From Thiohalobacter sp. IOR34 (GTDB lineage Bacteria; Pseudomonadota; Gammaproteobacteria; Thiohalobacterales; Thiohalobacteraceae), in NCBI RefSeq assembly GCF_030406045.1, contig NZ_CP128988.1, positions 2,753,001 to 2,817,000 on the forward strand: a DNA stretch of 64,000 bases, in the 5' to 3' direction. Below are positions 1 to 64,000 of this stretch, piece by piece. Every line of letters begins with the position of its first letter. Position 1 is the stretch's first letter. Position numbers and translations under genes: made by a program. The notes beneath the pieces are model-generated. The model saw nothing but the letters and a program-made list of their open reading frames with translations, did not search any database and was not told where the DNA came from.

Positions 1-1670
1 GCGATGCCGAGCAGGCCGATCACCCGGCCGTCCACGGCCAGGAACAGCGGGGTATGGGCGGAGGCAGCGAGCGCCTCGGCGCGTTCCGCGAACTCCGCCG
101 CCTCCAATCCCTCTGCCTCCAGCCACAGCCGGTTACCGAGACGCAGCTCGTGTCCCTCGACCCGGCCGCGGACACCGCGGCCATGCAGCGCGCCGAAGTC
201 CTCGACCGCCGGCAGCGGCAAGGCGCGTTCGGCCGCGGCGGCACACACCGCCTCGGCCAGGGGATGCTCCGAGGCCGCCTCCAGCGCCGCGGCCAGACGC
301 AGCACCTCCTCCTCCCGCCAGCCATCGGCGACCTCGACGCGGTTGACCACCGGCCGACCGGCGGTGACGGTGCCGGTCTTGTCCAGCACCAGGGTGGTCA
401 GCCGCCCGGCCTGCTGCAGGGCCTCGCCGCTGCGGATCAGGATGCCATTCTCGGCCGCCTTGCCGACACCGACCATGATGGAGATGGGGGTCGCCAGACC
501 CAGCGCGCAGGGACAGGCGATGACCAGCACGGTGATGGCGGTGACCAGGCCATAGCTCAGCCGCGGCTCCGGGCCGAAGTCGTACCAGGCGAGGAAGGTG
601 AGCACGGCAATGATCAGCACCGTGGGCACGAAGACACTGCTCACCCGGTCGGCCAGCCGGCCGATGGCCGGCTTGGAGTTCTGCGCCTCGCGCACCATCT
701 CGATGATCCGCGCCAGGGCCATGTCCCGGCCGATACGGGTCGCCTTGAACAGGAAACCGCCGCTCTTGTTCAGGGTGCCACCGGTGACCACGTCGCCCGG
801 CCCCTTCTCCACCGGCAGCGGCTCGCCGGTGAGCATCGACTCGTCGACCGTGGAATGGCCCTCGAGGATCACCCCGTCGACCGGGATCTTCTCACCGGGC
901 CGCACCCGCACCGTCTCGTCCAGGCCGACCTGGTCGATGGGCACATCGATCTCGCGCCCCTCGCGCACCACCCGCGCGGTGCGTGGCTGCAGACCGATCA
1001 GCCGGCGGATGGCCTCGGAGGTCTTGCCCCGGGCACGCATCTCCAGGGCGCTGCCGAGATTGATCAGGGCGAGGATGGTCACCGCCGCCTCGAAATAGGC
1101 ATGCCGCGCCAGCACCGGCACCCCCTCCGGGAACAGCGCCACCGCCATCGAATACAGCCAGGCGCTGCCGGTACCCAGGGCAATCAGGGTATCCATGTTG
1201 GCGTTGTGGTTCCTGAGCGCCGTCCAGGCCCCGGTGAAGAAGTGGCCGCCCGAATAGACCAGCACCCCGAGGCAGAGCAGGCCGACGCCCAGCCAGAAGG
1301 GGCGGGCTGCAGGCGACAGCGGCGGCAAGACATCGAACAGCAGACCGCCGGCCAGCAACAGCGGCAGGGCGACCAGCGCCGCCACCCCGGCACGGCGCAG
1401 CAACTGCCGGTAATGGGCGAACTCGGCGGCCTCCTTCTCCGCCTCGTCGGCCAGGCCACGCAGCAGGGCGGCCTCGTAGCCGGCCTTGCGCACCGCCGCG
1501 ATCAGGCTGTCGACCTCCACCTCCCCGGTGACCTGCGCGGTATGCTCGGCAAAGTTGACCACGGCCTGCTCCACCCCGGGCACGGCGCGCAGGGCGTCCT
1601 CGACGGCAGCCACGCAACCGGCGCAGCTCAGGCCGGAGATCGACAGGCGGATGGGTTCGTGCTCTGACAT
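1..1670 (-). CDS. copA: Copper-type heavy-metal translocating P1B-ATPase (3' part outside window)
   Basis: An inner-membrane ATPase that exports monovalent copper (or silver) from the cytoplasm. About 556 codons are visible and the C-terminal end lies beyond position 1. An N-terminal heavy-metal-associated domain has a CxxC motif (GLSCAGC, Cys16 and Cys19). The transmembrane metal site CPC is at residues 386-388, the phosphorylation motif DKTGT starts at Asp430, an actuator [10 protein letters not shown] motif is present, and the nucleotide domain has [11 protein letters not shown] together with the HP signature fits the CopA/ActP branch rather than zinc/cadmium pumps. The ATG at 1670 is the first in frame before the metal-binding domain. 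A repeat cluster separates it from the next gene. Family is certain; the precise ion is inferred. Confidence 0.93.
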
Positions 1671-1752
1671 ACGTATAGATCCCGCCACGGGAGGAAACCG
1701 GCGCTGACGATACGGCCACAGGCGCCGGGGCGCAAGGGCAGTGGTCGGTTCT

Positions 1753-2027
1753 ATCGCGGCCTGGAGGCCGCTCCTACAACGGCAGCAGCGCCACCCGTAG
1801 GAGCGGCGGCCACGCCGCGATTCGTCGCCGCACCCGATCGCGGCCGGGAGGCCGCTCCTACGAACGCCGTAGCGCCCCCCTGTAGGAGCGGCGTCCACGC
1901 CGCGATTTGGCGCCATCCCCGATCGCGGCCGGGAGGCCGCTCCTGCAAGACCCCGGCGGAACCCCGTAGGAGCGGTCGCCAGGCCGCGATTCGGCACCCC
2001 ACATCGCGGCCTGGAGGCCGCTCCTAC
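1753..2027. repeat. Cluster of seven REP-like palindromes in alternating orientation
   Basis: This fills the 415-base gap between the P-ATPase and the MOSC gene. Seven copies of a 25-bp imperfect palindrome of type GTAGGAGCGGCCTCCAGG..CGAT start at 1753, 1797, 1837, 1882, 1922, 1966 and 2003, alternating in strand, with 12-21 bp spacers. Loop positions vary (CTGGAG, CCGGGAG, CGTCCAC) while the GC arms stay paired. The head tetranucleotide GTAG followed by a GC hairpin resembles REPs mobilised by RAYT (Y1) transposases in other gammaproteobacteria; no such gene is in the window. No coding signal was seen here. Confidence 0.9.
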
Positions 2028-2085
2028 AACGACGGGAAGCACGGCTGTTATGATTACCGGGGATTGACCGGTACGAGGAACCTCC

Positions 2086-2766
2086 ATGATCGCCCTGAGC
2101 GGAGTCTATGCCGGGCGCATCCAGCCGCTGGGCGAGGCCGGCAGGCGCAGCGCCATCGACAAGCAGCCGATCGAACATGGCGTGGCCGTCGACAGCAGCG
2201 GCCTGAAGGGCGACCAGCAGGCCGACCCGAACCACCATGGCGGTGCCGAGCGTGCCCTGCTCCACTACTGCGCCGATCATTACGCGGCCTGGGCACGGGA
2301 ACTGCCCCAGGCCGCCGGGCGCTTCCGGCCGCCCGGCTTCGGCGAGAACCTGTCGAGCCACGGCCTGGACGAGTGGCAGGTGCGGATCGGCGACATCCTC
2401 CGCATCGGCAGCGTCCTGCTCCAGGTGTCCCAGCCGCGCAGCCCCTGCTGGAAACTCAACCACCGCTTCGGGGTGGAGGACATGGCCCGGCGCGCCCAGG
2501 ACAACGCGCGCTGCGGCTGGTTCTACCGGGTGCTGGAACCGGGTCGGCTCGCCTGCGGTGACGGCATCGAGCTGATCGAGCGCAGCAAGGGCCCCAGCGT
2601 CGCCGAGGCGATCAGGGCCTGTTACGGCCCGGAGCAGGACGAGCCCCTGCTGGAGCGCCTGGCCGGCCTCGACAGCCTGTCGCCCAACTGGCGCGCCAAG
2701 GCTGCCGCGCGACTCGCCTCGGGAGGTGCGGCATCGGCCGCACAGCGGCTGGAGGGCGGCGACTGA
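2086..2766 (+). CDS. MOSC domain protein, YiiM-like
   Basis: A 226-residue protein of the MOSC (molybdenum cofactor sulfurase C-terminal) family, closest in layout to YiiM. The first 160 residues form the MOSC beta barrel. [20 protein letters not shown] near residues 43-62 is the family signature, and [11 protein letters not shown] and QPRSPCWKL (with the conserved Cys) follow. The C-terminal about 60 residues match the YiiM 3-alpha tail. YiiM proteins act in Moco-dependent reduction of N-hydroxylated compounds such as 6-hydroxylaminopurine; the substrate here is unknown. A GAGGAAC ribosome site precedes the ATG. It stands alone downstream of the REP cluster. Confidence 0.85.
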
Positions 2767-2916
2767 GCAGGGAAGCCAGCCATGCGCGCAATGGGGTATA
2801 CTGCGCGGCCAGGATGACAACAAGCCGGCGGGGCGGGAGTGTCCACGCAAGGCACTTAACTATTGGCCCGGCACGATGACCTGATGCAGCGTGCGCCCGG
2901 CGCACGGGGACAAGGC

Positions 2917-3606
2917 ATGAAACTCACCGACGAACTCCGGCAGCGCATGCGCCGCACCTATCTGTTCTCGGCCTTCGACGACCGCGAACTGGAACGGGTG
3001 TTCGCCACCGCTCACGAGATCCACCTCGAGGAAGGCGAGAACCTGTTCGAGTACGGCCAGGAGGCGGACCGCTTCTTCCTGTTGCTGGAAGGCCAGGTCA
3101 AGCTCTACCGGCTGTCCGAGGAGGGCGACGAGAAGGTCATCGAGCTGATCAAGCCGGGCCATACCTTTGCCGAGGCGGTGATGTTCCTCTCCGCCAAGGT
3201 CTACCCGGTAAGCGTCGATGCGGTGCTGCCGAGCCGGCTGCTGTCCTTCTCCAACCAGACCTTCCTCGCCACGCTGCACGATTCGGTCGACGTCTGCCTG
3301 CGGATGATGGCCAACATGAGCCAGCGCCTGCACCGCCATCTGAACGAGATCGACAGCCTGACGCTACACAACGCCACCTACCGGCTGGTCAACTACCTGC
3401 TCAACGAGCTGCCGGATGACGGCCAGGATGCGGTGGAGATCATGCTCTCCACCCCCAAGCACGTCATTGCCTCGCGGCTGTCGATCAAGCCGGAGACCTT
3501 TTCCCGCATCCTCACCCGGCTGTCACGAGACGGCCTGCTCACGGTTCACGGCACCAGCATCGTGCTCAACGACGTGGAAGGACTGCGCGAACTGGTGACG
3601 ATTTGA
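2917..3606 (+). CDS. Crp/Fnr-family transcriptional regulator, DNR-like
   Basis: A cytoplasmic regulator of 229 residues. Residues 1-125 form a cyclic-nucleotide-type beta-barrel (GENLFEYGQEADRFFLLLEG), followed by a dimerisation helix and a winged-helix domain with the recognition helix in ASRLSIKPETFSRILTRLS. The N-terminal Cys cluster of oxygen-sensing FNR/ANR is absent. This and the SIKPETFSR helix resemble the DNR branch, which senses nitric oxide through heme and binds TTGAT-N4-ATCAA sites. Such sites occur before moaA and napF in this window, so it may control them (inference). The ATG at 2917 is chosen because an in-frame TTG (2863) and ATG (2884) add only non-conserved residues. Confidence 0.85.
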   Translation: MKLTDELRQRMRRTYLFSAFDDRELERVFATAHEIHLEEGENLFEYGQEADRFFLLLEGQVKLYRLSEEGDEKVIELIKPGHTFAEAVMFLSAKVYPVSVDAVLPSRLLSFSNQTFLATLHDSVDVCLRMMANMSQRLHRHLNEIDSLTLHNATYRLVNYLLNELPDDGQDAVEIMLSTPKHVIASRLSIKPETFSRILTRLSRDGLLTVHGTSIVLNDVEGLRELVTI

Positions 3607-3610
3607 GAGA

Positions 3611-3717
3611 GCAGAAGATAGAAGCTGGAAGTCAGAACAAAAATGCTGAATTCTGACTCCTGGATTCTGGATTCTATCTTCCTTCCAGCTTCCAGCTCCT
3701 GACTTCCGGCTTCTTCC
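3611..3717. repeat. Heptamer tandem tract with inverted halves between convergent genes
   Basis: The gap between two convergent genes consists of degenerate 7-base units. The left half reads as GAAGCTGGAAGTCAGAA-type units and the right half as TTCTGACTCCTGGATTCTGG-type units, so the two halves are complementary and can fold into a long imperfect hairpin. The same unit family recurs at several other gene ends in this window (around 20643, 35863, 48748, 49021, 49309 and 49573). It may serve as a bidirectional transcription end; no coding potential is seen. Confidence 0.75.
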
Positions 3718-4107
3718 TCATCCCTCCAGGGCGTCGCGCACCCGCATCAGCCGCTGGCGCACTTCGCCGGCCAGCTCTTCGATGCCCGGCTTCTGCACCA
3801 GGGTCAGCACCGCCGAGGGATCCATGAAGGCGACGGTGACACTGCCGTCCTCTTCCTCGCGCACCACCACGTTGCAGGGCAGCAGCAGACCGATATCGGG
3901 GTCGGCGTCCAGCGCCTGGTTGGCCAGCTTGGGGTTGCAGGCACCGAGGATCTTGTAGGGACGCTTGTCGATGTCGAGCTTCTTCTTCAGGGTGGCCGCC
4001 ACGTCGATCTCGGTCAGCACGCCGAAGCCTTCCTTCTGCAGCTCCTCGGTGACCCGCTGGACGGCACCGTCGAAATCCTCTTTCACCTTCACATCGAATC
4101 CGTACAT
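3718..4107 (-). CDS. DUF302 domain protein
   Basis: A 129-residue soluble protein made almost wholly of a DUF302 domain. Family hallmarks are GFGVLTEIDVAATLKKKL (residues 28-45), KILGACNPKLANQAL and a hydrophobic LLLPCNVVVRE strand carrying a second Cys. Cys and Met residues in the GACNP and LPCN loops are conserved in the family, but the biochemical role is not established; genes of this family often occur in sulfur oxidisers and near redox genes. An AGGAGAG ribosome site lies just before the ATG. No signal peptide is seen. Confidence 0.85.
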   Translation of the reverse strand: MYGFDVKVKEDFDGAVQRVTEELQKEGFGVLTEIDVAATLKKKLDIDKRPYKILGACNPKLANQALDADPDIGLLLPCNVVVREEEDGSVTVAFMDPSAVLTLVQKPGIEELAGEVRQRLMRVRDALEG

Positions 4108-4178
4108 GGTCTCTCTCCTGTCGGTTATCAGTTGTTACACGGCTACCGCTATGACCGGCGGCAGCGGCAAAGATTCAC

Positions 4179-5072
4179 TCAGGCTGCGGGCTGCGTCAGC
4201 CGGCGCTCGGCCTCGCGGTATTTCTCGGCGGTCTTCTGCACCACCTCCGGCGGCAGCTCGGGGCCGGGCGGGGTCTTGTCCCAGTCCAGGGTCTCCAGGT
4301 AGTCGCGCACGTACTGCTTGTCGAAGCTCGGCGGACTGCTGCCGGGCCGGTACTGATCGACCGGCCAGAAGCGCGAGGAGTCGGGGGTCAGCAGCTCGTC
4401 GATCAGCACCAGGCGGCCGGCCTCGTCCAGGCCGAACTCGAACTTGGTGTCGGCGATGATGATGCCGCGCTCCAGGGCATAGGCGGCCGCGTCGCGGTAG
4501 ATCGCCAGGCTGACGTCGCGCACCTGCTCGGCCAGCTCGCGGCCGAGCAGCGCCACGGTGCGCTCGAAGTCGATGTTCTCGTCGTGGGCGCCGACCTCGG
4601 CCTTGGTGGAGGGGGTGAACAGCGGCTCGGGCAGGCGGTCGGCCATGCGCAGCCCCGCCGGCAGGCGGATGCCGCACACCGCGCCGCTCGCCTGGTAGTC
4701 CTTCCAGCCGGAACCGATCAGGTAGCCGCGCACGATGGCCTCCACCGGCAGCGCCTTCAGCCGGCGCACCACCACGGCCCGCCCCTCGACCTGCTCGCGC
4801 TCGGCGGCATCGGGCAGCACCGCCTCCAGCGGCAGACCGGTGAGATGGTTGGGGATGATCTCCCGGGTGCGCTGGAACCAGAAGTTGGAGACTGCCGTCA
4901 GCACCGCCCCCTTGCCGGGGATGGGCGTCGGCAGCACCACGTCGAAGGCCGACAGGCGGTCGGTGGTGACAATCAGCAGCTTGTCCTCGCCCACGGCGTA
5001 GACGTCGCGCACCTTGCCGCGGGCCACCCGCGGCAGGCTCTTGAGGTCGGATTCGTAGAGAACGTCCAGCAT
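4179..5072 (-). CDS. purC: Phosphoribosylaminoimidazole-succinocarboxamide synthase
   Basis: Catalyses ATP-dependent condensation of CAIR with aspartate to give SAICAR in de novo purine synthesis. At 297 residues it is of the longer, yeast/proteobacterial ADE1-like length. Motifs include the N-terminal [19 protein letters not shown]-binding stretch, [33 protein letters not shown] and the C-terminal [10 protein letters not shown] and [19 protein letters not shown] ribosome site precedes the ATG. It is divergent from purE/purK, with a 140-bp shared intergenic region. Confidence 0.97.
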
Positions 5073-5212
5073 GGTCGGGCTCCCGGGAAAAGCGGCATTG
5101 TACCGGGGCGGCCGGCAATTCTCACCCGTACAGCAGCTGGCCGGTTAGAAATCGGCCCGCGAACTGGTAGAATTTCCGGTTTCCATTTCTGGAAACGACA
5201 GGTACCGCAACC

Positions 5213-5710
5213 ATGAGCGAGACACCCCGCGTCGGCCTGGTGATGGGCAGCAACAGCGACTGGCCGGTGATGCAGCACGCCGCCGAGCAGCTGGAGCGCT
5301 TCGAGATCCCCTTCGAGGCCCGGGTGGTCTCCGCCCACCGCACCCCGGACCTGCTGTTCGAGTATGCCGCAGGCGCCCGCGAACGCGGCCTCGCCTGCAT
5401 CATCGCCGGCGCCGGCGGCGCCGCCCACCTGCCCGGCATGCTGGCCGCCAAGACCAGCCTGCCGGTGCTCGGCGTGCCGGTGCCCTCGCGCCACCTGAAG
5501 GGGATGGACTCCCTGCTGTCCATCGTGCAGATGCCGAAGGGCATCCCGGTCGCCACCTTCGCCATCGGCGAGGCCGGTGCCGCCAATGCCGCCCTCTTTG
5601 CCGCCGCCCTGCTCGCCGTCGGCGATCCCGCCCTGGCCGAACGCCTCGACCGTTTCCGTCGGGAGCAGGCGGAGACGGTGCTCGCCATGACCCTTCCGCC
5701 GCAGCCATGA
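5213..5710 (+). CDS. purE: N5-carboxyaminoimidazole ribonucleotide mutase
   Basis: Converts N5-CAIR to CAIR in purine synthesis. The 165-residue protein has the class I PurE signatures: [13 protein letters not shown] near residue 10, [13 protein letters not shown] with the catalytic His, and [20 protein letters not shown]. The start ATG follows a promoter-like TAGAAT (5168-5173) and a short dyad GTTTCC-N6-GGAAAC (5179-5196). Its stop overlaps purK by four bases (ATGA), so the two are translationally coupled. Confidence 0.97.
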
Positions 5711-6849
5711 TCCTGCCAGACGCGACCCTCGGCGTGCTCGGCGGCGGCCAGCTGGGACGCATGTTCACCCTCGCCGCGCACAGCATGGGCTACCGGGTGG
5801 CGGTGCTGGACCCCGATCCGCACAGCCCCGCCGGCAGCATCGCCGAGCAGCACATCCAGGCCGACTATCACGACCAGGCCGCGCTGCAGATGCTGGGCGA
5901 CGAATGCGATGCCGTGACCACCGAATTCGAGAACGTCCCGGCCGACAGCCTGGAGCTGCTGGCCCGGCACTGCCCGGTCCGCCCCGGCGCCTCGGCGGTG
6001 CGCATCGCCCAGGACCGGATCCGCGAAAAGACCTTCGTCCGCGACCACGGCCTGGACACCGCGCCCTTCTTCGCCATCCACGAAGCGGCCGACCTGGAGG
6101 CCGCCGTCGAGACCCTGGTTCCCCCGCTGCTGCTGAAGACCGCGGCCATGGGCTACGACGGCAAGGGCCAGTTGCCGGTGGAAACCCTGGAGGAGGCACG
6201 GGCCGCCTTCGAGCAGCTGGGCGGCCAGCCCTGCGTGCTGGAGGAACGCATCACCTTGGCCTGCGAGGTGTCGGTGATCCTGGCCCGCAGCAGCAGCGGC
6301 GAGATGGCGGTCTATCCCGTGGCCGAGAACCGGCACCGCCACGGTATCCTCGACACCAGCATCGTCCCCGCCGGGGTCGAGCCGGAGGTGGCCGACCAGG
6401 CCGTGGCCATGGCCACCCGCCTCGCCGAGGCCCTGGACTACTGCGGCGTGCTGGCGGTGGAGTTCTTCCTCACCCCCACGGGACGGCTGCTGATCAACGA
6501 GATGGCGCCACGGCCGCACAACAGCGGCCACTACACCCTCGACGCCACCGTCACCTCCCAGTTCGAGCAGCAGGTGCGCTGCCTGTGCGGCCTGCCGCCG
6601 GGCGACACCCTGCTGCTCTCCCCGGTGGTGATGGTCAACCTGCTCGGCGATCTCTGGCAGGCGGGCACGCCGCCCTGGGAGCGGCTGTTCGAGCAGCCGT
6701 CCGTCAAGCTCCATCTCTATGGCAAGCGCGAGGCCCGGCCGGGCCGCAAGATGGGCCATTTCAACTGCCTGGCGGCGGAAAGCGAACAGGCCATCGAACT
6801 CGCCGAACGGGTGCGCGCTGCGCTCGATCCAGCCCGCGCCCGCCCCTGA
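5707..6849 (+). CDS. purK: N5-carboxyaminoimidazole ribonucleotide synthase
   Basis: ATP-grasp enzyme that carboxylates AIR with bicarbonate to give N5-CAIR, handing the product to PurE. The 380-residue length is normal. The N-terminal [16 protein letters not shown] loop, central ATP-grasp residues ([17 protein letters not shown]-equivalent [14 protein letters not shown]) and C-terminal [14 protein letters not shown] are all present. It starts inside the purE stop codon region (4-base overlap). The gene ends about 65 bp before the HlyD/ABC operon. Confidence 0.97.
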
Positions 6850-6915
6850 CCCGGCGACGGTTGAAATCCGCCGCCCCAGCCGCGGCAATCCAGCCCTGAT
6901 CAAGGATCCTTGCGC

Positions 6916-7944
6916 ATGAAGAAACCGCTCCTCGTCCTTCCCCTCCTCGCCCTGCTCGGCGGCGGCTATCTCTGGTGGCAGCAACAGGATAGCAGCGCAG
7001 ACGCCAGCCGCCGGCTCGAGCTGTACGGCAACGTCGACATCCGCGAGGCACAGCTGGCCTTCAACGCCAGCGAGCACATCGCCGAGATCCTGGTCCAGGA
7101 GGGCGACCGGGTCGAACAGGGCCAGCTGCTCGCCCGGCTGCACAGCGAGCTGCTGGAGGCACAACTGGCCGAGGCCTGGGCCGCGCTGGAGGCCCAGCGC
7201 CAGGCGCTGGCCAAGCTGGAGGCGGGCAGCCGCCCGGAGGAGATCCGCAAGCTCCGCGCGGAGCTGCAGGCCGCCGAGGCCGAGGCCAAGGCCGCCCGGG
7301 ACAGCTACCGGCGGATGGCCCAGCTGCTGCAGAAGAAGCTGGCCTCGCCACAGGACGAGGAACAGGCCCGTTCCGAGGCCGATGCCGCCGCTGCCCGGGT
7401 CAAGGCGGTGCAGGCCTCGCTGGCCCTGCTGGAGGCCGGCGCGCGCAAGGAGGACATCGCCGCCGCCCGCGCCCAGCTTGCCGCGCGCCAGGCGGCCGTG
7501 CAGCAGGCCCGTCAGCGCCTCGCCGACGCCAGCCTCCACGCCCCTGCCGACGGCATCGTCCGCAACCGCATCCTGGAACCCGGCGACATGGCCTTCCCCC
7601 AGTCGCCGGTGCTGACCCTGGCCTTCCTCGATCCGGTATGGGTACGCGCCTACCTGCCGGAGCCCATGCTCGGCCGCGTGCGCCTGGGCGCCAGCGCCTG
7701 GATCACCACCGACAGCTACCCCGACAAACGCTACCCGGGCTGGGTGGGCTACATCTCGCCCACCGCCGAGTTCACGCCGAAGACGGTACAGACGCCGGAG
7801 CTGCGCACCCGGCTGGTGTATTCGGTGCGCATCTTCGCCTGCAATCCCGAGGGCGAGCTACGCCTGGGCATGCCGGTGAGCGTGGAGATCGAGCTGGATC
7901 AGGCCGATGCCAGCAGCCGGCCCCGGCCCTGCGGTTCACCTTGA
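6916..7944 (+). CDS. ybhG: HlyD-family periplasmic adaptor of an ABC-2 exporter (YbhG-like)
   Basis: Membrane-fusion protein that should link the ABC transporter encoded next to it with an outer-membrane channel. An N-terminal signal anchor (KKPLLVLPLLALLGGGYLWW) is followed by the biotinyl-lipoyl half (YGNVDIREAQLAFNASEHIAEILVQEGDRV), a long Ala/Glu/Gln-rich alpha-helical hairpin (about residues 75-205), then SLHAPADGIVRNRILEPGDM and a beta-barrel. AAGGA (6902-6906) suits the ATG at 6916 better than an in-frame TTG six bases upstream. It is the first gene of a tightly packed four-gene operon equivalent to ybhGFSR. The substrate is unknown. Confidence 0.87.
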   Translation: MKKPLLVLPLLALLGGGYLWWQQQDSSADASRRLELYGNVDIREAQLAFNASEHIAEILVQEGDRVEQGQLLARLHSELLEAQLAEAWAALEAQRQALAKLEAGSRPEEIRKLRAELQAAEAEAKAARDSYRRMAQLLQKKLASPQDEEQARSEADAAAARVKAVQASLALLEAGARKEDIAAARAQLAARQAAVQQARQRLADASLHAPADGIVRNRILEPGDMAFPQSPVLTLAFLDPVWVRAYLPEPMLGRVRLGASAWITTDSYPDKRYPGWVGYISPTAEFTPKTVQTPELRTRLVYSVRIFACNPEGELRLGMPVSVEIELDQADASSRPRPCGSP

Positions 7945-7981
7945 CCCGGCTGCGCCCGATTCGAACGCCAGGCAGCCAGCC

Positions 7982-9736
7982 ATGAGGGGCGATCCGGTTC
8001 TCAGCGTCCGTGACCTGCGCCAGCTGTTCGCCGAAGGCGGCCGGGAGGTACGTGCGCTGGACGGCGTCAGCTTCGACATCGCCCCTGGCCAGGTGACCGG
8101 CCTCATCGGTCCCGACGGCGCCGGCAAGACCACACTCATGCGCCTGGCCTGCGGCCTGCTGCGTCCGGCATCGGGCACGATCCGGGTACTGGGGCTGGAT
8201 GCCCTGCGCGAGGCCCAGGCGGTGCAGTCGGCGGTGGGCTACATGCCGCAGCGCTTCGGCCTCTACGAGGATCTCAGCGTGCAGGAGAACCTCGATCTCT
8301 ACGCCGAGCTGCAGGGCATCCCGCCCGAGCGGCGCGCCACGCGCTATGCCGAGCTGATGCAGATGACCGGCCTCGCGCCCTTCACTGCGCGTCTCGCCGG
8401 TCGCCTTTCCGGCGGCATGAAACAGAAGCTGGGCCTGGCCTGCGCCCTGCTGCGCGCACCGCGCCTGTTGCTGCTGGACGAGCCCACGGTGGGCGTGGAC
8501 CCGGTGTCGCGGCGCGAGCTCTGGGCCATCGTCTACCGCCAGGTGCAGGAGCAGGGCATGAGCGTGCTGCTCAGTACCGCCTATCTCGACGAGGCCGAGC
8601 GCTGCGACGAGGTGCTGCTGCTGCACCAGGGCCGGCTGCTCGGCCAGGGTCCGCCGGCCAGCTTCAGCGAGGAGGTGGAAGGGCGCGTATTTCAGATCAG
8701 CGCCGCGGGCATCTCCCATCGTCGCCTGCAGACCCGCCTCGGCGCGGCATCAGGCGTCATCGACGCCCTGGTGGAGGGCGAGGCGGTGCGGGTGGTGATG
8801 GAGCGCCCGGGCACGCCCGATATCACGACCCTGCTGCCGGACCTCGCCGCGGCGCGCATCGAACCCGTCGCACCGCGCTTCGAGGATGCCTTCGTCGCCC
8901 GCCTGAAGAGCCGCCAGGAGGCGGCCTCGTCGCTCGATGGGCTGGACCTGCACATCGAAGGAGGCGGTGACGAAGATGTGATCCGGGTGCAGGACCTGGT
9001 GCGCCGTTTCGGCGACTTCGTGGCCGTCGACAAGGTCAGCTTCAGAGTGCGCCGCGGCGAGATCTTCGGCCTGCTGGGCGCCAACGGCGCCGGCAAGACC
9101 ACCACCTTCCGCATGCTCTGCGGCCTGCTGCCGGCCAGCGGCGGCGAGCTGTCGGTGGCCGGCCACGACCTGCACAGCGCGCGTGCCGAGGCGCGCCGCC
9201 ACATCGGCTACATGGCGCAGAAGTTCTCCCTCTATGGCGACCTCTCGGTGCTCCAGAACCTGCGCTTCTTCGCCAGCGCCTACGGCCTGCGCGGTCGTCG
9301 CCAGGAGCAGCGGGTAACCTGGGCCATCGACACCTTCGAGCTCGGCGACTACCGCGAGGCCAATGCCCGTGATCTGCCGCTGGGCTTCAAGCAGCGCCTG
9401 TCCTTTGCCGCCGCCCTGATGCACGAGCCGGAAATCCTGTTCCTCGACGAACCCACCTCCGGCGTCGACCCCCTGGCACGGCGCGACTTCTGGACGCGCA
9501 CCAACGCCCTGGCCGAGGCCGGGGTGACGGTGCTGGTCACCACCCACTTCATGGAGGAGGCCAACTACTGCGACCGGCTGGTGATCATGGCCGACGGCCG
9601 GGTACTTGCCGAGGGCACGCCGCAGGCGATGAAGGCCGGCGCGCGCACCCCGGACAACCCGGACCCGACCATGGAGGATGCCTTCATCCGGCTCATCGAG
9701 CAGCGCAACAAGCAAGACCAGGAGGCCACGGCATGA
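7982..9736 (+). CDS. ybhF: ABC transporter ATP-binding protein with two nucleotide-binding domains (YbhF-like)
   Basis: Cytoplasmic ATPase subunit of an ABC-2 type exporter, with two complete ATP-binding cassettes fused in one chain of 584 residues. Cassette one has Walker A GPDGAGKTT, signature LSGGMKQ and Walker B LLLLDEPTVGVDP; cassette two has GANGAGKTT, a degenerate signature LPLGFKQ and ILFLDEPTSGVDP. The first Walker A carries Asp instead of the usual Asn, a common variant. The ATG at 7982 lies 38 bases after the adaptor gene; an earlier in-frame start at 7907 would overlap that gene and adds unconserved residues. Its stop overlaps the next gene by 4 bases. Confidence 0.92.
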   Translation: MRGDPVLSVRDLRQLFAEGGREVRALDGVSFDIAPGQVTGLIGPDGAGKTTLMRLACGLLRPASGTIRVLGLDALREAQAVQSAVGYMPQRFGLYEDLSVQENLDLYAELQGIPPERRATRYAELMQMTGLAPFTARLAGRLSGGMKQKLGLACALLRAPRLLLLDEPTVGVDPVSRRELWAIVYRQVQEQGMSVLLSTAYLDEAERCDEVLLLHQGRLLGQGPPASFSEEVEGRVFQISAAGISHRRLQTRLGAASGVIDALVEGEAVRVVMERPGTPDITTLLPDLAAARIEPVAPRFEDAFVARLKSRQEAASSLDGLDLHIEGGGDEDVIRVQDLVRRFGDFVAVDKVSFRVRRGEIFGLLGANGAGKTTTFRMLCGLLPASGGELSVAGHDLHSARAEARRHIGYMAQKFSLYGDLSVLQNLRFFASAYGLRGRRQEQRVTWAIDTFELGDYREANARDLPLGFKQRLSFAAALMHEPEILFLDEPTSGVDPLARRDFWTRTNALAEAGVTVLVTTHFMEEANYCDRLVIMADGRVLAEGTPQAMKAGARTPDNPDPTMEDAFIRLIEQRNKQDQEATA

Positions 9737-10854
9737 AGGCGCGCATCCGCCGCCTGTGGGGCATGATCCGCAAGGAGAGCCTGCAGATCCTGCGCGACCC
9801 GTCGAGCATCTCCATCGCCTTCGTCATGCCGGTGGTGTTGTTGCTGTTGTTCGGCTACGGCGTGTCCCTGGACGCCAAGCGCATCCCCCTGGGGCTGGTG
9901 ATCGAGCAGCCGGATACCGCCAGCCAGTCCCTGGCCGGGGCCTTCGACCGCTCCGAATTCTTCCGCCCGCAACGCTTCGGCGCCATCCAGGAGGCGCAGG
10001 CGGCGCTGGCCGAACGCCGCATCGACGGCATCCTCTGGCTGCGCAACGACTTCTCCGACCGCCTGCTAAGCGGCCTCGATGCCCCGATCGGCGTGTTCGT
10101 CAACGGCGTCGACTCCAATCAGGCCAACATCACCAAGGGCTATATCCAGGGGACCTGGCTGGGCTGGCTGCAGCACTACGCGAGCGCCCAGGGGCGCGCG
10201 CTGGAGATGCCGGTGGCCATGGAACAGCGCATCTGGTTCAATCCGGCCCTCTCCAGCCGCCTGTTCCTGGTACCTGGATTGATCGCCATCATCATGACCA
10301 TGATCGGCTCCCTGCTCACCGCCATGGTGGTGGCGCGCGAGTGGGAGCGCGGCACCATGGAAGCCTTGATGGTCACGCCCCTGCAGATGGGCGAGATGCT
10401 GGCCGGCAAGCTGATTCCCTATTTCCTGCTCGGCATGGGCGGCATGCTGCTCAGCGTGGCCATGGCCCTGCTGCTGTTCGACGTGCCGCTGGAGAGTCCC
10501 TTCTGGCTGCTGATGGCCTGCTCGGCCTTGTTCATGCTGGTGTCGCTGGCCATCGGCCTGCTCATCTCCATCGTCACCCGCAACCAGTTCCTCGCCGGCC
10601 AGGTGGCGCTGGTGGTCAGCTTCCTGCCCAGCTTCCTGCTCTCCGGTTTCCTGTTCGACATCCACTCCATGCCCCACTGGGTGCAGACCATCACCTACCT
10701 GGTGCCGGCGCGCTACTTCGTCGCCATCCTGCAGAGCCTGTTCCTCGCCGGCCCGGTGTGGCCGGTGGTGCTGCCCAATGCCGGCGCCATGTTGCTGATG
10801 CTGGCGATCCTCTCGGCCCTGGTGGTGAAGAAATCCCACAAGAGACTGGACTGA
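9733..10854 (+). CDS. ybhS: ABC-2 type exporter permease (YbhS-like)
   Basis: Inner-membrane permease of 373 residues. One N-terminal transmembrane helix (SISIAFVMPVVLLLLFGYGVS) is followed by a large extracytoplasmic domain (about residues 50-175) and five C-terminal helices, the ABC2_membrane_3 layout. The REWERGTMEALMVTPLQ segment is the typical cytoplasmic coupling region. It overlaps the ATPase gene by 4 bases and is followed 2 bases later by a second permease, so the two probably form a heterodimer. Confidence 0.92.
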   Translation: MKARIRRLWGMIRKESLQILRDPSSISIAFVMPVVLLLLFGYGVSLDAKRIPLGLVIEQPDTASQSLAGAFDRSEFFRPQRFGAIQEAQAALAERRIDGILWLRNDFSDRLLSGLDAPIGVFVNGVDSNQANITKGYIQGTWLGWLQHYASAQGRALEMPVAMEQRIWFNPALSSRLFLVPGLIAIIMTMIGSLLTAMVVAREWERGTMEALMVTPLQMGEMLAGKLIPYFLLGMGGMLLSVAMALLLFDVPLESPFWLLMACSALFMLVSLAIGLLISIVTRNQFLAGQVALVVSFLPSFLLSGFLFDIHSMPHWVQTITYLVPARYFVAILQSLFLAGPVWPVVLPNAGAMLLMLAILSALVVKKSHKRLD

Positions 10855-10856
10855 AG

Positions 10857-11975
10857 ATGCGCAACAGCCTCGCCCATATCCTCGCCCTGGCGCTCAAGGA
10901 ATTCCTTGCCCTGCTGCGCGACAAGCGCAGCCGCATCGTCATCATCGTGCCACCCATCGTGCAGTTGTTCGTCTTCGGCTTTGCCGCCAGCTACGACCTC
11001 AACGAGGTGCCGGTGGCGGTCTACGACGAGGACCGGGGTGGCGCCGCGCGCGAGCTGCTGGCGCGCATCGAGGGCTCGCCGAACTTCTCCGTGCTGCAAC
11101 ACATCGGCAGTGACGCCGAGATCGCACCGCTCATCGACGGACGCAGGGTGCTGCTGGTGGTCCACCTCGGCCCGCGGTTCAGCGCCGACCTGGCACGCGG
11201 CGAAACGGCACCGTTGCAGGTGATCATCGATGGCCGCAACTCCAACACCGCCATGACCGCTCTCAATTATCTGCGCAGCCTGGTGCTGGACTTCAACCGC
11301 GCCTGGCAACAGGCGCAGGGGCAGACCGGGCCTCCGGTGAAGCTGCAGATGCGCGCCTGGTACAACGAGAACCTGCAGTCCCAGTGGTTCATCGTGCCTG
11401 GCATCGTAGGTTCGCTGATGCTGGTGGTGACCCTGCTGGTGACCGCCCTCTCGGTGGCCAGGGAGCGTGAACAGGGTACCTTCGACCAGCTGCTGGTCAC
11501 GCCGCTGCGGCCGGTGGAGATCCTCATCGGCAAGGCCATTCCCGGGATGGTCATCGGCCTGCTGGAGGCGACGCTGATCGTCGCCCTGATGACGTGGTTC
11601 TTCGACATTCCGCTGCGCGGCAGCATCCCGGCCCTGTACCTGGGCATCCTGCTGTTCCTGCTAGCCACGGTGGGCATCGGGCTGATGATCTCCGCCATCG
11701 CCCTCACCCAGCAGCAGGCCATCCTCGGCGCCTTCCTGTTCATCGTCCCGGCGGTGATCCTCTCCGGCTTCACCACGCCGATCGCCAACATGCCGGAGCC
11801 GGTGCAGTGGCTCACCTACCTGGATCCGCTGCGCTATTTCCTGGTCATCGTGCGTGGCGTGACCCTGGAGGGAGACGGTTTCGCCCTGCTCTTCCACCAG
11901 TTCTGGCCCATGGCCCTCATCGGCGCCATCACCCTGGCCATGGCCGGCTGGCTGTTCCGGCACCGGATGTATTAG
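10857..11975 (+). CDS. ybhR: ABC-2 type exporter permease (YbhR-like)
   Basis: Second permease of the exporter, 372 residues, paralogous to the preceding gene. It has an N-terminal helix (IVIIVPPIVQLFVFGFAASY), a large external loop and a C-terminal five-helix bundle with AREREQGTFDQLLVTPLRPVE. It starts at ATG 10857, two bases after the previous stop; the reading frame is open much further upstream, but that part lies antiparallel to no conserved sequence and overlaps ybhS. It is the last gene of the operon; a mini-element end begins just after its stop codon. Confidence 0.92.
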   Translation: MRNSLAHILALALKEFLALLRDKRSRIVIIVPPIVQLFVFGFAASYDLNEVPVAVYDEDRGGAARELLARIEGSPNFSVLQHIGSDAEIAPLIDGRRVLLVVHLGPRFSADLARGETAPLQVIIDGRNSNTAMTALNYLRSLVLDFNRAWQQAQGQTGPPVKLQMRAWYNENLQSQWFIVPGIVGSLMLVVTLLVTALSVAREREQGTFDQLLVTPLRPVEILIGKAIPGMVIGLLEATLIVALMTWFFDIPLRGSIPALYLGILLFLLATVGIGLMISAIALTQQQAILGAFLFIVPAVILSGFTTPIANMPEPVQWLTYLDPLRYFLVIVRGVTLEGDGFALLFHQFWPMALIGAITLAMAGWLFRHRMY

Positions 11976-11978
11976 TAA

Positions 11979-12111
11979 CCCGCATATTGCACCAAGGCAG
12001 GCTCCGTGGGCCGGGGCGGCACCCTTTGCGCCTCGATCGCGGCCTGGAGGCCGCTCCTACGGGGCATGGCGGCACAACGTGTTCTCGTAGGAGCGGCCTC
12101 CAGGCCGCGAT
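11979..12111. repeat. Solitary mini-element end followed by an inverted REP pair
   Basis: The 19-bp sequence CCCGCATATTGCACCAAGG at 11979-11997 is identical to the terminal inverted repeat of the roughly 244-bp mini-element at 29280. No convincing partner end was found before the cbbR stop at 12234. Inside lies an inverted pair of REP palindromes at 12036-12060 and 12087-12111. The rest of the gap up to 12234 shows nothing recognisable. Confidence 0.75.
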
Positions 12112-12233
12112 CGGGTGATCCACGGCGGGCAATGCCCGGCGTCAATCGAACAGGCACGAAGCCGGGTTAATACCAGCCTGCACGCCGATCATGCGCGCCG
12201 CCCTGGTGACAGCCGCAGGCCATGGCGCGTAGC

Positions 12234-13166
12234 CTACGGAAGGTTTGCCTCTGCGTGCACGGCCGGCTGGCCGAGGATGCCCTGCGCCTCGTCGAGCACA
12301 AAATCCTTGAAGGCCAGCGCCGGCCGCGACAGGCGCCGGCCGGCGCGGTGCACCACGAACCAGTGGCGGAGGATGGGGAAGCTGTCGACATCGAGGATCA
12401 CCACCCGCCCCAGCTCCAGCTCCATCTCCAGCGTGTGCAGCGACAGCAGGCCAAGACCCAGCCCGGCCTCGACCCCCTGCTTGATCGCCTCGCTGGTGCC
12501 CATCTCCATCGCCGTCGACAGGGTGATGCCGTGCTCGGCGAAGTGCCGTTCCATGGCCGAGCGGGTTCCCGAGCCCTTCTCGCGGACCAGGAAGGTCTCG
12601 GCCTCCAGCGCTTCCAGCGGAATGCGCTTCCTGCCGGCGAGAGGATGCCCCGGGGCGGCGATCACCACCAGCGGGTTGTCCATGAACTCCTCGGCGGTGA
12701 GGTCCATGCTGGCCGGCGGCTGGCCCATGATCACCAGGTCGACGTCGCTGTCGCCCAGCGCCGCCAGCAGGCCCTTGCGGTTGGTCACCCGCAGGCTGAT
12801 CTGCAGCGCGGGGTAGCGCTCGCAGAAGCTCGCCAGCAGGCGCGGCGCGAAATAGTTGGCGGTGCTGGCCACGGCGATGTTGAGGCGGCCACGCTCCAGG
12901 CCGCGCATCTCGTCGAAGACCTGCTCCGCCTCCTGCAGCAGACCGTTGATGGCATGGGCATAGCGGCGCATCTCCTCACCGGCCTCGGTGAGGTGGATGC
13001 GCTTGCCGAGCTGCTCGAACAACGGCAGTCCGAGCGCCTCCTCCAGCTGCTTGACCTGCATGGAAACCGCCGGCTGGCTGAGGTGCAGGTCCTCGGCGGC
13101 ACGGGTGAAGCTGAGGCGGCGGGCTACCGCCTCGAAGATGCGAAGCTGACGCAGGGTGAGATGCAT
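12234..13166 (-). CDS. cbbR: LysR-type regulator of carbon fixation
   Basis: A LysR-family activator of 310 residues, expected to control the RuBisCO cluster upstream of it. The N-terminal winged helix-turn-helix reads LTLRQLRIFEAVARRLSFTR..LHLSQPAVSMQVKQLE, followed by a periplasmic-binding-protein-like effector domain. The N-terminal sequence and the effector domain (ANYFAPRLLASF, NRKGLLAALGDSDVDLVIMG) are typical of CbbR. Unusually for cbbR it lies last and in the same direction as the genes it should regulate, rather than divergent from them. Candidate binding dyads occur upstream of cbbM at 19664-19714. Confidence 0.9.
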   Translation of the reverse strand: MHLTLRQLRIFEAVARRLSFTRAAEDLHLSQPAVSMQVKQLEEALGLPLFEQLGKRIHLTEAGEEMRRYAHAINGLLQEAEQVFDEMRGLERGRLNIAVASTANYFAPRLLASFCERYPALQISLRVTNRKGLLAALGDSDVDLVIMGQPPASMDLTAEEFMDNPLVVIAAPGHPLAGRKRIPLEALEAETFLVREKGSGTRSAMERHFAEHGITLSTAMEMGTSEAIKQGVEAGLGLGLLSLHTLEMELELGRVVILDVDSFPILRHWFVVHRAGRRLSRPALAFKDFVLDEAQGILGQPAVHAEANLP

Positions 13167-13236
13167 GAGATATACTTATGACTACAAACAGGACGTTCAG
13201 TATATCTTATCAACCCGGCAACTGAATATGCCATGT

Positions 13237-13839
13237 TCAGGGGGAGAGGGGGCCGGGACGATTGTGGAACACCAGCCGGCAACCCCTCCCGTCGCTGCTG
13301 AAGCGGGTGAAGGCGGCGTTGTCGACGGCCACCCGGTACCAGGCCGCGGGTGCGGCGGCCAGCACCTGCCCGAGGGCGGCACGGATCACCCCGGCATGGG
13401 CCACGACCAGCAGCCGTTCCCCGGCCCGCGCCTGCAGGCAGCGCTCGAAGGCCGCCGCGACCCGCGAGCCGAAGGCCTCCAGGGGTTCGGCACCGGCTGG
13501 CCGGCAGTGGACGGGATCGCGGTAGAAAGCCTCGTATTCCGCCGCGTCCCGGGCCATGATCTGCTCCGGACTCAGCCCCTCCCAGCGGCCGAAGCCGACC
13601 TCGCGGAAGTCCGCTTCGATCACCAGCGGCAGGCCATGGCGTTCGGCCAGGGCCACGGCGAACTCCCGGCAACGCCGCAGCGGCGAGCTGACCACGCTGC
13701 TCCAGTCCGCCGCCTGGCCGACCGCCGCCCACATCTGCGCCCAGCCCCGCTCGCTGAGCGGATCGTCCACCCCATGGCCGCGGAAGCGGCGCCCACCCTC
13801 GGGTTCACCGTGGCGCAGGAAGTCGATGCGGGTCTCCAT
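13237..13839 (-). CDS. Histidine phosphatase family protein within the cbb cluster
   Basis: A 200-residue soluble phosphatase of the phosphoglycerate mutase-like superfamily. The phospho-acceptor motif is RHG at residues 9-11. SPLRRCREFA supplies the second Arg and VVAHAGVIRAAL the second catalytic His. Automatic naming would suggest alpha-ribazole phosphatase (CobC) or a phosphoglycerate mutase. Its position 15 bases downstream of cbbO and before cbbR suggests a role with RuBisCO instead. Plant CA1P phosphatase, which destroys tight-binding sugar-phosphate inhibitors of RuBisCO, belongs to this same superfamily, so an inhibitor-clearing role is a testable inference. Confidence 0.85.
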   Translation of the reverse strand: METRIDFLRHGEPEGGRRFRGHGVDDPLSERGWAQMWAAVGQAADWSSVVSSPLRRCREFAVALAERHGLPLVIEADFREVGFGRWEGLSPEQIMARDAAEYEAFYRDPVHCRPAGAEPLEAFGSRVAAAFERCLQARAGERLLVVAHAGVIRAALGQVLAAAPAAWYRVAVDNAAFTRFSSDGRGCRLVFHNRPGPLSP

Positions 13840-13853
13840 GGCTCGCGCCCCGG

Positions 13854-16100
13854 TCAGCCGGTCAGGGCAAGGAACAACTGGGGCAGCTTCTCCGGCAGGC
13901 GTTCCACCCGATCGATGACCACGTACTGCTGGCCGAAGATGTCGCCCACATAGTCGTCGGCATTGGGATCGAGGTTGATGCAGTAGGTGTAGATGCCGTT
14001 CTGGTCCAGCTCGTGCACGGCCTTGCGCGCATCCTCGATCAGCAACCGCTCGTCGTCGACGTCGATGTCCGACGGCTCGCCGTCGGTGAGGATCAGCAGC
14101 AGCTTCTTGTCGGCACGGCGGGCGCCGAGATAGTGGCCGGCATGGCGCATGGCGGCCCCCATGCGGGTGGAGAAGCCGGCCTGCATGGCGGCGATGCGCG
14201 CCTTGACCTCCTCGCCCCAGTGCTCGCTGAAACCCTTGATGTGCTGGTAGCGCACCTCGTGCCGGGTGTTGGAGGAGAAACCGGCGATGGCGAAATCGTC
14301 GCCCAGCTTCTCGATCGCCCAGGCGAGCAGCGAGACCGCCTCCTGGCTGAGCTGCAGCAGGGTCTGCTCACAGCCCGGCGGCACCTGGGCGAGGGATTCC
14401 GACAGGTCGAGCAACAGGGTGACGGCGATGTCGCGGCCATCGTGGCGGTGGCTCATGTTGATCCGCGGGTCCGGTGTGTGGCCACTCTTGAAATCGATCA
14501 GCGAGCGGATCGCCACGTCCAGGTCCAGTTCGCTGCCCTCCTCCTGGTAGCGCACCCGCACGTAGTCCTGCGGCTTGAGCAGGTCGAGGATCTGCTTGAG
14601 GCGCTTGGCGAGGGCGCTGTGCTTGGCCAGCAGGCGGTCGACGAAGGCCGGGTCGCCCGGCGGATGCAGCCCCTCGTAGAGGCTGACCCAGTCCGGGCGG
14701 TAGGTCTGGGTCTGGTAGTCCCACTCCGGATAGTGGCGTGGCGGCAGGCCCTTTTCCTCCTCGTGCTCGATCTTCTTGCGCTCGACCTCGAAGGTCTCCT
14801 CCTCGTCGCCCTCCTCGATGAATTTCCACATGTGGCGGTTGTCGTCGCGGTAGTCGACCACCGTGTCCTTGAAGTAGACGTTGGGCAGCAGGTCGGACTG
14901 GCGGCGGGTGCGGGCGATGAAGCTGATCGCCAGCTTGGCGATGCTGTCGGTGTCCTGGTCGCCCTCGGCCATCAGCGCATGGAAACGCTCGGCGAACTCG
15001 AGGACGTCGGGATTGCGGTAACCATGACCGGGGTCGAGGATGGCCCGCGACAGCATGGTCAGACGATGGCGGATGCAGGACTCCTCGTCCTGCCGGCAGT
15101 CGTCCTCCAGCGGCACCGGGTGCAGCGCCTGCCAGAGGCGACGCAGCCCCGGGTACTCGCGCATCGCCAGCCACTCCACCCGCGAGTCCTCGAAGACCTC
15201 GATGGCGACGCGCTGGAAGGGGCTGAAGTTGTCGGCGAAGATCGCCGTGCTCCAGCGCTTGTGCGCGGCGGCATGCGCCAGCAGGGCCCGATAGCGGTCG
15301 ATGCCGCGCACGCCGTTGTGGTCATCGTAGACGTCGGGCAGGCGGATACCCAGGGAATCGAAATAGGGCATCGGCTTGCGCAACTCGTCGAAGCCGGTGG
15401 AATAGGGCACCAGATGCTCCTTGATCCGCCACAGGGCGCGCAGGTAGAGATCCAGCCGGCGCTCGTTGTCGGCGAACAGGGTGCCGTGGCGCTCGCGCTG
15501 CAGGATGGCCCGGCTGTCGGCCGACTGCAGGCTGAAGTAATCACGCTGGCGGTCCGGGTTGGAGGGGTAGTTGCGCACCCCGTAGTCCACCCAGTTGCGC
15601 AGACCCTCCAGCGACAGCTGGTTGAGCAGATAGGGGACGTTCTCCAGCAGCGCCGGCAGGCCGGGGCTGGGGATGGTGGTGTGGAAGCCGTGGATGGAAC
15701 CGGTGGTGCGTTCCATCATGTCGAACACCAGTTCCAGGAACCGCTGCATCTGTTCGGCACTGCCGAGCCGGCGTGCGGCCTCCGGCAGGGCCTGCAAAAA
15801 GGGCAGGATGGCCTTGCCGTTGGGGGTGCGCGACATCTTCCACACCGCCTGGGCCACCTCGCCGAGCATCGCCTCGCCGAGACGCTCGGCGACCTGCGGC
15901 ATCTCCTCCAGATAGACCAGCACCGGCTCGAAACCGCGGCCGATCATGCAGATCAGCGAGGCACCGTCCAGGTAGTCGCGGATGCCCTGCTGGCTGAGTA
16001 CCGCCAGCGCCTCCTCCATGCAGTCGGCGAAGACGTCGTCGAGCTGCGGGAAGCTGCAGGTCAGCCGCTCCCGATATCCCTGCAGTTCTGTTTCGTTCAT
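13854..16100 (-). CDS. cbbO: RuBisCO activase subunit CbbO (von Willebrand factor A protein)
   Basis: Partner of CbbQ in the CbbQO-type RuBisCO activase: CbbO docks on RuBisCO while the CbbQ AAA+ ring supplies remodelling force. The 748-residue length suits the family. The C-terminal von Willebrand A domain contains the metal-ion-dependent adhesion motif DLSES at residues 565-569 and a later LTDGEPSD. The ATG at 16100 (MNETELQGYRERL) is chosen because the open frame upstream runs through the cbbQ-cbbO spacer and adds unconserved sequence. A hairpin lies in that spacer. Confidence 0.93.
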   Translation of the reverse strand: MNETELQGYRERLTCSFPQLDDVFADCMEEALAVLSQQGIRDYLDGASLICMIGRGFEPVLVYLEEMPQVAERLGEAMLGEVAQAVWKMSRTPNGKAILPFLQALPEAARRLGSAEQMQRFLELVFDMMERTTGSIHGFHTTIPSPGLPALLENVPYLLNQLSLEGLRNWVDYGVRNYPSNPDRQRDYFSLQSADSRAILQRERHGTLFADNERRLDLYLRALWRIKEHLVPYSTGFDELRKPMPYFDSLGIRLPDVYDDHNGVRGIDRYRALLAHAAAHKRWSTAIFADNFSPFQRVAIEVFEDSRVEWLAMREYPGLRRLWQALHPVPLEDDCRQDEESCIRHRLTMLSRAILDPGHGYRNPDVLEFAERFHALMAEGDQDTDSIAKLAISFIARTRRQSDLLPNVYFKDTVVDYRDDNRHMWKFIEEGDEEETFEVERKKIEHEEEKGLPPRHYPEWDYQTQTYRPDWVSLYEGLHPPGDPAFVDRLLAKHSALAKRLKQILDLLKPQDYVRVRYQEEGSELDLDVAIRSLIDFKSGHTPDPRINMSHRHDGRDIAVTLLLDLSESLAQVPPGCEQTLLQLSQEAVSLLAWAIEKLGDDFAIAGFSSNTRHEVRYQHIKGFSEHWGEEVKARIAAMQAGFSTRMGAAMRHAGHYLGARRADKKLLLILTDGEPSDIDVDDERLLIEDARKAVHELDQNGIYTYCINLDPNADDYVGDIFGQQYVVIDRVERLPEKLPQLFLALTG

Positions 16101-16140
16101 CTCTTTACTCACGGGAAAGGGTCCTTGCTTCGACAAGGGG

Positions 16141-16178
16141 CCACGAAACCCGTGAACAAGTTTTCGTGGGTTTCGCGG
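16141..16178. repeat. Intercistronic hairpin between cbbQ and cbbO
   Basis: CCACGAAACCC (16141-16151) pairs, with one mismatch, with GGGTTTCGCGG (16168-16178) in the 97-base spacer between cbbQ and cbbO. No T-run follows on the minus strand, so it may be a processing or stability element rather than a terminator. Nearly the same arms appear at 53233-53348, marking it as a dispersed repeat. Confidence 0.6.
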
Positions 16179-16197
16179 CACCCCCCCGCAAAAGCAT

Positions 16198-17004
16198 TCA
16201 GGCGAACACCGCGTCGATGGCGTGATCCAGCGTGGCGCGGATATCCGCATCGTCGGTGATCGGCCGTACCAGGGCCATGCGGCAGGCATCGGGCGCCGCG
16301 ATACCCTGGCGCATCAGATTGGCCGCATAGACCAGCAGACGGGTGGAGATGCCCTCGTCCAGGCCATGGCCCTTGAGGTTGCGGGCGGTCTCGCCGATCT
16401 TCACCAGCTTCTGCGCCGTATCGCCGTCGATGCCGGTCTCCTGGCTGAGGATGGCGGCCTCGACATCGGCTGCGGCATAGTCGAAGTCCATCGCCACGAA
16501 ACGCTGCTTGGTCGACTGCTTGAGTTCCTTCATCAGGCTCTGGTAGCCGGGGTTGTAGGAGATCACCAGCTGGAAGTCGGGATGCGCCGTGACTACTTCG
16601 CCCTTCTTGTCCAGCGGCAGGGTGCGGCGGTGATCGGTCAGCGGATGGATCACCACGGTGGTGTCCTGGCGCGCCTCGACCACCTCGTCGAGGTAGCAGA
16701 TGGCGCCGATGCGCGCCGCGGTGGTCAGCGGGCCATCCACCCAGCGGGTGCCGTTGGCGTCCAGCAGATAGCGTCCGACCAGGTCGGAGGCGGTCATGTC
16801 CTCGTTGCAGGCCACGGTGATCAGCGGCCGGTCCAGCTTCCAGGCCATGTATTCGATGAAGCGCGACTTGCCGCAGCCGGTCGGCCCCTTGACCATGACC
16901 GGCAGGCGCGCTGCATAGGCCGCCTCGTACAGCGCCGTCTCGTTGCCCTGCGGCTGATAGAAGGGTTCACGGCTGATCTTGTACTGTTCGATGTCGTCAT
17001 TCAT
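16198..17004 (-). CDS. cbbQ: RuBisCO activase AAA+ ATPase CbbQ
   Basis: MoxR-type AAA+ ATPase of 268 residues forming the motor ring of the CbbQO RuBisCO activase. Walker A is GPTGCGKS (residues 40-47), Walker B is ICYLDEV (102-108), and NPGYQSLMKELKQSTKQRF carries the sensor and arginine-finger region. It precedes cbbO with a 97-base gap. A sulfotransferase gene sits between it and cbbM, which is unusual because cbbQ normally follows the RuBisCO gene directly. Confidence 0.95.
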   Translation of the reverse strand: MNDDIEQYKISREPFYQPQGNETALYEAAYAARLPVMVKGPTGCGKSRFIEYMAWKLDRPLITVACNEDMTASDLVGRYLLDANGTRWVDGPLTTAARIGAICYLDEVVEARQDTTVVIHPLTDHRRTLPLDKKGEVVTAHPDFQLVISYNPGYQSLMKELKQSTKQRFVAMDFDYAAADVEAAILSQETGIDGDTAQKLVKIGETARNLKGHGLDEGISTRLLVYAANLMRQGIAAPDACRMALVRPITDDADIRATLDHAIDAVFA

Positions 17005-17007
17005 GGT

Positions 17008-18042
17008 TCATGTTCCATTCCGATGTGTCTGTTGTCCTGGCTCCAGTTCCAGGAAGGGATAGGCGGCTTGCTCGTCGAGCCCGTAGTAGGCGCGGCCCAC
17101 GGGATGCTGCCGGACCAGCGACCGGATGGCCTCGATCTGACCCTCGTCCAGCTCCTCGCGCCAGCGGTTGGCCGCACGCAGCGGGTCCTTGACCACTGCA
17201 TAGTAGGCGGCCTGGTGGCCGGCCTCGGTGCTGGCGGCGATGAAGCGCTCCGTCTGCGGGCTCCAGGCCAAGCCACAGAAGTCGAACAGGCGCCGAAAGC
17301 CCTCGCGTGGCACCCGGCACAGATCCTCGTAACGCAGGATGGCGGCCTGGGGCAGGCCCTGGATGTCCCGGCAGGCCTTCTCGTTGTTGAGCACCCACAG
17401 CCAGGCCAGGCGCTGCACCGGGCTGGCCGCGCGTATCGCCTTCAGTTCCAGGCCGATGGCCCGCGCGTACTCGGTCTGCAGCAGCAGAGCAAACAGATTG
17501 TAGTCCTCGGCGATCGAATCGGCGGCACCGAAGCGCCCGGCCTGCTCGCCGCGCAGCACCGAGGCCACGTAGCCGCAGGGGTCACGGACGATGAGCACGG
17601 CCCTGCTGTCGGGGATCACCCGCAGCAGGGTGCCCAGACGACCCAGCGATTCGATCGACTTCCAGACCAGGCGGCCGCCAGGCGCGGCCTTCCAGACCAG
17701 CCTGCGCCCCAGCAGCCGTTCCAGCAGGCGGGCCGAAAACACCCGCAGGCGCAGGCCCTGCCATTGCAGCCATGACTGGCCGGCCTTGCGAAACAGCGGC
17801 AGCTTGCCGCAGGTGCGCACCGTGCAACGCGGCAACACCTCCTCGCAGTAGGCCCGCACGCCCTGCCGGTAGTCCGCCGCATCCGCCGGATCCGGATACA
17901 AGGGCATGATGTCATCGAGCCGGAACTGGCTGTCCGGTTCGTGGCGGTAGCTGACCTCGGGATGGCTGTCGAAGGTCTTGCCGATCCAGGTGGTCCCGGA
18001 GCGGGGCATCCCGAACAACAGCGTGAGGGCTGGATTACGCAT
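17008..18042 (-). CDS. PAPS-dependent sulfotransferase family protein inserted in the cbb cluster
   Basis: A 344-residue protein of the sulfotransferase fold. The 5'-phosphosulfate-binding loop reads LLFGMPRSGTTWIGK at residues 9-23; a 3'-phosphate-binding stretch LIVRDPCGYVASVLRG follows, with LRYEDLCRVPREGFRRLFDF near the C-terminus. Such enzymes move sulfate from PAPS to a hydroxyl or amine; the acceptor is unknown. ATG 18042 is preferred; a TTG at 18060 is in frame. The gene is three bases upstream of cbbQ but separated from cbbM by a strong terminator, so it may head a sulfotransferase-cbbQ-cbbO transcript fed by readthrough. Confidence 0.85.
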   Translation of the reverse strand: MRNPALTLLFGMPRSGTTWIGKTFDSHPEVSYRHEPDSQFRLDDIMPLYPDPADAADYRQGVRAYCEEVLPRCTVRTCGKLPLFRKAGQSWLQWQGLRLRVFSARLLERLLGRRLVWKAAPGGRLVWKSIESLGRLGTLLRVIPDSRAVLIVRDPCGYVASVLRGEQAGRFGAADSIAEDYNLFALLLQTEYARAIGLELKAIRAASPVQRLAWLWVLNNEKACRDIQGLPQAAILRYEDLCRVPREGFRRLFDFCGLAWSPQTERFIAASTEAGHQAAYYAVVKDPLRAANRWREELDEGQIEAIRSLVRQHPVGRAYYGLDEQAAYPFLELEPGQQTHRNGT

Positions 18043-18118
18043 CTGGCTCTGCCAAGTCAAGGCATGGTCGACGGGCGCGTCTCGTCCCCGCCCGGCCCTG
18101 ATTCACGGCCCAAGAGAA

Positions 18119-18143
18119 CAAACCCCCGCAGCGCGGGGGTTTG
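18119..18143 (-). terminator. Intrinsic terminator or attenuator after cbbM
   Basis: A perfect 11-bp stem, CAAACCCCCGC (18119-18129) and GCGGGGGTTTG (18133-18143), with a 3-base loop, starts 31 bases after the cbbM stop on the minus strand and is followed by TTCTCTT. It would end most transcription after RuBisCO and lower expression of the downstream sulfotransferase-cbbQO genes. Confidence 0.8.
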
Positions 18144-18173
18144 TCATGGACTGCATCAGACAGGCACCGCGCC

Positions 18174-19559
18174 TTACTTGTGCACGCCCAGCTTGTCGCG
18201 CCAGCCGGGGAACAGGGCATCGGCATCGTGCGGGAAGGACTCGAAGGCCCGCGCGAATTCCTTGTGCTCCTTGGCCCACTCGATGGGATCGGCACCGGCC
18301 TTCCAGCACTCGTAGGCCTGGCGCAGGGAGATGGCACCGGCCGCCGGGCTGTCGATGTGGCCGTAGGAGCCGCCACCGGCGGTGTTGATCACGTTGCCGT
18401 GGCCGAGGTTCTCGAAGAAGCCGGGCAGGCGCAGCGCGTTCATGCCGCCGGAGATGATCGGGGTGGTGGGCTTCATGCCGTACCACTTCTGCGGATACAC
18501 CGGACCCTGGTACTCGTCACGCTCGATGATGTAGGCGATGGCGCGGTCGTCCTTGTCGCCCTCCATCTTGCCGTAGCCCATGGTGCCGACGTGGATGCCG
18601 GAGGCACCCTGCAGACGGGACATCTTGGCCAGCACGTAGGCGGTATAACCGCGCTTGGACTGGGGCGAGGTGACAGCGCCATGGCCGGCACGGTGATAGT
18701 GCAGGTACTGGTTGGGGAACCAGCGGCGGGCGGTGGTGACCATGCCCGGGCCACCGACGTAGCCGTCGACCAGGAAGGCGACGTGATCGGCGAACTCGCC
18801 GAAGGTCTCGAGGATGAATTCGCCACGGGCGATCATCTCGTCGTGGTCGTCGGCGGTGATGTTGGCGGAGAACAGCTTGGCCTCGCCGGTCTCGTCCTGG
18901 GCGCGCTTCATGGCATCGGCCACCAGCGGTATGACCTTCTTCATGGGGGCGAAGACCTGGTTGCCCTGGGGCTCGTCGTTCTTGATGAAGTCACCGCCCA
19001 GCCAGAACTGGTAGGCCGCCTCGGCGAAGGGCTCGGGACGCAGGCCCAGCTTGGGCTTGATGATGGTGCCGGCGATGTAGCCGCCATCGACCACCGGACG
19101 GCCGAGGATGCGCCACAGGTCGGAGATGTCCTTGGCCGGGCCGTCGAACAGCTCGATGGCACGCTTGGGCATGTAGAAGTCGATCATCTTGGCGTATTCG
19201 ATGTCGCCCATGCCCTGGTTGTTGCCGATGGTCAGGGTCAGGAAGGAGACCAGCATCATGCGGCCATCGGTGATGTTGCGGTCAAACAGATCGATGGGAT
19301 AGGCGATGCGCATGTCCTCGTTGGCCTCATCGATGTGATAGACCAGCGCGTCCACGCCCTTGGTGAATTCGTCGGTGGTGCAGACCTCGACGTTGGTGCC
19401 GGTGGAGGACTCGGCAGCGAAGTGGGCAGCAGCCTCGAGGTAGCCGTAACCGCTCTTCGGCTTCATCTTGTAGGCGCACAGGATGTGCTGGCCGCCGGCG
19501 ATCAGGTCCTCTTCCTTCAGGCTGAGGTCGGAATAACGGTTCGATTGGTCAAGTGCCAT
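18174..19559 (-). CDS. cbbM: Ribulose-1,5-bisphosphate carboxylase/oxygenase, form II
   Basis: CO2-fixing enzyme of the Calvin cycle, form II (large subunits only). The 461-residue length and sequence match the family. Counting from the ATG, Lys168 in GTIIKPKLG and the metal-binding [10 protein letters not shown] (carbamylated Lys193, Asp195, Glu196) correspond to Lys166 and Lys191/Asp193/Glu194 of the Rhodospirillum rubrum enzyme. The C-terminal [15 protein letters not shown] phosphate loop is intact. No small-subunit gene is nearby. GAGGA precedes the ATG. Upstream dyads (19664-19714) probably bind CbbR; a terminator follows. Confidence 0.98.
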
Positions 19560-19663
19560 GTTTGCTTCCTCGCATCGTGCAATTACGAAATCGGTTGCGC
19601 CACGGGCGCTGCGTCCGCGTCCCCACGGTCGCTTGCTGGAGGGTCACTCTACCCCCAATGTGA

Positions 19664-19714
19664 AATAATCAACACTCAATATTGTTGATTATTACCATAA
19701 GCAAAAGCTTATGG
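19664..19714 (-). promoter_or_regulatory. Two adjacent perfect dyads upstream of cbbM (candidate CbbR operator)
   Basis: AATAATCAACA (19664-19674) and TGTTGATTATT (19683-19693) form a perfect 11-bp inverted repeat with an 8-base centre. Next to it CCATAAGC (19695-19702) and GCTTATGG (19707-19714) form a perfect 8-bp dyad around AAAA. The segment is strikingly AT-rich in a GC-rich region, lies 105-155 bases upstream of the cbbM ATG, and contains T-N11-A arrangements expected of LysR-type sites. The second dyad could also act as the terminator of the upstream YkgJ gene. Binding by CbbR is inferred. Confidence 0.65.
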
Positions 19715-19731
19715 TTTGCCTGGCGCGCCGG

Positions 19732-20628
19732 CTACTCGATCGGCGCCGAATCGAAGCCACCCTCCTTGTCCTCCCAGCTCGCCTTCTGCGCCGCACGCGC
19801 CTCGGCCAGCGCCTTGAGACGCGCCTCGCGCGCCGCCAGGGCATCGGGATGGACGGGGATGCTCTCCTCGCCGAACAACACCTGCTTGAGGAATCGGAAG
19901 GCGAACTGCAGCAGCGCCTCGTCGTCCTCCAGCAGCCGCGCATACTCGTCCTCCGGCAGCACGAAGCTGCTGCGGAACCCTTCACTGCGCAGGAACTCGC
20001 GGAAGCTGTCCAGGTCGTAGCAGGCCATGAAGAACAGCTGCCGACTGCGCTTGGACGGGGTGCCCACGGTCGGTCCGGAGGATTTCTTCTTCAGAATCAG
20101 TTGCCGCCAGCCGCGTGCCTTGTCGTCATACTCGACCAGACCCTGTTCCTGACGGTATTCGTCGATGGTCAGCTTGCGGTCTTCCTGGTGCCCCAGGCAG
20201 TGGTCCTCCTCGACCAGGGCATAGTAGTCACGGTCGACATACTCGTCGGCGCGTCGCATGGAGAGCAGACCCACCGGATAGTAGCGGCAGGCGGTGGGCC
20301 GGTCTTCGTAGACGCTGCAGCCCTCCTCGGTCATGAAGCGGCAGGCGGTGCCATTGTCCACCGGCTTGAACTTGACCCCCGCCAGGCCGTCCTTCTCCAT
20401 CTCGTAGGGCACCGTGTACTCGCGCAGGAACTCGCGCGAATCGATTCCCAGCCGGTTCTTCAGCCGCAGGATGTCGTAGGGCGTGAGGGTGATGTCGATG
20501 TTCTTGCAGCAGGCATTGAAACAGCCGATGCCCTTGTGACAGCTGAACTGGATGACATGGTCACCTTCGTACTGGGTCGGCGCCACCGGACTGGTGGGGA
20601 AGGGGGGATCACTGATTTCAACGCTCAT
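19732..20628 (-). CDS. YkgJ-family zinc/iron-chelating cysteine-cluster protein
   Basis: A 298-residue soluble protein with the YkgJ cysteine cluster: CHKGIGCFNACC at about residues 30-41, then CRFMTEEGCSVYEDRPTACRYYP (three further Cys) and a Cys in DHCLGH. These residues are proposed to bind zinc or an iron-sulfur centre; function in the family is not established. The C-terminal third is helical and charged (LAAREARLKALAEARAAQKAS). It lies between aprA and cbbM in the same orientation, separated from aprA by a heptamer tract and a terminator. Confidence 0.82.
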   Translation of the reverse strand: MSVEISDPPFPTSPVAPTQYEGDHVIQFSCHKGIGCFNACCKNIDITLTPYDILRLKNRLGIDSREFLREYTVPYEMEKDGLAGVKFKPVDNGTACRFMTEEGCSVYEDRPTACRYYPVGLLSMRRADEYVDRDYYALVEEDHCLGHQEDRKLTIDEYRQEQGLVEYDDKARGWRQLILKKKSSGPTVGTPSKRSRQLFFMACYDLDSFREFLRSEGFRSSFVLPEDEYARLLEDDEALLQFAFRFLKQVLFGEESIPVHPDALAAREARLKALAEARAAQKASWEDKEGGFDSAPIE

Positions 20629-20642
20629 CTCGATTACCTCAA

Positions 20643-20736
20643 TGCAGTGGCTGGAAGCTGGGAGACGCTGGGCGATGCCCGCCCTACTTCCGACTTCTAG
20701 CTTCCAGCTCCTAGCTTCTGCCTTCTTGCTTCACAA
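20643..20736. repeat. Heptamer-type tract between the YkgJ gene and aprA
   Basis: Degenerate 7-base units: GGCTGGAAGCTGGGAG on the left and CTTCCGACTTCTAGCTTCC, CTCCTAGCTTCTGCC on the right. The halves are partly complementary, as in the tract at 3611. No coding signal. Confidence 0.65.
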
Positions 20737-20744
20737 AGAAAGAA

Positions 20745-20768
20745 ACCGGGCGCCTCTCGACGCCCGGT
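20745..20768 (-). terminator. Intrinsic terminator of aprBA
   Basis: ACCGGGCG (20745-20752) pairs with CGCCCGGT (20761-20768). On the minus strand it lies 28 bases after the aprA stop and is followed by TTCTTTCTTTG, a T-rich tail. Confidence 0.85.
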
Positions 20769-20795
20769 CCCTCAAAGTGCCGTACTGTCCGGTAA

Positions 20796-22781
20796 TTACT
20801 TGAACAGCTTGGACTTGTCGACAAGATCCACGTGGGCGCGCTTGAACACGGTCCACTTCTTGGCATTCTTGTCATAGATGGAGTTCACGAAGCACTTCCA
20901 GTTCTCTTCGTCGACGAAGTTCTTGTCCATGCGATAGTAGAAGCCCGGATAACGGGATTCCTCGCGGAACTGGATGTGTTTCATGTGGGCCTCGGCCGTC
21001 AGGATGCGGTGGTAGTTCTCCCAAGCACGCAGCAGCTCGTGCAGGTCCTTGGCGCGCATCTTCTCGGCGTCTTCCTTCAGCATCTCCAGCTTCTGCTCCG
21101 CCACTTCGAGCATGTGCTCGTTGGTGGTGTAGTAGGTGGCGACACCGGCTACATACTCGTCCATGATCTTCTGCAGGCGGAACTGCAGCATGCGCGGAGT
21201 GATGTAGTTCGGGTTGACGTCGATGGCCGTGGTGTAGTCCTTGTGCTCCAGGAAGTTGCGCACCGGCTTGTAGATCTCTTCCACCAGCTGGTCGACCGGG
21301 GTGTCCAGCTCAGGGGTCCAGTCCTTGTTGTCGAGGCAGAACTTGACCATGGCCTTGGCAGCCATGCGGCCCTCGGCATGGGAACCGGAGGAGAACTTGT
21401 GACCGGAGGCGCCCACGCCGTCACCGGCGGTGAACAGACCCTTGACGGTGGTCATGGAGCGGTAGCCCCAGTTCCAGCCCTTCGGCAGGTGCTCGGGAAT
21501 GCCCTCGCCCAGCGCCTCGTCGGTCGGCGCGCCGACGTCGGTCGGACCGGACACCCAGATGCCGCAGCAGCCGGAGTGGGAACCCAGCAGGTAGGGCTCG
21601 GTCGGCATCAGCTCGGAGTTCTTCTTCTCCGGCTCGATGTTCTCACCGACCCAGATGCCGCACTGGCCGACGCACATGTCGAGGAAGTCTTCCCAGGCCT
21701 CGGCCTCGAGGTGCTTGACCTCGCGGGGGCTCAGGGTCTCGCGCAGGTTGGCCAGGGCGGTGACCGTATCCATCCAGATCGGGCCGCGGCCTTCGCGCAT
21801 TTCCTTCAGCATCAGGTGGTTACGCAGGCAGGAGGCGGGGACGGCAGCCTGACCGTAAGGCGGATAGTCGTCCAGCATGTCCTTGTTGCGCTCCATGTAG
21901 ACCTCGCCGGTGGCGTTGGTGGCCTTGGACTTGAAGAGCAGGAACCAGGCACCCACCGGACCGTAGCCGTCCTTGAAGCGGGTCGGCACGAAGCGGTTTT
22001 CCATCATGGTCAGCTCGGCGCCGGCCTCGGCAGCCATGGCGTAGGTGGAACCGGCGTTCCAGACCGGGTACCAGGCACGGCCCTGGCCTTCACCGACCGA
22101 ACGCGGACGGAAGATGTTCACGCAGCCACCGGCGGCCAGCAGGCAGGCCTTGAACTTGTAGACGTAGACCTTGTGCTCGCGGACGGAGAAGCCGACGGCA
22201 CCGGCGACGCGGTTGCTGTCGTTCTTGTCGTTGACCAGCTTGACGATGAACACACGCTCCTGGATGTTGTCCATGCCCATGGCCTTCTTGGCGGCCTCGG
22301 CAACGATCCACTTGTAGGACTCACCGTTGATCATGATCTGCCACTTACCGGAGCGGACCGGCTTGCCGCCGTCCTTCAGCGAAGGCAGACCCTCGGCGCC
22401 GTTGTGACGCTCACCGTTCTCGTCGGTCTTCCAGATCGGCAGACCCCACTCCTCGAACAGGTGCACGGACTCGTCGACGTGGCGGCCCAGGTCGTAGGCC
22501 AGGTCGTCACGGGTGATGCCCATCAGGTCGTTGGAGACCATGCGCGCGTAGTCGGCCGGATCCTGCTCGGAACCGATGTAGGTGTTGATGGCGGACAGAC
22601 CCTGGGCCACGGCGCCGGAACGGTCCATGGCGGCCTTGTCGACCAGCTTGATTTTAAGGTCGGTACCCTCTGCCCAGCGCATGATTTCGAACGCGGCGCC
22701 GCAGCAGGCCATACCACCACCGATCAGGAGGATGTCGACTTCTTCTTCGACGACCTCAGGATTACCAAATTCTCCTGCCAT
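20796..22781 (-). CDS. aprA: Adenylylsulfate (APS) reductase, alpha subunit
   Basis: Catalytic FAD subunit of dissimilatory APS reductase, which in sulfur oxidisers runs in reverse, joining sulfite and AMP to APS in the cytoplasm. The 661-residue length is normal. The N-terminal FAD-binding segment ILLIGGGMACCGAAFE is followed by DRSGAVAQGLSAINTY and CLLAAGGCVNIFRPRS; GVGASGHKFSSGSHAEGRMA is a further FAD contact. It lies 46 bases downstream of aprB and ends at a terminator. No aprM or sat gene is in this window. Confidence 0.98.
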   Translation of the reverse strand: MAGEFGNPEVVEEEVDILLIGGGMACCGAAFEIMRWAEGTDLKIKLVDKAAMDRSGAVAQGLSAINTYIGSEQDPADYARMVSNDLMGITRDDLAYDLGRHVDESVHLFEEWGLPIWKTDENGERHNGAEGLPSLKDGGKPVRSGKWQIMINGESYKWIVAEAAKKAMGMDNIQERVFIVKLVNDKNDSNRVAGAVGFSVREHKVYVYKFKACLLAAGGCVNIFRPRSVGEGQGRAWYPVWNAGSTYAMAAEAGAELTMMENRFVPTRFKDGYGPVGAWFLLFKSKATNATGEVYMERNKDMLDDYPPYGQAAVPASCLRNHLMLKEMREGRGPIWMDTVTALANLRETLSPREVKHLEAEAWEDFLDMCVGQCGIWVGENIEPEKKNSELMPTEPYLLGSHSGCCGIWVSGPTDVGAPTDEALGEGIPEHLPKGWNWGYRSMTTVKGLFTAGDGVGASGHKFSSGSHAEGRMAAKAMVKFCLDNKDWTPELDTPVDQLVEEIYKPVRNFLEHKDYTTAIDVNPNYITPRMLQFRLQKIMDEYVAGVATYYTTNEHMLEVAEQKLEMLKEDAEKMRAKDLHELLRAWENYHRILTAEAHMKHIQFREESRYPGFYYRMDKNFVDEENWKCFVNSIYDKNAKKWTVFKRAHVDLVDKSKLFK

Positions 22782-22827
22782 TTCTTACAGTCCTCTTCAG
22801 AAATTCCAGATAATTAGGGTGTTGGGT

Positions 22828-23295
22828 TCAGAGACGGATCAGCTCGCTGCGATCGCCAGCACGGAAACCGTTTTCTTCGTTGAAGAAGCCGATCTCCTCG
22901 ATCTTGCTCATGTCGGCAGCCGGCTTGCCCGCGTACGGATCGATGGAACCTTCCGGGGTGGTGCGGATCGGGAACTTGAAGCGCTTCAGCGTACCGTTGC
23001 GGAACTTGATGGTCCACATGATGGAGTCGGAACCACGCAGCGGCTGCACGGAACCGCCCAGCGGCACGATGTCGGCGTAGTGACGTGCCTCGATGGCCTG
23101 CTGCGGGCAGATCTTGACGCAGGAATAGCACTCCCAGCACTGATCGGGTTCCTGGTTGAAGGCCCTCATGGCATGACCGGTCTCGGAGCCGTCCTTGTCC
23201 AGCTTCATCAGGTCATGCGGGCAGATATACATGCAGGCCGTCTTGTCCTGACCCTTGCAACCATCGCACTTTTCGGTACGCACATATGTTGGCAT
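22828..23295 (-). CDS. aprB: Adenylylsulfate (APS) reductase, beta subunit
   Basis: Electron-transfer subunit of APS reductase, 155 residues. Two [4Fe-4S] clusters are bound by CDGCKGQDKTACMYICP (residues 10-26) and CWECYSCVKICP (about 53-64), followed by a C-terminal tail that wraps the alpha subunit. A GGAGAG ribosome site precedes the ATG. It is first in the aprBA operon, divergent from soeABC across a 771-base region. Confidence 0.98.
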   Translation of the reverse strand: MPTYVRTEKCDGCKGQDKTACMYICPHDLMKLDKDGSETGHAMRAFNQEPDQCWECYSCVKICPQQAIEARHYADIVPLGGSVQPLRGSDSIMWTIKFRNGTLKRFKFPIRTTPEGSIDPYAGKPAADMSKIEEIGFFNEENGFRAGDRSELIRL

Positions 23296-23676
23296 GGTTT
23301 CTCTCCGTTCTACTTTAATGTCAACTTTCGGTTTGGTATCCCGCCGCCAGTGCAGCGACGGCCTTTGGAATTGGATCCCGCGGAACCCGGTGTCATCCGT
23401 AACGCCAAACGCGGCTGGCTACTCTGCCTCAGCGCCCGGCGCCCTACCTTGTCCTAGATCAAGTTCCGTGGTCTCAGATCCCTAAAAATCTTCGGATTCG
23501 TCGGCGTCTGGCGCACCGTCCGCAGGAAACCTGCCCAGCTGTGACGCACCACCAGCATTCCCGACTTTCTGCGGGGTGACTACCATATAGATTTACCGGC
23601 GGATTTCCAAACAGTTTTATCTTTAGCAATCATAAACAGGCCTTATTGATTTGCCCTGGCAAGGCGTTCAGACTAA
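23296..23676. other. Upstream region of aprB with no gene
   Basis: Non-coding leader and promoter region of aprBA. It contains an imperfect FNR-like box (TTGTC-N4-ATCAA, 23449-23462) with two mismatches in the left half, and an AT-rich segment around 23590-23650. No convincing promoter hexamers, RNA or gene could be assigned. Confidence 0.5.
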
Positions 23677-23921
23677 CCCGCATATTGCACGAAGGCGGCC
23701 TTGAAAGCGTAATTTTTCCGGTACTTATCAAGGCAGTGATTCCCTATGCGAGCAATTGTGCCCTGTTACGGTTTGTGCCTATTCGAGTTCAGACCAAATC
23801 TGGCGGCGCATTTTGCCCGATCCCCCTTGAACCATAGCTACGGCTATGCTTCTACGGGCGATCGAACAAACTGCTTGGCCAGATTTGCCCTGAAACTCGA
23901 ATCCTTCGCGCAATATGCGGG
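23677..23921. mobile_element. Non-autonomous hairpin mini-element, copy A
   Basis: A 245-bp element with terminal repeats CCCGCATATTGCACGAAGG (23677-23695) and CCTTCGCGCAATATGCGGG (23903-23921), perfectly inverted apart from one base. The left flank is CTAA and the right flank CCAA, compatible with a mutated 4-bp YTAR target duplication. Inner arms (TTCGAGTTCAG with CTGAAACTCGAA, CAAATCTGG with CCAGATTTG, CATAGC with GCTATG) let the right two-thirds fold into one hairpin. The left inner 90 bp differ from the copies at 29280 and 31010. It encodes no transposase. Confidence 0.8.
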
Positions 23922-23944
23922 CCAAGCGACTGTTTTACATTACA

Positions 23945-24024
23945 TATAATGGAATGCTCATTAGAATATTATAATATTTTATGTTCATTTCAGAAATGTT
24001 GATTGGCAAGCGGCCGGCCGCTTG
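23945..24024 (+). promoter_or_regulatory. AT-rich promoter-like segment and 18-bp palindrome before soeA
   Basis: Two TATAAT hexamers (23945-23950 and 23970-23975) occur in an AT-rich stretch just after the mini-element, followed by the perfect palindrome CAAGCGGCCGGCCGCTTG (24007-24024) about 45 bases before the soeA ATG. No good -35 hexamer was found at the usual distance. A promoter for soeABC here is inferred. Confidence 0.45.
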
Positions 24025-24066
24025 ACTAGATTGCCCCCTCCCCCGAGGCCACTGACAGAATACAGC

Positions 24067-26982
24067 ATGCGCAAATCCACCCCTCTGCACGACCCGCTCG
24101 ACCGCTCGCTGGACGAGGCGGCACGCATCGAGGTCAAGAACACGACCTGCTACATGTGCGCCTGCCGCTGTGGCATCCGCGTCACCCTGCGCGACGGCGA
24201 GGTGCGCTACATCCAGGGCAACCCGGAACACCCCCTTAATAAAGGTGTGATCTGCGCCAAGGGCGCCTCAGGGATCATGAAGCAATACTCCCCGGCACGG
24301 CTCGGCACGCCGCTCAGGCGCAAGCCCGGCAGCGAGCGCGGCGCAGCCGAGTTCGAGCCGATCACCTGGGACGAGGCCTTCCAGATCATGGAGGAACGCC
24401 TCGGCCGCATCCGCCAGACCGACCCCAGGCAATTCGCGCTGTTTACCGGCCGCGACCAGATGCAGGCCCTGACCGGCCTGTTCGCCAAGCAGTTCGGCAC
24501 CCCGAACTACGCGGCCCACGGCGGTTTCTGCTCGGTCAACATGGCGGCCGGCATGATCTACACCATCGGTGGCTCCTTCTGGGAATTCGGCGGACCGGAC
24601 CTGGACCGCGCCAAGCTGTTCGTGATGATCGGCACCGCCGAGGATCACCACTCCAATCCGATGAAGATCGCGCTGTCCAAGTTCAAGCGCCAGGGCGGCA
24701 AGTTCATCTCCATCAACCCGGTGCGCACCGGCTATTCCGCCATCGCCGACGAATGGGTGCCGATCCGCCCCGGCACCGATGGCGCCCTGCTGCTGGCGCT
24801 GATCCACGAGATCATCAAGCAGGGCCTGTACGACCGCGACTTCCTGATCCAGTACAGCAACTCGGCGCAGCTGGTGAACATGGACGAGGCGAGCACCGAA
24901 TACGGCATGTTCGTGCGCTTCGAGGTGCCGCCGGAGGAAGGCTGTTTCGACCCGCAGAACAAGCTGTGGTGGGACCGCGAGCTGAACAAGCCGATCTCCA
25001 CCCACACCCCCGGCGCCGACCCCTACCTGCTCGGCGAGTTCCGCCTCGACGACGGCACGCCGGTGAAGCCGGCCTTCCAGCTGCTGGTCGAGCAGGTCGA
25101 GAACTACACCCCGGAGTGGGCCAGCGAGATCACCGGCATCCCGGTGGAGACCATCCGCCGCCTGGCCTACGAGATGGGCGTCACCGCCCGCGACCAGAAG
25201 ATCGAGCTGCCGATCGCCTGGACCGACGTCTGGGGCAACGAGCACGAGTCCATCACCGGCGCCCCGGTCGCCTTCCACGCCATGCGCGGCCTGGCGGCCC
25301 ACTCCAACGGTTTCCAGACCATCCGCGCCCTGTCGATCCTGATGTCCATCCTCGGCACCATCGACCGGCCTGGCGGCTTCCGTCACAAGCCCCCCTTCCC
25401 GCGGCCCATCCCGCCCTGTGCCAAGACCCCCACCGGGCCGGAGGGCGTGCAGCCCGACACGCCGCTGGCCGGCATGCCGCTCGGCTGGCCGGCCGACCCG
25501 GACGACCTGTTCGTGGACGACGAGGGCCAGCCGGTACGCCTCGACAAGGCCTTCTCCTGGGAGTACCCGCTGTCGGTGCACGGCCTGATGCACAACGCCA
25601 TCACCAACGCCTGGCGCGGCGACCCCTACAGGATCGACACCCTGATGATCTTCATGGCCAACATGGCCTGGAACTCGGCGATGAACACCACCGAGATCCG
25701 CAAGATGCTCAACGACCGGGACGAGAACGGCGACTACAAGATCCCCTTCCTGATCGTCGCCGATGCCTTCCAGTCGGAGATGGTGGCCTACGCCGACCTG
25801 GTGCTGCCGGACACCACCTACCTGGAACGGCACGACGTGATGTCCATGCTCGACCGGCCGATCTCCGAGTTCGACGGCCCGGTGGACTCGGTGCGCATCC
25901 CGGTGCTGCCGCCCAGTGGCGAGTGCAAGCCCTTCCAGGAGGTGCTGATCGAGCTGGGCTCGCGCCTCGGGCTGCCGGCCTTCGTCAACGAGGACGGTTC
26001 ACGCAAGTTCCGCGACTATCCGGACTTCATCGTCAACTTCGAGACCGAGCCGGGTTCCGGCATCGGCTTCCTGGCCGGCTGGCGCGGCAAGGGTGGCGAG
26101 AAGTTCATGAAGGGCGAGCCCAACCCCAAGCAGTGGGAGATGTACGAGAAGAACAACTGCGTCTTCCATTACGAGCTGCCCAAGTCCTACCAGTACATGC
26201 GCAACTGGAACCAGGGCTATCTGGAGTGGGCGCAGAACCACCGCCTGACGCGCTACGCGGAGCCGATCCTGATCCACGTCTACTCCGAGGTGCTGCAGAA
26301 ATTCCGCCTCGCCGCCCAGGGCAAGAGCTTCGGCAAGCAGCCGCCGGATCATCTGCGCGCACGCATCGAGACCTACTTCGATCCGCTGCCCTTCTATCAC
26401 GAGCCGCTGGAGACCACCCGCTCGGACCTGCACCGCTATCCGCTGAATGCCGTCACCCAGCGGCCGATGGCCATGTATCACTCCTGGGATTCGCAGAACG
26501 CCTGGCTGCGGCAGATCCATACCTACAATTTCCTGTACGTCAATCCGCAGACCGCTCGCGCCGCCGGCATCGGCGACGGCGAATGGATGTGGGTCGAATC
26601 CATGCACGGCAAGGTGCGCTGCCTGTGCCGCTATTCCGAGGCCACCGAACCCTTCACGGTGTGGACCTGGAACGCCATCGGCAAGGCCGCCGGCGCCTGG
26701 GGACTGGACCCGGCCGCCAACGAGGCGCGCAAGGGCTTTCTGCTCAATCACCTGATCAGCGAGGAGCTGCCGCCCGGCCAGGACGGCGAACACCTGTCCA
26801 ACTCCGACCCGGTCACCGGCCAGGCCGGCTGGTACGACGTGCGGGTGCGCATCTACCCTCTCCAGCCGGGCGAGGCCGAGGTCAGCCATCCGCAGTTCGA
26901 CCCCATGCCGACGCTTCCCGGCCAGAAACCGCACCGCGGCAACTGGCTGGCCTGGTTCGCCGGGCGCATGAAGCGCAAATGA
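24067..26982 (+). CDS. soeA: Cytoplasmic sulfite dehydrogenase, molybdopterin subunit SoeA
   Basis: Large catalytic subunit (971 residues) of the membrane-bound, cytoplasm-facing sulfite-oxidising complex SoeABC. It belongs to the DMSO reductase family: [4Fe-4S] ligands are Cys28, Cys31, Cys35 and Cys63 (CYMCACRC and VICAKG), and the bis-MGD domain follows (GGFCSVNMAAG, NPVRTGYSAIADEW). There is no Tat signal, as expected for SoeA and unlike periplasmic PsrA/PhsA relatives. The ATG at 24067 is preferred over a TTG at 24022, which sits in the palindrome. Sulfite specificity rests on the soeABC order and sulfur-oxidation context. Confidence 0.92.
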   Translation: MRKSTPLHDPLDRSLDEAARIEVKNTTCYMCACRCGIRVTLRDGEVRYIQGNPEHPLNKGVICAKGASGIMKQYSPARLGTPLRRKPGSERGAAEFEPITWDEAFQIMEERLGRIRQTDPRQFALFTGRDQMQALTGLFAKQFGTPNYAAHGGFCSVNMAAGMIYTIGGSFWEFGGPDLDRAKLFVMIGTAEDHHSNPMKIALSKFKRQGGKFISINPVRTGYSAIADEWVPIRPGTDGALLLALIHEIIKQGLYDRDFLIQYSNSAQLVNMDEASTEYGMFVRFEVPPEEGCFDPQNKLWWDRELNKPISTHTPGADPYLLGEFRLDDGTPVKPAFQLLVEQVENYTPEWASEITGIPVETIRRLAYEMGVTARDQKIELPIAWTDVWGNEHESITGAPVAFHAMRGLAAHSNGFQTIRALSILMSILGTIDRPGGFRHKPPFPRPIPPCAKTPTGPEGVQPDTPLAGMPLGWPADPDDLFVDDEGQPVRLDKAFSWEYPLSVHGLMHNAITNAWRGDPYRIDTLMIFMANMAWNSAMNTTEIRKMLNDRDENGDYKIPFLIVADAFQSEMVAYADLVLPDTTYLERHDVMSMLDRPISEFDGPVDSVRIPVLPPSGECKPFQEVLIELGSRLGLPAFVNEDGSRKFRDYPDFIVNFETEPGSGIGFLAGWRGKGGEKFMKGEPNPKQWEMYEKNNCVFHYELPKSYQYMRNWNQGYLEWAQNHRLTRYAEPILIHVYSEVLQKFRLAAQGKSFGKQPPDHLRARIETYFDPLPFYHEPLETTRSDLHRYPLNAVTQRPMAMYHSWDSQNAWLRQIHTYNFLYVNPQTARAAGIGDGEWMWVESMHGKVRCLCRYSEATEPFTVWTWNAIGKAAGAWGLDPAANEARKGFLLNHLISEELPPGQDGEHLSNSDPVTGQAGWYDVRVRIYPLQPGEAEVSHPQFDPMPTLPGQKPHRGNWLAWFAGRMKRK

Positions 26983-27022
26983 CGCACCCGCTGACGCTCA
27001 ACCGAATCTCAGGTAGACATCC

Positions 27023-27754
27023 ATGACCCAACTCGCCCTGGTAATCGATCTCAACGTCTGCGTCGGCTGCCACGCCTGCGTGACCAGCTGCAAGGAATGG
27101 AACACCTCGGGCACGGCCGGGCCGCTGCCCGACCAGCGCCCCTATGGGGAGGACCCGAGCGGCACCTTCTTCAACCGGGTGCAGACCTTCGAGGTCGGCT
27201 GCTTCCCGCACACGGAGACGGTGCACTTCCCGAAGAGCTGCCTGCACTGCGAGGACGCGCCCTGCGTGCCGGTCTGTCCCACGGGCGCCAGCTACAAGCG
27301 GGTCGAGGACGGCATCGTGCTGGTCGACTACGACAAGTGCATCGGCTGCAAGTACTGCTCCTGGGCCTGCCCCTACGGCGCCCGCGAGCTGGACGAGCAG
27401 CAGAAGGTGATGAAGAAATGCACGCTGTGCGTGGACCGCATCTACAACGAGGACTTCCCGGAGGCGGAGCGCAAGCCGGCCTGCGTGCTGGCCTGCCCGA
27501 CCAGCGCCCGGCTGTTCGGTGACGTGCACGATCCGGATTCCGAGGTCTCGGTGGCGATCCGCGAGAACGGCGGCTATCAGCTGATGCCCGAATGGGGCAC
27601 CCGCCCGGCCAACCACTATCTGCCGCGGCGCAAGACCCGTATCCAGATCCACGAGGACGAGCTGGAGCGGATCGACAACCCGCTGAAGTACGAAAAGCAG
27701 CACCCGGAGCGGATCATCGAGGAACCGACCCTGGACGACATCACCAGCTGGTAA
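27023..27754 (+). CDS. soeB: Sulfite dehydrogenase iron-sulfur subunit SoeB
   Basis: Electron-transfer subunit of 243 residues with four cysteine groups for [4Fe-4S] clusters: CVGCHACVTSCKEW (residues 13-26), CLHCEDAPCVPVCPTG, CIGCKYCSWACPYGAR and CTLCVDRI with CVLACPTSAR. It carries electrons from SoeA to the membrane subunit SoeC. It begins 40 bases after soeA; the intergenic part has a weak AGGTAGAC ribosome site. Confidence 0.95.
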   Translation: MTQLALVIDLNVCVGCHACVTSCKEWNTSGTAGPLPDQRPYGEDPSGTFFNRVQTFEVGCFPHTETVHFPKSCLHCEDAPCVPVCPTGASYKRVEDGIVLVDYDKCIGCKYCSWACPYGARELDEQQKVMKKCTLCVDRIYNEDFPEAERKPACVLACPTSARLFGDVHDPDSEVSVAIRENGGYQLMPEWGTRPANHYLPRRKTRIQIHEDELERIDNPLKYEKQHPERIIEEPTLDDITSW

Positions 27755-27808
27755 CCATCACCCCGCAGAACGCTGCGCGCCCGGCGCGCCATCCTGGAGA
27801 AAGAACGC

Positions 27809-28792
27809 ATGCATCCCGCATTTTCCGTGATCTTCCTGACCACCCTGATCGGTGCCGGCCAGGGCCTGTTCCTGGCCCTGTACACCGGCGAGCTGTACTC
27901 GGCGGTGCGGGTCCTGCCGAGCCAGCCCGGCGCGGACTTCTATGGCAGCGGCAGCCTGCTCGCCCTGGCGCTGCTGGTCGCCGGGCTGGTCGCCTCGCTG
28001 TTCCATCTCGGCCGGCCGGAGCGCGGCTGGCGCGCCGCCGCCCGCTGGCGCACCTCCTGGCTGTCGCGCGAGGTGATCGTGCTGCCGGCCTTCATGGCCA
28101 TGGTCTTCGTCTACGGCCTGATCCACTTCACCGGCTGGGACCCGGTGTTCTTCCACATCGGCCGCCAGGCGGACATCGCCATCGACCTGTCGATCCTGGT
28201 CGGCGCCGTCGCCAGCGTGCTGGCCTTCGCCCTGTTCGTCTGCACCGGCATGATCTATGCCGCCATCAAGTTCCTGCAGGAATGGGCCACGCCGCTGACC
28301 GTCATCAACTATCTGCTGCTCGGCTCGGCCAGCGGCTTCACCCTGGCCACGGCCTATGCCGCCTTCTGCGAACCGGCACTGACGGCCTTCTATGGCGCCT
28401 GGGCCATCATCCTCACCCTCGCCGCCCTGGTCTCGCGCAGCGCCGCGCTGCTGCGCAACCGGCGGCTGCGTCACAAGTCGACGCTGCAGACCGCCATCGG
28501 CATCCGCCACACCCAGATCGTGCAGAAGGCCCAGGGGTCGATGGGCGGCTCCTTCAACACCCGTGAGTACAACCACGGCCGCTCGCCCAGTTTTCTCACC
28601 TCGATGATGTGGATCTCGCTGCTGATGGCCTTCGGCGTGCCGCTGCTGCTGCTGGCCATCGGCCTGACCCCGCCGGCGCCGCTGGTGCTGACCTTCGCCT
28701 TCCTGTTCCAGTACCTGGGGCTGCTCGCCGAACGCTGGCTGTTCTTCGCCCAGGCGCGGCATCCGCAGAACCTCTACTACCAGACCGTGTAG
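27809..28792 (+). CDS. soeC: Sulfite dehydrogenase membrane anchor SoeC
   Basis: DmsC/NrfD-like integral membrane subunit of 327 residues that passes electrons to quinone. About eight hydrophobic segments are visible, starting with FSVIFLTTLIGAGQGLFLALY, then LLALALLVAGLVASLFHLGR, VIVLPAFMAMVFVYGLI and so on to LVLTFAFLFQYLGLLAERWLF. The HLGRPERGWRA loop is a DmsC-family hallmark. GGAGAAAGAACGC precedes the ATG. It completes soeABC, 54 bases after soeB. Confidence 0.93.
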   Translation: MHPAFSVIFLTTLIGAGQGLFLALYTGELYSAVRVLPSQPGADFYGSGSLLALALLVAGLVASLFHLGRPERGWRAAARWRTSWLSREVIVLPAFMAMVFVYGLIHFTGWDPVFFHIGRQADIAIDLSILVGAVASVLAFALFVCTGMIYAAIKFLQEWATPLTVINYLLLGSASGFTLATAYAAFCEPALTAFYGAWAIILTLAALVSRSAALLRNRRLRHKSTLQTAIGIRHTQIVQKAQGSMGGSFNTREYNHGRSPSFLTSMMWISLLMAFGVPLLLLAIGLTPPAPLVLTFAFLFQYLGLLAERWLFFAQARHPQNLYYQTV

Positions 28793-28832
28793 GCAGGCGG
28801 ACGCGGCATTCGGGGTCGGCCCGGCTCGATGT

Positions 28833-29348
28833 TCAGGGCCCCTTCAGCCAGGCCTCGACGAAGCCGCGCTGCGGAAGACCACTGACCGCCCGCTCCACCC
28901 GGCCGGCGCGCAGGTAATAGGTCCGCGGCAGCTCGCCACGCCAGGCGGGATCCACGGCGTGGCGCAGTCGCTGGCTGTGCGGCTCGCTGAACAGCCAGGC
29001 GGCCGCCCACTCCAGCCCCAGCTCGGCGAGCAGCGCCTCCACCTCCGCCGCCGCGGCCGGCCCGTCGGTCGACACCAGGACCAGATCCAGCCCCGGATGA
29101 CGCCGCTTCAGCTCGGCCCACATCGCCAGTTCCCGATAGCAAGGCGGACAATCCAGCGACCAGAAGGCCAGAATGAAGGGCTGGCCCTGGCGCGACTCGA
29201 CCACGCCCGCATAGCTCTCCGCCAGCCACCAACGCGGTGCCGCCATCGCCATCTGGCAAACACCCAGCAGGGCGACTAGCCCGCATATTGCACCAAGGCG
29301 GCGTGCATGAATGGGGTTCGTGCTGTAATACAGGGACGATATGGCCAT
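28833..29348 (-). CDS. Thioredoxin-like (TlpA-type) exported protein with mini-element-derived N-terminus
   Basis: A 171-residue protein with a thioredoxin fold and redox motif CPPC (Cys67, Cys70 in FILAFWSLDCPPCYREL), likely a periplasmic thiol reductase. The first about 24 residues (MAISSLYYSTNPIHARRLGA and a few more) are encoded by the end of mini-element B1, whose CTAG flank reads straight into the hydrophobic core LVALLGVCQMAMA. The element thus appears to give the gene its start codon and the Arg-rich n-region of its signal peptide. No other good start lies before the hydrophobic stretch. It is the last gene of the TonB receptor cluster; no TonB-cluster role is proven. Confidence 0.75.
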   Translation of the reverse strand: MAISSLYYSTNPIHARRLGAICGLVALLGVCQMAMAAPRWWLAESYAGVVESRQGQPFILAFWSLDCPPCYRELAMWAELKRRHPGLDLVLVSTDGPAAAAEVEALLAELGLEWAAAWLFSEPHSQRLRHAVDPAWRGELPRTYYLRAGRVERAVSGLPQRGFVEAWLKGP

Positions 29349-29523
29349 GAAAGGTACCTTGGGCGGGTTACGGTTTGTGCCTATTCGAGTTCAGACCAAA
29401 TCTGGCGTCGCATTTCGCCCGATCCCCCTTGAACCATAGCTACGGCTATGCTTCTACGGGCGATCGAACAAACTGCTTGGCCAGATTTGCCCTGAAACTC
29501 GAATCCTTGGTGCAATATCCGGG
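29280..29523. mobile_element. Non-autonomous hairpin mini-element, copy B1
   Basis: A 244-bp element with ends CCCGCATATTGCACCAAGG and CCTTGGTGCAATATCCGGG, flanked by CTAG on the left (29276-29279) and CTAG on the right (29524-29527). Inner complementary arms (TTCGAGTTCAG/CTGAAACTCGAA, CAAATCTGG/CCAGATTTG, CATAGC/GCTATG) give one long hairpin. The left 70 bp, read on the minus strand, encode MAISSLYYSTNPIHARRLG, the N-terminus of the neighbouring exported protein. No transposase is encoded. Confidence 0.88.
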
Positions 29524-29527
29524 CTAG

Positions 29528-29771
29528 CCCGGATATTGCACCAAGGCGGCGTGCATGAATGGGGGTCGTGCTGTAATACAGGGACGATATGGCCATGAAA
29601 GGTACCTTGGGCGGGTTACGGTTTGTGCCTGTTCGATGTCAGGCCGACTCTGGCTTCGCATCCTGGGTGATCCTCCTCAAGCCATAGCAACGGCTATGAC
29701 TCTTCGGACGATCACCCAGGCTGCCTTGCCAGCCTCGCCCTGAGCATCGAATCCTTGGTGCAATATCCGGG
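29528..29771. mobile_element. Non-autonomous hairpin mini-element, copy B2, in tandem with B1
   Basis: A second 244-bp copy directly follows B1, sharing the CTAG at 29524-29527 and bounded on the right by CTAG (29772-29775). Ends are CCCGGATATTGCACCAAGG and CCTTGGTGCAATATCCGGG. The inner arms differ from B1 but remain paired: TTCGATGTCAGG with CCTGAGCATCGAA, and CCTGGGTGATC with GATCACCCAGG. Together B1 and B2 fill the 470-base gap between the thioredoxin-like and beta-propeller genes. Confidence 0.88.
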
Positions 29772-29818
29772 CTAGACAGAGGTCCGTCAGCCACAGGCGG
29801 CAGCGCCTCGGGGCCACC

Positions 29819-31078
29819 CTATCTGAACTCCAGCAGCCGGTAACCCGTCTCGCGGGTCTGCCAGGAAAGCCAGGCCTGGCCGTCCCGGGCCACCAGGAAA
29901 GGGTAGTCCGCCTCACCGGGCGCCTCGGCCAGCACCCGGGCCGCCTCCCAGGTCTCGCCGCCGTTGCCGGAACGCATGCCGAGAATGCGACTGCGGCTGC
30001 CGTCGAACTCCCGCCAGGCCAGGTAGATCTCCCGGCCGATGGCCAGCAGGGCGGGATGCCCGGCCGCACGCCGTTCGTCTCCGAATGGCAGGGGCCGGGA
30101 CAGGCTGCGACCCTGGTCGGCGCTGTGCGCATAGAACAGGCCATGGTGTCGGGGCCCATTGTCGAACCAGGCCAGATGATAGACGGCGTCCGCATCGACG
30201 CTCAGCGCCGGCCCGTGATGGGGACAGGCGTCGATACGCCATTCGTCGAAACTGACCCGGCGCGGCGTACCGGGCCGGTCGGGCGCCTCCAGCTTGAGCA
30301 GGGCATGGTCGCGGACATTGTCATCGAAGATATGCCGCCACATCACCACCGGCAGGCCGTCGCGGTCCAGCGCCATCGCCACCCGGCAGCACTCGCAGCT
30401 GTGCCCGGCCAGGCGGCGATCGGGCTGGAAGCTGCTGCCAGCATCGTTGGACCAGCTGTAATAGACGGCGGCCCCGCGGTATCCACGCCCCGCCGCCTCG
30501 GCATCCGCCCGGTCACGCTTGTCCAGCCAGGCGATGAACAGCTGGCCACGGTCGTTGACCGCCAGGACGTCGAAACGGTGACCGATCGGCCGCCGGTCAT
30601 CGTTGACCGTCAGCGGCTCACTGAACGTCCGCCCGCCGTCCAGCGAGCGGCTGAAGCGGATGTCACCGCTGAAGCGCCGCCGGCCACGCCGCGTCCAGGA
30701 GACGAAGATCCGGCCTTCGCCATCCACCACCAGCTTGGGGCGGTTCTCGCCATGAGCGGCAACCGGCTCGGGCACAGGATTGACCACCCGGGGTGGACCG
30801 AAGCCGGTCGCCGGATCCGCCGCCTGCTGCACATAGACATGACCGTGCTGCGCCCAGGCCAGCCAGATCCGCCCCTGGCGGTCGACGAAGGGCGTGACCG
30901 TCCGCGCGCAGGCCAGGCTCGCAGGCTGCGCGACATCGGCACAGGGATCGTAGCCGGGCCGCGCGAAGGCGGCGCCGGCCATGCCTGCCAGAACCCAAAG
31001 CAGCACTAGCCCGGATATTGCACCAAGGCGGCGCGCATGAAGGAGGTTCGTGCTGTAATACAGTGACGATATGGCCAT
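29819..31078 (-). CDS. Sialidase-like (BNR repeat) beta-propeller exported protein, mini-element-derived N-terminus
   Basis: A 419-residue protein with repeated BNR/Asp-box signatures (SLDGGRTFSEP, SNDAGSSFQPD, SADQGRSLSRP, SGNGGETWEAA), so a six-bladed propeller is likely. Databases often name such proteins exo-alpha-sialidase, but catalytic residues cannot be confirmed. A HSCECC motif (His226, Cys228, Cys230, Cys231) suggests metal binding. Residues 1-23 come from mini-element C; the signal core LVLLWVLAGMAGAAFA starts just after the CTAG flank. AGGGGA inside the element is a plausible ribosome site for ATG 31078; a GTG at the junction is an alternative start. It lies downstream of the TonB receptor gene. 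Confidence 0.75.
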   Translation of the reverse strand: MAISSLYYSTNLLHARRLGAISGLVLLWVLAGMAGAAFARPGYDPCADVAQPASLACARTVTPFVDRQGRIWLAWAQHGHVYVQQAADPATGFGPPRVVNPVPEPVAAHGENRPKLVVDGEGRIFVSWTRRGRRRFSGDIRFSRSLDGGRTFSEPLTVNDDRRPIGHRFDVLAVNDRGQLFIAWLDKRDRADAEAAGRGYRGAAVYYSWSNDAGSSFQPDRRLAGHSCECCRVAMALDRDGLPVVMWRHIFDDNVRDHALLKLEAPDRPGTPRRVSFDEWRIDACPHHGPALSVDADAVYHLAWFDNGPRHHGLFYAHSADQGRSLSRPLPFGDERRAAGHPALLAIGREIYLAWREFDGSRSRILGMRSGNGGETWEAARVLAEAPGEADYPFLVARDGQAWLSWQTRETGYRLLEFR

Positions 31079-31148
31079 GAAGGATCCCCTGGGCAGGTTA
31101 CGGTTTGTGCCTGTTCGATGTCAGGCCAAATCCTTGGTGCAATATCCG
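31010..31148. mobile_element. Non-autonomous mini-element, internally deleted copy C
   Basis: A 139-bp copy whose left end CCCGGATATTGCACCAAGG (preceded by CTAG, 31006-31009) is intact. The right end CCTTGGTGCAATATCCGCC is altered in the last bases. The second hairpin arm is missing. Its left part encodes the start and first 23 residues of the beta-propeller protein. It abuts the REP array. Confidence 0.82.
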
Positions 31149-31151
31149 CCA

Positions 31152-31505
31152 ATCGCGGCCGGGAGGCCGCTCTACAGGGGTGTGGCGGAACCTCTGCCCC
31201 ATGTAGGAGCGGTCGCCAGGCCGCGACCGGGTTGCCCGCCAAATCGCGGCCGGGAGGCCGCTCCTACAGGGGTGTGGCGGAACCTCTGCCCCATGTAGGA
31301 GCGGTCACCAGGCCGCGACCGGGTTGCCCGCCAAATCGCGGCCGGGAGGCCGCTCCTACAGGGGTGTGGCGGAACCTCTGCCCCATGTAGGAGCGGTCGC
31401 CAGGCCGCGACCGGGTTGCCCGCCAAATCGCGGCCGGGAGGCCGCTCCTACAGGGGTGTGGCGGAACCTCTGTCCCATGTAGGAGCGGTCACCAGGCCGC
31501 GATCC
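31152..31505. repeat. Tandem array of four 92-bp REP-pair units
   Basis: Units start at 31152, 31243, 31335 and 31427 (period 91-92). Each holds an inverted pair of REP palindromes (ATCGCGGCCGGGAGGCCGCT and GTAGGAGCGGTCGCCAGGCC) joined by a short GGGGTGTGGCGGAACCTCT linker and followed by GGGTTGCCCGCCAA. Copies are nearly identical, differing mainly at TCGCC/TCACC and GCCCC/GTCCC, so amplification is recent. After it, ATGCAATATGCG (31544-31555) looks like a decayed mini-element end. This explains the gap up to the receptor gene; it is not a CRISPR array. Confidence 0.92.
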
Positions 31506-31579
31506 CCGGCAGGTCCAGCCACACCATCATCCGGGCTCCTGATGCAATATGCGAGCGCCTGCATGCGCCCTCCAGCGCC

Positions 31580-33670
31580 TCACAGGAACCGGTACTTGAG
31601 ACCCAGGTACAGGGTCCGCTCCAGGCCCGGCGAATACTCGAAGCGCTCCGGCCGACCCCAGGCCGCCGCCTTGTAGCTGGCGGTGGTGGCGTAACGCTGG
31701 TCGGTAAGGTTCATCACCCGCCCATGGAACTCCAGCTGTTTGCTGACCGGGTAGTTGAGACGCAGGTTGAGCAGACTGTGCCCCTTGTACTTGTAGGTGT
31801 TGGCCTGATCCATCCAGTACTCGCCGAGGCGCACCACCTCGAGCTCGACCCGGCCGTCGTTGAGAACGGCGGCCCGGTAGTCCAGGCGTGCACTGGCCAT
31901 CAGCCGCGGTGCCGATTCCATTTCCTTGCCGCTGAAGTCGGTGCTGCCCACCGACCATTCCTCATAGGTGTGCTTGGCGTAGGAGGCGGCGACATCCACA
32001 TTCAGACGCGAACCCAGGGCGCGCGCCAGGCGCAGTTCGACACCGCGATGCAGGGTCTCGCCGGCATTGACCGAGAGCCGCGCCGAGGTGACCGGATCGC
32101 GGTAGGTAAGGATGTCGTCCTTCTTGCTCATGCGGTAGACGGACAGCTCATAGTCGAGGCGGCCCACAGTGCGCCCGCGCACGCCGATCTCGTAGCTGTC
32201 GACCTTGATCGGCTCCAGCTCGACGGTGTTCTCCGCCCGCCCCTGGCGGAACAGCTGGCTCTCGGACGGCACCCGGAAGGCATGGCGGTAGGAGACGAAG
32301 CCGTTGAGCTGCTCATTGAAGCGCCAGGTCGCACCCAGCTTCGGGCTCAGATGATCGAAGTCGACCCTGGTGCTGGCCGGCCGGCGATGGGAGCCGGTGG
32401 TCAGCTCGCCCAGCTTGTTGTCGTAGTCGTATTCGGCATTGTCGTAGCGCAGGCCGGCGGTGACACGCAAGCGCTGCAGCGGCGAGAACTCGACATGGGC
32501 ATAGGGCGAGATGCCGCGGTAGCTGACGTCGTAGTCGTAGATCAAGCTGTCCAGGGTATAGCTGACATAGGTCTTGCCATCGGCGGCCAGGGTCGGGTTG
32601 ATGGCATGCTCGGTACGGCCACCCGGGCTGTAGTCGACGTCCAGGCCGACGATGACCCGGGTCTGCATGGGCTCCAAGTCACGCCGGTACTTGACCAGCA
32701 CGCCGAAGGAATCGTTGCGCGTCTCGTATACCGTGGGATCGTAGCTCAGCGACCAGTTGGGCAGCAGCTCCATCACGTTGTGCCGCAGGTAGGGGGTGAC
32801 GCTCAGCAGGCTGTCACTGGTTTCCTTCTCCCAGGCCACCGAGAAGCGCGCCGCCTGCACCTCGCGATAGGAGATCGGCGTGTAGTTGAGGGTCGGGTTG
32901 TTGTGATAGTCGTCCAGCAGCAGACGCGAGCTGCCGGCGGTCTGCTGGTCGATGTTGGACAGCGCCAGCACCGTCTTCAGGGTGGCGCCGCTGTCGAGGA
33001 AGGCATCCCAGCGCAGGGTGGCGCTCTGCCGGTCGTAGTCGGTGGCATCGCGCCAGCCATCGGTGTGGCTGAGATTGAGATCGGCGCGCACCCCGCCACT
33101 GTCCCAGCCGGTGCCGCCGGAGGCCAGCAGCCGCGCCCAGCCGTGGCCGCCGCCCTCCAGGCCGAGTTCGGCCTCCGGGGCTTCAGGCGCGGGACGGGTC
33201 ATGACATTGATCACGGCACCGATGGCGTCGCTGCCATAGAGCGCCGTGCCCGGCCCCTTCAGCACCTCGACACGGTCCGCCTGGGGCACGTTGACCTCGT
33301 ACAGGGCATTGTGATTGAAGAAGCCGGTGGAACGGGTCGGTATGCCGTCCTCCAGATACAGATACATGGGCTTGGTGGTGATCGGCTGGCGGATCGCGGT
33401 CATGTGGCCCTCGCCATTGGTCACGTTGACATGCACCCCGGGGATGCGCAGCAGCAGCTCGCCGGGATGGGCCGGACGCACCTCGTCGATCACCGCGGCA
33501 TCGACGGCATCGATGGTGGCCGGAATATCGGCCACCGGTACCGCCTCGCGGGTCGCGGTGACCGCGATCTCGGGCAGCGGCTCCGCCGCAGCGCCCGCGA
33601 GAACACCGCCACAGACGCCGGCCGACAGGACCGGGAACAGGACGTATCTGGAAACAGCTTTGTGATTCAT
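31580..33670 (-). CDS. TonB-dependent outer-membrane receptor
   Basis: A 696-residue outer-membrane transporter. A signal peptide covers about residues 1-28 (ending AGAAAEP). A TonB-box-like EIAVTATRE lies at about 34-42, and the plug domain follows (ELLLRIPGVHVNVTNGEG, VEVLKGPGTALYGSDAIGAVINVMTR). The barrel runs to the terminal LYLGLKYRFL, ending in an aromatic/Leu as usual. Substrate cannot be read from sequence; neighbours (tonB upstream, thioredoxin-like and HSCECC beta-propeller proteins downstream) hint at a metal or metal complex. A tandem operator-like repeat lies just before the start. Confidence 0.92.
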   Translation of the reverse strand: MNHKAVSRYVLFPVLSAGVCGGVLAGAAAEPLPEIAVTATREAVPVADIPATIDAVDAAVIDEVRPAHPGELLLRIPGVHVNVTNGEGHMTAIRQPITTKPMYLYLEDGIPTRSTGFFNHNALYEVNVPQADRVEVLKGPGTALYGSDAIGAVINVMTRPAPEAPEAELGLEGGGHGWARLLASGGTGWDSGGVRADLNLSHTDGWRDATDYDRQSATLRWDAFLDSGATLKTVLALSNIDQQTAGSSRLLLDDYHNNPTLNYTPISYREVQAARFSVAWEKETSDSLLSVTPYLRHNVMELLPNWSLSYDPTVYETRNDSFGVLVKYRRDLEPMQTRVIVGLDVDYSPGGRTEHAINPTLAADGKTYVSYTLDSLIYDYDVSYRGISPYAHVEFSPLQRLRVTAGLRYDNAEYDYDNKLGELTTGSHRRPASTRVDFDHLSPKLGATWRFNEQLNGFVSYRHAFRVPSESQLFRQGRAENTVELEPIKVDSYEIGVRGRTVGRLDYELSVYRMSKKDDILTYRDPVTSARLSVNAGETLHRGVELRLARALGSRLNVDVAASYAKHTYEEWSVGSTDFSGKEMESAPRLMASARLDYRAAVLNDGRVELEVVRLGEYWMDQANTYKYKGHSLLNLRLNYPVSKQLEFHGRVMNLTDQRYATTASYKAAAWGRPERFEYSPGLERTLYLGLKYRFL

Positions 33671-33683
33671 CGACTCTACCTTT

Positions 33684-33711
33684 TTGTTTTGAACAACTTG
33701 TTTTAAACAAC
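33684..33711 (-). promoter_or_regulatory. Tandem 14-bp operator-like repeat before the TonB receptor gene
   Basis: Two directly abutting copies, TTGTTTTGAACAAC (33684-33697) and TTGTTTTAAACAAC (33698-33711), differ at one base; each contains a small dyad (TTGTT..AACAA). They lie 14-41 bases upstream of the receptor ATG, where a bound protein would block transcription or initiation. The regulator is unknown. Confidence 0.6.
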
Positions 33712-33735
33712 AGGAAAAAACGTCGAACTCCCTTT

Positions 33736-34443
33736 CTAGTCCTGACGCAATTCGAAGCGCATCCGGTATTCCACCCGCCGGGGGAGGCGCATAGCGGCCG
33801 GCGGCCGCGGCAGGGGCAGGGCCTCCTGCACCGCCTGACGTGCGGCGTTGCGCAACAGACGCGCGCCCCCCGTCAGTTGCAGATCGCGCACCCTGCCATC
33901 GGCGAGCAGTTCGAAGCTCACCTCCACCTCGCCCTCCAGAGCCCGACGTCGCGCGGCACGGGGATAGAACTTGTGGCGCTCGATATGCGCCAGCAAGCGG
34001 GCCAGATAGCTCGTCTCCGCATCGGCCTCGGCAGCCGGCGCCGCGGGCGGCGGCGCTTCAGGCACCGCCGTCGGCCGCTCGACGGGCACCTCCGCCGACC
34101 GTGACGGCTGCGAAACCCGCGGCGGCTGCCTGACCGGCTCGGGCGCGGGGCGCGCGGGCCGCGGCGCCGGCGGCCGATGAGCCCTGGGCCGGGGCTGCGC
34201 AGCGGGTTGCTCCGGCTCGACCGGCCTCGCCCGCGCAACGGCCCGTGGCGCCGCTTCGGGTAGCGGGCGCCGCGGTGCCGGCGGCAGCCACTGCAGGCGG
34301 ATCGACTTCGATTCGGCCGCCGTCCTTGGCACCGGACGGGGGCCGTCCCTGTCCGCCCAGTACCCGTAGACGAACAGATGCAGTGACACCGACAGGACCA
34401 GCGCCCCGGCGAACACGGCCCCTTCATCCAGCTGCCAGCGCAT
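33736..34443 (-). CDS. tonB: TonB-like energy transducer
   Basis: A 235-residue inner-membrane-anchored periplasmic protein. One N-terminal transmembrane helix (about residues 11-29) is followed by a long Pro/Arg/Ala/Glu-rich linker (about 40-140). The C-terminal TonB domain is YLARLLAHIERHKFYPRAAR, GEVEVSFELLADGRVRDLQL and the closing MRFELRQD. It probably powers the receptor encoded 65 bases downstream. The ATG at 34443 (MRWQLDEG) has no clear ribosome site; an in-frame GTG two codons upstream is possible. The longer frame to 34773 overlaps moaA and its promoter and is rejected. Confidence 0.88.
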   Translation of the reverse strand: MRWQLDEGAVFAGALVLSVSLHLFVYGYWADRDGPRPVPRTAAESKSIRLQWLPPAPRRPLPEAAPRAVARARPVEPEQPAAQPRPRAHRPPAPRPARPAPEPVRQPPRVSQPSRSAEVPVERPTAVPEAPPPAAPAAEADAETSYLARLLAHIERHKFYPRAARRRALEGEVEVSFELLADGRVRDLQLTGGARLLRNAARQAVQEALPLPRPPAAMRLPRRVEYRMRFELRQD

Positions 34444-34690
34444 GGACACGGTAACAACGGCTCTCCTCGGCCCGGCCCTTGCCGCCGGGTGAGCCCCTCT
34501 GCAGCAAGAAGGGGGCCAGACTTTATTTCCTGCCAAATCAGCAGGATAGAAGGCTCGCGTCAGAGAAGGGCAGGGCATATGCCCCAGGCTTGCGGGCAAA
34601 AGCCGCAGCCAGGATGGGGGACCGATGGGCGGAGACTGGACCCGTCGGCCCTCGGCACCCATAATCCAGAGACGGGGCAGCGGGGCGGAT
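34444..34690. other. Divergent tonB / moaA intergenic region
   Basis: Non-coding. It contains a small dyad CCTGC-N7-GCAGG (34529-34545). The moaA control elements begin at 34691. I looked for cobalamin and Moco riboswitch cores and could not support either. Confidence 0.5.
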
Positions 34691-34704
34691 TTGATCTCGA
34701 TCAA
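34691..34704 (+). promoter_or_regulatory. Perfect FNR/DNR box upstream of moaA
   Basis: TTGATCTCGATCAA is an exact TTGAT-N4-ATCAA site. A -10-like TATGCT (34728-34733) lies 33 bases downstream centre-to-centre, placing the box near -41.5 of the predicted start, the class II activation position. This suggests that Moco synthesis is induced under low oxygen or nitric oxide. Confidence 0.82.
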
Positions 34705-34763
34705 GGGGTCGGCCGGCAGCCAGGGGGTATGCTCTGACCTGGATTCGGGGGAATGCAGCAGGC

Positions 34764-35750
34764 ATGACGACACAACTCACAGACCGACTGGGTCGAAAGA
34801 TCGAATACCTGCGCCTGTCCGTCACCGACCGTTGCGATCTGCGCTGCTTCTACTGCCTGCCCAAGGGCTTCCGCGACTTCGAGCCACCGGACGAGTGGCT
34901 CGACTTCGACGAGCTGGAACGGGTGATCGCTGCCTTCGCACGCCTCGGTACCCACCGGGTCCGTCTCACCGGTGGCGAACCCCTGGTGCGCAGGAATCTG
35001 CCCGAGCTGGCGGCACGCCTCGCCCGGCTGCCGGGCATCGACGACCTATCCCTCTCCACCAACGCCACCCGCATGGCCCGCCATGCCAGCGAGCTGCGCG
35101 CCGCCGGCGTGTCACGCATCAACGTCAGCCTCGATTCCCTGCAAGCGGAACGCTTCCGCGAGATCACCGGTGGCGGCAAACTGGAGAAGGTCATCAACGG
35201 CCTGCGGGCCGCGCGTGATGCCGGCTTCGCCCCGATCAAGATCAACATGGTGGTGATGAAGGGCGTCAACGATGATGAGGTGGAGGCCATGGTCGAGTTC
35301 TGCATCGAGCACGGCTTCACCCTGCGCTTCATCGAGACCATGCCGGTGGGTGACACTGGGCGCCGCGCCAGCGACCATTTCCTCGATCTGCAGGAGGTGA
35401 AGGCACGCCTCGCCCGCCGCTTCGAGCTGCTGCCGGGGATGATGCCGGGCGGCGGACCCGCGCGCTATGTGCAGGTGGCCGGCAGCGACTTGCGCATCGG
35501 CTTCATCACCCCCATGTCCCAGCATTTCTGTGACACCTGCAACCGGGTGCGGCTGGCCGCCGACGGCACCCTCTACATGTGCCTCGGTCAGAGCCACAGC
35601 TTCGCGCTGCGGCCGCTGCTGCGCGGCGGCGCCTCCGATGCCGAGCTGGAGGCGGCCATCCGCCAGGCCATCGACATGAAACCGGAACGCCACGAATTCA
35701 TCGACAAGCCCGGCCAGGTGATCCGCTTCATGTCGATGACCGGCGGCTGA
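34764..35750 (+). CDS. moaA: GTP 3',8-cyclase
   Basis: Radical SAM enzyme starting molybdenum cofactor synthesis by converting GTP to 3',8-cH2GTP. The N-terminal [4Fe-4S] motif is CDLRCFYCLP (CxxxCxxC), the SAM-binding stretch is RLTGGEPLVRRNLPEL, and the C-terminal cluster uses CDTCNRVRLAADGTLYMC. The 328-residue length is normal. The last residues (MSMTGG) end in the GG tail needed for activity. It is single, with no other moa gene nearby, but lies by the nap operon and has an FNR/DNR box. Confidence 0.97.
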   Translation: MTTQLTDRLGRKIEYLRLSVTDRCDLRCFYCLPKGFRDFEPPDEWLDFDELERVIAAFARLGTHRVRLTGGEPLVRRNLPELAARLARLPGIDDLSLSTNATRMARHASELRAAGVSRINVSLDSLQAERFREITGGGKLEKVINGLRAARDAGFAPIKINMVVMKGVNDDEVEAMVEFCIEHGFTLRFIETMPVGDTGRRASDHFLDLQEVKARLARRFELLPGMMPGGGPARYVQVAGSDLRIGFITPMSQHFCDTCNRVRLAADGTLYMCLGQSHSFALRPLLRGGASDAELEAAIRQAIDMKPERHEFIDKPGQVIRFMSMTGG

Positions 35751-35835
35751 TCGGCCAAGCGCCTGGCCTTCGTTTTCTATTGACCGCGCCGGGTGGTGGT
35801 GCGCAGTGCGCACCCTGCGGCTGCTCCAAATGAAA

Positions 35836-35862
35836 GGGGCGGTCGCGCACAGCGACCGCCCC
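35836..35862 (-). terminator. Hairpin terminator downstream of napC
   Basis: A perfect 11-bp stem GGGGCGGTCGC (35836-35846) and GCGACCGCCCC (35852-35862) with a 5-base loop. On the minus strand the stem is followed by TTTCATTT, suiting the end of the nap operon; it may also stop moaA transcription from the other side. Confidence 0.8.
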
Positions 35863-35920
35863 CTGACTTCCAGCTTCTGACTTCCAGCTCCTGAATTCTG
35901 AATTCTGGATTCTGACTCAC
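35863..35920. repeat. Heptamer tandem tract at the napC 3' side
   Basis: Units such as CTTCCAG, CTTCTGA, CTCCTGA, ATTCTGA, ATTCTGG, ATTCTGA follow each other in 7-base steps between the terminator and the napC stop. The family is the same as at 3611 and 49309. Confidence 0.75.
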
Positions 35921-35922
35921 CC

Positions 35923-36546
35923 CTACCCGTTGCCGATCACCGCCGTCGGGTTCTCCTCGTGCATGTCCGGCAACTGGTGGGCAATGCCCTTGTGGCAATC
36001 GATACAGGTCTTGCCTTCCTCCAGACCCTTGGCATGCTGGTTGACGGCACGTCGCCCCTGGTAGGTGAAGTCCATCGACTTGTAGTCGTGGCAGTTGCGG
36101 CATTCGCGCGAATCCGTCTTCTTCATGGTCTCCCAGACGTGACGCGCCAACTCCAGGCGCTTGGCCTCGAACTTCTCGCGTGTGTCGATGGTGCCCAGCA
36201 CCTTGTGCAGCAGCTCGTTGGAAGCCTGAATCTTGCGCACCACCTTGTGGATCCATTCCTTGGGCACATGGCAGTCCGGGCAGGTGGCTCGGACACCGGT
36301 GCGGTTGTTGTAGTGAATGGTGTTCTTGTACTCCTGATAGACGTTGTCCTTCATTTCATGACAGGAGATGCAGAACGTCTCGTTGTTGGTCGCCTCCATG
36401 GCGGTATTGAAACCACCCCAGAAGATGATGCCGGCCACGAAGCCAATCGCCAGGATGCCGCCCAGGGTATAGGTGGCAGAGGGTCGCCGCAGCGCGGACC
36501 ATATCCGGCACAGGAAGCCCTTGTTGTCGCAGTTTGAATCAGCCAT
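35923..36546 (-). CDS. napC: Tetraheme cytochrome c quinol dehydrogenase NapC
   Basis: NapC/NirT-family protein of 207 residues that oxidises quinol and feeds electrons to NapAB. One N-terminal membrane helix (TYTLGGILAIGFVAGIIFWGG) anchors a periplasmic domain with four CxxCH heme sites: CISCH, CPDCH, CRNCH and CIDCH. It is last in the napFDAGHBC operon, 45 bases after napB. Confidence 0.97.
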   Translation of the reverse strand: MADSNCDNKGFLCRIWSALRRPSATYTLGGILAIGFVAGIIFWGGFNTAMEATNNETFCISCHEMKDNVYQEYKNTIHYNNRTGVRATCPDCHVPKEWIHKVVRKIQASNELLHKVLGTIDTREKFEAKRLELARHVWETMKKTDSRECRNCHDYKSMDFTYQGRRAVNQHAKGLEEGKTCIDCHKGIAHQLPDMHEENPTAVIGNG

Positions 36547-36591
36547 GTCTGTTCGCCCTTGTTCAGCCCGTCAGGTGGAATCGCTACACGC

Positions 36592-37038
36592 TCAATGCCC
36601 GGTGAGTGCCCGCACCGGCTCGAAGGTGTTGTCGACCAGCGGCTTGGCGTTGACCTGCGGCACATGGCACTGGGTGCAGAAATAGCGCCGCGCAGAGACA
36701 TTCGCCAATACGTTCTTGTCGCGGTCCTCGAAGTGCGTCTGGCTGATCTTGGTCGCACCGGCCTCCTTGTAGTTGGCCCAGCTATGACAACTCAGGCATT
36801 TATTGAACTTGCGATTGATCTGGTAGCCCTCAATCTTGTGCGGAATCAGCGGCGGCTGCTGCACGTACTCGCGATCGAACACCTCGCCGTCCTTGCGATA
36901 CTGCTTCATGGCCGGCACCTTGGATTCCTCGGTCAGATCCTGCGCCCCGCGCAGGGAGGCAAGTTCAGACACCGCCAGCGACGCGTACCCCCCAAGCGCC
37001 AAGGCAAGACCCAACGCCGTTACAATCGACTTTTTCAT
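36592..37038 (-). CDS. napB: Diheme cytochrome c subunit of periplasmic nitrate reductase
   Basis: Small electron-transfer subunit of NapAB, 148 residues. A cleavable signal peptide ([21 protein letters not shown]) is followed by two heme sites, CLSCH and CTQCH, and the typical AARxYFCTQCHVPQ-like stretch (SARRYFCTQCHVPQVNAKPL). The ATG at 37038 overlaps the napH stop by four bases; the frame is open far upstream but that part is antisense to napH coding in another frame. Confidence 0.96.
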   Translation of the reverse strand: MKKSIVTALGLALALGGYASLAVSELASLRGAQDLTEESKVPAMKQYRKDGEVFDREYVQQPPLIPHKIEGYQINRKFNKCLSCHSWANYKEAGATKISQTHFEDRDKNVLANVSARRYFCTQCHVPQVNAKPLVDNTFEPVRALTGH

Positions 37039-37943
37039 GATAAGACCTCCGTCTTTCCAGACAGCGACAGATGCGCAGATGGTTTGATTCGGTTGTTGAA
37101 TCGGGTTGAAAACTCGAACACGTCCTCGGCACAGACATCGATGCAGCGCCCGCAGTTGGTGCAGTTGGCCGAGAATATCACCGGCCCGACACCCTCGGCG
37201 GCCCCCTTCAGGGCCGGGCGGATAACCTGCGGTTCGGGACAGACCGCAAAGCAGTCCATGCAGTCGTCGCAGGCCTCGCGCCGCGCAGCGCTGACCCGCA
37301 GCAGGCTGTAGCGGCCGAGCAGGCTGTAGAAGGCGCCGACCGGGCACAAATGGCCGCACCAGGCCCGCCGACTGACCAGCAGATCGAGCAGGAAGACGGC
37401 CAGCACCACCAGCCAGGCCAGCCCCATGCCGAAGATCAGGCCGCGGTGCAGCATCGATACCGGATTGACGAACTCCCAGGCGACGCTGCCGGTCAGCGCG
37501 GCCAGCAACAGGGTCATACCGAGGATCCAGTATCGTGCCTGACGTGACAGACGCGAGGCGCCACTGATCCCAAGCCGTTCGCGCAACCAGTGGGCGGCAT
37601 CGGTAACCAGGTTCACCGGACAGACCCAGGCACAGTAGGCACGTCCGCCGACCAGCAGATAGAAGACCAGCACGATCAGCGCACCGATGGCGGCCGACAG
37701 TTCCGGCCAATGCCCGCTAAGCAGCGACTGCAGCAGCACATAGGGATCGGTCAGCGGCAGCACGTCCAGCGTCAGGCTGGAATTGAGATTGCCCTTGACG
37801 ATCCACACCCCGGCCAGGGGCCCGAGCAGGAACAGCGCAAGGATGCCCAGCTGGCTGAGCCGGCGCAGCAGCAGCCACTTGCTGGCTCCCAGGCGTCCCT
37901 TGCGGGCCAGCGCCTCCTGTCCCGGATAAGCCTGCCGCCTCAC
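37035..37943 (-). CDS. napH: Quinol dehydrogenase membrane component NapH
   Basis: Polytopic iron-sulfur protein of 302 residues that works with NapG to deliver quinol electrons to Nap. Four or five membrane segments are visible. The paired cytoplasmic motifs [13 protein letters not shown] and [13 protein letters not shown] (CxxxCP) are present, and two C-terminal [4Fe-4S] sites follow: [14 protein letters not shown] and [14 protein letters not shown]. It overlaps napG and napB by four bases each. Confidence 0.96.
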
Positions 37944-38827
37944 GGCTGCTCCTCCTGCCGGCGGTTGAGCTGCTTCAGGGGATCATCACCGAATGGCGTC
38001 TCCGGCGGCGCGGCCTGCTCATCGTAGATGACCTTGCCGCTCTGATAGTCATAGTGCGCACCCTCCGGCAAGTTGAAGCGCCGCTGGGTATCCGGCGTGA
38101 CCAGACTCCGGCCGGCCTTCTCCTTTTCCTGCCAGCCAAGGCGATAGTGCCGGCCCAGCTCACCCTTGGCCAGGCGCAGCGGGAACACCTTGATCGCGGC
38201 CTGCTCGAGAATGCAGGCCTCCTCGCACTTGCCGCAACCGGTACAGGCGTCGGAATGCACCACCGGGATGAACAGGGCATGGGTGCCGGAGCGCGGATTG
38301 TGGCGCAGCTCCAGGCTGATGGCCTTGCCGCGTACCGGGCAGATGTTGTAACAGACCTCGCAGCGCAGCCCCTGGAAGGCGATGCAAGATTCCTGATCGA
38401 CCAGCACGGCCAGCCCCATACGCGCCTGGTCGATGTCTTCCAGAGCATGATCCAGGGCGCCAGTCGGACAGGCCTTCACGCAGGGGATGTCCTCGCACAT
38501 CTCGCAGGGCACCTCGCGGGCGATGAAGTAGGGCGTGCCGGTGGCCACGGATTCACCCAGCTCGGCCAGGCGCAGGGTATCGTAGGGACAGTCGCGCACG
38601 CACAGGCCACAGCGGATGCAGGCACCGAGAAAATCCGCCTCGGCCAGCGCGCCCGGCGGACGGATGGCCTCTGCCGGCAGCGAGGCTGCCTGCCGCGAAT
38701 AGAGGCCGACCCCCAGACCCAGCAAGGTGACACCGCCCACCGTCCTGGCCAGATCGGCCAGGAAACGGCGGCGGCCAGCCTGCCGCGGCGCACGACGCAC
38801 CTGCTTGGTCCGGGGTTCCGCCATCAC
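37940..38827 (-). CDS. napG: Ferredoxin-type protein NapG
   Basis: Periplasmic iron-sulfur protein of 295 residues. The long N-terminus carries a Tat-like signal ([20 protein letters not shown]). Four [4Fe-4S] cysteine groups follow: [38 protein letters not shown] and [12 protein letters not shown]. It partners NapH. It starts five bases after napA ends and overlaps napH by four bases. Confidence 0.95.
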
Positions 38828-38831
38828 GACC

Positions 38832-41339
38832 TCAGGCCTTCACCACCTTGACCGCACACTTCTTGTAGTCCGTTTCCTTGGACAGCGGGTCGGTGGCATC
38901 CAGGGTGACCTTGTTGATCAGCCGGCCGGCATCGAACCAGGGCACGAAGATCAGCCCCTCCGGCGGCCGGTTGCGGCCGCGGGTCTCGACCCGGGCGACG
39001 ATCTCGCCACGGCGGCTGACCACCTTGGCCGGCAGGCCGCGGCGCAGGCCGCGCTTCTCGGCGTCCTTGGGATGCATGAAGATCACCGCATCGGGGAAGG
39101 CGCGATACAACTCCGGCACGCGGCGGGTCATGGAACCCGAGTGCCAGTGCTCCAGGATGCGGCCGGTGCACAGCCAGAGATCGTACTCGTTGTCGGGACT
39201 CTCCGCGGGCGGCTCATAGGGCGCAAAGATGATGTTCGCCCTGCCGTCCGGCTTGCCGTAGAACTGAACCTCCTTGCCTGCCTCCACGTAGGGATCGTAA
39301 CCCTCGCGATAACGCCACAGGGTCTCCTTGCCGTTGACCACCGGCCAGCGCATGCCGCGCACCCTGTGGTACTGATCGAACTCGCCGAGGTCGTGGCCCT
39401 TCTTCGGCCCCTGGGTGCCGAAGATGCGGTATTCCTCGAACAGCCCCTTCTGGACATAGAAGCCGAAGTGCTCCATCTCGTCGTTGTCGTAGACGTTGCC
39501 CCGCTCATCGGTAACGGTCTGCTTGGGATACTTGTCCACCTGGCCGTTGCGATAGAGGATGTCGTACAGGGTCTTGCCGCGGTATTCCGGCTTCTTCGCC
39601 AGCAGCTCCTCGGGCCAGACCTCCTCGACCTTGAAGCGCTTGGAGAACTCCATGATCTGCCACAGATCGGACTTGGCCTCGCCCGGCGCCCTGACCTGCT
39701 GACGCCAGAACTGGGTGCGCCGCTCGGCATTGCCATAGGCGCCTTCCTTCTCGGTCCACATGGCGGTGGGCAGGATCAGGTCCGCCGCCTGCGCGGTGAC
39801 CGTCGGATAGGGATCGGAGACGACGATGAAGTTCTCCGGATTGCGATAGCCCGGATAGCTCTCCTCGTTCATGTTGGCCGCCGCCTGCATGTTGTTGTTG
39901 CACATCACCCAGTAGGCGTTGAGCTTGCCGTCCTTGAGCATGCGGTTCTGCAGCACGGCATGGTAGCCCGGCTTGGGCGGGATGGTACCCTCCGGCAGCT
40001 TCCAGACCTTCTCGGCGAAGTCGCGGTGCGCCTTCTTCTTCACCACCAGGTCCGCCGGCAGGCGGTGGGCGAAGGTGCCGACCTCACGCGCCGTGCCACA
40101 GGCCGAGGGCTGACCGGTCAGCGAGAAGGGGCTGTTGCCGGGCTCGGAGATCTTGCCCATCAGCAGATGCACGTTGTAGAGCAGGCCATTGACCCAGACG
40201 CCACGGGTGTGCTGGTTGAAACCCATGGTCCAGAAGGAGGTCACCTTCCTGTTCGGATCGGCATAGACCTTGGCCAGCCGCTCCAGCTGGTCGGCCGGCA
40301 CGCCGGACAACTCGGCGGCATACTCCAGGGTATAGGGCTCGACCGACTTGGCATATTCCTCGAAGCTGATCTTGGAGAGCTTGCCCTTGCCCGGATTCTT
40401 GGCCTTCTGCTCCAGCGGATGCTCGGGCCGCAGGCCGTAGCCGATGTCGGTCGGCGTCTTGGTGAAGTTGACGTGCTTGTCGATGAAGTCCTTGTTGTAG
40501 GCCTTGTTCTGGATGATGTAGTTGGCGATGTAGTTGAGGATCGCCAGATCGGTCTGCGGCCTGAACACCATGCCGTTGTCGGCCAGCTCGAAGCAGCGGT
40601 GCTCGTAGGTGGAGAGCACGTGCACCTCGCAGCCCTCCCGGGTGAGCCGCGTGTCGGTCAGGCGCGACCAGAGGATGGGGTGCATCTCGGCCATGTTCGA
40701 ACCCCAGAGCACGAAGGCATCGGCATTCTCCAGGTCATCGTAGCAACCCATGGGCTCGTCGGCGCCGAAACCACGGATGAAGGCACCCACCGCCGAGGCC
40801 ATGCAGTGCCGGGCATTGGGATCGATGTTGTTGGAACGGAAACCGGCCTTGTACAGCTTGGAGGCGGCATAGCCCTCCCACACCGTCCACTGGCCGGAGC
40901 CGAACATGCCGACCGCGGTCGGCCCCTTCTTCTTGATGGCCGCCTTCCACTTTTCGGCCATGACATCGAAGGCCTCGTCCCAGGAGACCGGCTCGAAGTC
41001 GCCGTTCTTGTCGAATTTGCCGTTCTTCTTGCGCAGCAGCGGCTGGGTCAGACGGTCCCTGCCGTACATGATCTTGGACAGGAAATAGCCCTTGATGCAG
41101 TTCAGGCCGCGGTTGACCGGTGCATCCGGGTCACCCTGGGTGGCCACCACCCGGCCGTCGCGGGTACCGACCAGCACACTGCAACCGGTGCCACAGAAAC
41201 GGCACGCCGCCTTGTCCCAGCGAATGAACTCCTTGTTCTTCGGCAGGGCCGTGCTGACGCCGGGCAGGGTGATGCCGGCCGCCGCCGCGGTCGCCGCCAC
41301 GGCATTGGACTTGATGAAGTCACGCCTGGTCAGTTTCAT
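38832..41339 (-). CDS. napA: Periplasmic nitrate reductase catalytic subunit
   Basis: Molybdopterin enzyme reducing nitrate to nitrite in the periplasm, 835 residues as usual. A Tat signal ([17 protein letters not shown]) opens the protein. The [4Fe-4S] ligands are Cys46, Cys49, Cys53 and Cys81 (CRFCGTGC and GLNCIKG). [11 protein letters not shown] contains the Cys expected to bind molybdenum, and [14 protein letters not shown] is a typical Nap stretch. It follows napD by one base. Its Moco need links it to moaA and to the NapD chaperone. Confidence 0.98.
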
Positions 41340-41340
41340 C

Positions 41341-41607
41341 TCAAGCCTCCTGTTCGATGGATTCGTTGATCAGTTCATCATCTTCAAACTGGTGATAGAC
41401 CATGGACGCCGCGATCACACCCGGCAGGTCCTGCATCCGATCCACGGTACTGGCCGTGGCCCGGTCATCGGCCTGCTCGACCGTCACGATCAGACGGCCG
41501 TCCTCGGTCGTGGCGTGGACCTCCACACCGTCCAGCTGTTCTAGGGCTGTCTGCACCAGCGCCACCTTTTCGGGGCGCGTGCGCACCAGCACACCGGATA
41601 TGTTCAT
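41341..41607 (-). CDS. napD: NapA signal-peptide chaperone NapD
   Basis: An 88-residue cytoplasmic chaperone that binds the NapA Tat signal until cofactor insertion is finished. It opens with [20 protein letters not shown] and has the ferredoxin-like betaalphabeta pattern ([18 protein letters not shown]). The ATG at 41607 overlaps the napF stop by four bases. It is easily missed because a longer open frame extends upstream through napF in the wrong frame. Confidence 0.95.
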
Positions 41608-42116
41608 GCCACCGCCTCCTCCGGATTGGTTTCGGGATTGCACACTCGAATGGCGCGTGTCGGGCAGGGTGCGACACAGGCGCCGCAACCGGTACAGGAC
41701 GCATCGTCGATCTGCGGCAGGGCCGAGCCACCGACCACCGGCCGGAAGCGGATGGCCTGCGCCTCGCACAGCTCGCCGCAGGTCCGGCACACCACCCCCT
41801 GCCGGACCAGGCAGTGCGCCTCGATACGGGCGCGCAGCGCCCAGGGTTCAGGCTGTGCCGGCTGCAGCGCACCCGTTCGGCAGGCCTCGACACAGGCGCG
41901 GCAGAAGTTGCATTCGGCGCGCAGGAAATCGACCTCGGGGAAGCCGCCCCGCCCGCTCACCAGGAGGCGCTCGCTGCAGGCCGCAAGACAGTCGCCACAG
42001 CGGGTGCAGCGCTCGACGAAGGCCGCTTCGGGCAGCGCCCAGGGGGGACGCTGCGGGCTGCGGCGCGCCTTGAAGTCGCCGCGCAGAAAATCGAATCGGT
42101 TGATAGCCTTCGCCAT
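41604..42116 (-). CDS. napF: Ferredoxin-type protein NapF
   Basis: Cytoplasmic iron-sulfur protein of 170 residues thought to help mature NapA. Cysteine groups are CTRCGDCLAACSE, CNFCRACVEACRTG and CTGCGACVAPCPTRAI; an additional CRTCGELCEAQAI is only partly of the ferredoxin pattern. It is first in the operon, with a GGAGGTAAG ribosome site and an FNR/DNR box about 55 bases upstream. Confidence 0.95.
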   Translation of the reverse strand: MAKAINRFDFLRGDFKARRSPQRPPWALPEAAFVERCTRCGDCLAACSERLLVSGRGGFPEVDFLRAECNFCRACVEACRTGALQPAQPEPWALRARIEAHCLVRQGVVCRTCGELCEAQAIRFRPVVGGSALPQIDDASCTGCGACVAPCPTRAIRVCNPETNPEEAVA

Positions 42117-42169
42117 GGACTTACCTCCGAGCGTGCCGTCACTATCGACCTATACCCGCAAGACCCGCA

Positions 42170-42183
42170 TTGATATAAGTCAA
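42170..42183 (-). promoter_or_regulatory. FNR/DNR box upstream of napF
   Basis: On the minus strand TTGACTTATATCAA matches TTGAT-N4-ATCAA with one mismatch. A -10-like TATAGG (42149-42154 on the opposite strand) lies about 25 bases downstream centre-to-centre, and napF starts at 42116. The placement is roughly that of an activator site, and the same class of site precedes moaA. Confidence 0.72.
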
Positions 42184-42223
42184 ACCTATAAGCACATTAG
42201 GAAAAACTAACTTTTGTACTTGG

Positions 42224-43015
42224 TTATTGCCACAGACCGAGCATCCGCGCCCCCACCAGAGCCAGCACCAGGGCGAATCCCCGCTTCAGCAGGCGGGTAT
42301 CGAGGCGATGGGCGAGGGCCGCGCCCAGGGGGGCGGTCAGCATGCTGGCCAGGCTGATGCCCAACCAGGCCGGCCAGTGGATGTAGCCGCTGCTCCATGG
42401 CGGCAGGTCCGGCGCATCCAGCCCGGCGAGCCAGAAACCGGCGGCACCGCTCAGGGCGATCGGCAGGCCGGCCGCGGCGGAGGTTCCGACCGCACGCACC
42501 AGGGGCACGCTGCACCAGATCAGGAAAGGCACGCTGAGGGTGCCGCCGCCAATGCCGAGCAGAGCCGAGACGCCGCCGATCAGGCTGCCGGCCAGGAACA
42601 GGCCGGCGGCACCCGGCAGATCCCGGTGTGGCCGATAGCGCGCCGCCAGCAGCATCTGCAATGCCACCAGCAGCTCGAAGACCCCGAAGAACTGGCGCAG
42701 ACCGTCGGTCGGCAGCCGGTCCGCCAGCCAGGCGCCGCCCAGCCCGCCGAGCACGATGCCCGGCAGCAGGCGTCCCAGCACCCCGGTGTCCACCGCACCG
42801 CGCCGGTGATGGGCCCGCAGCGAGGCGAGCGAGGTGACCACGATGGTGGCCAGCGAGGTGCCCACCGCCAGATGCATGAGATGGTCGCCGCCGAGGCCCT
42901 GGCGGGCGAACAGCCAGGCCAGCACCGGCACCAGCACCAGACCCCCGCCGATGCCGAACAGGCCGGCCAGCAGCCCGGCCAGCGCGCCGCTGGCGAGATA
43001 CAGCAGAGCGTCCAT
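42224..43015 (-). CDS. TauE/SafE (TSUP) family membrane permease
   Basis: A 263-residue inner-membrane protein with about eight helices and the two repeated family motifs, LFGIGGGLVLVPVL (N-terminal half) and LLGIGGGTLSVPFL (C-terminal half). Family members export sulfite, sulfoacetate or other sulfur anions, which fits the lifestyle, but the substrate is not determined. The ATG at 43015 directly opens the first helix (MDALLYLASGALAGLLAGLF). It ends about 40 bases upstream of the napF control box and lies in the same direction as nap. Confidence 0.9.
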   Translation of the reverse strand: MDALLYLASGALAGLLAGLFGIGGGLVLVPVLAWLFARQGLGGDHLMHLAVGTSLATIVVTSLASLRAHHRRGAVDTGVLGRLLPGIVLGGLGGAWLADRLPTDGLRQFFGVFELLVALQMLLAARYRPHRDLPGAAGLFLAGSLIGGVSALLGIGGGTLSVPFLIWCSVPLVRAVGTSAAAGLPIALSGAAGFWLAGLDAPDLPPWSSGYIHWPAWLGISLASMLTAPLGAALAHRLDTRLLKRGFALVLALVGARMLGLWQ

Positions 43016-43031
43016 CAGGCGCGGGCGGCGC

Positions 43032-44390
43032 TCAGCGGATCCAGAGCGTCTTGACGTTGACGAACTCGCGGATGCCGTGCCAGGACAGTTCACGCCCGTA
43101 GCCGGAGTGCTTGATACCGCCAAAGGGCAGACGCGGGTCGCTCTTGACCATGCCGTTGACGAAAGCGGCGCCGCATTGCAGCCGGCGGGCCAGGCGTTCG
43201 CCACGCGCCTCGTCGAGCGTCCAGACACTGCCGCCGAGACCGAAGGGGCTGTCGTTGGCGATGCGCAGGGCCTCGCTCTCGTCGGCGGCCCGGATGACGA
43301 TCGCCACCGGGCCGAACAGCTCCTCGCGGTAGGCCCGCTGGCCGGGGGCCACCCGGTCGATGATCGAGGCCTGGTAGAAGGCGCCGGGCCCGGGTTCCGG
43401 CTGGCAGCCGGTCACCGCCACCGCGCCCTGGGCCAGGCTGTCGATCACCTGCTGATGCAGCTCGTCGCGCAGGTCGTGGCGGGCCATGGGCGCCAGGGTC
43501 ACCGTCTCGTCCAGCGGATCGCCGCTGCGCAAGGCCTCCACCGCGGTCTTGAAGCGTTCCAGGAAGGCCTCGGCCACCGGCTCGACGACGATGAAGCGCT
43601 TGGCGGCGATGCAGCTCTGTCCGGCGTTGAGGAAACGCGAGGCCACGGCCGTGGACACGGCCAGATCGAGGTCGGCATCCTCGAGCACGATGAAGGGGTC
43701 GGAGCCGCCCAGTTCCAGCACCGTCTTCTTGATGCTGGCACCGGCCGCCGCGGCCACCGAACGTCCGGCCGGCTCGCTGCCGGTCAGGGTCACCGCGGCC
43801 AGCCGCGGATCCTCGATCACCCGCGCCACCCGCGATGCCGGGATCAGCAGGGTGCGGAACACCCCCTCCGGCAGCCCGGCGTCACGGAACAACTGCTCGA
43901 TGGCCAGGGCACAGCGAGGCACGTTGGAGGCATGCTTCAGCAACCCGCTATTGCCCGCCGCCAGGGCCGGTGCGGCGAAGCGGAACACCTGCCAGAAGGG
44001 GAAGTTCCAGGGCATCACCGCCAGCACCGTGCCCAGCGGCTGATAGATCACCCGGCTGCGCCCGGCATCGGTCTCCACCGGCTCCTCGGCGAGGAACGCC
44101 GGGGCCTGCTCGGCATAGTAGTCGCATACCCAGGCACACTTCTCGATCTCCGCCCGCGCCTCCTTGATCAGCTTGCCCATCTCCAGGGTGATGAGTCGCG
44201 CCAGCGACTCCTGACGCTCGCGCAGCACGCTGGCGACACGGCGCAGCAGCTCGCAGCGTTCGGCGATCGGCCGCGCCGCCCAGTCAGCGGCCGCCACCGC
44301 GGCATCCTCCAGGGCATGTTCCAGCTGGGTCTCGTTCCAGGGTTCGACGCTTTCGAGCACTTCACCGGTGGCCGGGTTGATCGACTTCAT
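43032..44390 (-). CDS. NAD(P)-dependent aldehyde dehydrogenase, succinate-semialdehyde type (Sad-like)
   Basis: A 452-residue cytoplasmic oxidoreductase of the short Sad/YneI-like branch of succinate-semialdehyde dehydrogenases. Seen: MKSINPATGEVLESV at the start, PWNFPFWQVFRFAAPALAAGN (cofactor binding), LTGSEPAGRSVAAAAG, ELGGSDPFIVLEDADL with the general-base Glu, and GQSCIAAKRFIV with the nucleophilic Cys. A GAGGAG ribosome site supports ATG 44390; the extra upstream 16 codons are not conserved. It is divergent from slt. True substrate is inferred from the family. Confidence 0.9.
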   Translation of the reverse strand: MKSINPATGEVLESVEPWNETQLEHALEDAAVAAADWAARPIAERCELLRRVASVLRERQESLARLITLEMGKLIKEARAEIEKCAWVCDYYAEQAPAFLAEEPVETDAGRSRVIYQPLGTVLAVMPWNFPFWQVFRFAAPALAAGNSGLLKHASNVPRCALAIEQLFRDAGLPEGVFRTLLIPASRVARVIEDPRLAAVTLTGSEPAGRSVAAAAGASIKKTVLELGGSDPFIVLEDADLDLAVSTAVASRFLNAGQSCIAAKRFIVVEPVAEAFLERFKTAVEALRSGDPLDETVTLAPMARHDLRDELHQQVIDSLAQGAVAVTGCQPEPGPGAFYQASIIDRVAPGQRAYREELFGPVAIVIRAADESEALRIANDSPFGLGGSVWTLDEARGERLARRLQCGAAFVNGMVKSDPRLPFGGIKHSGYGRELSWHGIREFVNVKTLWIR

Positions 44391-44499
44391 GTCTTCTCCT
44401 CGCTTGGGTTTTTTTTCGTGATCGCGGTTATCGACCATGCCGGGTCGATCGTCGATTTACGGGGCCCACGCCCAGTCGATTGTCATACTATAGTGAATC

Positions 44500-46449
44500 A
44501 TGGATCGAAGGCCGCTCATTCTTCTCCTGTCCCTGCTCCTCGCCCTGCCTGTCGGCGCTCGTGGCGGCGACGATCCGCTGACTGCGCAACGCGAGCGTTT
44601 TCGCCAGGCCTATGCGGCCCTGGAGCGCGGTCAGGAGGCACGGGCCCGACGCCTGGCCCGGGGACTGGAGGACTATCCGCTCTATCCCTATCTGGAGGAA
44701 CGCCGCCTGCGCCGTCAGGGATCAGGGGCCAGCGACGCCGAGATCCGCACCTTCCTCGACCGCTGGCCGGACGGGCCGCTGGCCGAGCGGCTGCGCCGCA
44801 GCTGGCTCAAGCGGCTCGCCCGGCAGAAGGCCTGGCCGCGCTTTCTCGCCTTCTACCGCGAACCGCAGTCGGCCGAGCTGCAGTGCTACCGGCTGCAGGC
44901 CCTGCTGGCCCGGCAGCCGCCTGATGCCGACTGGCTGCAGCACGCCCGTCGGCAGTGGCTGGTCGGCCGCTCGCAGCCGGACAGCTGCGACCCGGTGTTC
45001 AAGGTGCTGCTCGCCTCCCCGGCGATGAGCAGCGAGCTCATCTGGCAGCGCATCGAGCTGGCCATCGACAACGGCAAGCTGAGCCTGGCCCGCTGGCTGG
45101 GTGGCAAGCTGTCGGCGGCCGACCGCCGCTGGGTGGAACGCTGGCGTGCCGCCCACCGCCGCCCGGCGCGCACCCTGCGTGACCCGGCCCTCGCCAAGGA
45201 CAACCCGCTGGTGCGCAAGATCCTGGTCCACGCCCTGCAGCGGCTGGCGCGCAGCGACCCGCCCAGCGCCCGGGCCCACTGGCAACGGCTGCGCCAGCGG
45301 CACGCCTTCAGCCCCGCGCAGCGCGCCGCGGTGCAGCGCAGCATCGCCCTCCACGCCGCCTACCGTTATCTGCCCGAGGCGCGCGCCTGGCTGGACAGCA
45401 TCCCGGCCGAAGCCCGCGACCGGCGTAGCCGCGAATGGCGCGCCCGCACCGCCCTGCAGGCCGCCGACTGGCCGGATCTGCTGGCCGCCATCCTGGCCAT
45501 GCCGGAGGAGGAGCGCAATGCCACCGAATGGCGCTGGTGGCGGGCCGTGGCCCTGGAAAATAGCGGCCGGGCGGACCAGGCCCGCAGCCTGTTCGCCACC
45601 TTGGCCGGCGAGCGCCACTACTACGGCTTCCTCGCCGCCGACCGCCTGCAGCAGGACTACCGGCTCGGCCATCGCGCCATCAGCGCCGACCGCGCCGCGC
45701 TGGATGCGCTGCTGGCCATCCACCCCGGTCTGCTGCGCGCCGGCGAGCTGTACCGGCTGGAGATGCGCCTTGCCGCCCGTCGCGAGTGGCGTCACGCCAG
45801 CGCCGCGCTGACCCCACGCCAGCTGGAGCTGGCCGCCGCCCTGGCCCACCGCTGGGGCTGGCACGACCAGGCCATCGCCACCGCCGCCCGCAGCCGTCAC
45901 CGCGACGACCTCGAGCTGCGCTTCCCCCTGGTCTACACCGCCCAGGTGGAACAGACCGCGCGCCGCTTCAAGCTCGATCCCGCCTGGATCTTCGGCGTCA
46001 TGCGCCAGGAGAGCGCCTTCAAGGCCGACGCCCGCTCACCCGCCGGCGCCCTTGGTCTGATGCAGCTGATGCCGGCCACGGGGCGGCATACCGCCAGGTT
46101 GCTCAGGCTGCCGCGGCCAACCACCGCCACCCTGCTCCAGGCGGGGGCCAACATCCGCCTCGGCAGCGGCTATCTGAAACGCGTCCTGGAACGCTTCGCC
46201 GGCAACGAGGTGCTGGCCACTGCCGCCTACAACGCAGGTCCGCTGCGGGTGCAGCGCTGGCTGCCGAAGACGGACGGCATGCCGGCCGCCCGCTGGGTCG
46301 ACACCCTGCCCTACCGCGAGACCCGCGGCTACGTGCGTGGCGTGCTGGCCTTCACCACCGTCTACGACCTGCGCCTCGACGGCGGCGCCCGCCCCCTCAG
46401 CAGCCGCATGCCCGAGATCCCAGCCCGCGAGCCCCGGGGCGACACCTGA
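44500..46449 (+). CDS. slt: Soluble lytic murein transglycosylase, Slt70-like
   Basis: Periplasmic enzyme cleaving peptidoglycan glycan strands to 1,6-anhydro products; 649 residues. A signal peptide (LILLLSLLLALPVGARG) is followed by a long alpha-helical superhelical U/L domain (about 30-470). The C-terminal goose-lysozyme-like domain reads WIFGVMRQESAFKADARSPA with the catalytic Glu, then GLMQLMPATGR and NVRLGSGYL-like NIRLGSGYLK, ending VLATAAYNAGPLRVQRW. Confidence 0.95.
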   Translation: MDRRPLILLLSLLLALPVGARGGDDPLTAQRERFRQAYAALERGQEARARRLARGLEDYPLYPYLEERRLRRQGSGASDAEIRTFLDRWPDGPLAERLRRSWLKRLARQKAWPRFLAFYREPQSAELQCYRLQALLARQPPDADWLQHARRQWLVGRSQPDSCDPVFKVLLASPAMSSELIWQRIELAIDNGKLSLARWLGGKLSAADRRWVERWRAAHRRPARTLRDPALAKDNPLVRKILVHALQRLARSDPPSARAHWQRLRQRHAFSPAQRAAVQRSIALHAAYRYLPEARAWLDSIPAEARDRRSREWRARTALQAADWPDLLAAILAMPEEERNATEWRWWRAVALENSGRADQARSLFATLAGERHYYGFLAADRLQQDYRLGHRAISADRAALDALLAIHPGLLRAGELYRLEMRLAARREWRHASAALTPRQLELAAALAHRWGWHDQAIATAARSRHRDDLELRFPLVYTAQVEQTARRFKLDPAWIFGVMRQESAFKADARSPAGALGLMQLMPATGRHTARLLRLPRPTTATLLQAGANIRLGSGYLKRVLERFAGNEVLATAAYNAGPLRVQRWLPKTDGMPAARWVDTLPYRETRGYVRGVLAFTTVYDLRLDGGARPLSSRMPEIPAREPRGDT

Positions 46450-46538
46450 GGCGCCGCCCCCCCGGCGGGTTGACCTGCCACGGCCGCGCCGCCACTATGG
46501 CGGGCGGTTCCGCATCCTCCAACAGAAGCGATACGAAC

Positions 46539-47498
46539 ATGGCACACCACAGGCAGATCTGCGTCATCGGCGGCACCGGCTTCCTCGGCCGCCACCTCTG
46601 CAACCGGCTGGCCGACGCCGGCTATCGGGTCCGGGTACCGACCCGGCGGGTGGTACGCCACCGCGAACTCCAGGTCCACCCCAACATCCGGCTGGAAGAA
46701 CGCAACGTCCATGATCCCGAGGCCCTGCGCGCCGCGATCGAGGGCTGTGCGGCGGTGGTCAACCTGGTCGGCATCCTCAATGAAGACCGGCCGGGCGACT
46801 TCCGCAAGGTGCACGTCGAGCTGCCACAGCGGATCGTCGAGGCCTGCCTGGCCGGCGGCGTGCCGCGACTGCTGCACATGAGCGCACTGAACGCCTACCC
46901 GCGCGAGGAACACAGCCAGTACCTGCGCACCAAGGGTGAGGGCGAGGACCTGGTGCATGCCGCCGCCGCCCAGGGACTCCGGGTCACCAGCTTCCGGCCC
47001 TCGGTGATCTTCGGCCCGGACGACCACTTCTTCAACCGCTTCGCCCGCCTGCTGCGGCTGAGTCCGCTGCTGTTCCCGCTGGCCTGCCCGGATGCCCGCT
47101 TTGCACCCGTCTATGTCGGCGACGTGGCGGCAGCCTTCCATCGCGCCCTGGAAGACGACAGCACCATCGGCCGCCACTGTGACCTGTGCGGCCCGCGCAT
47201 CTACCGACTGCACGAACTGGTCGCCTACACCGGCCAGCTGATCGGCGTCCGGCCGCGCATCCTGCGCCTCGGCAACAGCACCTCCTGGCTGCAGGCACGG
47301 CTGCTGGAATACCTGCCCGGCACCCCCTTCTCACGCGACAACTTCTGGTCGCTGCAGAAAGAGAGCGTCTGCCAGGACAACTGCCTGCTGCGACTCGGCA
47401 TCCAGCCGACCGCCGTGGAGGCGGTGATGCCGCGCCACCTGGCCGGCCGCTCCAGCCGCGGCCGCTACCAGGCCTTCCGCCGCCTGGCCCACCGCTGA
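46539..47498 (+). CDS. NAD(P)-binding epimerase/dehydratase-like protein (NDUFA9-like)
   Basis: A 319-residue protein of the atypical short-chain dehydrogenase family related to mitochondrial complex I subunit NDUFA9. The Rossmann motif [18 protein letters not shown] is at residues 7-24; [21 protein letters not shown] and [13 protein letters not shown] are family marks. The catalytic YxxxK is replaced by [11 protein letters not shown], close to the family norm. Function in bacteria is not established; a quinone-linked or complex I role is only suggested by homology. It lies 16 bases before cca. Confidence 0.85.
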
Positions 47499-47514
47499 GC
47501 GACATCGGCCGCGC

Positions 47515-48789
47515 ATGGAGACCTACCTGGTCGGCGGCGCGGTGCGCGACAAGCTGCTCGGCCTGCCGGTCGAGGAACGCGACTGGGTGGTGGTCGGCGC
47601 CACGCCCGAGGAGATGCTGGCCCGCGGCTTCCGTCCGGTGGGCAAGGATTTCCCGGTGTTCCTCCATCCCGAGACCGGCGAGGAATATGCCCTGGCGCGC
47701 ACCGAACGCAAGAGCGGCCACGGCTACACCGGCTTCGAGTTCCATGCCAGCCCGGAGGTTACGCTGGAGGAGGACCTGCGCCGCCGCGACCTGACCATCA
47801 ACGCCATGGCGGAGGCGGCGGACGGCACCCTCATCGACCCCTTCGGCGGCAGGGAGGATCTCGAGCAGGGCCTGCTGCGCCATGTCTCCCCCGCCTTCGC
47901 CGAGGATCCGCTGCGCATCCTGCGGGTGGCGCGCTTCGCGGCCCGCTTCGCGAAGTTCGGCTTCCGTATCGCCCATGGCACCTTCGCCCTGATGAAGCGC
48001 ATGGTGGAGAACGGCGAGGTCGACTACCTGGTGCCGGAACGGGTCTGGAAGGAGACCGAGAAGGCCCTGGCCGGCGACTACCCCCAGGTCTATTTCCGGG
48101 TGCTGCACCGCTGCGGCGCCCTGGCCCGGCTGTTCCCGGAACTGGAGCGACTGTTCGGCGTCCCCCAGCCGCCCCATGTCCATCCGGAGATCGACAGCGG
48201 CCTGCACAGCCTGCTGGTGCTGGAACAGGCGGCCCGGCTATCGGCCGATCCGCGGCTGCGCTTCGCGGCCCTGACCCACGACCTCGGCAAGGGCGAGACC
48301 CCGGCCGAGGCGCTGCCCCGCCACCCCGGCCACGACAAGCGCGGCGCCGAACTGGTGGACCGGCTCTGCGACCGGCTGAAGACCCCCAACGACTATCGCC
48401 AGCTGGCCCGGCTGGTGGCCGCCCATCACATGGCCTGCCACCGGGCCTTCGAGCTGCGCCCGTCCACCCTGCTCGACCTGCTGCTGCGGATCGATGCCTT
48501 CCGCCGCCCCGAGCGGCTGGACAGCTTCCTGCTCGCCTGCCACGCCGACATCCGCGGCCGCAGCGGCCACGAGCAGGACCCCTACCCCCAGGCCGATTAT
48601 GTGCGGGCAGCCTTCGCGGCAGCACGGACGGTGGACGCCCGCTCGCTGGCGGCCGAGGGCCTGAAGGGGGCGGCCATCGGCGAACGGCTGCGCGAGCGGC
48701 GCATCGCGGCGATTCGGGCGGTAAAGGAAAAGTGGAAAGAAGCCGGGAATTCAGAATCCAGGAGTCAGAATTCAGAAGCCAGAAGCTAG
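47515..48789 (+). CDS. cca: Multifunctional CCA-adding enzyme
   Basis: Adds or repairs the 3' CCA of tRNA; 424 residues including a C-terminal HD phosphohydrolase domain. Seen: [20 protein letters not shown] with the nucleotidyltransferase motif, [13 protein letters not shown], an RRR-type [12 protein letters not shown] stretch, and [14 protein letters not shown] as the HD site. The last roughly 15 residues ([13 protein letters not shown]) come from a heptamer repeat tract, and its stop codon is the TAG of a CTAG. Two partial copies of its 3' end follow in tandem. Confidence 0.95.
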
Positions 48790-49525
48790 ACACCACGCCA
48801 ATCGCGGCCTGGAGGCCGCTCCTACCAGGGTGCCGCCATGCCCCGTAGGAGCGGCCTCCAGGCCGCGATCCCCGGCGGGGCCAGCCACGCCATCTCCGGG
48901 GGCCTGGTGCAATATCCGGGCTAGTGGCCGAGAGCCTGAAAGGGGCGGCCATCGGCGAACGGCTGCGCGAGCGGCGCATCGCGGCGATTCGGGCGGTGAA
49001 GGAAAAGTGGAAAGAAGGTGGGAGTGAGAATTCAGAATCCAGGAGTCAGAAGCCAGAAGCTAGCAGCCTGTTGACACCACGCCAATCGCGGCCTGGAGGC
49101 CGCTCCTGCCAGGGTGCCGCCATGCCCCGTAGGAGCGGCCTCCAGGCCGCGATCCCCATCGGGGCCAGCCACGCCATCTCCGGGGGCCTGGTGCAATATC
49201 CGGGCTAGTGGCCGAGAGCCTGAAGGGGGCGGCCATCGGCGAACGGCTGCGCGAGCGGCGCATCGCGGCGATTCGGGCGGTGAAGGAAAAGTGGAAAGAA
49301 GGCGGGAGTGAGAAGTCAGAATCCAGAATCCAGGAGCCAGAAGCCAGAAGCCAGAAGCCAGAAGCTGGAAGCTAGCAGCCCGTTGACACCACGCCAATCG
49401 CGGCCTGGAGGCCGCTCCTGCCAGGGTGCGGCCATGCCCCGTAGGAGCGGCCTCCAGGCCGCGATCCCCGGCGGGTCCAGCCACGCCACCGTCCGGGGGC
49501 TGATGCAATATGCGGACAGCTAGCG
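48650..49525. repeat. Tandem triplication of the cca 3' end with REP pair and mini-element end
   Basis: Three units start at about 48650, 48925 and 49209 (periods about 275 and 284). Each contains the last about 90 coding bases of cca ([20 protein letters not shown]), a heptamer tract, a short ACACCACGCC spacer, an inverted REP pair (48801/48845, 49085/49129, 49397/49441) and a truncated mini-element end GGTGCAATATCCGGG followed by CTAG. Unit 1 is the true gene end; units 2 and 3 are non-functional copies that stay open as short frames (GTG at 48924; in-frame region from 49209). This fills most of the gap between cca and uppP. Confidence 0.92.
49309..49377. repeat. Longest heptamer tandem tract
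   Basis: Clear 7-base steps: TGAGAAG, TCAGAAT, CCAGAAT, CCAGGAG, CCAGAAG four times, CTGGAAG, CTAGCAG. Shorter versions occur in the two sister units at about 48748-48788 and 49021-49063. The consensus is CCAGAAG with drift at positions 1, 6 and 7. Confidence 0.88.
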
Positions 49526-49539
49526 GCGCTTCACGCCGC

Positions 49540-49611
49540 ATCGCGACCTGGCGATCGCTCCTACCCCCCTATCTCCTGACTTCTGGCTTCTGGCTTCTGA
49601 ATTCTGTAGCT
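49540..49611. repeat. Single REP palindrome and heptamer tract at the uppP 3' end
   Basis: A diverged single REP (ATCGCGACCTGGCGATCGCT..., 49540-49564) is followed by heptamers CTTCTGG, CTTCTGG, CTTCTGA, ATTCTGT in the opposite orientation to those at 49309, so the two tracts are inverted relative to each other. It abuts the uppP stop. Confidence 0.75.
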
Positions 49612-50409
49612 TCAAGCAAAAATCAGCAGCAGCACGGCACCGAGCAGCAGCCGGTAGACCACGAAGGGCATAAAGCCGATCCGCGCCAGCAGCTTGAGGA
49701 AGAAGTGGATGCACAGGTAGGCGCTCAGCGCGGACAGCGCGGCACCGAGCGACAGCGCCGTCCAGTCCACTGGTACCGGCGAGGCAAGCAGTTCGCGGGT
49801 CTCCAGACCGCCGGCCAGCAGGATCACCGGGATCGACAGCAGGAAGGAGAAGCGGGCCGCCGCCTCCCGGCTCAGACCGGCCAGCAGACCGGCGGTCATG
49901 GTGATGCCGGAACGCGAGGTCCCGGGGATCAGCGCCACCGCCTGGGCCACACCGATCAGCAGCACGTCCTTCCAGCCGATGCTGTGCTCGTCGCGTCGCC
50001 GGGAACCGGCGTGATCCGCCCAACCGAGCAGCAGGCCGAAACCCACGGTGGTGGCGGCGATCACCAGCGGCGAACGCAGCGAGGTCTCGATGACATCCTT
50101 GAACAGCAGCCCGGCCAAGCCTACCGGGATGGTGCCGAAACCCACCGCCCAGGCCAGGCGCGCATCCGCGGTCAGGCCGCGGCCGGCCAGCGAGCCCAGC
50201 CAGTCACCGAGCATGCGACCCAGCTCCTGGCGGAAGTAGAACACCACCGCAGCCAGGGTACCGATGTGTACCGCCACGTCGAAGGCCAGGCCCTGATCGG
50301 GCCAACCCAGCAGTTGCGGCACCAGGATGAGGTGCGCCGAGCTGGAGATGGGCAGGAATTCGGTCAGCCCCTGGAGCAGGGCCAGGCTGATGATCTGGAT
50401 CAGTTCCAT
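49612..50409 (-). CDS. uppP: Undecaprenyl-diphosphate phosphatase
   Basis: Inner-membrane BacA-type enzyme that dephosphorylates undecaprenyl pyrophosphate for cell-wall lipid carrier recycling; 265 residues. Catalytic segments ALLQGLTEFLPISSSAHLIL (residues about 9-28) and ALIPGTSRSGITMTAGLLAG are intact, among roughly eight hydrophobic helices. The ATG at 50409 (MELIQIISLALLQG) is the family start; the open frame further upstream belongs to shadow sequence of the next gene. Confidence 0.95.
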   Translation of the reverse strand: MELIQIISLALLQGLTEFLPISSSAHLILVPQLLGWPDQGLAFDVAVHIGTLAAVVFYFRQELGRMLGDWLGSLAGRGLTADARLAWAVGFGTIPVGLAGLLFKDVIETSLRSPLVIAATTVGFGLLLGWADHAGSRRRDEHSIGWKDVLLIGVAQAVALIPGTSRSGITMTAGLLAGLSREAAARFSFLLSIPVILLAGGLETRELLASPVPVDWTALSLGAALSALSAYLCIHFFLKLLARIGFMPFVVYRLLLGAVLLLIFA

Positions 50410-50444
50410 GGCGTCGTCGTTCTTCTCGTTGTTCCACTCGTTCG

Positions 50445-51632
50445 CTACAGCCGGCTGCGCAGGTCCTGCAGGCGGAAACCGGGCAGCCCCCCGGGCAGGC
50501 CCCGCCCGAGCAGCAGGCACTTGAAGCGTTCCCCCATCTCCCCCGGCAGCAGCAGGGTCTTGAGCTGCTGCACCTCGGCCAGATAGGCCGGATCGGCGGG
50601 GTCCGCCGGCACCGCCAGCCGCTGCTCGATGCCGTTGTCGAGCAGCAGGTGGGCCTGGGTGCAAAAGCCCTGCACCTCGAGCCCCGCCGCCGCCCCCGCC
50701 TCGGCCAGGGCGGTGAAATCGACATAGGCGGTGATGTCCTGCAGCCCCGGCAGGCACAGCGGATCGGCATGGGCGCGGTGGCGATAGTGGCACATCAGGG
50801 TGCCCTGCGCACGCTGCGGATGGTAGTACTCACGGCGCGGATGGCCGTAGTCGATGAACAGCATGGCCCCCTCGAAACCCTCGGCCAGTCCCGCCAGCCA
50901 GGCCGGCAGCTGGGGCCGGAATTCGGAGCGGTAACCCTCGGCCAGGCCGCACTCCGCGGCCAGGGCGGCCAACGGCCCGGCGAACGCCGGGCTGTCGTCC
51001 GGCTGGTAATCCAGGACGAAGCCACCCGCCTCCCAGCCGACCCGGCCGCGCTCGGCGCCCGCCGAGCGCCAGCGGAACAGTTCCACCGGCAGGGCGTCGA
51101 CCACCTCGTTTGCGAGCAGCACCCCGCGCAGCCCGCGTGGCGGCGCATCCAGCCACTCCACGCGAGCGGCAAACTGAGGACAGTCCGCCGCCAGCCGCTG
51201 GCGCTGGCGCTGGCGCAGCTCGGCGCTGGGTTCGAGGATCAGATAGCGCCCGGGCAGGGCATCGCGCCGCGCCAGCTCGTTCAGCAGGCCGGCGGCCAGG
51301 GCGCCGCTGCCGGCGCCGAGTTCGAGCAGGTCGCCGCCGCCGAGCGCCTGCAATGCCGCGGCACAGCTGCCGGCCAGGCCGAGGGCGAACAGCGGGCCGA
51401 GCTCGGGCGCGGTGACGAAGTCGCCAGCGGCGCCGAACTTGCGCGAGCCGGCGCTGTAGTAGCCGAGCCCCGGGGCATAGAGCACCCGCTCCATGAAGCG
51501 CGAAAAGGGGATGGAACCGCCCGCCTCGGCGATCTCGCCGCGCAGCATCTCGACCAGCCGCTCGCCGAGTTCGCGTGCCGCCGGCTCCGGGGCAGGCCAG
51601 TCCGGCGGGATGGCCCAGGGGGAGGCCGCCAT
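50445..51632 (-). CDS. SAM-dependent methyltransferase, MidA/NDUFAF7 family (DUF185)
   Basis: A 395-residue class I methyltransferase of the MidA/NDUFAF7 family. Seen: IPFSRFMERVLYAPGLGYYS near residue 41, GDFVTAPELGPLFALGLA, the SAM-binding LLELGAGSGALAAGLL, ANEVVDALPVELF and FIDYGHPRREYY. The eukaryotic relative methylates an arginine of a complex I subunit; the bacterial substrate is unknown. It is the last gene of a folB-folK-midA run with a zero-base gap to folK. Confidence 0.9.
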   Translation of the reverse strand: MAASPWAIPPDWPAPEPAARELGERLVEMLRGEIAEAGGSIPFSRFMERVLYAPGLGYYSAGSRKFGAAGDFVTAPELGPLFALGLAGSCAAALQALGGGDLLELGAGSGALAAGLLNELARRDALPGRYLILEPSAELRQRQRQRLAADCPQFAARVEWLDAPPRGLRGVLLANEVVDALPVELFRWRSAGAERGRVGWEAGGFVLDYQPDDSPAFAGPLAALAAECGLAEGYRSEFRPQLPAWLAGLAEGFEGAMLFIDYGHPRREYYHPQRAQGTLMCHYRHRAHADPLCLPGLQDITAYVDFTALAEAGAAAGLEVQGFCTQAHLLLDNGIEQRLAVPADPADPAYLAEVQQLKTLLLPGEMGERFKCLLLGRGLPGGLPGFRLQDLRSRL

Positions 51633-52136
51633 TCAGGGAAGATCCGCGGCCGGGTCGAAGTCGATCCGCCGCAGGCGCTGGCCACTGGCGTCGAAGGCCG
51701 CCCACATGGCGGCGAAGGACTCGCCGGTGAGCGGATGGACGGCGTCCGGGGCGAGGTCGGCCAGCGGCTTGAGGACGAAGGCGTGGCGGGTGATCTCCTC
51801 GCGCGGGATCTGCACGCCGCCGCTGTCCATGATCCGGTCGTCGTAGAGCAGCAGGTCGATGTCCAGGGTGCGCGGGGCGAAACGCGGCCCACCCCGGCGC
51901 CGGCCGCAGGCCGCTTCGATGGCATGCAGCCGCTCGACCACCTCGGCCGGCGTCTCATCGGTGTCGAAGGCGGCCACCAGATTGTAGAAGTCCTCGCCCT
52001 CGAAGCCGATCGCGGCGGTCTCGTAGACCGGCGACAAGACCAGCGGCCCGTAGGCCTCGGCCAGCCGGCGCACCCCCTCGCGCACCTGCCGCTCGCGGTC
52101 GATGTTGCTGCCGATGCTGACGTAGACCCGGGCCAT
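51633..52136 (-). CDS. folK: 2-amino-4-hydroxy-6-hydroxymethyldihydropteridine pyrophosphokinase
   Basis: Transfers pyrophosphate from ATP to 6-hydroxymethyl-dihydropterin in folate synthesis; 167 residues. Motifs: VSIGSNIDRERQVREGVRRL at the N-terminus, the RFAPRTLDIDLLLYD signature with the metal-binding Asp pair, and IPREEITRHAFVLKPLADLAPD. Its start overlaps the folB stop by one base. Confidence 0.95.
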   Translation of the reverse strand: MARVYVSIGSNIDRERQVREGVRRLAEAYGPLVLSPVYETAAIGFEGEDFYNLVAAFDTDETPAEVVERLHAIEAACGRRRGGPRFAPRTLDIDLLLYDDRIMDSGGVQIPREEITRHAFVLKPLADLAPDAVHPLTGESFAAMWAAFDASGQRLRRIDFDPAADLP

Positions 52137-52492
52137 CAGCTGCGCGTGCCGCGTTCGATGATCACCCCGACGTCACGCGCGCCGCGCACGGCGCCGGTCT
52201 TGTTCAGGGTCAGGCGTATCCAGGGGACGTCGAATTCCTCGAGCACGAGACTTGCGCAGCGTTCGGCCAGGGTCTCGACCAGCTGGAATTCGCTGCCCTC
52301 GACGAACTCGATCAGTCGCTTGGCCACCGCCTTGTAGTTGAGGGTGTCCTCGATGGCATCGCTGGCCGCGGCCTTGCGGATGTCCGCGGCCATCTCCAGG
52401 TCGAGGCTGATCGTCTGCCGGATGCGCCGCTCCCAGTCGTAGATGCCGATCACGGTGTCGATGCGCAGGTCGCGCAGGAAGATGATGTCCAT
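52136..52492 (-). CDS. folB: Dihydroneopterin aldolase
   Basis: Folate-pathway aldolase/epimerase, 118 residues. Seen: MDIIFLRDLRIDTVIGIYDWERRI, DTLNYKAVAKRLIEFVEGSEF with the substrate-binding Tyr, and the catalytic Lys in RLTLNKTGAVRGARDVGV. It is the first gene of the folB-folK-midA run and divergent from plsY. Confidence 0.95.
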   Translation of the reverse strand: MDIIFLRDLRIDTVIGIYDWERRIRQTISLDLEMAADIRKAAASDAIEDTLNYKAVAKRLIEFVEGSEFQLVETLAERCASLVLEEFDVPWIRLTLNKTGAVRGARDVGVIIERGTRS

Positions 52493-52572
52493 GGGCTGTC
52501 CGCCGGGCTGCCAAACGGCGCCTCACTATAAACGCTTGACGGCGCCCGGACAAAGCTTTGCAATAGCCGCCC

Positions 52573-53184
52573 ATGCCCGTTGCCCCGTCCGCCATCCTGC
52601 TGGTGCTGTTCGCCTATCTGCTCGGTTCCGTCTCCACCGCAGTGGTCGTCGGCCGGCTGCTGGGCATGCCCGACCCGCGCACCCAGGGCTCCGGCAATCC
52701 CGGGGCCACCAACATGCTGCGGCTCGGCGGCCGCAAGGCCGGCGCCATCACCCTGCTCGGCGACATGGCCAAGGGGCTGATCCCGATGCTGCTGGCGCAC
52801 GGACTGGACGCCGGTGCCGGGTTGCTGGCGGCCACCGGCCTGGCCGCCTTCCTCGGTCATCTCTATCCGCTGTATTTCGGCTTCCGCGGCGGCAAGGGGG
52901 TGGCCACCGCGCTCGGCGTGCTGCTCGGCCTGCACTGGGCGGTGGGCCTGGCCACCATCGGCACTTGGCTGGGGGTGGCCCTGGTCAGCCGCATCTCCTC
53001 GCTCTCGGCCCTGGTCGCCGCGGCCGCCTCGCCGCTCTACGTCTGGTGGCTGACCGGGGACCCTCTGCTGGTCGCCGCCACCGGCCTGATGACCCTCATG
53101 CTCTACTGGCGCCACCGCAGCAATATCCGCAACCTGCTCCAGGGCAGCGAGGGGCGGATCAAGCTGGGCTCGAAGAAGGACTGA
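52573..53184 (+). CDS. plsY: Acyl-phosphate:glycerol-3-phosphate acyltransferase
   Basis: Inner-membrane enzyme starting phospholipid synthesis by acylating glycerol-3-phosphate; 203 residues, five hydrophobic segments. The three family motifs are present: AYLLGSVSTA, GSGNPGATNMLRLGGRKAG and LYFGFRGGKGVATALGVLL. It is divergent from folB with an 80-base gap. Confidence 0.96.
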   Translation: MPVAPSAILLVLFAYLLGSVSTAVVVGRLLGMPDPRTQGSGNPGATNMLRLGGRKAGAITLLGDMAKGLIPMLLAHGLDAGAGLLAATGLAAFLGHLYPLYFGFRGGKGVATALGVLLGLHWAVGLATIGTWLGVALVSRISSLSALVAAAASPLYVWWLTGDPLLVAATGLMTLMLYWRHRSNIRNLLQGSEGRIKLGSKKD

Positions 53185-53232
53185 GCGGGTAACAGCGGAT
53201 CAGATATAGCCACGGAAAACACGGGCGTATTA

Positions 53233-53348
53233 TGGCCACGAAACCCACGAAAAATTCCCGAATGAATGAAGGAGTCAGGAGAGATAACGCTTCCATCTAC
53301 TGACTTCTGAACGCTTCCTTTTCGTGGATTTCGTGGGTTTCGTGGCCA
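53233..53348. repeat. Long inverted repeat between plsY and tsaD
   Basis: TGGCCACGAAACCCACGAAA (53233-53252) is the exact reverse complement of the 20 bases at 53329-53348; heptamer-like sequence (GGAGTCAGGAG, CTGACTTCTGAACGCTTCC) lies between. The two genes converge here, so a shared transcription end is plausible. Shorter related arms occur at 16141. Confidence 0.78.
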
Positions 53349-53381
53349 TCGTCGGTTCCGCCTGACGACGGTGGTAATCCC

Positions 53382-53455
53382 ATCGCGGCCTGGAGACCGC
53401 TCCTACGGATACCTCGTGCCGCCATACCCTGTAGGCGCGGCGCCCACGCCGCGGC
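53382..53455. repeat. Inverted REP pair near the tsaD 3' end
   Basis: Two palindromes of the GTAG-headed REP family at 53382-53406 and 53431-53455, the second diverged (GTAGGCGCGGCGCCCACGCC). Together with the inverted repeat at 53233 it fills the 300-base gap between plsY and tsaD. Confidence 0.8.
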
Positions 53456-53484
53456 GGCGGCAACCCCATCGTAGCCCGGGACCC

Positions 53485-54513
53485 TCAGCAGGCCGCGCCC
53501 TCTACCGGCCCCAGCTCCTCCAACGGCCAGCGGGCGCGGGCCTCGATCTGCGCCGCCTCCTGCTGCCCCGCGGCCAGCCGCAGGCAGCCGGCGAAGGCGA
53601 TCATGGCACCGTTGTCGGTGCAGAACTCGGGCCGCGGGTAGTACACGGCCCCGCCGCGCGCCTCGGCCAGCTCGCGCAGCCGTTCGCGCAGGGCCCGGTT
53701 GGCGCCCACCCCGCCGGCCACCACCAGCCGCTTGAGGCCGGTCTGCTCCAGCGCCCGCCGGCACTTGATGGCCAGGGTGTCGACCACCGCGTCCTGGAAG
53801 GCGCGGGCGATGTCGCAGCGTGCCTGCTCGCTGTGGTCGGAGGCCTGCCAGGTGTTGAGGGCGAAGGTCTTCAGACCGCTGAAGCTGAAATCCAGGCCGG
53901 GGCGGTCGGTCATCGGCCGCGGGAAACGATAGCGCTGCGGATCGCCGCGCTCGGCCAGGCGGGCCAGCGCCGGCCCGCCCGGATAGGGCAGACCGAGCAG
54001 CTTGGCAGTCTTGTCGAAGGCCTCGCCGGCGGCGTCGTCCAGGGTCTCGCCAAGCAGCCGGTAGCGACCGACGCCCTCGACCTGGACCAGCTGGGTGTGG
54101 CCGCCGGAGACCAGCAGGGCGACAAAGGGGAAATCCGGCGGCGACGCCTCCAGCAGCGGCGCCAGCAGATGGCCCTCCATGTGGTGCACGGCCACCGCCG
54201 GCACCCCCCAGGTCCAGGCCAGGGCCCGCCCCAGCGAGGCACCGACCAGCAGGGCGCCGATCAGGCCGGGACCCGCGGTATAGGCCACACCGCCGACGTC
54301 CGTCCCGGCCACCCCCGCCGCCTCCAGCGCCTGGCGCAGCAGCGGCAACAGCCGGCGCAGGTGGTCACGCGAGGCCAGCTCCGGCACCACGCCGCCGTAT
54401 TCGGCATGCAGCGGGATCTGGCTGTACAGGCTGTGGGCGAGCAGACCCTCGCCGCGCCGGTAGAGGGCGACGCCGGTCTCGTCGCAGGAGGTTTCGATGC
54501 CGAGGACGAGCAT
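53485..54513 (-). CDS. tsaD: tRNA N6-adenosine threonylcarbamoyltransferase
   Basis: Transfers threonylcarbamoyl to A37 of ANN-decoding tRNAs; 342 residues. Family motifs: [18 protein letters not shown] at the start, [12 protein letters not shown] with the metal-binding His pair, [12 protein letters not shown] and [19 protein letters not shown] 54513 is the conserved start; an upstream in-frame ATG adds 11 unconserved residues. It is divergent from rpsU, the usual gammaproteobacterial arrangement. Confidence 0.97.
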
Positions 54514-54563
54514 CGCGCCATTCTCGCGGAGGGGCGCAGGCGGCACAAGCGCGGCGGCCGGCT

Positions 54564-54592
54564 TTGCTTTCCCGGCGCGGAGCGATTAGAAT
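54564..54592 (+). promoter_or_regulatory. Sigma-70 promoter of the rpsU-yqeY-dnaG-rpoD operon
   Basis: TTGCTT (54564-54569) and TAGAAT (54587-54592) are spaced by exactly 17 bases, a near-consensus housekeeping promoter about 85 bases upstream of rpsU. Confidence 0.75.
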
Positions 54593-54674
54593 GCACGCCC
54601 TTTCAGGTCCGACAGGGGCCTGCGGTCGCCGTGGATCACGGCTAACAGTCACGGATATAGAGGTAGATCGCTAC

Positions 54675-54890
54675 ATGCCCAGCGTTCGCGTTCGAGAAAA
54701 CGAGCCCTTCGAGGTCGCCCTGCGTCGCTTCAAGCGCTCCTGTGAAAAGGCCGGCATCCTCTCCGAGGTACGCCGCCGCGAGTACTACGAAAAGCCCACC
54801 CAGGAACGCAAGCGCAAGCGCGCCGCGGCCGTCAAGCGACACATGAAGAAGGTCAGCCGCGAAGTCGCCCGTCACCAGCGCCTGTACTGA
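54675..54890 (+). CDS. rpsU: 30S ribosomal protein S21
   Basis: A 71-residue ribosomal protein needed for translation initiation. [20 protein letters not shown] and the basic C-terminal tail [16 protein letters not shown] are the family sequence; length is exact for gammaproteobacteria. ATG 54675 is fixed by homology; the frame is open upstream. It heads the macromolecular synthesis operon. Confidence 0.98.
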
Positions 54891-54902
54891 TACCCGCCCG
54901 CC

Positions 54903-55352
54903 ATGTCGCTCAAGGCCCGTATCCAGGAGGATATGAAGGCCGCCATGCGTGGCGGTGACAAGTCCCGCCTGGCCACCATCCGTCTGATCATGGCGGCCAT
55001 CAAGCAGCGCGAGGTCGACGAGCGCATCGAGCTGGACGACGCCCAGATCACGGCGGTGCTGGACAAGATGGTCAAGCAGCGGCGTGAATCCATCGCGCAG
55101 TTCAAGAAGGCCGGTCGCGACGACCTGGTCGAGAAGGAAAGCCAGGAACTGGAGGTCATCCAGACCTATCTGCCGGAGCCCCTCAGCGAGGCGGAGATCG
55201 AGGCCCTCGTCGAGGCCGCCATCGCCGAGACCGGCGCCAGCAGCATCAAGGACATGGGCAAGGTCATGGGCCTGCTCAAGCCCAAGCTCCAGGGCCGCGC
55301 CGACATGGGCGCGGTCAGCGGCCGCATCAAGGCCCGCCTCTCCGGGCAATAG
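54903..55352 (+). CDS. yqeY: GatB/YqeY domain protein
   Basis: A 149-residue protein with the YqeY domain also found at the C-terminus of GatB, where it contacts tRNA. Seen: LKARIQEDMKAAMRGGDKSR, LATIRLIMAAIKQREVD, YLPEPLSEAEIEALV and MGKVMGLLKPKLQGRADMGAVS. The independent function is not defined. It lies 12 bases after rpsU and is part of the conserved rpsU-yqeY-dnaG order. Confidence 0.93.
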   Translation: MSLKARIQEDMKAAMRGGDKSRLATIRLIMAAIKQREVDERIELDDAQITAVLDKMVKQRRESIAQFKKAGRDDLVEKESQELEVIQTYLPEPLSEAEIEALVEAAIAETGASSIKDMGKVMGLLKPKLQGRADMGAVSGRIKARLSGQ

Positions 55353-55394
55353 CCACGGAATCCCCCTTCCGTACCTTCCGCGGCCATTCAGACC

Positions 55395-55436
55395 CGTAGG
55401 TCGGATTAGGCGCGAAGCGCCGTAATCCGACCTACG
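55395..55436. repeat. Palindromic repeat between yqeY and dnaG
   Basis: CGTAGGTCGGATTA (55395-55408) is perfectly inverted at 55423-55436 (TAATCCGACCTACG), with an inner GGCGC/GCGCC pair, giving a roughly 19-bp hairpin. The unit resembles the widely dispersed GTAGGTCGGATTAG repeats of proteobacteria and differs from the other REP family in this window. It may lower readthrough to dnaG. Confidence 0.8.
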
Positions 55437-55465
55437 TGGGGGCGGGAGTGGAGTAAACTAGGGGC

Positions 55466-57253
55466 ATGGCCGGACGCATCCCGCAGCAGTTCATCGACGA
55501 TCTGATCAACCGGATCGACATCGTCGAGGTGATCGACAGCCGCATCCAGCTGAAGAAGGCGGGCCGCGAGTACACCGCCTGCTGCCCCTTCCACAACGAG
55601 AAGACCCCCTCCTTCACCGTCAGTCCCGCCAAGCAGTTCTATCACTGCTTCGGCTGCGGCGCGCACGGCACGGCGCTCGGCTTCCTGATGGACTACGAGC
55701 ACATGGACTTCGTCGAGGCGGTGGAGGAACTGGCCCGGACGCTGGGCCTGGAGGTGCCGCGCGAGGCCGCGGCAGCGGGGACGGCCCCGGACCGCAGCCA
55801 GCCGCTGTACGACATCCAGGCCCGCGCGGCGCGCTTCTACCAGCAGCAGCTGCGCAACCACCCCCAGGCCGGACGCGCCATCGACTACCTGAAGCGGCGC
55901 GGCCTGTCTGGCGAGATCGCCCGCGACTTCGGCCTCGGCTATGCCCCGCCAGGCTGGGACAACCTGCTGCAGGCACTGGGTGACAGCGAGACCCATCGCC
56001 GCCAGCTGCTGGAGGCCGGGCTGGCCATCGCCCGCGACGACGGCCGACTCTACGACCGCTTCCGCGACCGCATCCTGTTCCCCATCCACGACCGGCGCGG
56101 CCGGGTGATCGGCTTCGGCGGCCGGGTGCTGGGCGACGACACGCCCAAGTACCTGAATTCGCCAGAGACCCCGGTGTTTCACAAGGGCCGCGAGCTGTAC
56201 GGGCTGTACGAGGCGCGCAAGGCCGAGCGCAAGCTGGAGCGGCTGCTGGTGGTGGAGGGTTACATGGACGTGGTGGCCCTGGCCCAGTACGGCATCCGCA
56301 ATGCGGTGGCGACCCTGGGCACCGCCACCACCCGCGAGCACCTGGAACAGCTCTACCGCATCGTCCCCGAGGTGGTGTTCTGCTTCGACGGCGACCGCGC
56401 CGGCCGCGCCGCCGCCTGGCGGGCGGCGGAGAACGCCCTGCCCGTGCTGCGCGACGGCCGCCAGGCGCGCTTCCTGTTCCTGCCGGAGGGCGAGGACCCC
56501 GACAGTCTGGTGCGCCAGGTCGGGCGCGAGGCGTTCGAGGCCCGAATCGGCGACTCCGTCCCATTTTCCGAATTTTTCTTTGAACATCTGCAGGCCGGGG
56601 TCGATATCCAGAGCATGGACGGCCGCGCGCGACTGGTGGAACTCGCCCGGCCGCTGCTCAACAAGCTGCCGGCCGGCGTGCTGCGCGACCTGATGACCGC
56701 CCGGCTGGCCGAACTGACCCGGATGGATCCGGGCCGCCTGGAACAGCGGCTGGGGATGGCCGAGGCGCCCGCCAGCCGGCCTGATACGCCACGGCCAGCG
56801 GCGCCGCAGGGCGGACAGCGGCACTCGGCGGTGCGCGACGCCATCCAGCTGCTGCTGCACGAACCGGCGCTGGCGGCACGGGTGGAGGAGCGCACGACCC
56901 TGGCCGGGGTGGATCTGGCTGGCGTGGAAATCCTGGTTGAATTGCTTGAACTTTTACGGGCAAGACCCCATCTAAGGAACGTCGGCGCCATCCTGGAACA
57001 TTTCCGTGAACACCCGGCGGAACGCCACCTCTGGAAACTGGCCCGGAGCGAGCCGATCAGCCCGCCGGACGGCAGGGCGGAAGAATTCGACGGTCACATC
57101 CGTCTGATCCTGAAGCAGGCCGGCGAGGCACGCTGGCGGCAGTTGCAGGCCAAGCTCGACCGCGACGGCCGGCTGCCGCCGGAGGAACTGGCGGAATGGA
57201 AGACCCTGGTGCGCGACCGCGCCCGGCCCACCCCCACGGCGGCAAAGGAATGA
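55466..57253 (+). CDS. dnaG: DNA primase
   Basis: Makes RNA primers for DNA replication; 595 residues. The CHC2 zinc ribbon (CCPFHNEKTPSF, FYHCFGCGAHG) is at residues about 38-65. A catalytic core with DRRGRVIGFGGRVL is followed by the TOPRIM motifs LLVVEGYMDVV and VVFCFDGDRAGRAA. A C-terminal DnaB-interaction domain is present. It uses the first ATG of the frame (55466), 28 bases after the palindrome. Confidence 0.97.
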   Translation: MAGRIPQQFIDDLINRIDIVEVIDSRIQLKKAGREYTACCPFHNEKTPSFTVSPAKQFYHCFGCGAHGTALGFLMDYEHMDFVEAVEELARTLGLEVPREAAAAGTAPDRSQPLYDIQARAARFYQQQLRNHPQAGRAIDYLKRRGLSGEIARDFGLGYAPPGWDNLLQALGDSETHRRQLLEAGLAIARDDGRLYDRFRDRILFPIHDRRGRVIGFGGRVLGDDTPKYLNSPETPVFHKGRELYGLYEARKAERKLERLLVVEGYMDVVALAQYGIRNAVATLGTATTREHLEQLYRIVPEVVFCFDGDRAGRAAAWRAAENALPVLRDGRQARFLFLPEGEDPDSLVRQVGREAFEARIGDSVPFSEFFFEHLQAGVDIQSMDGRARLVELARPLLNKLPAGVLRDLMTARLAELTRMDPGRLEQRLGMAEAPASRPDTPRPAAPQGGQRHSAVRDAIQLLLHEPALAARVEERTTLAGVDLAGVEILVELLELLRARPHLRNVGAILEHFREHPAERHLWKLARSEPISPPDGRAEEFDGHIRLILKQAGEARWRQLQAKLDRDGRLPPEELAEWKTLVRDRARPTPTAAKE

Positions 57254-57303
57254 GCCGACTGGCGGAATGCCGGCCGATCCGCTAAACTGGGGGTTTGTTT
57301 TTC

Positions 57304-57338
57304 CGCCTTCGCCAAGCCCCTGCGGCTTGGCGAAGGCG
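57304..57338 (+). terminator. Strong hairpin between dnaG and rpoD
   Basis: CGCCTTCGCCAAGCC (57304-57318) and GGCTTGGCGAAGGCG (57324-57338) form a perfect 15-bp stem with a 5-base loop, followed by CGTTTGCTACTTT. It could be a partial terminator or an RNA-processing site as known between dnaG and rpoD in enteric bacteria; which one cannot be decided. Confidence 0.65.
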
Positions 57339-57373
57339 CGTTTGCTACTTTGAGTAGAGTGTAGAAGATCACG

Positions 57374-59197
<1,824 letters not shown>

Positions 59198-59226
59198 TTG
59201 CCAGGGCCGCCAGGCAGCCGTTATGG

Positions 59227-59258
59227 AAAGGGCGTCATCCCGCCGGATGACGCCCTTT
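59227..59258 (+). terminator. Intrinsic terminator of rpoD
   Basis: AAAGGGCGTCATCC (59227-59240) and GGATGACGCCCTTT (59245-59258) form a perfect 14-bp stem around CGCC, with a T-run at its end, 30 bases after the rpoD stop. Confidence 0.95.
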
Positions 59259-59290
59259 TTCTATCCAGCTATACTCCGCCTCTCCCCTTC

Positions 59291-59367
<77 letters not shown>

Positions 59368-59405
59368 TAAAATCAACGCGGCACAATACTCCTGTGCATG
59401 CAAGC

Positions 59406-59533
59406 ATAAGTTGGCCGTTTTGGCCAACTTATTGTTACAGGAAAGCATAGTTGGTCCGGCTTTCATTCGCTGCACACCCTAAGGCCTGTTGTGAAATAAG
59501 CCAGATTCTCGATTGTCGGGGGTCTGGCTTATT
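59406..59533. other. Two hairpins downstream of the tRNA
   Basis: ATAAGTTGGCC (59406-59416) pairs with GGCCAACTTAT (59422-59432) around GTTTT. AATAAGCCAGA (59495-59505) pairs with TCTGGCTTATT (59523-59533), followed by TTTT. The second is terminator-like for the tRNA transcript. The DNA here and to 59948 is AT-richer than the core; no integrase or att direct repeat of the tRNA end was found. Confidence 0.6.
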
Positions 59534-59664
59534 TTTTGCGCCAATAAAAAATAAGGCTTCAATTTTTCCATATAGAAAGTCTTCCTATAAAGGGAAACTG
59601 TTGGCCAACAACAGTCGTTGCTGTATCCATGAAATAATCCAGTGACTCTACATGCCATAACTCA

Positions 59665-59799
59665 TTGATTGCTCGAGGAATCAAGCCTATAGAAATATTT
59701 AATTTGAGTAATGCGAATACTGAACTTTTTAGTGTTGACAGTGTCGAATGCAAAAGAGTATTATCATTACTCTTGCAGAAAATATCCTGCGAGCAATAA
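59665..59799 (+). CDS. Possible 44-residue ORF or gene remnant before a strong terminator
   Basis: A TTG-start frame encodes about 44 residues ending in SVECKRVLSLLLQKISCEQ, and its stop codon overlaps the base of a strong terminator. The frame has no good ribosome site and I recognise no family. It may be the tail of a decayed gene in the accessory segment; a chance open frame is equally possible. Confidence 0.25.
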   Translation: MIARGIKPIEIFNLSNANTELFSVDSVECKRVLSLLLQKISCEQ

Positions 59800-59829
59800 A
59801 AAAGCCCGTGCGGCAACACGGGCTTTTTT
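59798..59829. terminator. Bidirectional intrinsic terminator
   Basis: AAAAAAGCCCGTG (59798-59810) and CACGGGCTTTTTT (59817-59829) form a perfect 13-bp stem with A- and T-tracts on both sides, isolating the restriction locus from upstream transcription. Confidence 0.9.
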
Positions 59830-59948
59830 TGAAACCTTAACCGGTCAGGCAACGCCTGGTGGCCAGCTAAAGTCGCTTTGATACGCAGTTAAAGTGTACT
59901 CCATGCCAGCTCGCCTTGCCAGTCTGGCATTATTACAGGAGTACAAGA

Positions 59949-60266
59949 ATGGCAAAAGAAACCACTGTTACACTCAATGGCGCATCCGGTCGCTCATATA
60001 GTTTTGACGTTTACCCTTGGGGCACATCGTTCAAAGCTGTCGGTGCTGTTTACATCATTCTGAAAAAGAACGGCACCAATTTCTCCATCCTCTATATTGG
60101 CCAGACCGGTGATCTGTCTGAACGCTTCGACAATCACCACAAGCGACCTTGCTTTGATCGTCACGGCAAAACGCACATCGGTATCCATCTGGAGTCGTCT
60201 GAGCCTCGTCGATTCAATATCGAAACCGACTTGGTGCGTAATTACACGCCGGTCTGTAACGACTAA
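59949..60266 (+). CDS. Stand-alone GIY-YIG nuclease-domain protein
   Basis: A 105-residue protein consisting of little more than a GIY-YIG endonuclease domain: AVYIIL (33-38) and LYIGQT (48-53) form the two core strands, Arg59 in DLSERF, the metal-ligand Glu92 in IETDLVRNYTPVCN and Asn104 complete the catalytic set. The domain is found in UvrC, homing nucleases and small defence or repair proteins; this one is too short for UvrC. The ATG at 59949 follows an ACAGGAG-like ribosome site. It lies 17 bases before the S-type gene, so it is probably part of the same transcript. Confidence 0.8.
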   Translation: MAKETTVTLNGASGRSYSFDVYPWGTSFKAVGAVYIILKKNGTNFSILYIGQTGDLSERFDNHHKRPCFDRHGKTHIGIHLESSEPRRFNIETDLVRNYTPVCND

Positions 60267-60283
60267 GGCGGACGGGCACTCGA

Positions 60284-60889
60284 ATGAATGCACAACTGAC
60301 AAGGATCGCCGACTGTGCCGATGTGCTGCCTGGCTACGCTCTCAAGGCTCGTGCGGAGCACGAGCCCGAGGGCACTCATCAGGTCATCCTGGGAAAGCAT
60401 CTTGCTCCGGCCATGGAACAAGGCATGCCCTACCGTTATTTGCCTGAACACGAGCTGCGTATCACCCCCAAGGGATCACTGGAAAAATACCGGGTCAGGG
60501 AAGGCGACGTGCTTTTTGTTTCGCGTGGCAGCCGTAATTGTGCCGCGGTTGTAGAGTCGGTTCCTGAACTAACGGTAGCTTCCGCCACCTTCTACATCCT
60601 GCGACCGCATCAGGGTTTTGATCCTGCCTATCTCGCCTGGTGTTTGAACCAACCCCCAATCCAGGCGCGTATCGCCCAGGTCAGAACAAGCGCGGGCACC
60701 CCCATCATTCAGCGTAAGATATTTGCTGAACTCATGCTGCCCATCCCTCCGCTGGACAAACAACGCCAGTTTGCCGAGCTGGGAGAATTGATGATGAAAG
60801 AACGTACGCTTCGCCAGGCGTTGTTAGTCCAGAGCGACCGCCTTCACCGCGCGCTGGGCGAAAAACTATTGCAACAAATGACATCATGA
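60284..60889 (+). CDS. Type I restriction-modification specificity protein, single-TRD (half-length HsdS)
   Basis: A 201-residue HsdS-like protein, about half the length of a full S subunit. It has one target-recognition domain, ILRPHQGFDPAYLAWCLNQPPIQARI..TSAGTPIIQRKIFAELMLPIPPLDKQRQF, which includes the standard IP-P-L--Q motif, followed by one conserved helix. A dimer of half-subunits would recognise a symmetric bipartite site. It starts 17 bases after the GIY-YIG gene and lies before hsdM, whereas hsdS usually follows hsdM. Many relatives are annotated as restriction endonuclease subunit S. Confidence 0.8.
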   Translation: MNAQLTRIADCADVLPGYALKARAEHEPEGTHQVILGKHLAPAMEQGMPYRYLPEHELRITPKGSLEKYRVREGDVLFVSRGSRNCAAVVESVPELTVASATFYILRPHQGFDPAYLAWCLNQPPIQARIAQVRTSAGTPIIQRKIFAELMLPIPPLDKQRQFAELGELMMKERTLRQALLVQSDRLHRALGEKLLQQMTS

Positions 60890-60926
60890 AACTGATGAAA
60901 ACAAAAAGAATCCGGGAGAACACTGC

Positions 60927-62438
60927 ATGACCGACAAGCTCAAGCAATCCGAAATCAATGCAACCGCCTGGGCGGCCTGCGACACCTTCCGTGGCGTCGT
61001 GGACCCGGCCCAGTACAAAGATTACATCCTGGTGATGCTGTTCCTGAAATACATCTCCGACACCTGGCAGGATCACTACGAAGGCTACAAAAAACAATAC
61101 GGCGACGACGAGGAACGCATCCACCGCAAGCTGGCCCGCGAACGCTTCGTGCTGCCGAAGGGCGCGAGCTTCTACGATCTCTATGAGGCTCGCAACGAAC
61201 CCAACATCGGTGAGCGAATCAACATCGCCCTGGACGCCATCGAAGAGGCCAACAAATCCAAACTCGAAGGCGTATTCCGCAACATCGACTTCAACTCCGA
61301 GGCCAACCTGGGCCGCACCAAGGATCGCAACCGACGCCTCAAACACCTGCTGGAGGACTTCAACAAGCCCCAACTGAACATGCGCCCCAGCCGCGTCTCG
61401 GAAGACGTGATCGGCAACACCTACATCTACCTCATCGAGCGCTTCGCTTCCGACGCGGGCAAGAAGGCCGGTGAGTTCTACACCCCCCACAAGGTCTCCG
61501 AACTGCTGGCGAAACTGGCTCGGCCGAAGGCGGGTGACCGTATCTGCGATCCCGCTTGCGGTTCCGGCGGCCTGCTCGTCGAGGCGGCCCGCGAAATCGG
61601 CGGCCGCGACTTCGCTCTGTTCGGTATGGAGGTCAACGGCAGCACCTGGGCGCTGGCGCGCATGAACATGTTCCTGCATGGCATGGACGGCGCCCGCATC
61701 GAATGGTGCAACACCCTCACCAGTCCTGCACTGGTGGAAAACGACCGCCTGATGAAATTCAACGTGGTAGTGGCCAACCCGCCCTTCTCGCTGGACAAGT
61801 GGGGCCAGGACGAGGCCGAGAATGACCGCTTCAACCGCTTCTGGCGCGGTATTCCTCCCAAGAGCAAGGGCGACTACGCCTTCATCAGCCACATGATTGA
61901 AGCCGCGCTGGAAAAGGAAGGCCGCGTGGCCGTGGTCGCGCCCCACGGCGTGCTGTTCCGCGGCGGCGCAGAAGGCCGCATCCGCCGCCGGCTTATCGAG
62001 GACAACCTGCTGGACGCCGTCATCGGCCTGCCTGCCAATCTGTTCCCCACCACCGGCATCCCGGTGGCCATCCTGGTCTTCGACCGCACACGGGAGAAAG
62101 GCGGTGCCAATGAGAAACGGCGCGACGTGGTGTTCATCGACGCCAGCCGCGAATACCAGTCCGGCAAGAACCAGAACACCCTGGACGAGACCCATATCGA
62201 GAAGATCGTCGCCACCTACCAGGCGCGCAAGGACGTGGACAAATACGCCCACGTCGCCAGCTTCGAGGAAATCGCCGAAAACGACTTCAACCTCAACATC
62301 CCGCGCTACGTGGACACCTTCGAGGAAGAGGAAGAGATCGACATCGACGCCGTGCAAAAGGAGATCGACCAACTGGAGAAGGAACTGGCCGAGGTGCGGG
62401 CGAAGATGGCGCAGAAACTGGCGGAGATCGAGCGATGA
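60927..62438 (+). CDS. hsdM: Type I restriction-modification N6-adenine methyltransferase subunit
   Basis: HsdM subunit, 503 residues. An N-terminal helical domain (WAACDTFRGVVDPAQYKDYILVMLFLKYISD) precedes the methyltransferase fold: SAM-binding motif DPACGSGG at residues 208-215 and catalytic NPPF at 284-287. GEFYTPHKVSELLAKL is a further hallmark. A charged C-terminal coiled coil (EEEEEIDIDAVQKEIDQLEKELAEVRAKM) serves assembly. It overlaps the RhuM gene by four bases. GGGAG lies before the ATG. Confidence 0.96.
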   Translation: MTDKLKQSEINATAWAACDTFRGVVDPAQYKDYILVMLFLKYISDTWQDHYEGYKKQYGDDEERIHRKLARERFVLPKGASFYDLYEARNEPNIGERINIALDAIEEANKSKLEGVFRNIDFNSEANLGRTKDRNRRLKHLLEDFNKPQLNMRPSRVSEDVIGNTYIYLIERFASDAGKKAGEFYTPHKVSELLAKLARPKAGDRICDPACGSGGLLVEAAREIGGRDFALFGMEVNGSTWALARMNMFLHGMDGARIEWCNTLTSPALVENDRLMKFNVVVANPPFSLDKWGQDEAENDRFNRFWRGIPPKSKGDYAFISHMIEAALEKEGRVAVVAPHGVLFRGGAEGRIRRRLIEDNLLDAVIGLPANLFPTTGIPVAILVFDRTREKGGANEKRRDVVFIDASREYQSGKNQNTLDETHIEKIVATYQARKDVDKYAHVASFEEIAENDFNLNIPRYVDTFEEEEEIDIDAVQKEIDQLEKELAEVRAKMAQKLAEIER

Positions 62439-63499
62439 GCCCGGAAGACGAAGACATCGTCTCGCAACGAGGCGAAATCCTGTTCTACCAGGCCGAGGAC
62501 GGCACAACCCGCCTCGAATGCCGCTTCGAGGATGAGACCATCTGGCTGAGCCAGGCCATGCTCTGCGAGCTATACCAGAAATCCAAGGCCACCATCAGCG
62601 AGCACCTGAAAAACATATTTAAAGACGATGAGTTACAGGAAGATTCAGTTGTTCGGTTTTTCCGAACAACTGCCGCCGACGGCAAGGAATACAACGTAAA
62701 ACACTTCAACCTCGATGCCATCCTCGCCGTCGGCTACCGGGTGCGCAGCCAGCGGGGCACCCAGTTCCGCCGCTGGGCCACCGAGCGGCTGCGTGAATAC
62801 CTGGTCAAGGGCTTCACCATGGATGACGAGCGGCTCAAGAACCCGCCCGTGGCCGACTGGGGTGTGCCCGACTACTTTGACGAGATGCTGGAACGCATCC
62901 GCGACATCCGCGCCAGCGAACGGCGCATGTACCTGCGGGTGAAAGAAATCTTCGCCATGGCGGGCGACTACGACCCCTCCTGGCCGGAGACTACCAGGTT
63001 CTTCAGCATCATCCAGAACAAGCTGCACTACGCCGCCACAGGCTTGACCGCCGCCGAACTCATCCAGCGCCGCGCCGACCACGAACTCCCCAACATGGGC
63101 CTGACCTCCTGGAAAGGCGATGAAGTGCGCAAGACCGACGTCACCACCGCCAAGAACTACCTCACCGAACCGGAAATCGACGAACTCAACCGCATCGTCG
63201 TCATGTGGCTCGACTTCGCCGAAGACCAGGCCCGCCGCCGCAGGCAGATTTTCATGCAGGACTGGGAACGCAAGCTCGACGAATTCCTTACCTTCAACGA
63301 GCGCAAGGTGCTGCCTAATGCCGGATCAGTCAGCAAGAAGGCGGCGGATGAACACGCACGGCAGGAGTATGAGCGGTTTGCGGAGCGCAGGCGGGGGCGC
63401 AAGGAAGCCCTCGGAAAAGAAGAGTCCATTAAGGCGCTGGAGATTGTGGCAAAAAAGTTGGGGCAAGAAGATAAAAAGCCAGAGGTGAAGGGTGAGTAA
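62435..63499 (+). CDS. RhuM-family protein in the type I modification operon
   Basis: A 354-residue protein of the virulence RhuM family, named from a Salmonella pathogenicity island gene. Seen: FEDETIWLSQAMLCELYQKS (helix-turn-helix-like), SKATISEHLKNIFKDDEL, YNVKHFNLDAILAVGYRVRS and FRRWATERLREYLVKGF. The N-terminal part probably binds DNA; biochemical function is not established. Family members are often encoded inside type I restriction operons, as here. It overlaps hsdM by four bases and the next S gene by eight. Confidence 0.9.
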   Translation: MSPEDEDIVSQRGEILFYQAEDGTTRLECRFEDETIWLSQAMLCELYQKSKATISEHLKNIFKDDELQEDSVVRFFRTTAADGKEYNVKHFNLDAILAVGYRVRSQRGTQFRRWATERLREYLVKGFTMDDERLKNPPVADWGVPDYFDEMLERIRDIRASERRMYLRVKEIFAMAGDYDPSWPETTRFFSIIQNKLHYAATGLTAAELIQRRADHELPNMGLTSWKGDEVRKTDVTTAKNYLTEPEIDELNRIVVMWLDFAEDQARRRRQIFMQDWERKLDEFLTFNERKVLPNAGSVSKKAADEHARQEYERFAERRRGRKEALGKEESIKALEIVAKKLGQEDKKPEVKGE

Positions 63500-64000
63500 G
63501 GAAAACGATTTCTGGCGAGAGGTGCAGCTCAATACCCTTGTAGACAATGAGTATCCTATTTGTTACGGGATACTTAAGCCCGGGAAATTCTTCCAGGGCG
63601 GTGTGCCTGTAGTGAAGGTAAAAGATATCACCAACGGCATTATTCAGACCGAATCATTGCTACTCACTGACCCTCAAATTGAGAATCAGTATAAACGTTC
63701 TCGGTTAAACGGGGGCGACATATTGTTATCAATAAGAGGCACCACAGGTAAGGTTGCTATTGTTCCAGATCTTTTGAAAGGAGCTAACATCACACAGGAT
63801 ACAGCGCGTATACGGATTTCCTGTGATATAACGAAACGATATGTATTGCAAGTACTAAGAAGCGACTATGTGCAAACGCAGATAGAAAAGGACAAGGTAG
63901 GTCAGGCCGTAAAAGGAATAAACATTAGAGATGTAAGAAAATTATCGTTTTTGATCCCAAAGACCCTATCAAGCCGCAAGAAAGTTACCGATTTGCTCGA
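63492..64000 (+). CDS. Second type I specificity (HsdS) gene, 3' end outside window
   Basis: A GTG start at 63492, overlapping the RhuM stop by eight bases, opens a frame to the window end (about 169 residues). The sequence reads like one target-recognition domain: GIL KPGKFF, VPVVKVKDITNG, LNGGDILLSIRGTTGKVAIV and GQAVKGINIRDVRKLSFLIP. Base composition is clearly AT-richer than hsdM, a sign of separate acquisition of the specificity gene. Whether it is full-length and whether hsdR follows cannot be seen. Confidence 0.85.
   Translation, partial: MSKENDFWREVQLNTLVDNEYPICYGILKPGKFFQGGVPVVKVKDITNGIIQTESLLLTDPQIENQYKRSRLNGGDILLSIRGTTGKVAIVPDLLKGANITQDTARIRISCDITKRYVLQVLRSDYVQTQIEKDKVGQAVKGINIRDVRKLSFLIPKTLSSRKKVTDLL

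Follow-up and report, generated by a model that had tools for sequence, protein, structure and literature searches.

A histidine phosphatase of the CobC lineage behind the form II RuBisCO genes of Thiohalobacter sp. IOR34: a candidate phosphoserine phosphatase

The cbb cluster of strain IOR34 and its phosphatase gene

The window under study, a stretch of 64,000 nucleotides from Thiohalobacter sp. IOR34 (contig NZ_CP128988.1), holds a form II RuBisCO cluster on its reverse strand, in which a small histidine phosphatase (HP) lies between the RuBisCO activase genes and a LysR-type regulator. The features are:

12234..13166, (-): cbbR-like LysR regulator, on the same strand as HP and 70 bases past it
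13237..13839, (-): HP, a histidine phosphatase (branch 1, CobC lineage) of 200 amino acids, with an ATG start and RHG at residues 9-11
Y102, Y106 and R113 of HP: lid residues
13840..13853, (-): gap of 14 bases from the cbbO stop codon to the HP ATG
13854..16289, (-): cbbO2, VWA-domain adaptor of the CbbQO RuBisCO activase; the listed open reading frame overlaps cbbQ
16198..17004, (-): cbbQ2, AAA+ (MoxR-type) activase subunit (CbbQ_C, 115.6 bits)
17008..18060, (-): sulfotransferase-like open reading frame between cbbM and cbbQ (PF13469, 1.9e-16)
18174..19559, (-): cbbM, form II RuBisCO (PRK13475, 910 bits)

The neighbours cbbM, cbbQ, cbbO and cbbR are all as an earlier note on this DNA had stated, the sulfotransferase-like frame being unmentioned there; it put HP 15 bases after cbbO, but the gap measures 14 bases, as cbbO ends at 13854. 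The start of cbbO probably lies nearer 16100, since homology to other cbbO proteins begins near residue 56-70 of the listed frame. A simple consensus scan, which says little, found no promoter-like or terminator-like site between cbbO and HP, and HP is probably co-transcribed with cbbMQO.

The product matches Pfam His_Phos_1 (PF00300) with 151.5 bits (cut-off 21.7) as a full-length single domain and carries the other hallmarks of the branch-1 histidine phosphatase superfamily: the RHG motif, the second arginine, the acidic donor and the second histidine. Reading frame, domain score and motif thus bear out the earlier description of a phosphoglycerate-mutase-like phosphatase with RHG at residues 9-11. 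The five catalytic residues of the superfamily are all present (R9, H10, R56, E80, H148); four of them are invariant in 90 of 90 aligned homologues and E80 is found in 89, the remaining row having a gap. With these residues so widely kept, the active site looks intact as judged from the alignment. By the mechanism of the superfamily, His10 would be transiently phosphorylated and Glu80 would act as acid/base, while Arg9, Arg56 and His148 would hold the phosphate.

Several features of the surroundings are of separate interest. Here cbbR lies downstream of the operon and on its strand, while in many of the relatives' clusters examined it is divergent and upstream. The sulfotransferase-like frame is absent from the cbbM-cbbQ interval of the close relatives L136 and L138. 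The gene order aprBA-ykgJ(CxxCxxCC)-cbbM (window 18174-23295) is shared with genome G005, and aprA-ykgJ-cbbM occurs in G208 (loci L069 and L136); such orders link sulfur oxidation and CO2 fixation genes. Genes purC, purE and purK are found near cbb clusters in many genomes (window 4179-6849; L252, L243, L247, L254, L226, L256).

Recurrence of the phosphatase behind RuBisCO genes

We looked for HP homologues in 56 relatives and across 369 genomes of the class, and examined the surroundings of those found. Co-occurrence with cbbQO in relatives, proposed in the earlier note as a check, is found: a same-strand HP lies behind cbbO, cbbO-UPF0114 or cbbM in 13 genomes belonging to 9 families. Twelve of these are G000, G005, G045, G074, G077, G102, G137, G183 (where HP and cbbO are ~2.8 kb apart), G208, G229, G334 and G368; the thirteenth, G220, was located from the cbbO side, and its HP shows 44% identity. 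Genome G107, with an HP near cbbO1 on the opposite strand, was excluded from the count. In the class sample 11 linked genomes were seen against ~0.2 expected by chance placement, yet seen from the cbbO side HP is adjacent in only a minority of loci: 49 of form-II type were inspected, of which 8 have it, and none of a sample of 20 form-I loci does. The linkage is therefore real but optional. CbbO is encoded by 71 of the 91 HP genomes in the class sample as compared to 63 of the 278 others, kinship being ignored in this count, and the remaining 20 HP genomes are without cbbO. Genome G005 has HP behind cbbM and gives no CbbQO-type match, so that the tie is with RuBisCO and not with the activase. 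We found no report of the linkage in the open-access papers searched; in a genome paper on Thiocapsa an HP appears only among the PGM candidates, well away from cbb.

The minority character of the linkage is what one would expect of an incidental neighbour, that is, a housekeeping gene that drifted beside cbbO with no functional link. Against this, across 9 families HP recurs in one orientation and one slot, usually at distances from a few bases to some hundreds, and a UPF0114 gene sometimes sits in between within this recurring slot. We regard mere drift as very improbable.

The UPF0114 (YqhA-type) membrane protein recurs in two positions, in the interval from cbbO to HP or next to purK and HP (loci L071, L142, L144, L147, L163, L070, L148, L157, L256); a literature search for UPF0114 together with RuBisCO returned only a chloroplast-envelope proteomics paper. 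The form-II cbbO of genome G044 (L096 8475-10717) aligns in four pieces and in more than one frame, and looks broken or decaying.

Relation to CobC and ancestry of the locus

The best NCBIfam model for HP is TIGR03162 (CobC) and its best PDB match is the CobC structure 3hjg, as would be the case for an ordinary CobC (alpha-ribazole phosphatase) placed here by chance. With CobC (TIGR03162; PDB 3hjg, 6e4b) HP indeed shares fold, catalytic residues and probable ancestry, and CobC is its closest sequence family. The TIGR03162 score of 143.0 bits falls below the cut-off of 162.9; we rejected this shortfall as decisive against CobC identity, being uninformative alone because the HPs of cob operons score 152-163 and some, such as L082, also miss the cut-off. 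Other differences tell more. The IOR34 genome, a single contig of 2,961,281 bases, encodes two branch-1 histidine phosphatases, the second of which is 40% identical to the first and lies elsewhere, inside a cobT-cobC-cobS operon; the RuBisCO-side HP coexists with it and has neither cobT nor cobS at its side. Moreover HP is kept in genomes without CobS: of 12 RuBisCO-linked genomes tested for it, CobS is missing in 8 (G005, G045, G102, G183, G208, G229, G334, G368), present in G000, G074 and G137, and a fragment in G077. The lid region differs as well: RuBisCO-linked HPs have Tyr102/Tyr106/Arg113/Ala154 where cob-operon HPs mostly have Leu/Trp/Thr/Met. Arg113 is shared by every one of the 13 RuBisCO-linked rows, a count that takes in the opposite-strand G107, and by 68 of the 76 non-cob HPs, in contrast to 1 of 12 cob-operon rows, and the loop at 22-24 is in 13 of 13 RuBisCO-linked rows one residue longer than in every cob-operon row. 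From the second HP in its cob operon and the loss of CobS in most linked genomes, HP is not simply CobC, and a chance placement of that enzyme behind cbbO is improbable.

The commonest settings of the homologues are cobT-HP-cobS and ampD-ampE-HP-btuF/pduO, and in most relatives, including the sister genera, the orthologue lies beside ampD-ampE or btuF/pduO. Two genomes join these settings: G043 (L088) has ampD-ampE-cobU-cobT-HP-cobS in a single run, and G031 (L085) has ampD-ampE-HP-cobS-btuF. An arrangement of the type ampD-ampE-cobU-cobT-HP-cobS-btuF is presumably close to the ancestral locus, from which many lineages would have lost the nucleotide-loop genes cobUTS and kept HP for another job. 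Among the 10 family members other than IOR34, CobS is missing in 9 and one HP is kept in all. In a maximum-likelihood tree, with a poorly resolved backbone and bootstrap not settled, the cob-operon HP of IOR34 falls in a separate supported clade. The RuBisCO-linked HPs fall in more than one clade of this tree and are barely clustered: their labels need ~10 changes, and shuffled ones 12.3. The linkage is therefore likely to have arisen, or to have been transferred, on several occasions.

Candidate substrates: RuBisCO inhibitors and phosphoserine

The suggestion of the earlier note was that HP may clear RuBisCO inhibitors: CbbQO would eject a sugar phosphate from RuBisCO and HP would destroy it, thus standing beside CbbY as a non-HAD equivalent and paralleling plant CA1Pase in function. 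The operon link on which the suggestion was built stands, with its recurrence in 9 families well above chance, its probably repeated origin or transfer, and the excess of CbbO among HP genomes (relatedness not removed). The operon slot also agrees, as CbbY, the HAD-type XuBP phosphatase, can fill it: in G085 CbbY lies 31 bp behind cbbO (L232 4199-4957 (-); 9.2e-51 to solved CbbY), in the CbbQO-type operon of G024 behind a form-I cbbO (L024 235-957 (-)), and in that of G215 one gene beyond cbbO (L235 8353-9042 (+)). In these species, therefore, the slot serves an inhibitor phosphatase.

The proposed substrate fares less well. IOR34 has its own CbbY, of a fold unrelated to the HP fold and encoded elsewhere (L130 1483-2262; it matches the solved CbbY of Rhodobacter, 4uar, with E 2.5e-62), so HP would not be the sole inhibitor phosphatase here; an rpe-gph pair is also present (L129). 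Most cbbQO loci are without HP, the 20 HP genomes lacking CbbO and the cbbM-HP pair of G005 fit poorly, and most orthologues lie in ampDE/btuF contexts with the same Arg113, which is thus not RuBisCO-specific; the distribution of serB, given below, also speaks against it. Loose binding of inhibitors is general in form II RuBisCOs (PMC4660213), the form II enzyme of Acidithiobacillus being a known activase-dependent exception (PMC5385338). As to the plant enzyme, the kinship drawn in the earlier note stands at the level of the superfamily and nothing closer: CA1Pase shares with HP the RHG histidine-phosphatase domain and the RuBisCO context, but it is a two-part protein with an N-terminal PGM-like domain and a C-terminal PFK-like region, and is inactive on XuBP or RuBP (PMC9833046). 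At only 200 amino acids, with the phosphatase domain alone, HP leaves no room for such a region. On balance we consider the removal of an ejected sugar phosphate by HP possible though rather unlikely, and it is with like reserve that we would speak of a bacterial inhibitor phosphatase of the histidine-phosphatase fold behind CbbQO, in the slot filled elsewhere by CbbY. Were it so, bacteria and plants would clean RuBisCO by related enzymes and the CbbQO systems would gain a partner.

A metal-independent phosphoserine phosphatase of the histidine phosphatase type is known from the autotroph Hydrogenobacter. When the predicted structure of HP was compared with the PDB (Foldseek), the Hydrogenobacter phosphoserine phosphatases 4IJ5/4IJ6 came second, nearly level with CobC; since CobC, phosphoserine phosphatase, GpgP and a riboflavin HFP rank together, the fold search gives no discrimination. 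The Hydrogenobacter enzyme (iPSP1/PspA) is likewise a single domain, and the genome of IOR34 is without a HAD-type SerB, a supporting though non-defining feature of PspA/iPSP. It differs from HP in sequence (23% identity), in lacking a conserved Arg113, and in its NCBIfam model, PspA (NF045917), against which HP scores 68.7, far below the cut-off of 350.

The same fold ranking lends some colour to a further explanation, in which HP acts on other small metabolites or as a broad house-cleaning phosphatase, supplying another missing pathway step or removing several CBB side products. Enzymes of the superfamily are promiscuous, the orthologue persists in many contexts, and in Aquifex a histidine phosphatase close to HP in the ranking (HFP, 9mmh) serves riboflavin synthesis (PMC12051542). 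By itself this accounts neither for the anticorrelation with SerB nor for the cbb linkage, and we think it unlikely.

The anticorrelation with SerB is what inclines us to phosphoserine. SerB (TIGR00338) is found above cut-off neither in IOR34 (best 24.9 bits against 144) nor in the 10 family members, all of which retain a single HP. The nearest HAD protein, L197, might have been a divergent SerB, but it is a histidinol-phosphatase above its own cut-off and was set aside. Sorted by HP context, SerB is encoded by 1 of 12 RuBisCO-linked, 10 of 39 ampDE/btuF, 7 of 23 other and 10 of 11 cob-operon genomes; the difference between RuBisCO-linked and cob-operon genomes (Fisher p 1e-4), that between all non-cob and cob genomes (p 4e-5) and the association of Arg113 with SerB absence (p 8e-5) were all calculated ignoring relatedness. 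Counting against such a role, SerB and a non-cob HP occur together in 18 of 74 genomes, and some SerB-less genomes, such as G042, are also without HP, so that other phosphoserine phosphatases must exist. At no HP locus examined does serC lie beside HP. With relatedness ignored, and with genomes that have both or neither of SerB and HP, the phosphoserine role stays an inference; the genomes fit serine synthesis slightly better than clean-up of RuBisCO by-products.

Our tentative preference, as the most likely of the explanations though well short of assured, is accordingly for an orphaned phosphatase of the CobC lineage recruited into cbb operons to act on L-phosphoserine derived from 3-phosphoglycerate. 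HP would then be a histidine phosphatase derived from that lineage, working in the cytosol and independent of metal, retained after the loss of cobUTS and then settled behind RuBisCO genes in several families. It would remove the phosphate from L-3-phosphoserine, the last step on the way from the RuBisCO product 3-phosphoglycerate to serine. This assignment would also cover the orthologues outside cbb operons; it would account for the serine step that is missing from a number of autotrophs, and would couple serine synthesis to the RuBisCO operon. Either likely outcome, inhibitor phosphatase or phosphoserine phosphatase, would close a gap.

Finally, in three genomes (L140, L141, L157) HP lies beside a gene for a small-domain (MTS/RsmC-like) methyltransferase.

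Follow-up and report, generated by a model that had tools for sequence, protein, structure and literature searches.

A candidate FNR-type activator site before moaA, convergent with the nap operon, in Thiohalobacter sp. IOR34

Does a perfect FNR/DNR-type box before moaA place molybdenum cofactor (Moco) synthesis under the same control as nitrate reduction, and which regulator reads it? The question is raised by a locus of Thiohalobacter sp. IOR34, whose genome is a single contig of 2.96 Mb (GCF_030406045.1). The window, meaning the whole stretch of DNA analysed, comprises 64,000 nt (NZ_CP128988.1, positions 2,753,001-2,817,000 of the forward strand). Its own genome is labelled G000, the relatives are G001-G094, and L-numbers denote loci. 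The box, TTGATCTCGATCAA, occupies 34691-34704 on the plus strand, matches TTGAT-N4-ATCAA with 0 mismatches and lies 59 nt before the start of moaA. This gene (34764-35750, plus strand) encodes a GTP 3',8-cyclase of 328 amino acids (TIGR02666, 385.7 bits; cut-off, 284.05), and it is the sole copy in G000 above that cut-off among the matches listed. A TonB-dependent receptor gene and an apparent TonB-like gene are found at 31580-34457, divergent from moaA.

Class II activator sites of FNR are centred near -41.5, with about 22 nt between the box and the -10 element. At moaA, a predicted -10 hexamer, TATGCT (34728-34733, plus strand), follows the box by 23 nt and would belong to a box-dependent promoter, P2. 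This distance agrees with class II placement, with the box centre near -41.5 from a predicted start site. The spacing was examined by scoring the match to TATAAT at each distance after the box in 11 moaA promoters, namely ten with a box and that of G001. The mean match peaks at 22 nt (3.82 of 6) and is at most 2.73 outside spacings of 20-24 nt. The six family members alone average 3.67 at 22 nt, and G004, G007, and G090 individually reach only 3 of 6.

Boxes of this type are enriched in the window and in the genome. With up to two mismatches, the window holds 22 matches; dinucleotide shuffles average 7.19, and none of 100 reaches 22. A genome scan, which an earlier note on this DNA had proposed, returned nine perfect boxes and 82 with at most one mismatch, compared with 0 and 5 for a reversed-pattern control. 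The nine lie near fnr, nirS, norC/norB, nnrS, a dihaem cytochrome and molybdoenzyme cluster, moaA, pdxS, fabA, and the ffh region. These neighbours were named via translation, family matches, and gene order; nirS was assigned through its cytochrome d1 domain, and norC/norB by order and general domains only. Anaerobic respiration suits six of the nine; for the three near pdxS, fabA, and ffh, no anaerobic role is evident. There are 73 one-mismatch sites, of which a crude, home-made codon-score gene caller placed 40 inside predicted genes and 26 outside, with seven unclassified (three of them in the window). Because 40 of the 66 classified sites fall within genes, a one-mismatch site alone is weak evidence. 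Among the 26 outside genes, one precedes a tetrapyrrole methylase gene near nirS and another a hemerythrin gene. In G000 at 2137.6-2146.1 kb (L299), a perfect box precedes a cluster encoding a dihaem cytochrome c, several NapF/G/H-like ferredoxins, and a NapA/Fdh-like molybdoenzyme of 895 amino acids that scores below every curated cut-off shown.

The nap operon (35923-42116, minus strand) and moaA are convergent neighbours. The operon, all on the minus strand, contains napF (41604-42116; TIGR00402, 136.5 bits; cut-off, 102.2), napD (41341-41607), napA (38832-41339), napG (37940-38827), napH (37035-37943), napB (about 36592-36972), and napC (35923-36546); napD and napB score below their curated cut-offs. 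Before the napF start at 42116 lies the box TTGACTTATATCAA (42170-42183, minus strand), which has one mismatch and is followed 23 nt downstream by GATAGT, identified by eye. Given the weakness of a single one-mismatch site, the argument for this box rests on conservation. Upstream boxes occur in 9 of 16 napF regions, seven of them perfect, against 0.15 expected from shuffles and 0 for the reversed pattern. These regions represent 16 of the 17 napF rows above the cut-off, the one omitted being a second copy in G018. In G094 and G076 (L282 and L279), two boxes about 49-50 nt apart precede napF. The earlier note had described both a perfect box at the class II position before moaA and a one-mismatch site before napF, and both descriptions are accurate.

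Four CRP/FNR-family genes in the genome exceed the HTH_Crp_2 (PF13545) cut-off. One lies in the window (2917-3606, plus strand) and encodes a DNR-like regulator of 229 amino acids with cNMP-binding and HTH_Crp_2 domains and the recognition helix PETFSRIL. Among solved structures it matches DNR best (3dkw, E 1.6e-45), with PETFSRI aligned, and its sequence has no N-terminal cysteine cluster, in agreement with the earlier claim of a DNR-like regulator at 2917 without the FNR cysteines. Haem-dependent sensing of nitric oxide by this protein is putative. No box with up to two mismatches is present at 2767-2916, before this gene. A MOSC/YiiM-type protein is encoded directly upstream (2086-2766); the MOSC fold is tied to molybdenum cofactor chemistry. 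The second gene, outside the window at about 141.5-142.3 kb of the genome, encodes FNR, as judged from the cysteine pattern and a structure match. The protein carries C-x2-C-x5-C (ACESCSLHQLC) and an internal cysteine in SVCEIP, both of which align with the FNR structure 9qll (E 3.1e-74). In FNR, the cysteines at those positions are the [4Fe-4S] ligands. A perfect box lies just upstream of the likely fnr start. The FNR recognition helix, VETVSR, and that of the DNR-like protein have E..SR in common, the pattern that reads TTGAT. The third protein (gene at 631 kb) has the helix E-V-V-S-R, and the fourth (gene at 378 kb) is CRP-like.

The moaA box is kept in a minority of relatives. A search of 95 genomes (G000 and relatives) gave 75 moaA rows above the TIGR02666 cut-off, and 70 of these, from 64 genomes, entered the upstream test; the five omitted were further copies in G094 and G036 and the rows of G085, G047, and G030. 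A box with at most one mismatch lies within 160 nt of the model start in 10 of the 70 regions, compared with an expectation of 0.345 from shuffles, 0 from the reversed pattern, and about 0.95 when scaled from the rate inside moaA. Among the titled moaA loci (the best 80 of at least 588), a box lies within 220 nt of moaA in 12, whereas the rate in the remainder of these loci predicts 1.4. Within the window's family, G000, G004, G005, G007, and G008 carry such a box, or 5 of the 10 members with moaA; in G005 it stands at one of two moaA copies. G001 has a symmetric TTGAC-N4-GTCAA before moaA, and G010 is without a full moaA. The 60 rows that have no box include those of G002, G003, G006, and G009, which are of the same family and have FNR; G002, G006, and G009 belong to one genus. 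The moaA box is also present in G053, where it is perfect, and with one mismatch in G093 and G011; all three genomes have FNR and no DNR ortholog at threshold. By MoaA, the nearest cultured relative among the matches listed is Thiohalophilus, a sulfur oxidiser.

Gene neighbourhoods in relatives repeatedly bring moaA together with a regulator gene. An fnr-like gene is divergent from moaA in G011, G036, L126, L134, and L149, and a dnr-like gene adjoins moaA divergently in G044, L130, L150, and L173. In G044 (C1, 119466-122473), napF, the dnr-like gene, and moaA stand side by side. These divergent neighbours indicate that moaA is tied to this regulator family beyond the G000 genome. Some boxes beside moaA could serve the regulator gene, and the box between the divergent fnr and moaA in G011 and G036 might serve fnr. 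The nearest box-like site in both L130 and L150 is TTGAC-N4-GTCAA, which lies not near moaA but close to the dnr start, at a distance of about 100 nt; it is the only site with up to two mismatches in the 700 nt before moaA in each. No site with at most one mismatch lies upstream of moaA in L149, and only two-mismatch sites do so in G044. In L125, one of the 12 boxed loci, napA follows moaA on the opposite strand, as in the window. NapA-like genes also adjoin fnr-moaA in L134 and L149.

The presence of each regulator across the 64 genomes bears on the choice between FNR and DNR. Presence was assigned by hand with bit thresholds of about 178 for FNR and 130 for DNR; the FNR cysteines were checked in G000 only, and the FNR of G007 is a fragment at a contig end. 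A boxed moaA occurs in 10 of the 41 genomes with FNR versus none of the 23 without it (Fisher p 0.010), and in 7 of the 27 with DNR versus 3 of the 37 without (p 0.08). When FNR alone is present, the count is 3 of 18; when DNR alone is present, it is 0 of 4. Within the FNR-bearing genomes, the box is found in 7 of 23 with DNR versus 3 of 18 without, a difference that is not significant. With the window's family excluded, the counts become 5 of 31 versus 0 of 23 for FNR (p 0.064) and 2 of 17 versus 3 of 37 for DNR (p 0.64). All these associations are only suggestive, because the counts ignore phylogeny and the genomes of a family are not independent. FNR is nevertheless the likelier activator of moaA, since the box tracks FNR, including in the three genomes that have FNR without a DNR ortholog. 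The moaA box is thus probably a class II activator site at which FNR would raise moaA in low oxygen alongside nap, a reading drawn from sequence comparison.

It is unlikely that moaA is activated mainly by the DNR-like protein in response to nitric oxide, with FNR acting only indirectly. Such a role would suit a clear DNR relative that is encoded in the window itself and has a comparable recognition helix; the published DNR motif, CTTGATnnnnATCAAG, is the same box (PMC1274295). Each of the ten other genomes in the window's family also has a DNR relative, and four loci have the dnr-like gene beside and divergent from moaA. However, the box is missing from all four genomes that have DNR without FNR, and in two of those four loci (L130 and L150) the sole site is the one near the dnr start. 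Moreover, nitrate reductase and its cofactor would be needed before nitrate yields nitric oxide. The presence counts over the 64 genomes also make DNR less likely as the sole regulator of moaA. The candidate regulon linking cofactor and enzyme, as the earlier note framed it, thus stands in part. The box common to moaA and nap, the class II spacing, and conservation in some relatives uphold it, whereas DNR as the preferred factor is not supported: a genuine FNR, encoded elsewhere in the genome, had been missed, and among the 64 genomes the moaA box occurs only in those with FNR.

Two other explanations fare worse. That the moaA box is a chance palindrome without function is very improbable; the 60 unboxed rows and the many one-mismatch boxes inside genes speak for chance, but the site is a perfect box at class II spacing, the control scans are near zero, and its position is kept in four further family members, with the symmetric variant in G001. 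Hardly any weight falls on the 631-kb protein as the one that binds the moaA box, since this protein, although one of the four above the PF13545 cut-off and with the E..SR pattern kept, has no FNR-type cysteine cluster, adjoins what reads as a small membrane protein gene rather than one of anaerobic respiration, and has no link to the boxed operons that was found.

Control of moaA by FNR would proceed as follows. In low oxygen, FNR would keep its [4Fe-4S] cluster and dimerise. It would then bind the moaA box near -41.5 and recruit RNA polymerase to the promoter with the -10 element TATGCT. Levels of MoaA, which catalyses the first step of cofactor synthesis, would rise together with nap and the other boxed operons, which include nirS, norC, and the NapA-like molybdoenzyme cluster. 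The DNR-like protein (2917) probably reads the same box and may add to activation by FNR when nitric oxide is present. We infer binding, activation, and the dominance of one regulator from the box, its spacing and conservation, and the matching helices of both proteins.

Other cofactor genes and users place this control in context. No box with up to two mismatches lies in the 1369 nt before the model start of moaC (2642869) or in the 1576 nt before that of moeA (2093576). A box at moaA only, of the three Moco genes examined, suggests that the pathway is controlled at its entry, the first, iron-sulfur-dependent step. A Moco riboswitch was not found in the leader, and the only match in the window at Rfam gathering score is a tRNA. 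A molybdopterin oxidoreductase (24067-26982) is a second user of the single moaA. By sequence reading, it has apparent iron-sulfur and membrane partners and forms a SoeABC-like set (24067-28792); apparent aprAB genes lie close by (20796-23283). Because the single moaA must also serve this oxidoreductase, coupling to nitrate reduction is not the whole story.

A second promoter may exist upstream of the box. One promoter-like pair, P1, TGGACC-17-CATAAT (34637-34665, plus strand), was found there, versus 0.1 in shuffles. Its hexamers and spacing are identical in G008 and absent from the other eight family members scanned. In a tandem arrangement, transcription from P1 would supply the molybdoenzyme at 24067-26982 with cofactor in the presence of air. 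The box lies about 25 nt past the predicted start of P1, and FNR bound there would block that promoter while activating P2. If true, one site would hand the sole moaA from constitutive to oxygen- and nitrogen-oxide-controlled expression. A contrast between box promoters and ordinary sigma-70 promoters, tried on 22 promoters, did not hold overall: sigma-70-like pairs occur in 4 of the 11 that have a box-like site and in 5 of the 11 that lack one. When only pairs near the gene are counted, the figures are 1 of 11 versus 5 of 11, and three of those five are from one genus. The tandem arrangement is unlikely; its odds were lowered slightly on account of this contrast, as P1 itself recurs in G008 only. 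P1, a possible promoter, is the sole less ordinary feature of the locus.

The single-site reading, activation of moaA by FNR, has close parallels. In E. coli, moaA and napF both carry FNR ChIP-seq peaks (PMC3688515). FNR thus occupies the operon that opens Moco synthesis, moaABCDE, as well as that of the periplasmic nitrate reductase, napFDAGHBC; similar occupancy is proposed for Thiohalobacter. The same study saw no FNR-dependent change of either gene in its own minimal medium and lists both, after an earlier study, as FNR-activated in nitrate (PMC3688515). Activation of moaABCDE by FNR is stated in a 2024 paper (PMC10845959). Of ten gamma-proteobacterial genomes compared in a 2007 study, six have conserved candidate Fnr sites before moaABCDE; among the remaining four, three show NarP sites alone and one shows no site (PMC1805755). 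That set consists of Enterobacteriaceae, Pasteurellaceae, and Vibrionaceae, which differ from Thiohalobacter in lineage and operon structure (PMC1805755). Unlike in E. coli, moaA of Thiohalobacter is a separate gene with no moaBCDE behind it, it converges with the neighbouring nap operon, no Moco riboswitch was found in the window, and the genome encodes a DNR relative besides FNR.

The other close parallel is the ANR/DNR cascade of Pseudomonas and Marinobacter, which likewise combines one [4Fe-4S] FNR and one DNR with a common box at denitrification operons (PMC6152468; PMC1274295). The TTGAT-N4-ATCAA box is described as common to DNR and FNR (PMC1274295; PMC6152468). Thiohalobacter departs from this cascade in that the targets include moaA as a separate transcript and the dnr of the window has no upstream box (up to two mismatches). 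In P. aeruginosa, transcripts for Moco synthesis are more abundant in anoxic culture (PMC4731081), and moaA1 lies inside the nar operon (PMC12491237), unlike the separate moaA of Thiohalobacter. No confirmed published case of DNR acting on moaA was found in a search that mostly covered literature outside subscription journals, and no word beginning with 'moa' occurs in the main texts of PMC1274295, PMC6588701, PMC12403760, and PMC5398030. The earlier statement that moaA regulation by a DNR-type factor is not commonly described thus agrees, for DNR, with the literature covered by this search, whereas control of moaA by FNR has been described (PMC3688515; PMC10845959; PMC1805755).

The coupling of cofactor and enzyme is not new, because FNR of E. 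coli already controls moaA and napF. The link between moaA and nap in Thiohalobacter is likely real; it is ordinary, well-supported regulation of a kind already known, here extended to another lineage. The moaA box offers a testable case of FNR and DNR using a common site. If FNR acts as proposed, a single oxygen switch would govern both the cofactor supply and the enzymes that depend on it, in a lineage that is nearest, by MoaA and among the cultured matches listed, to Thiohalophilus.
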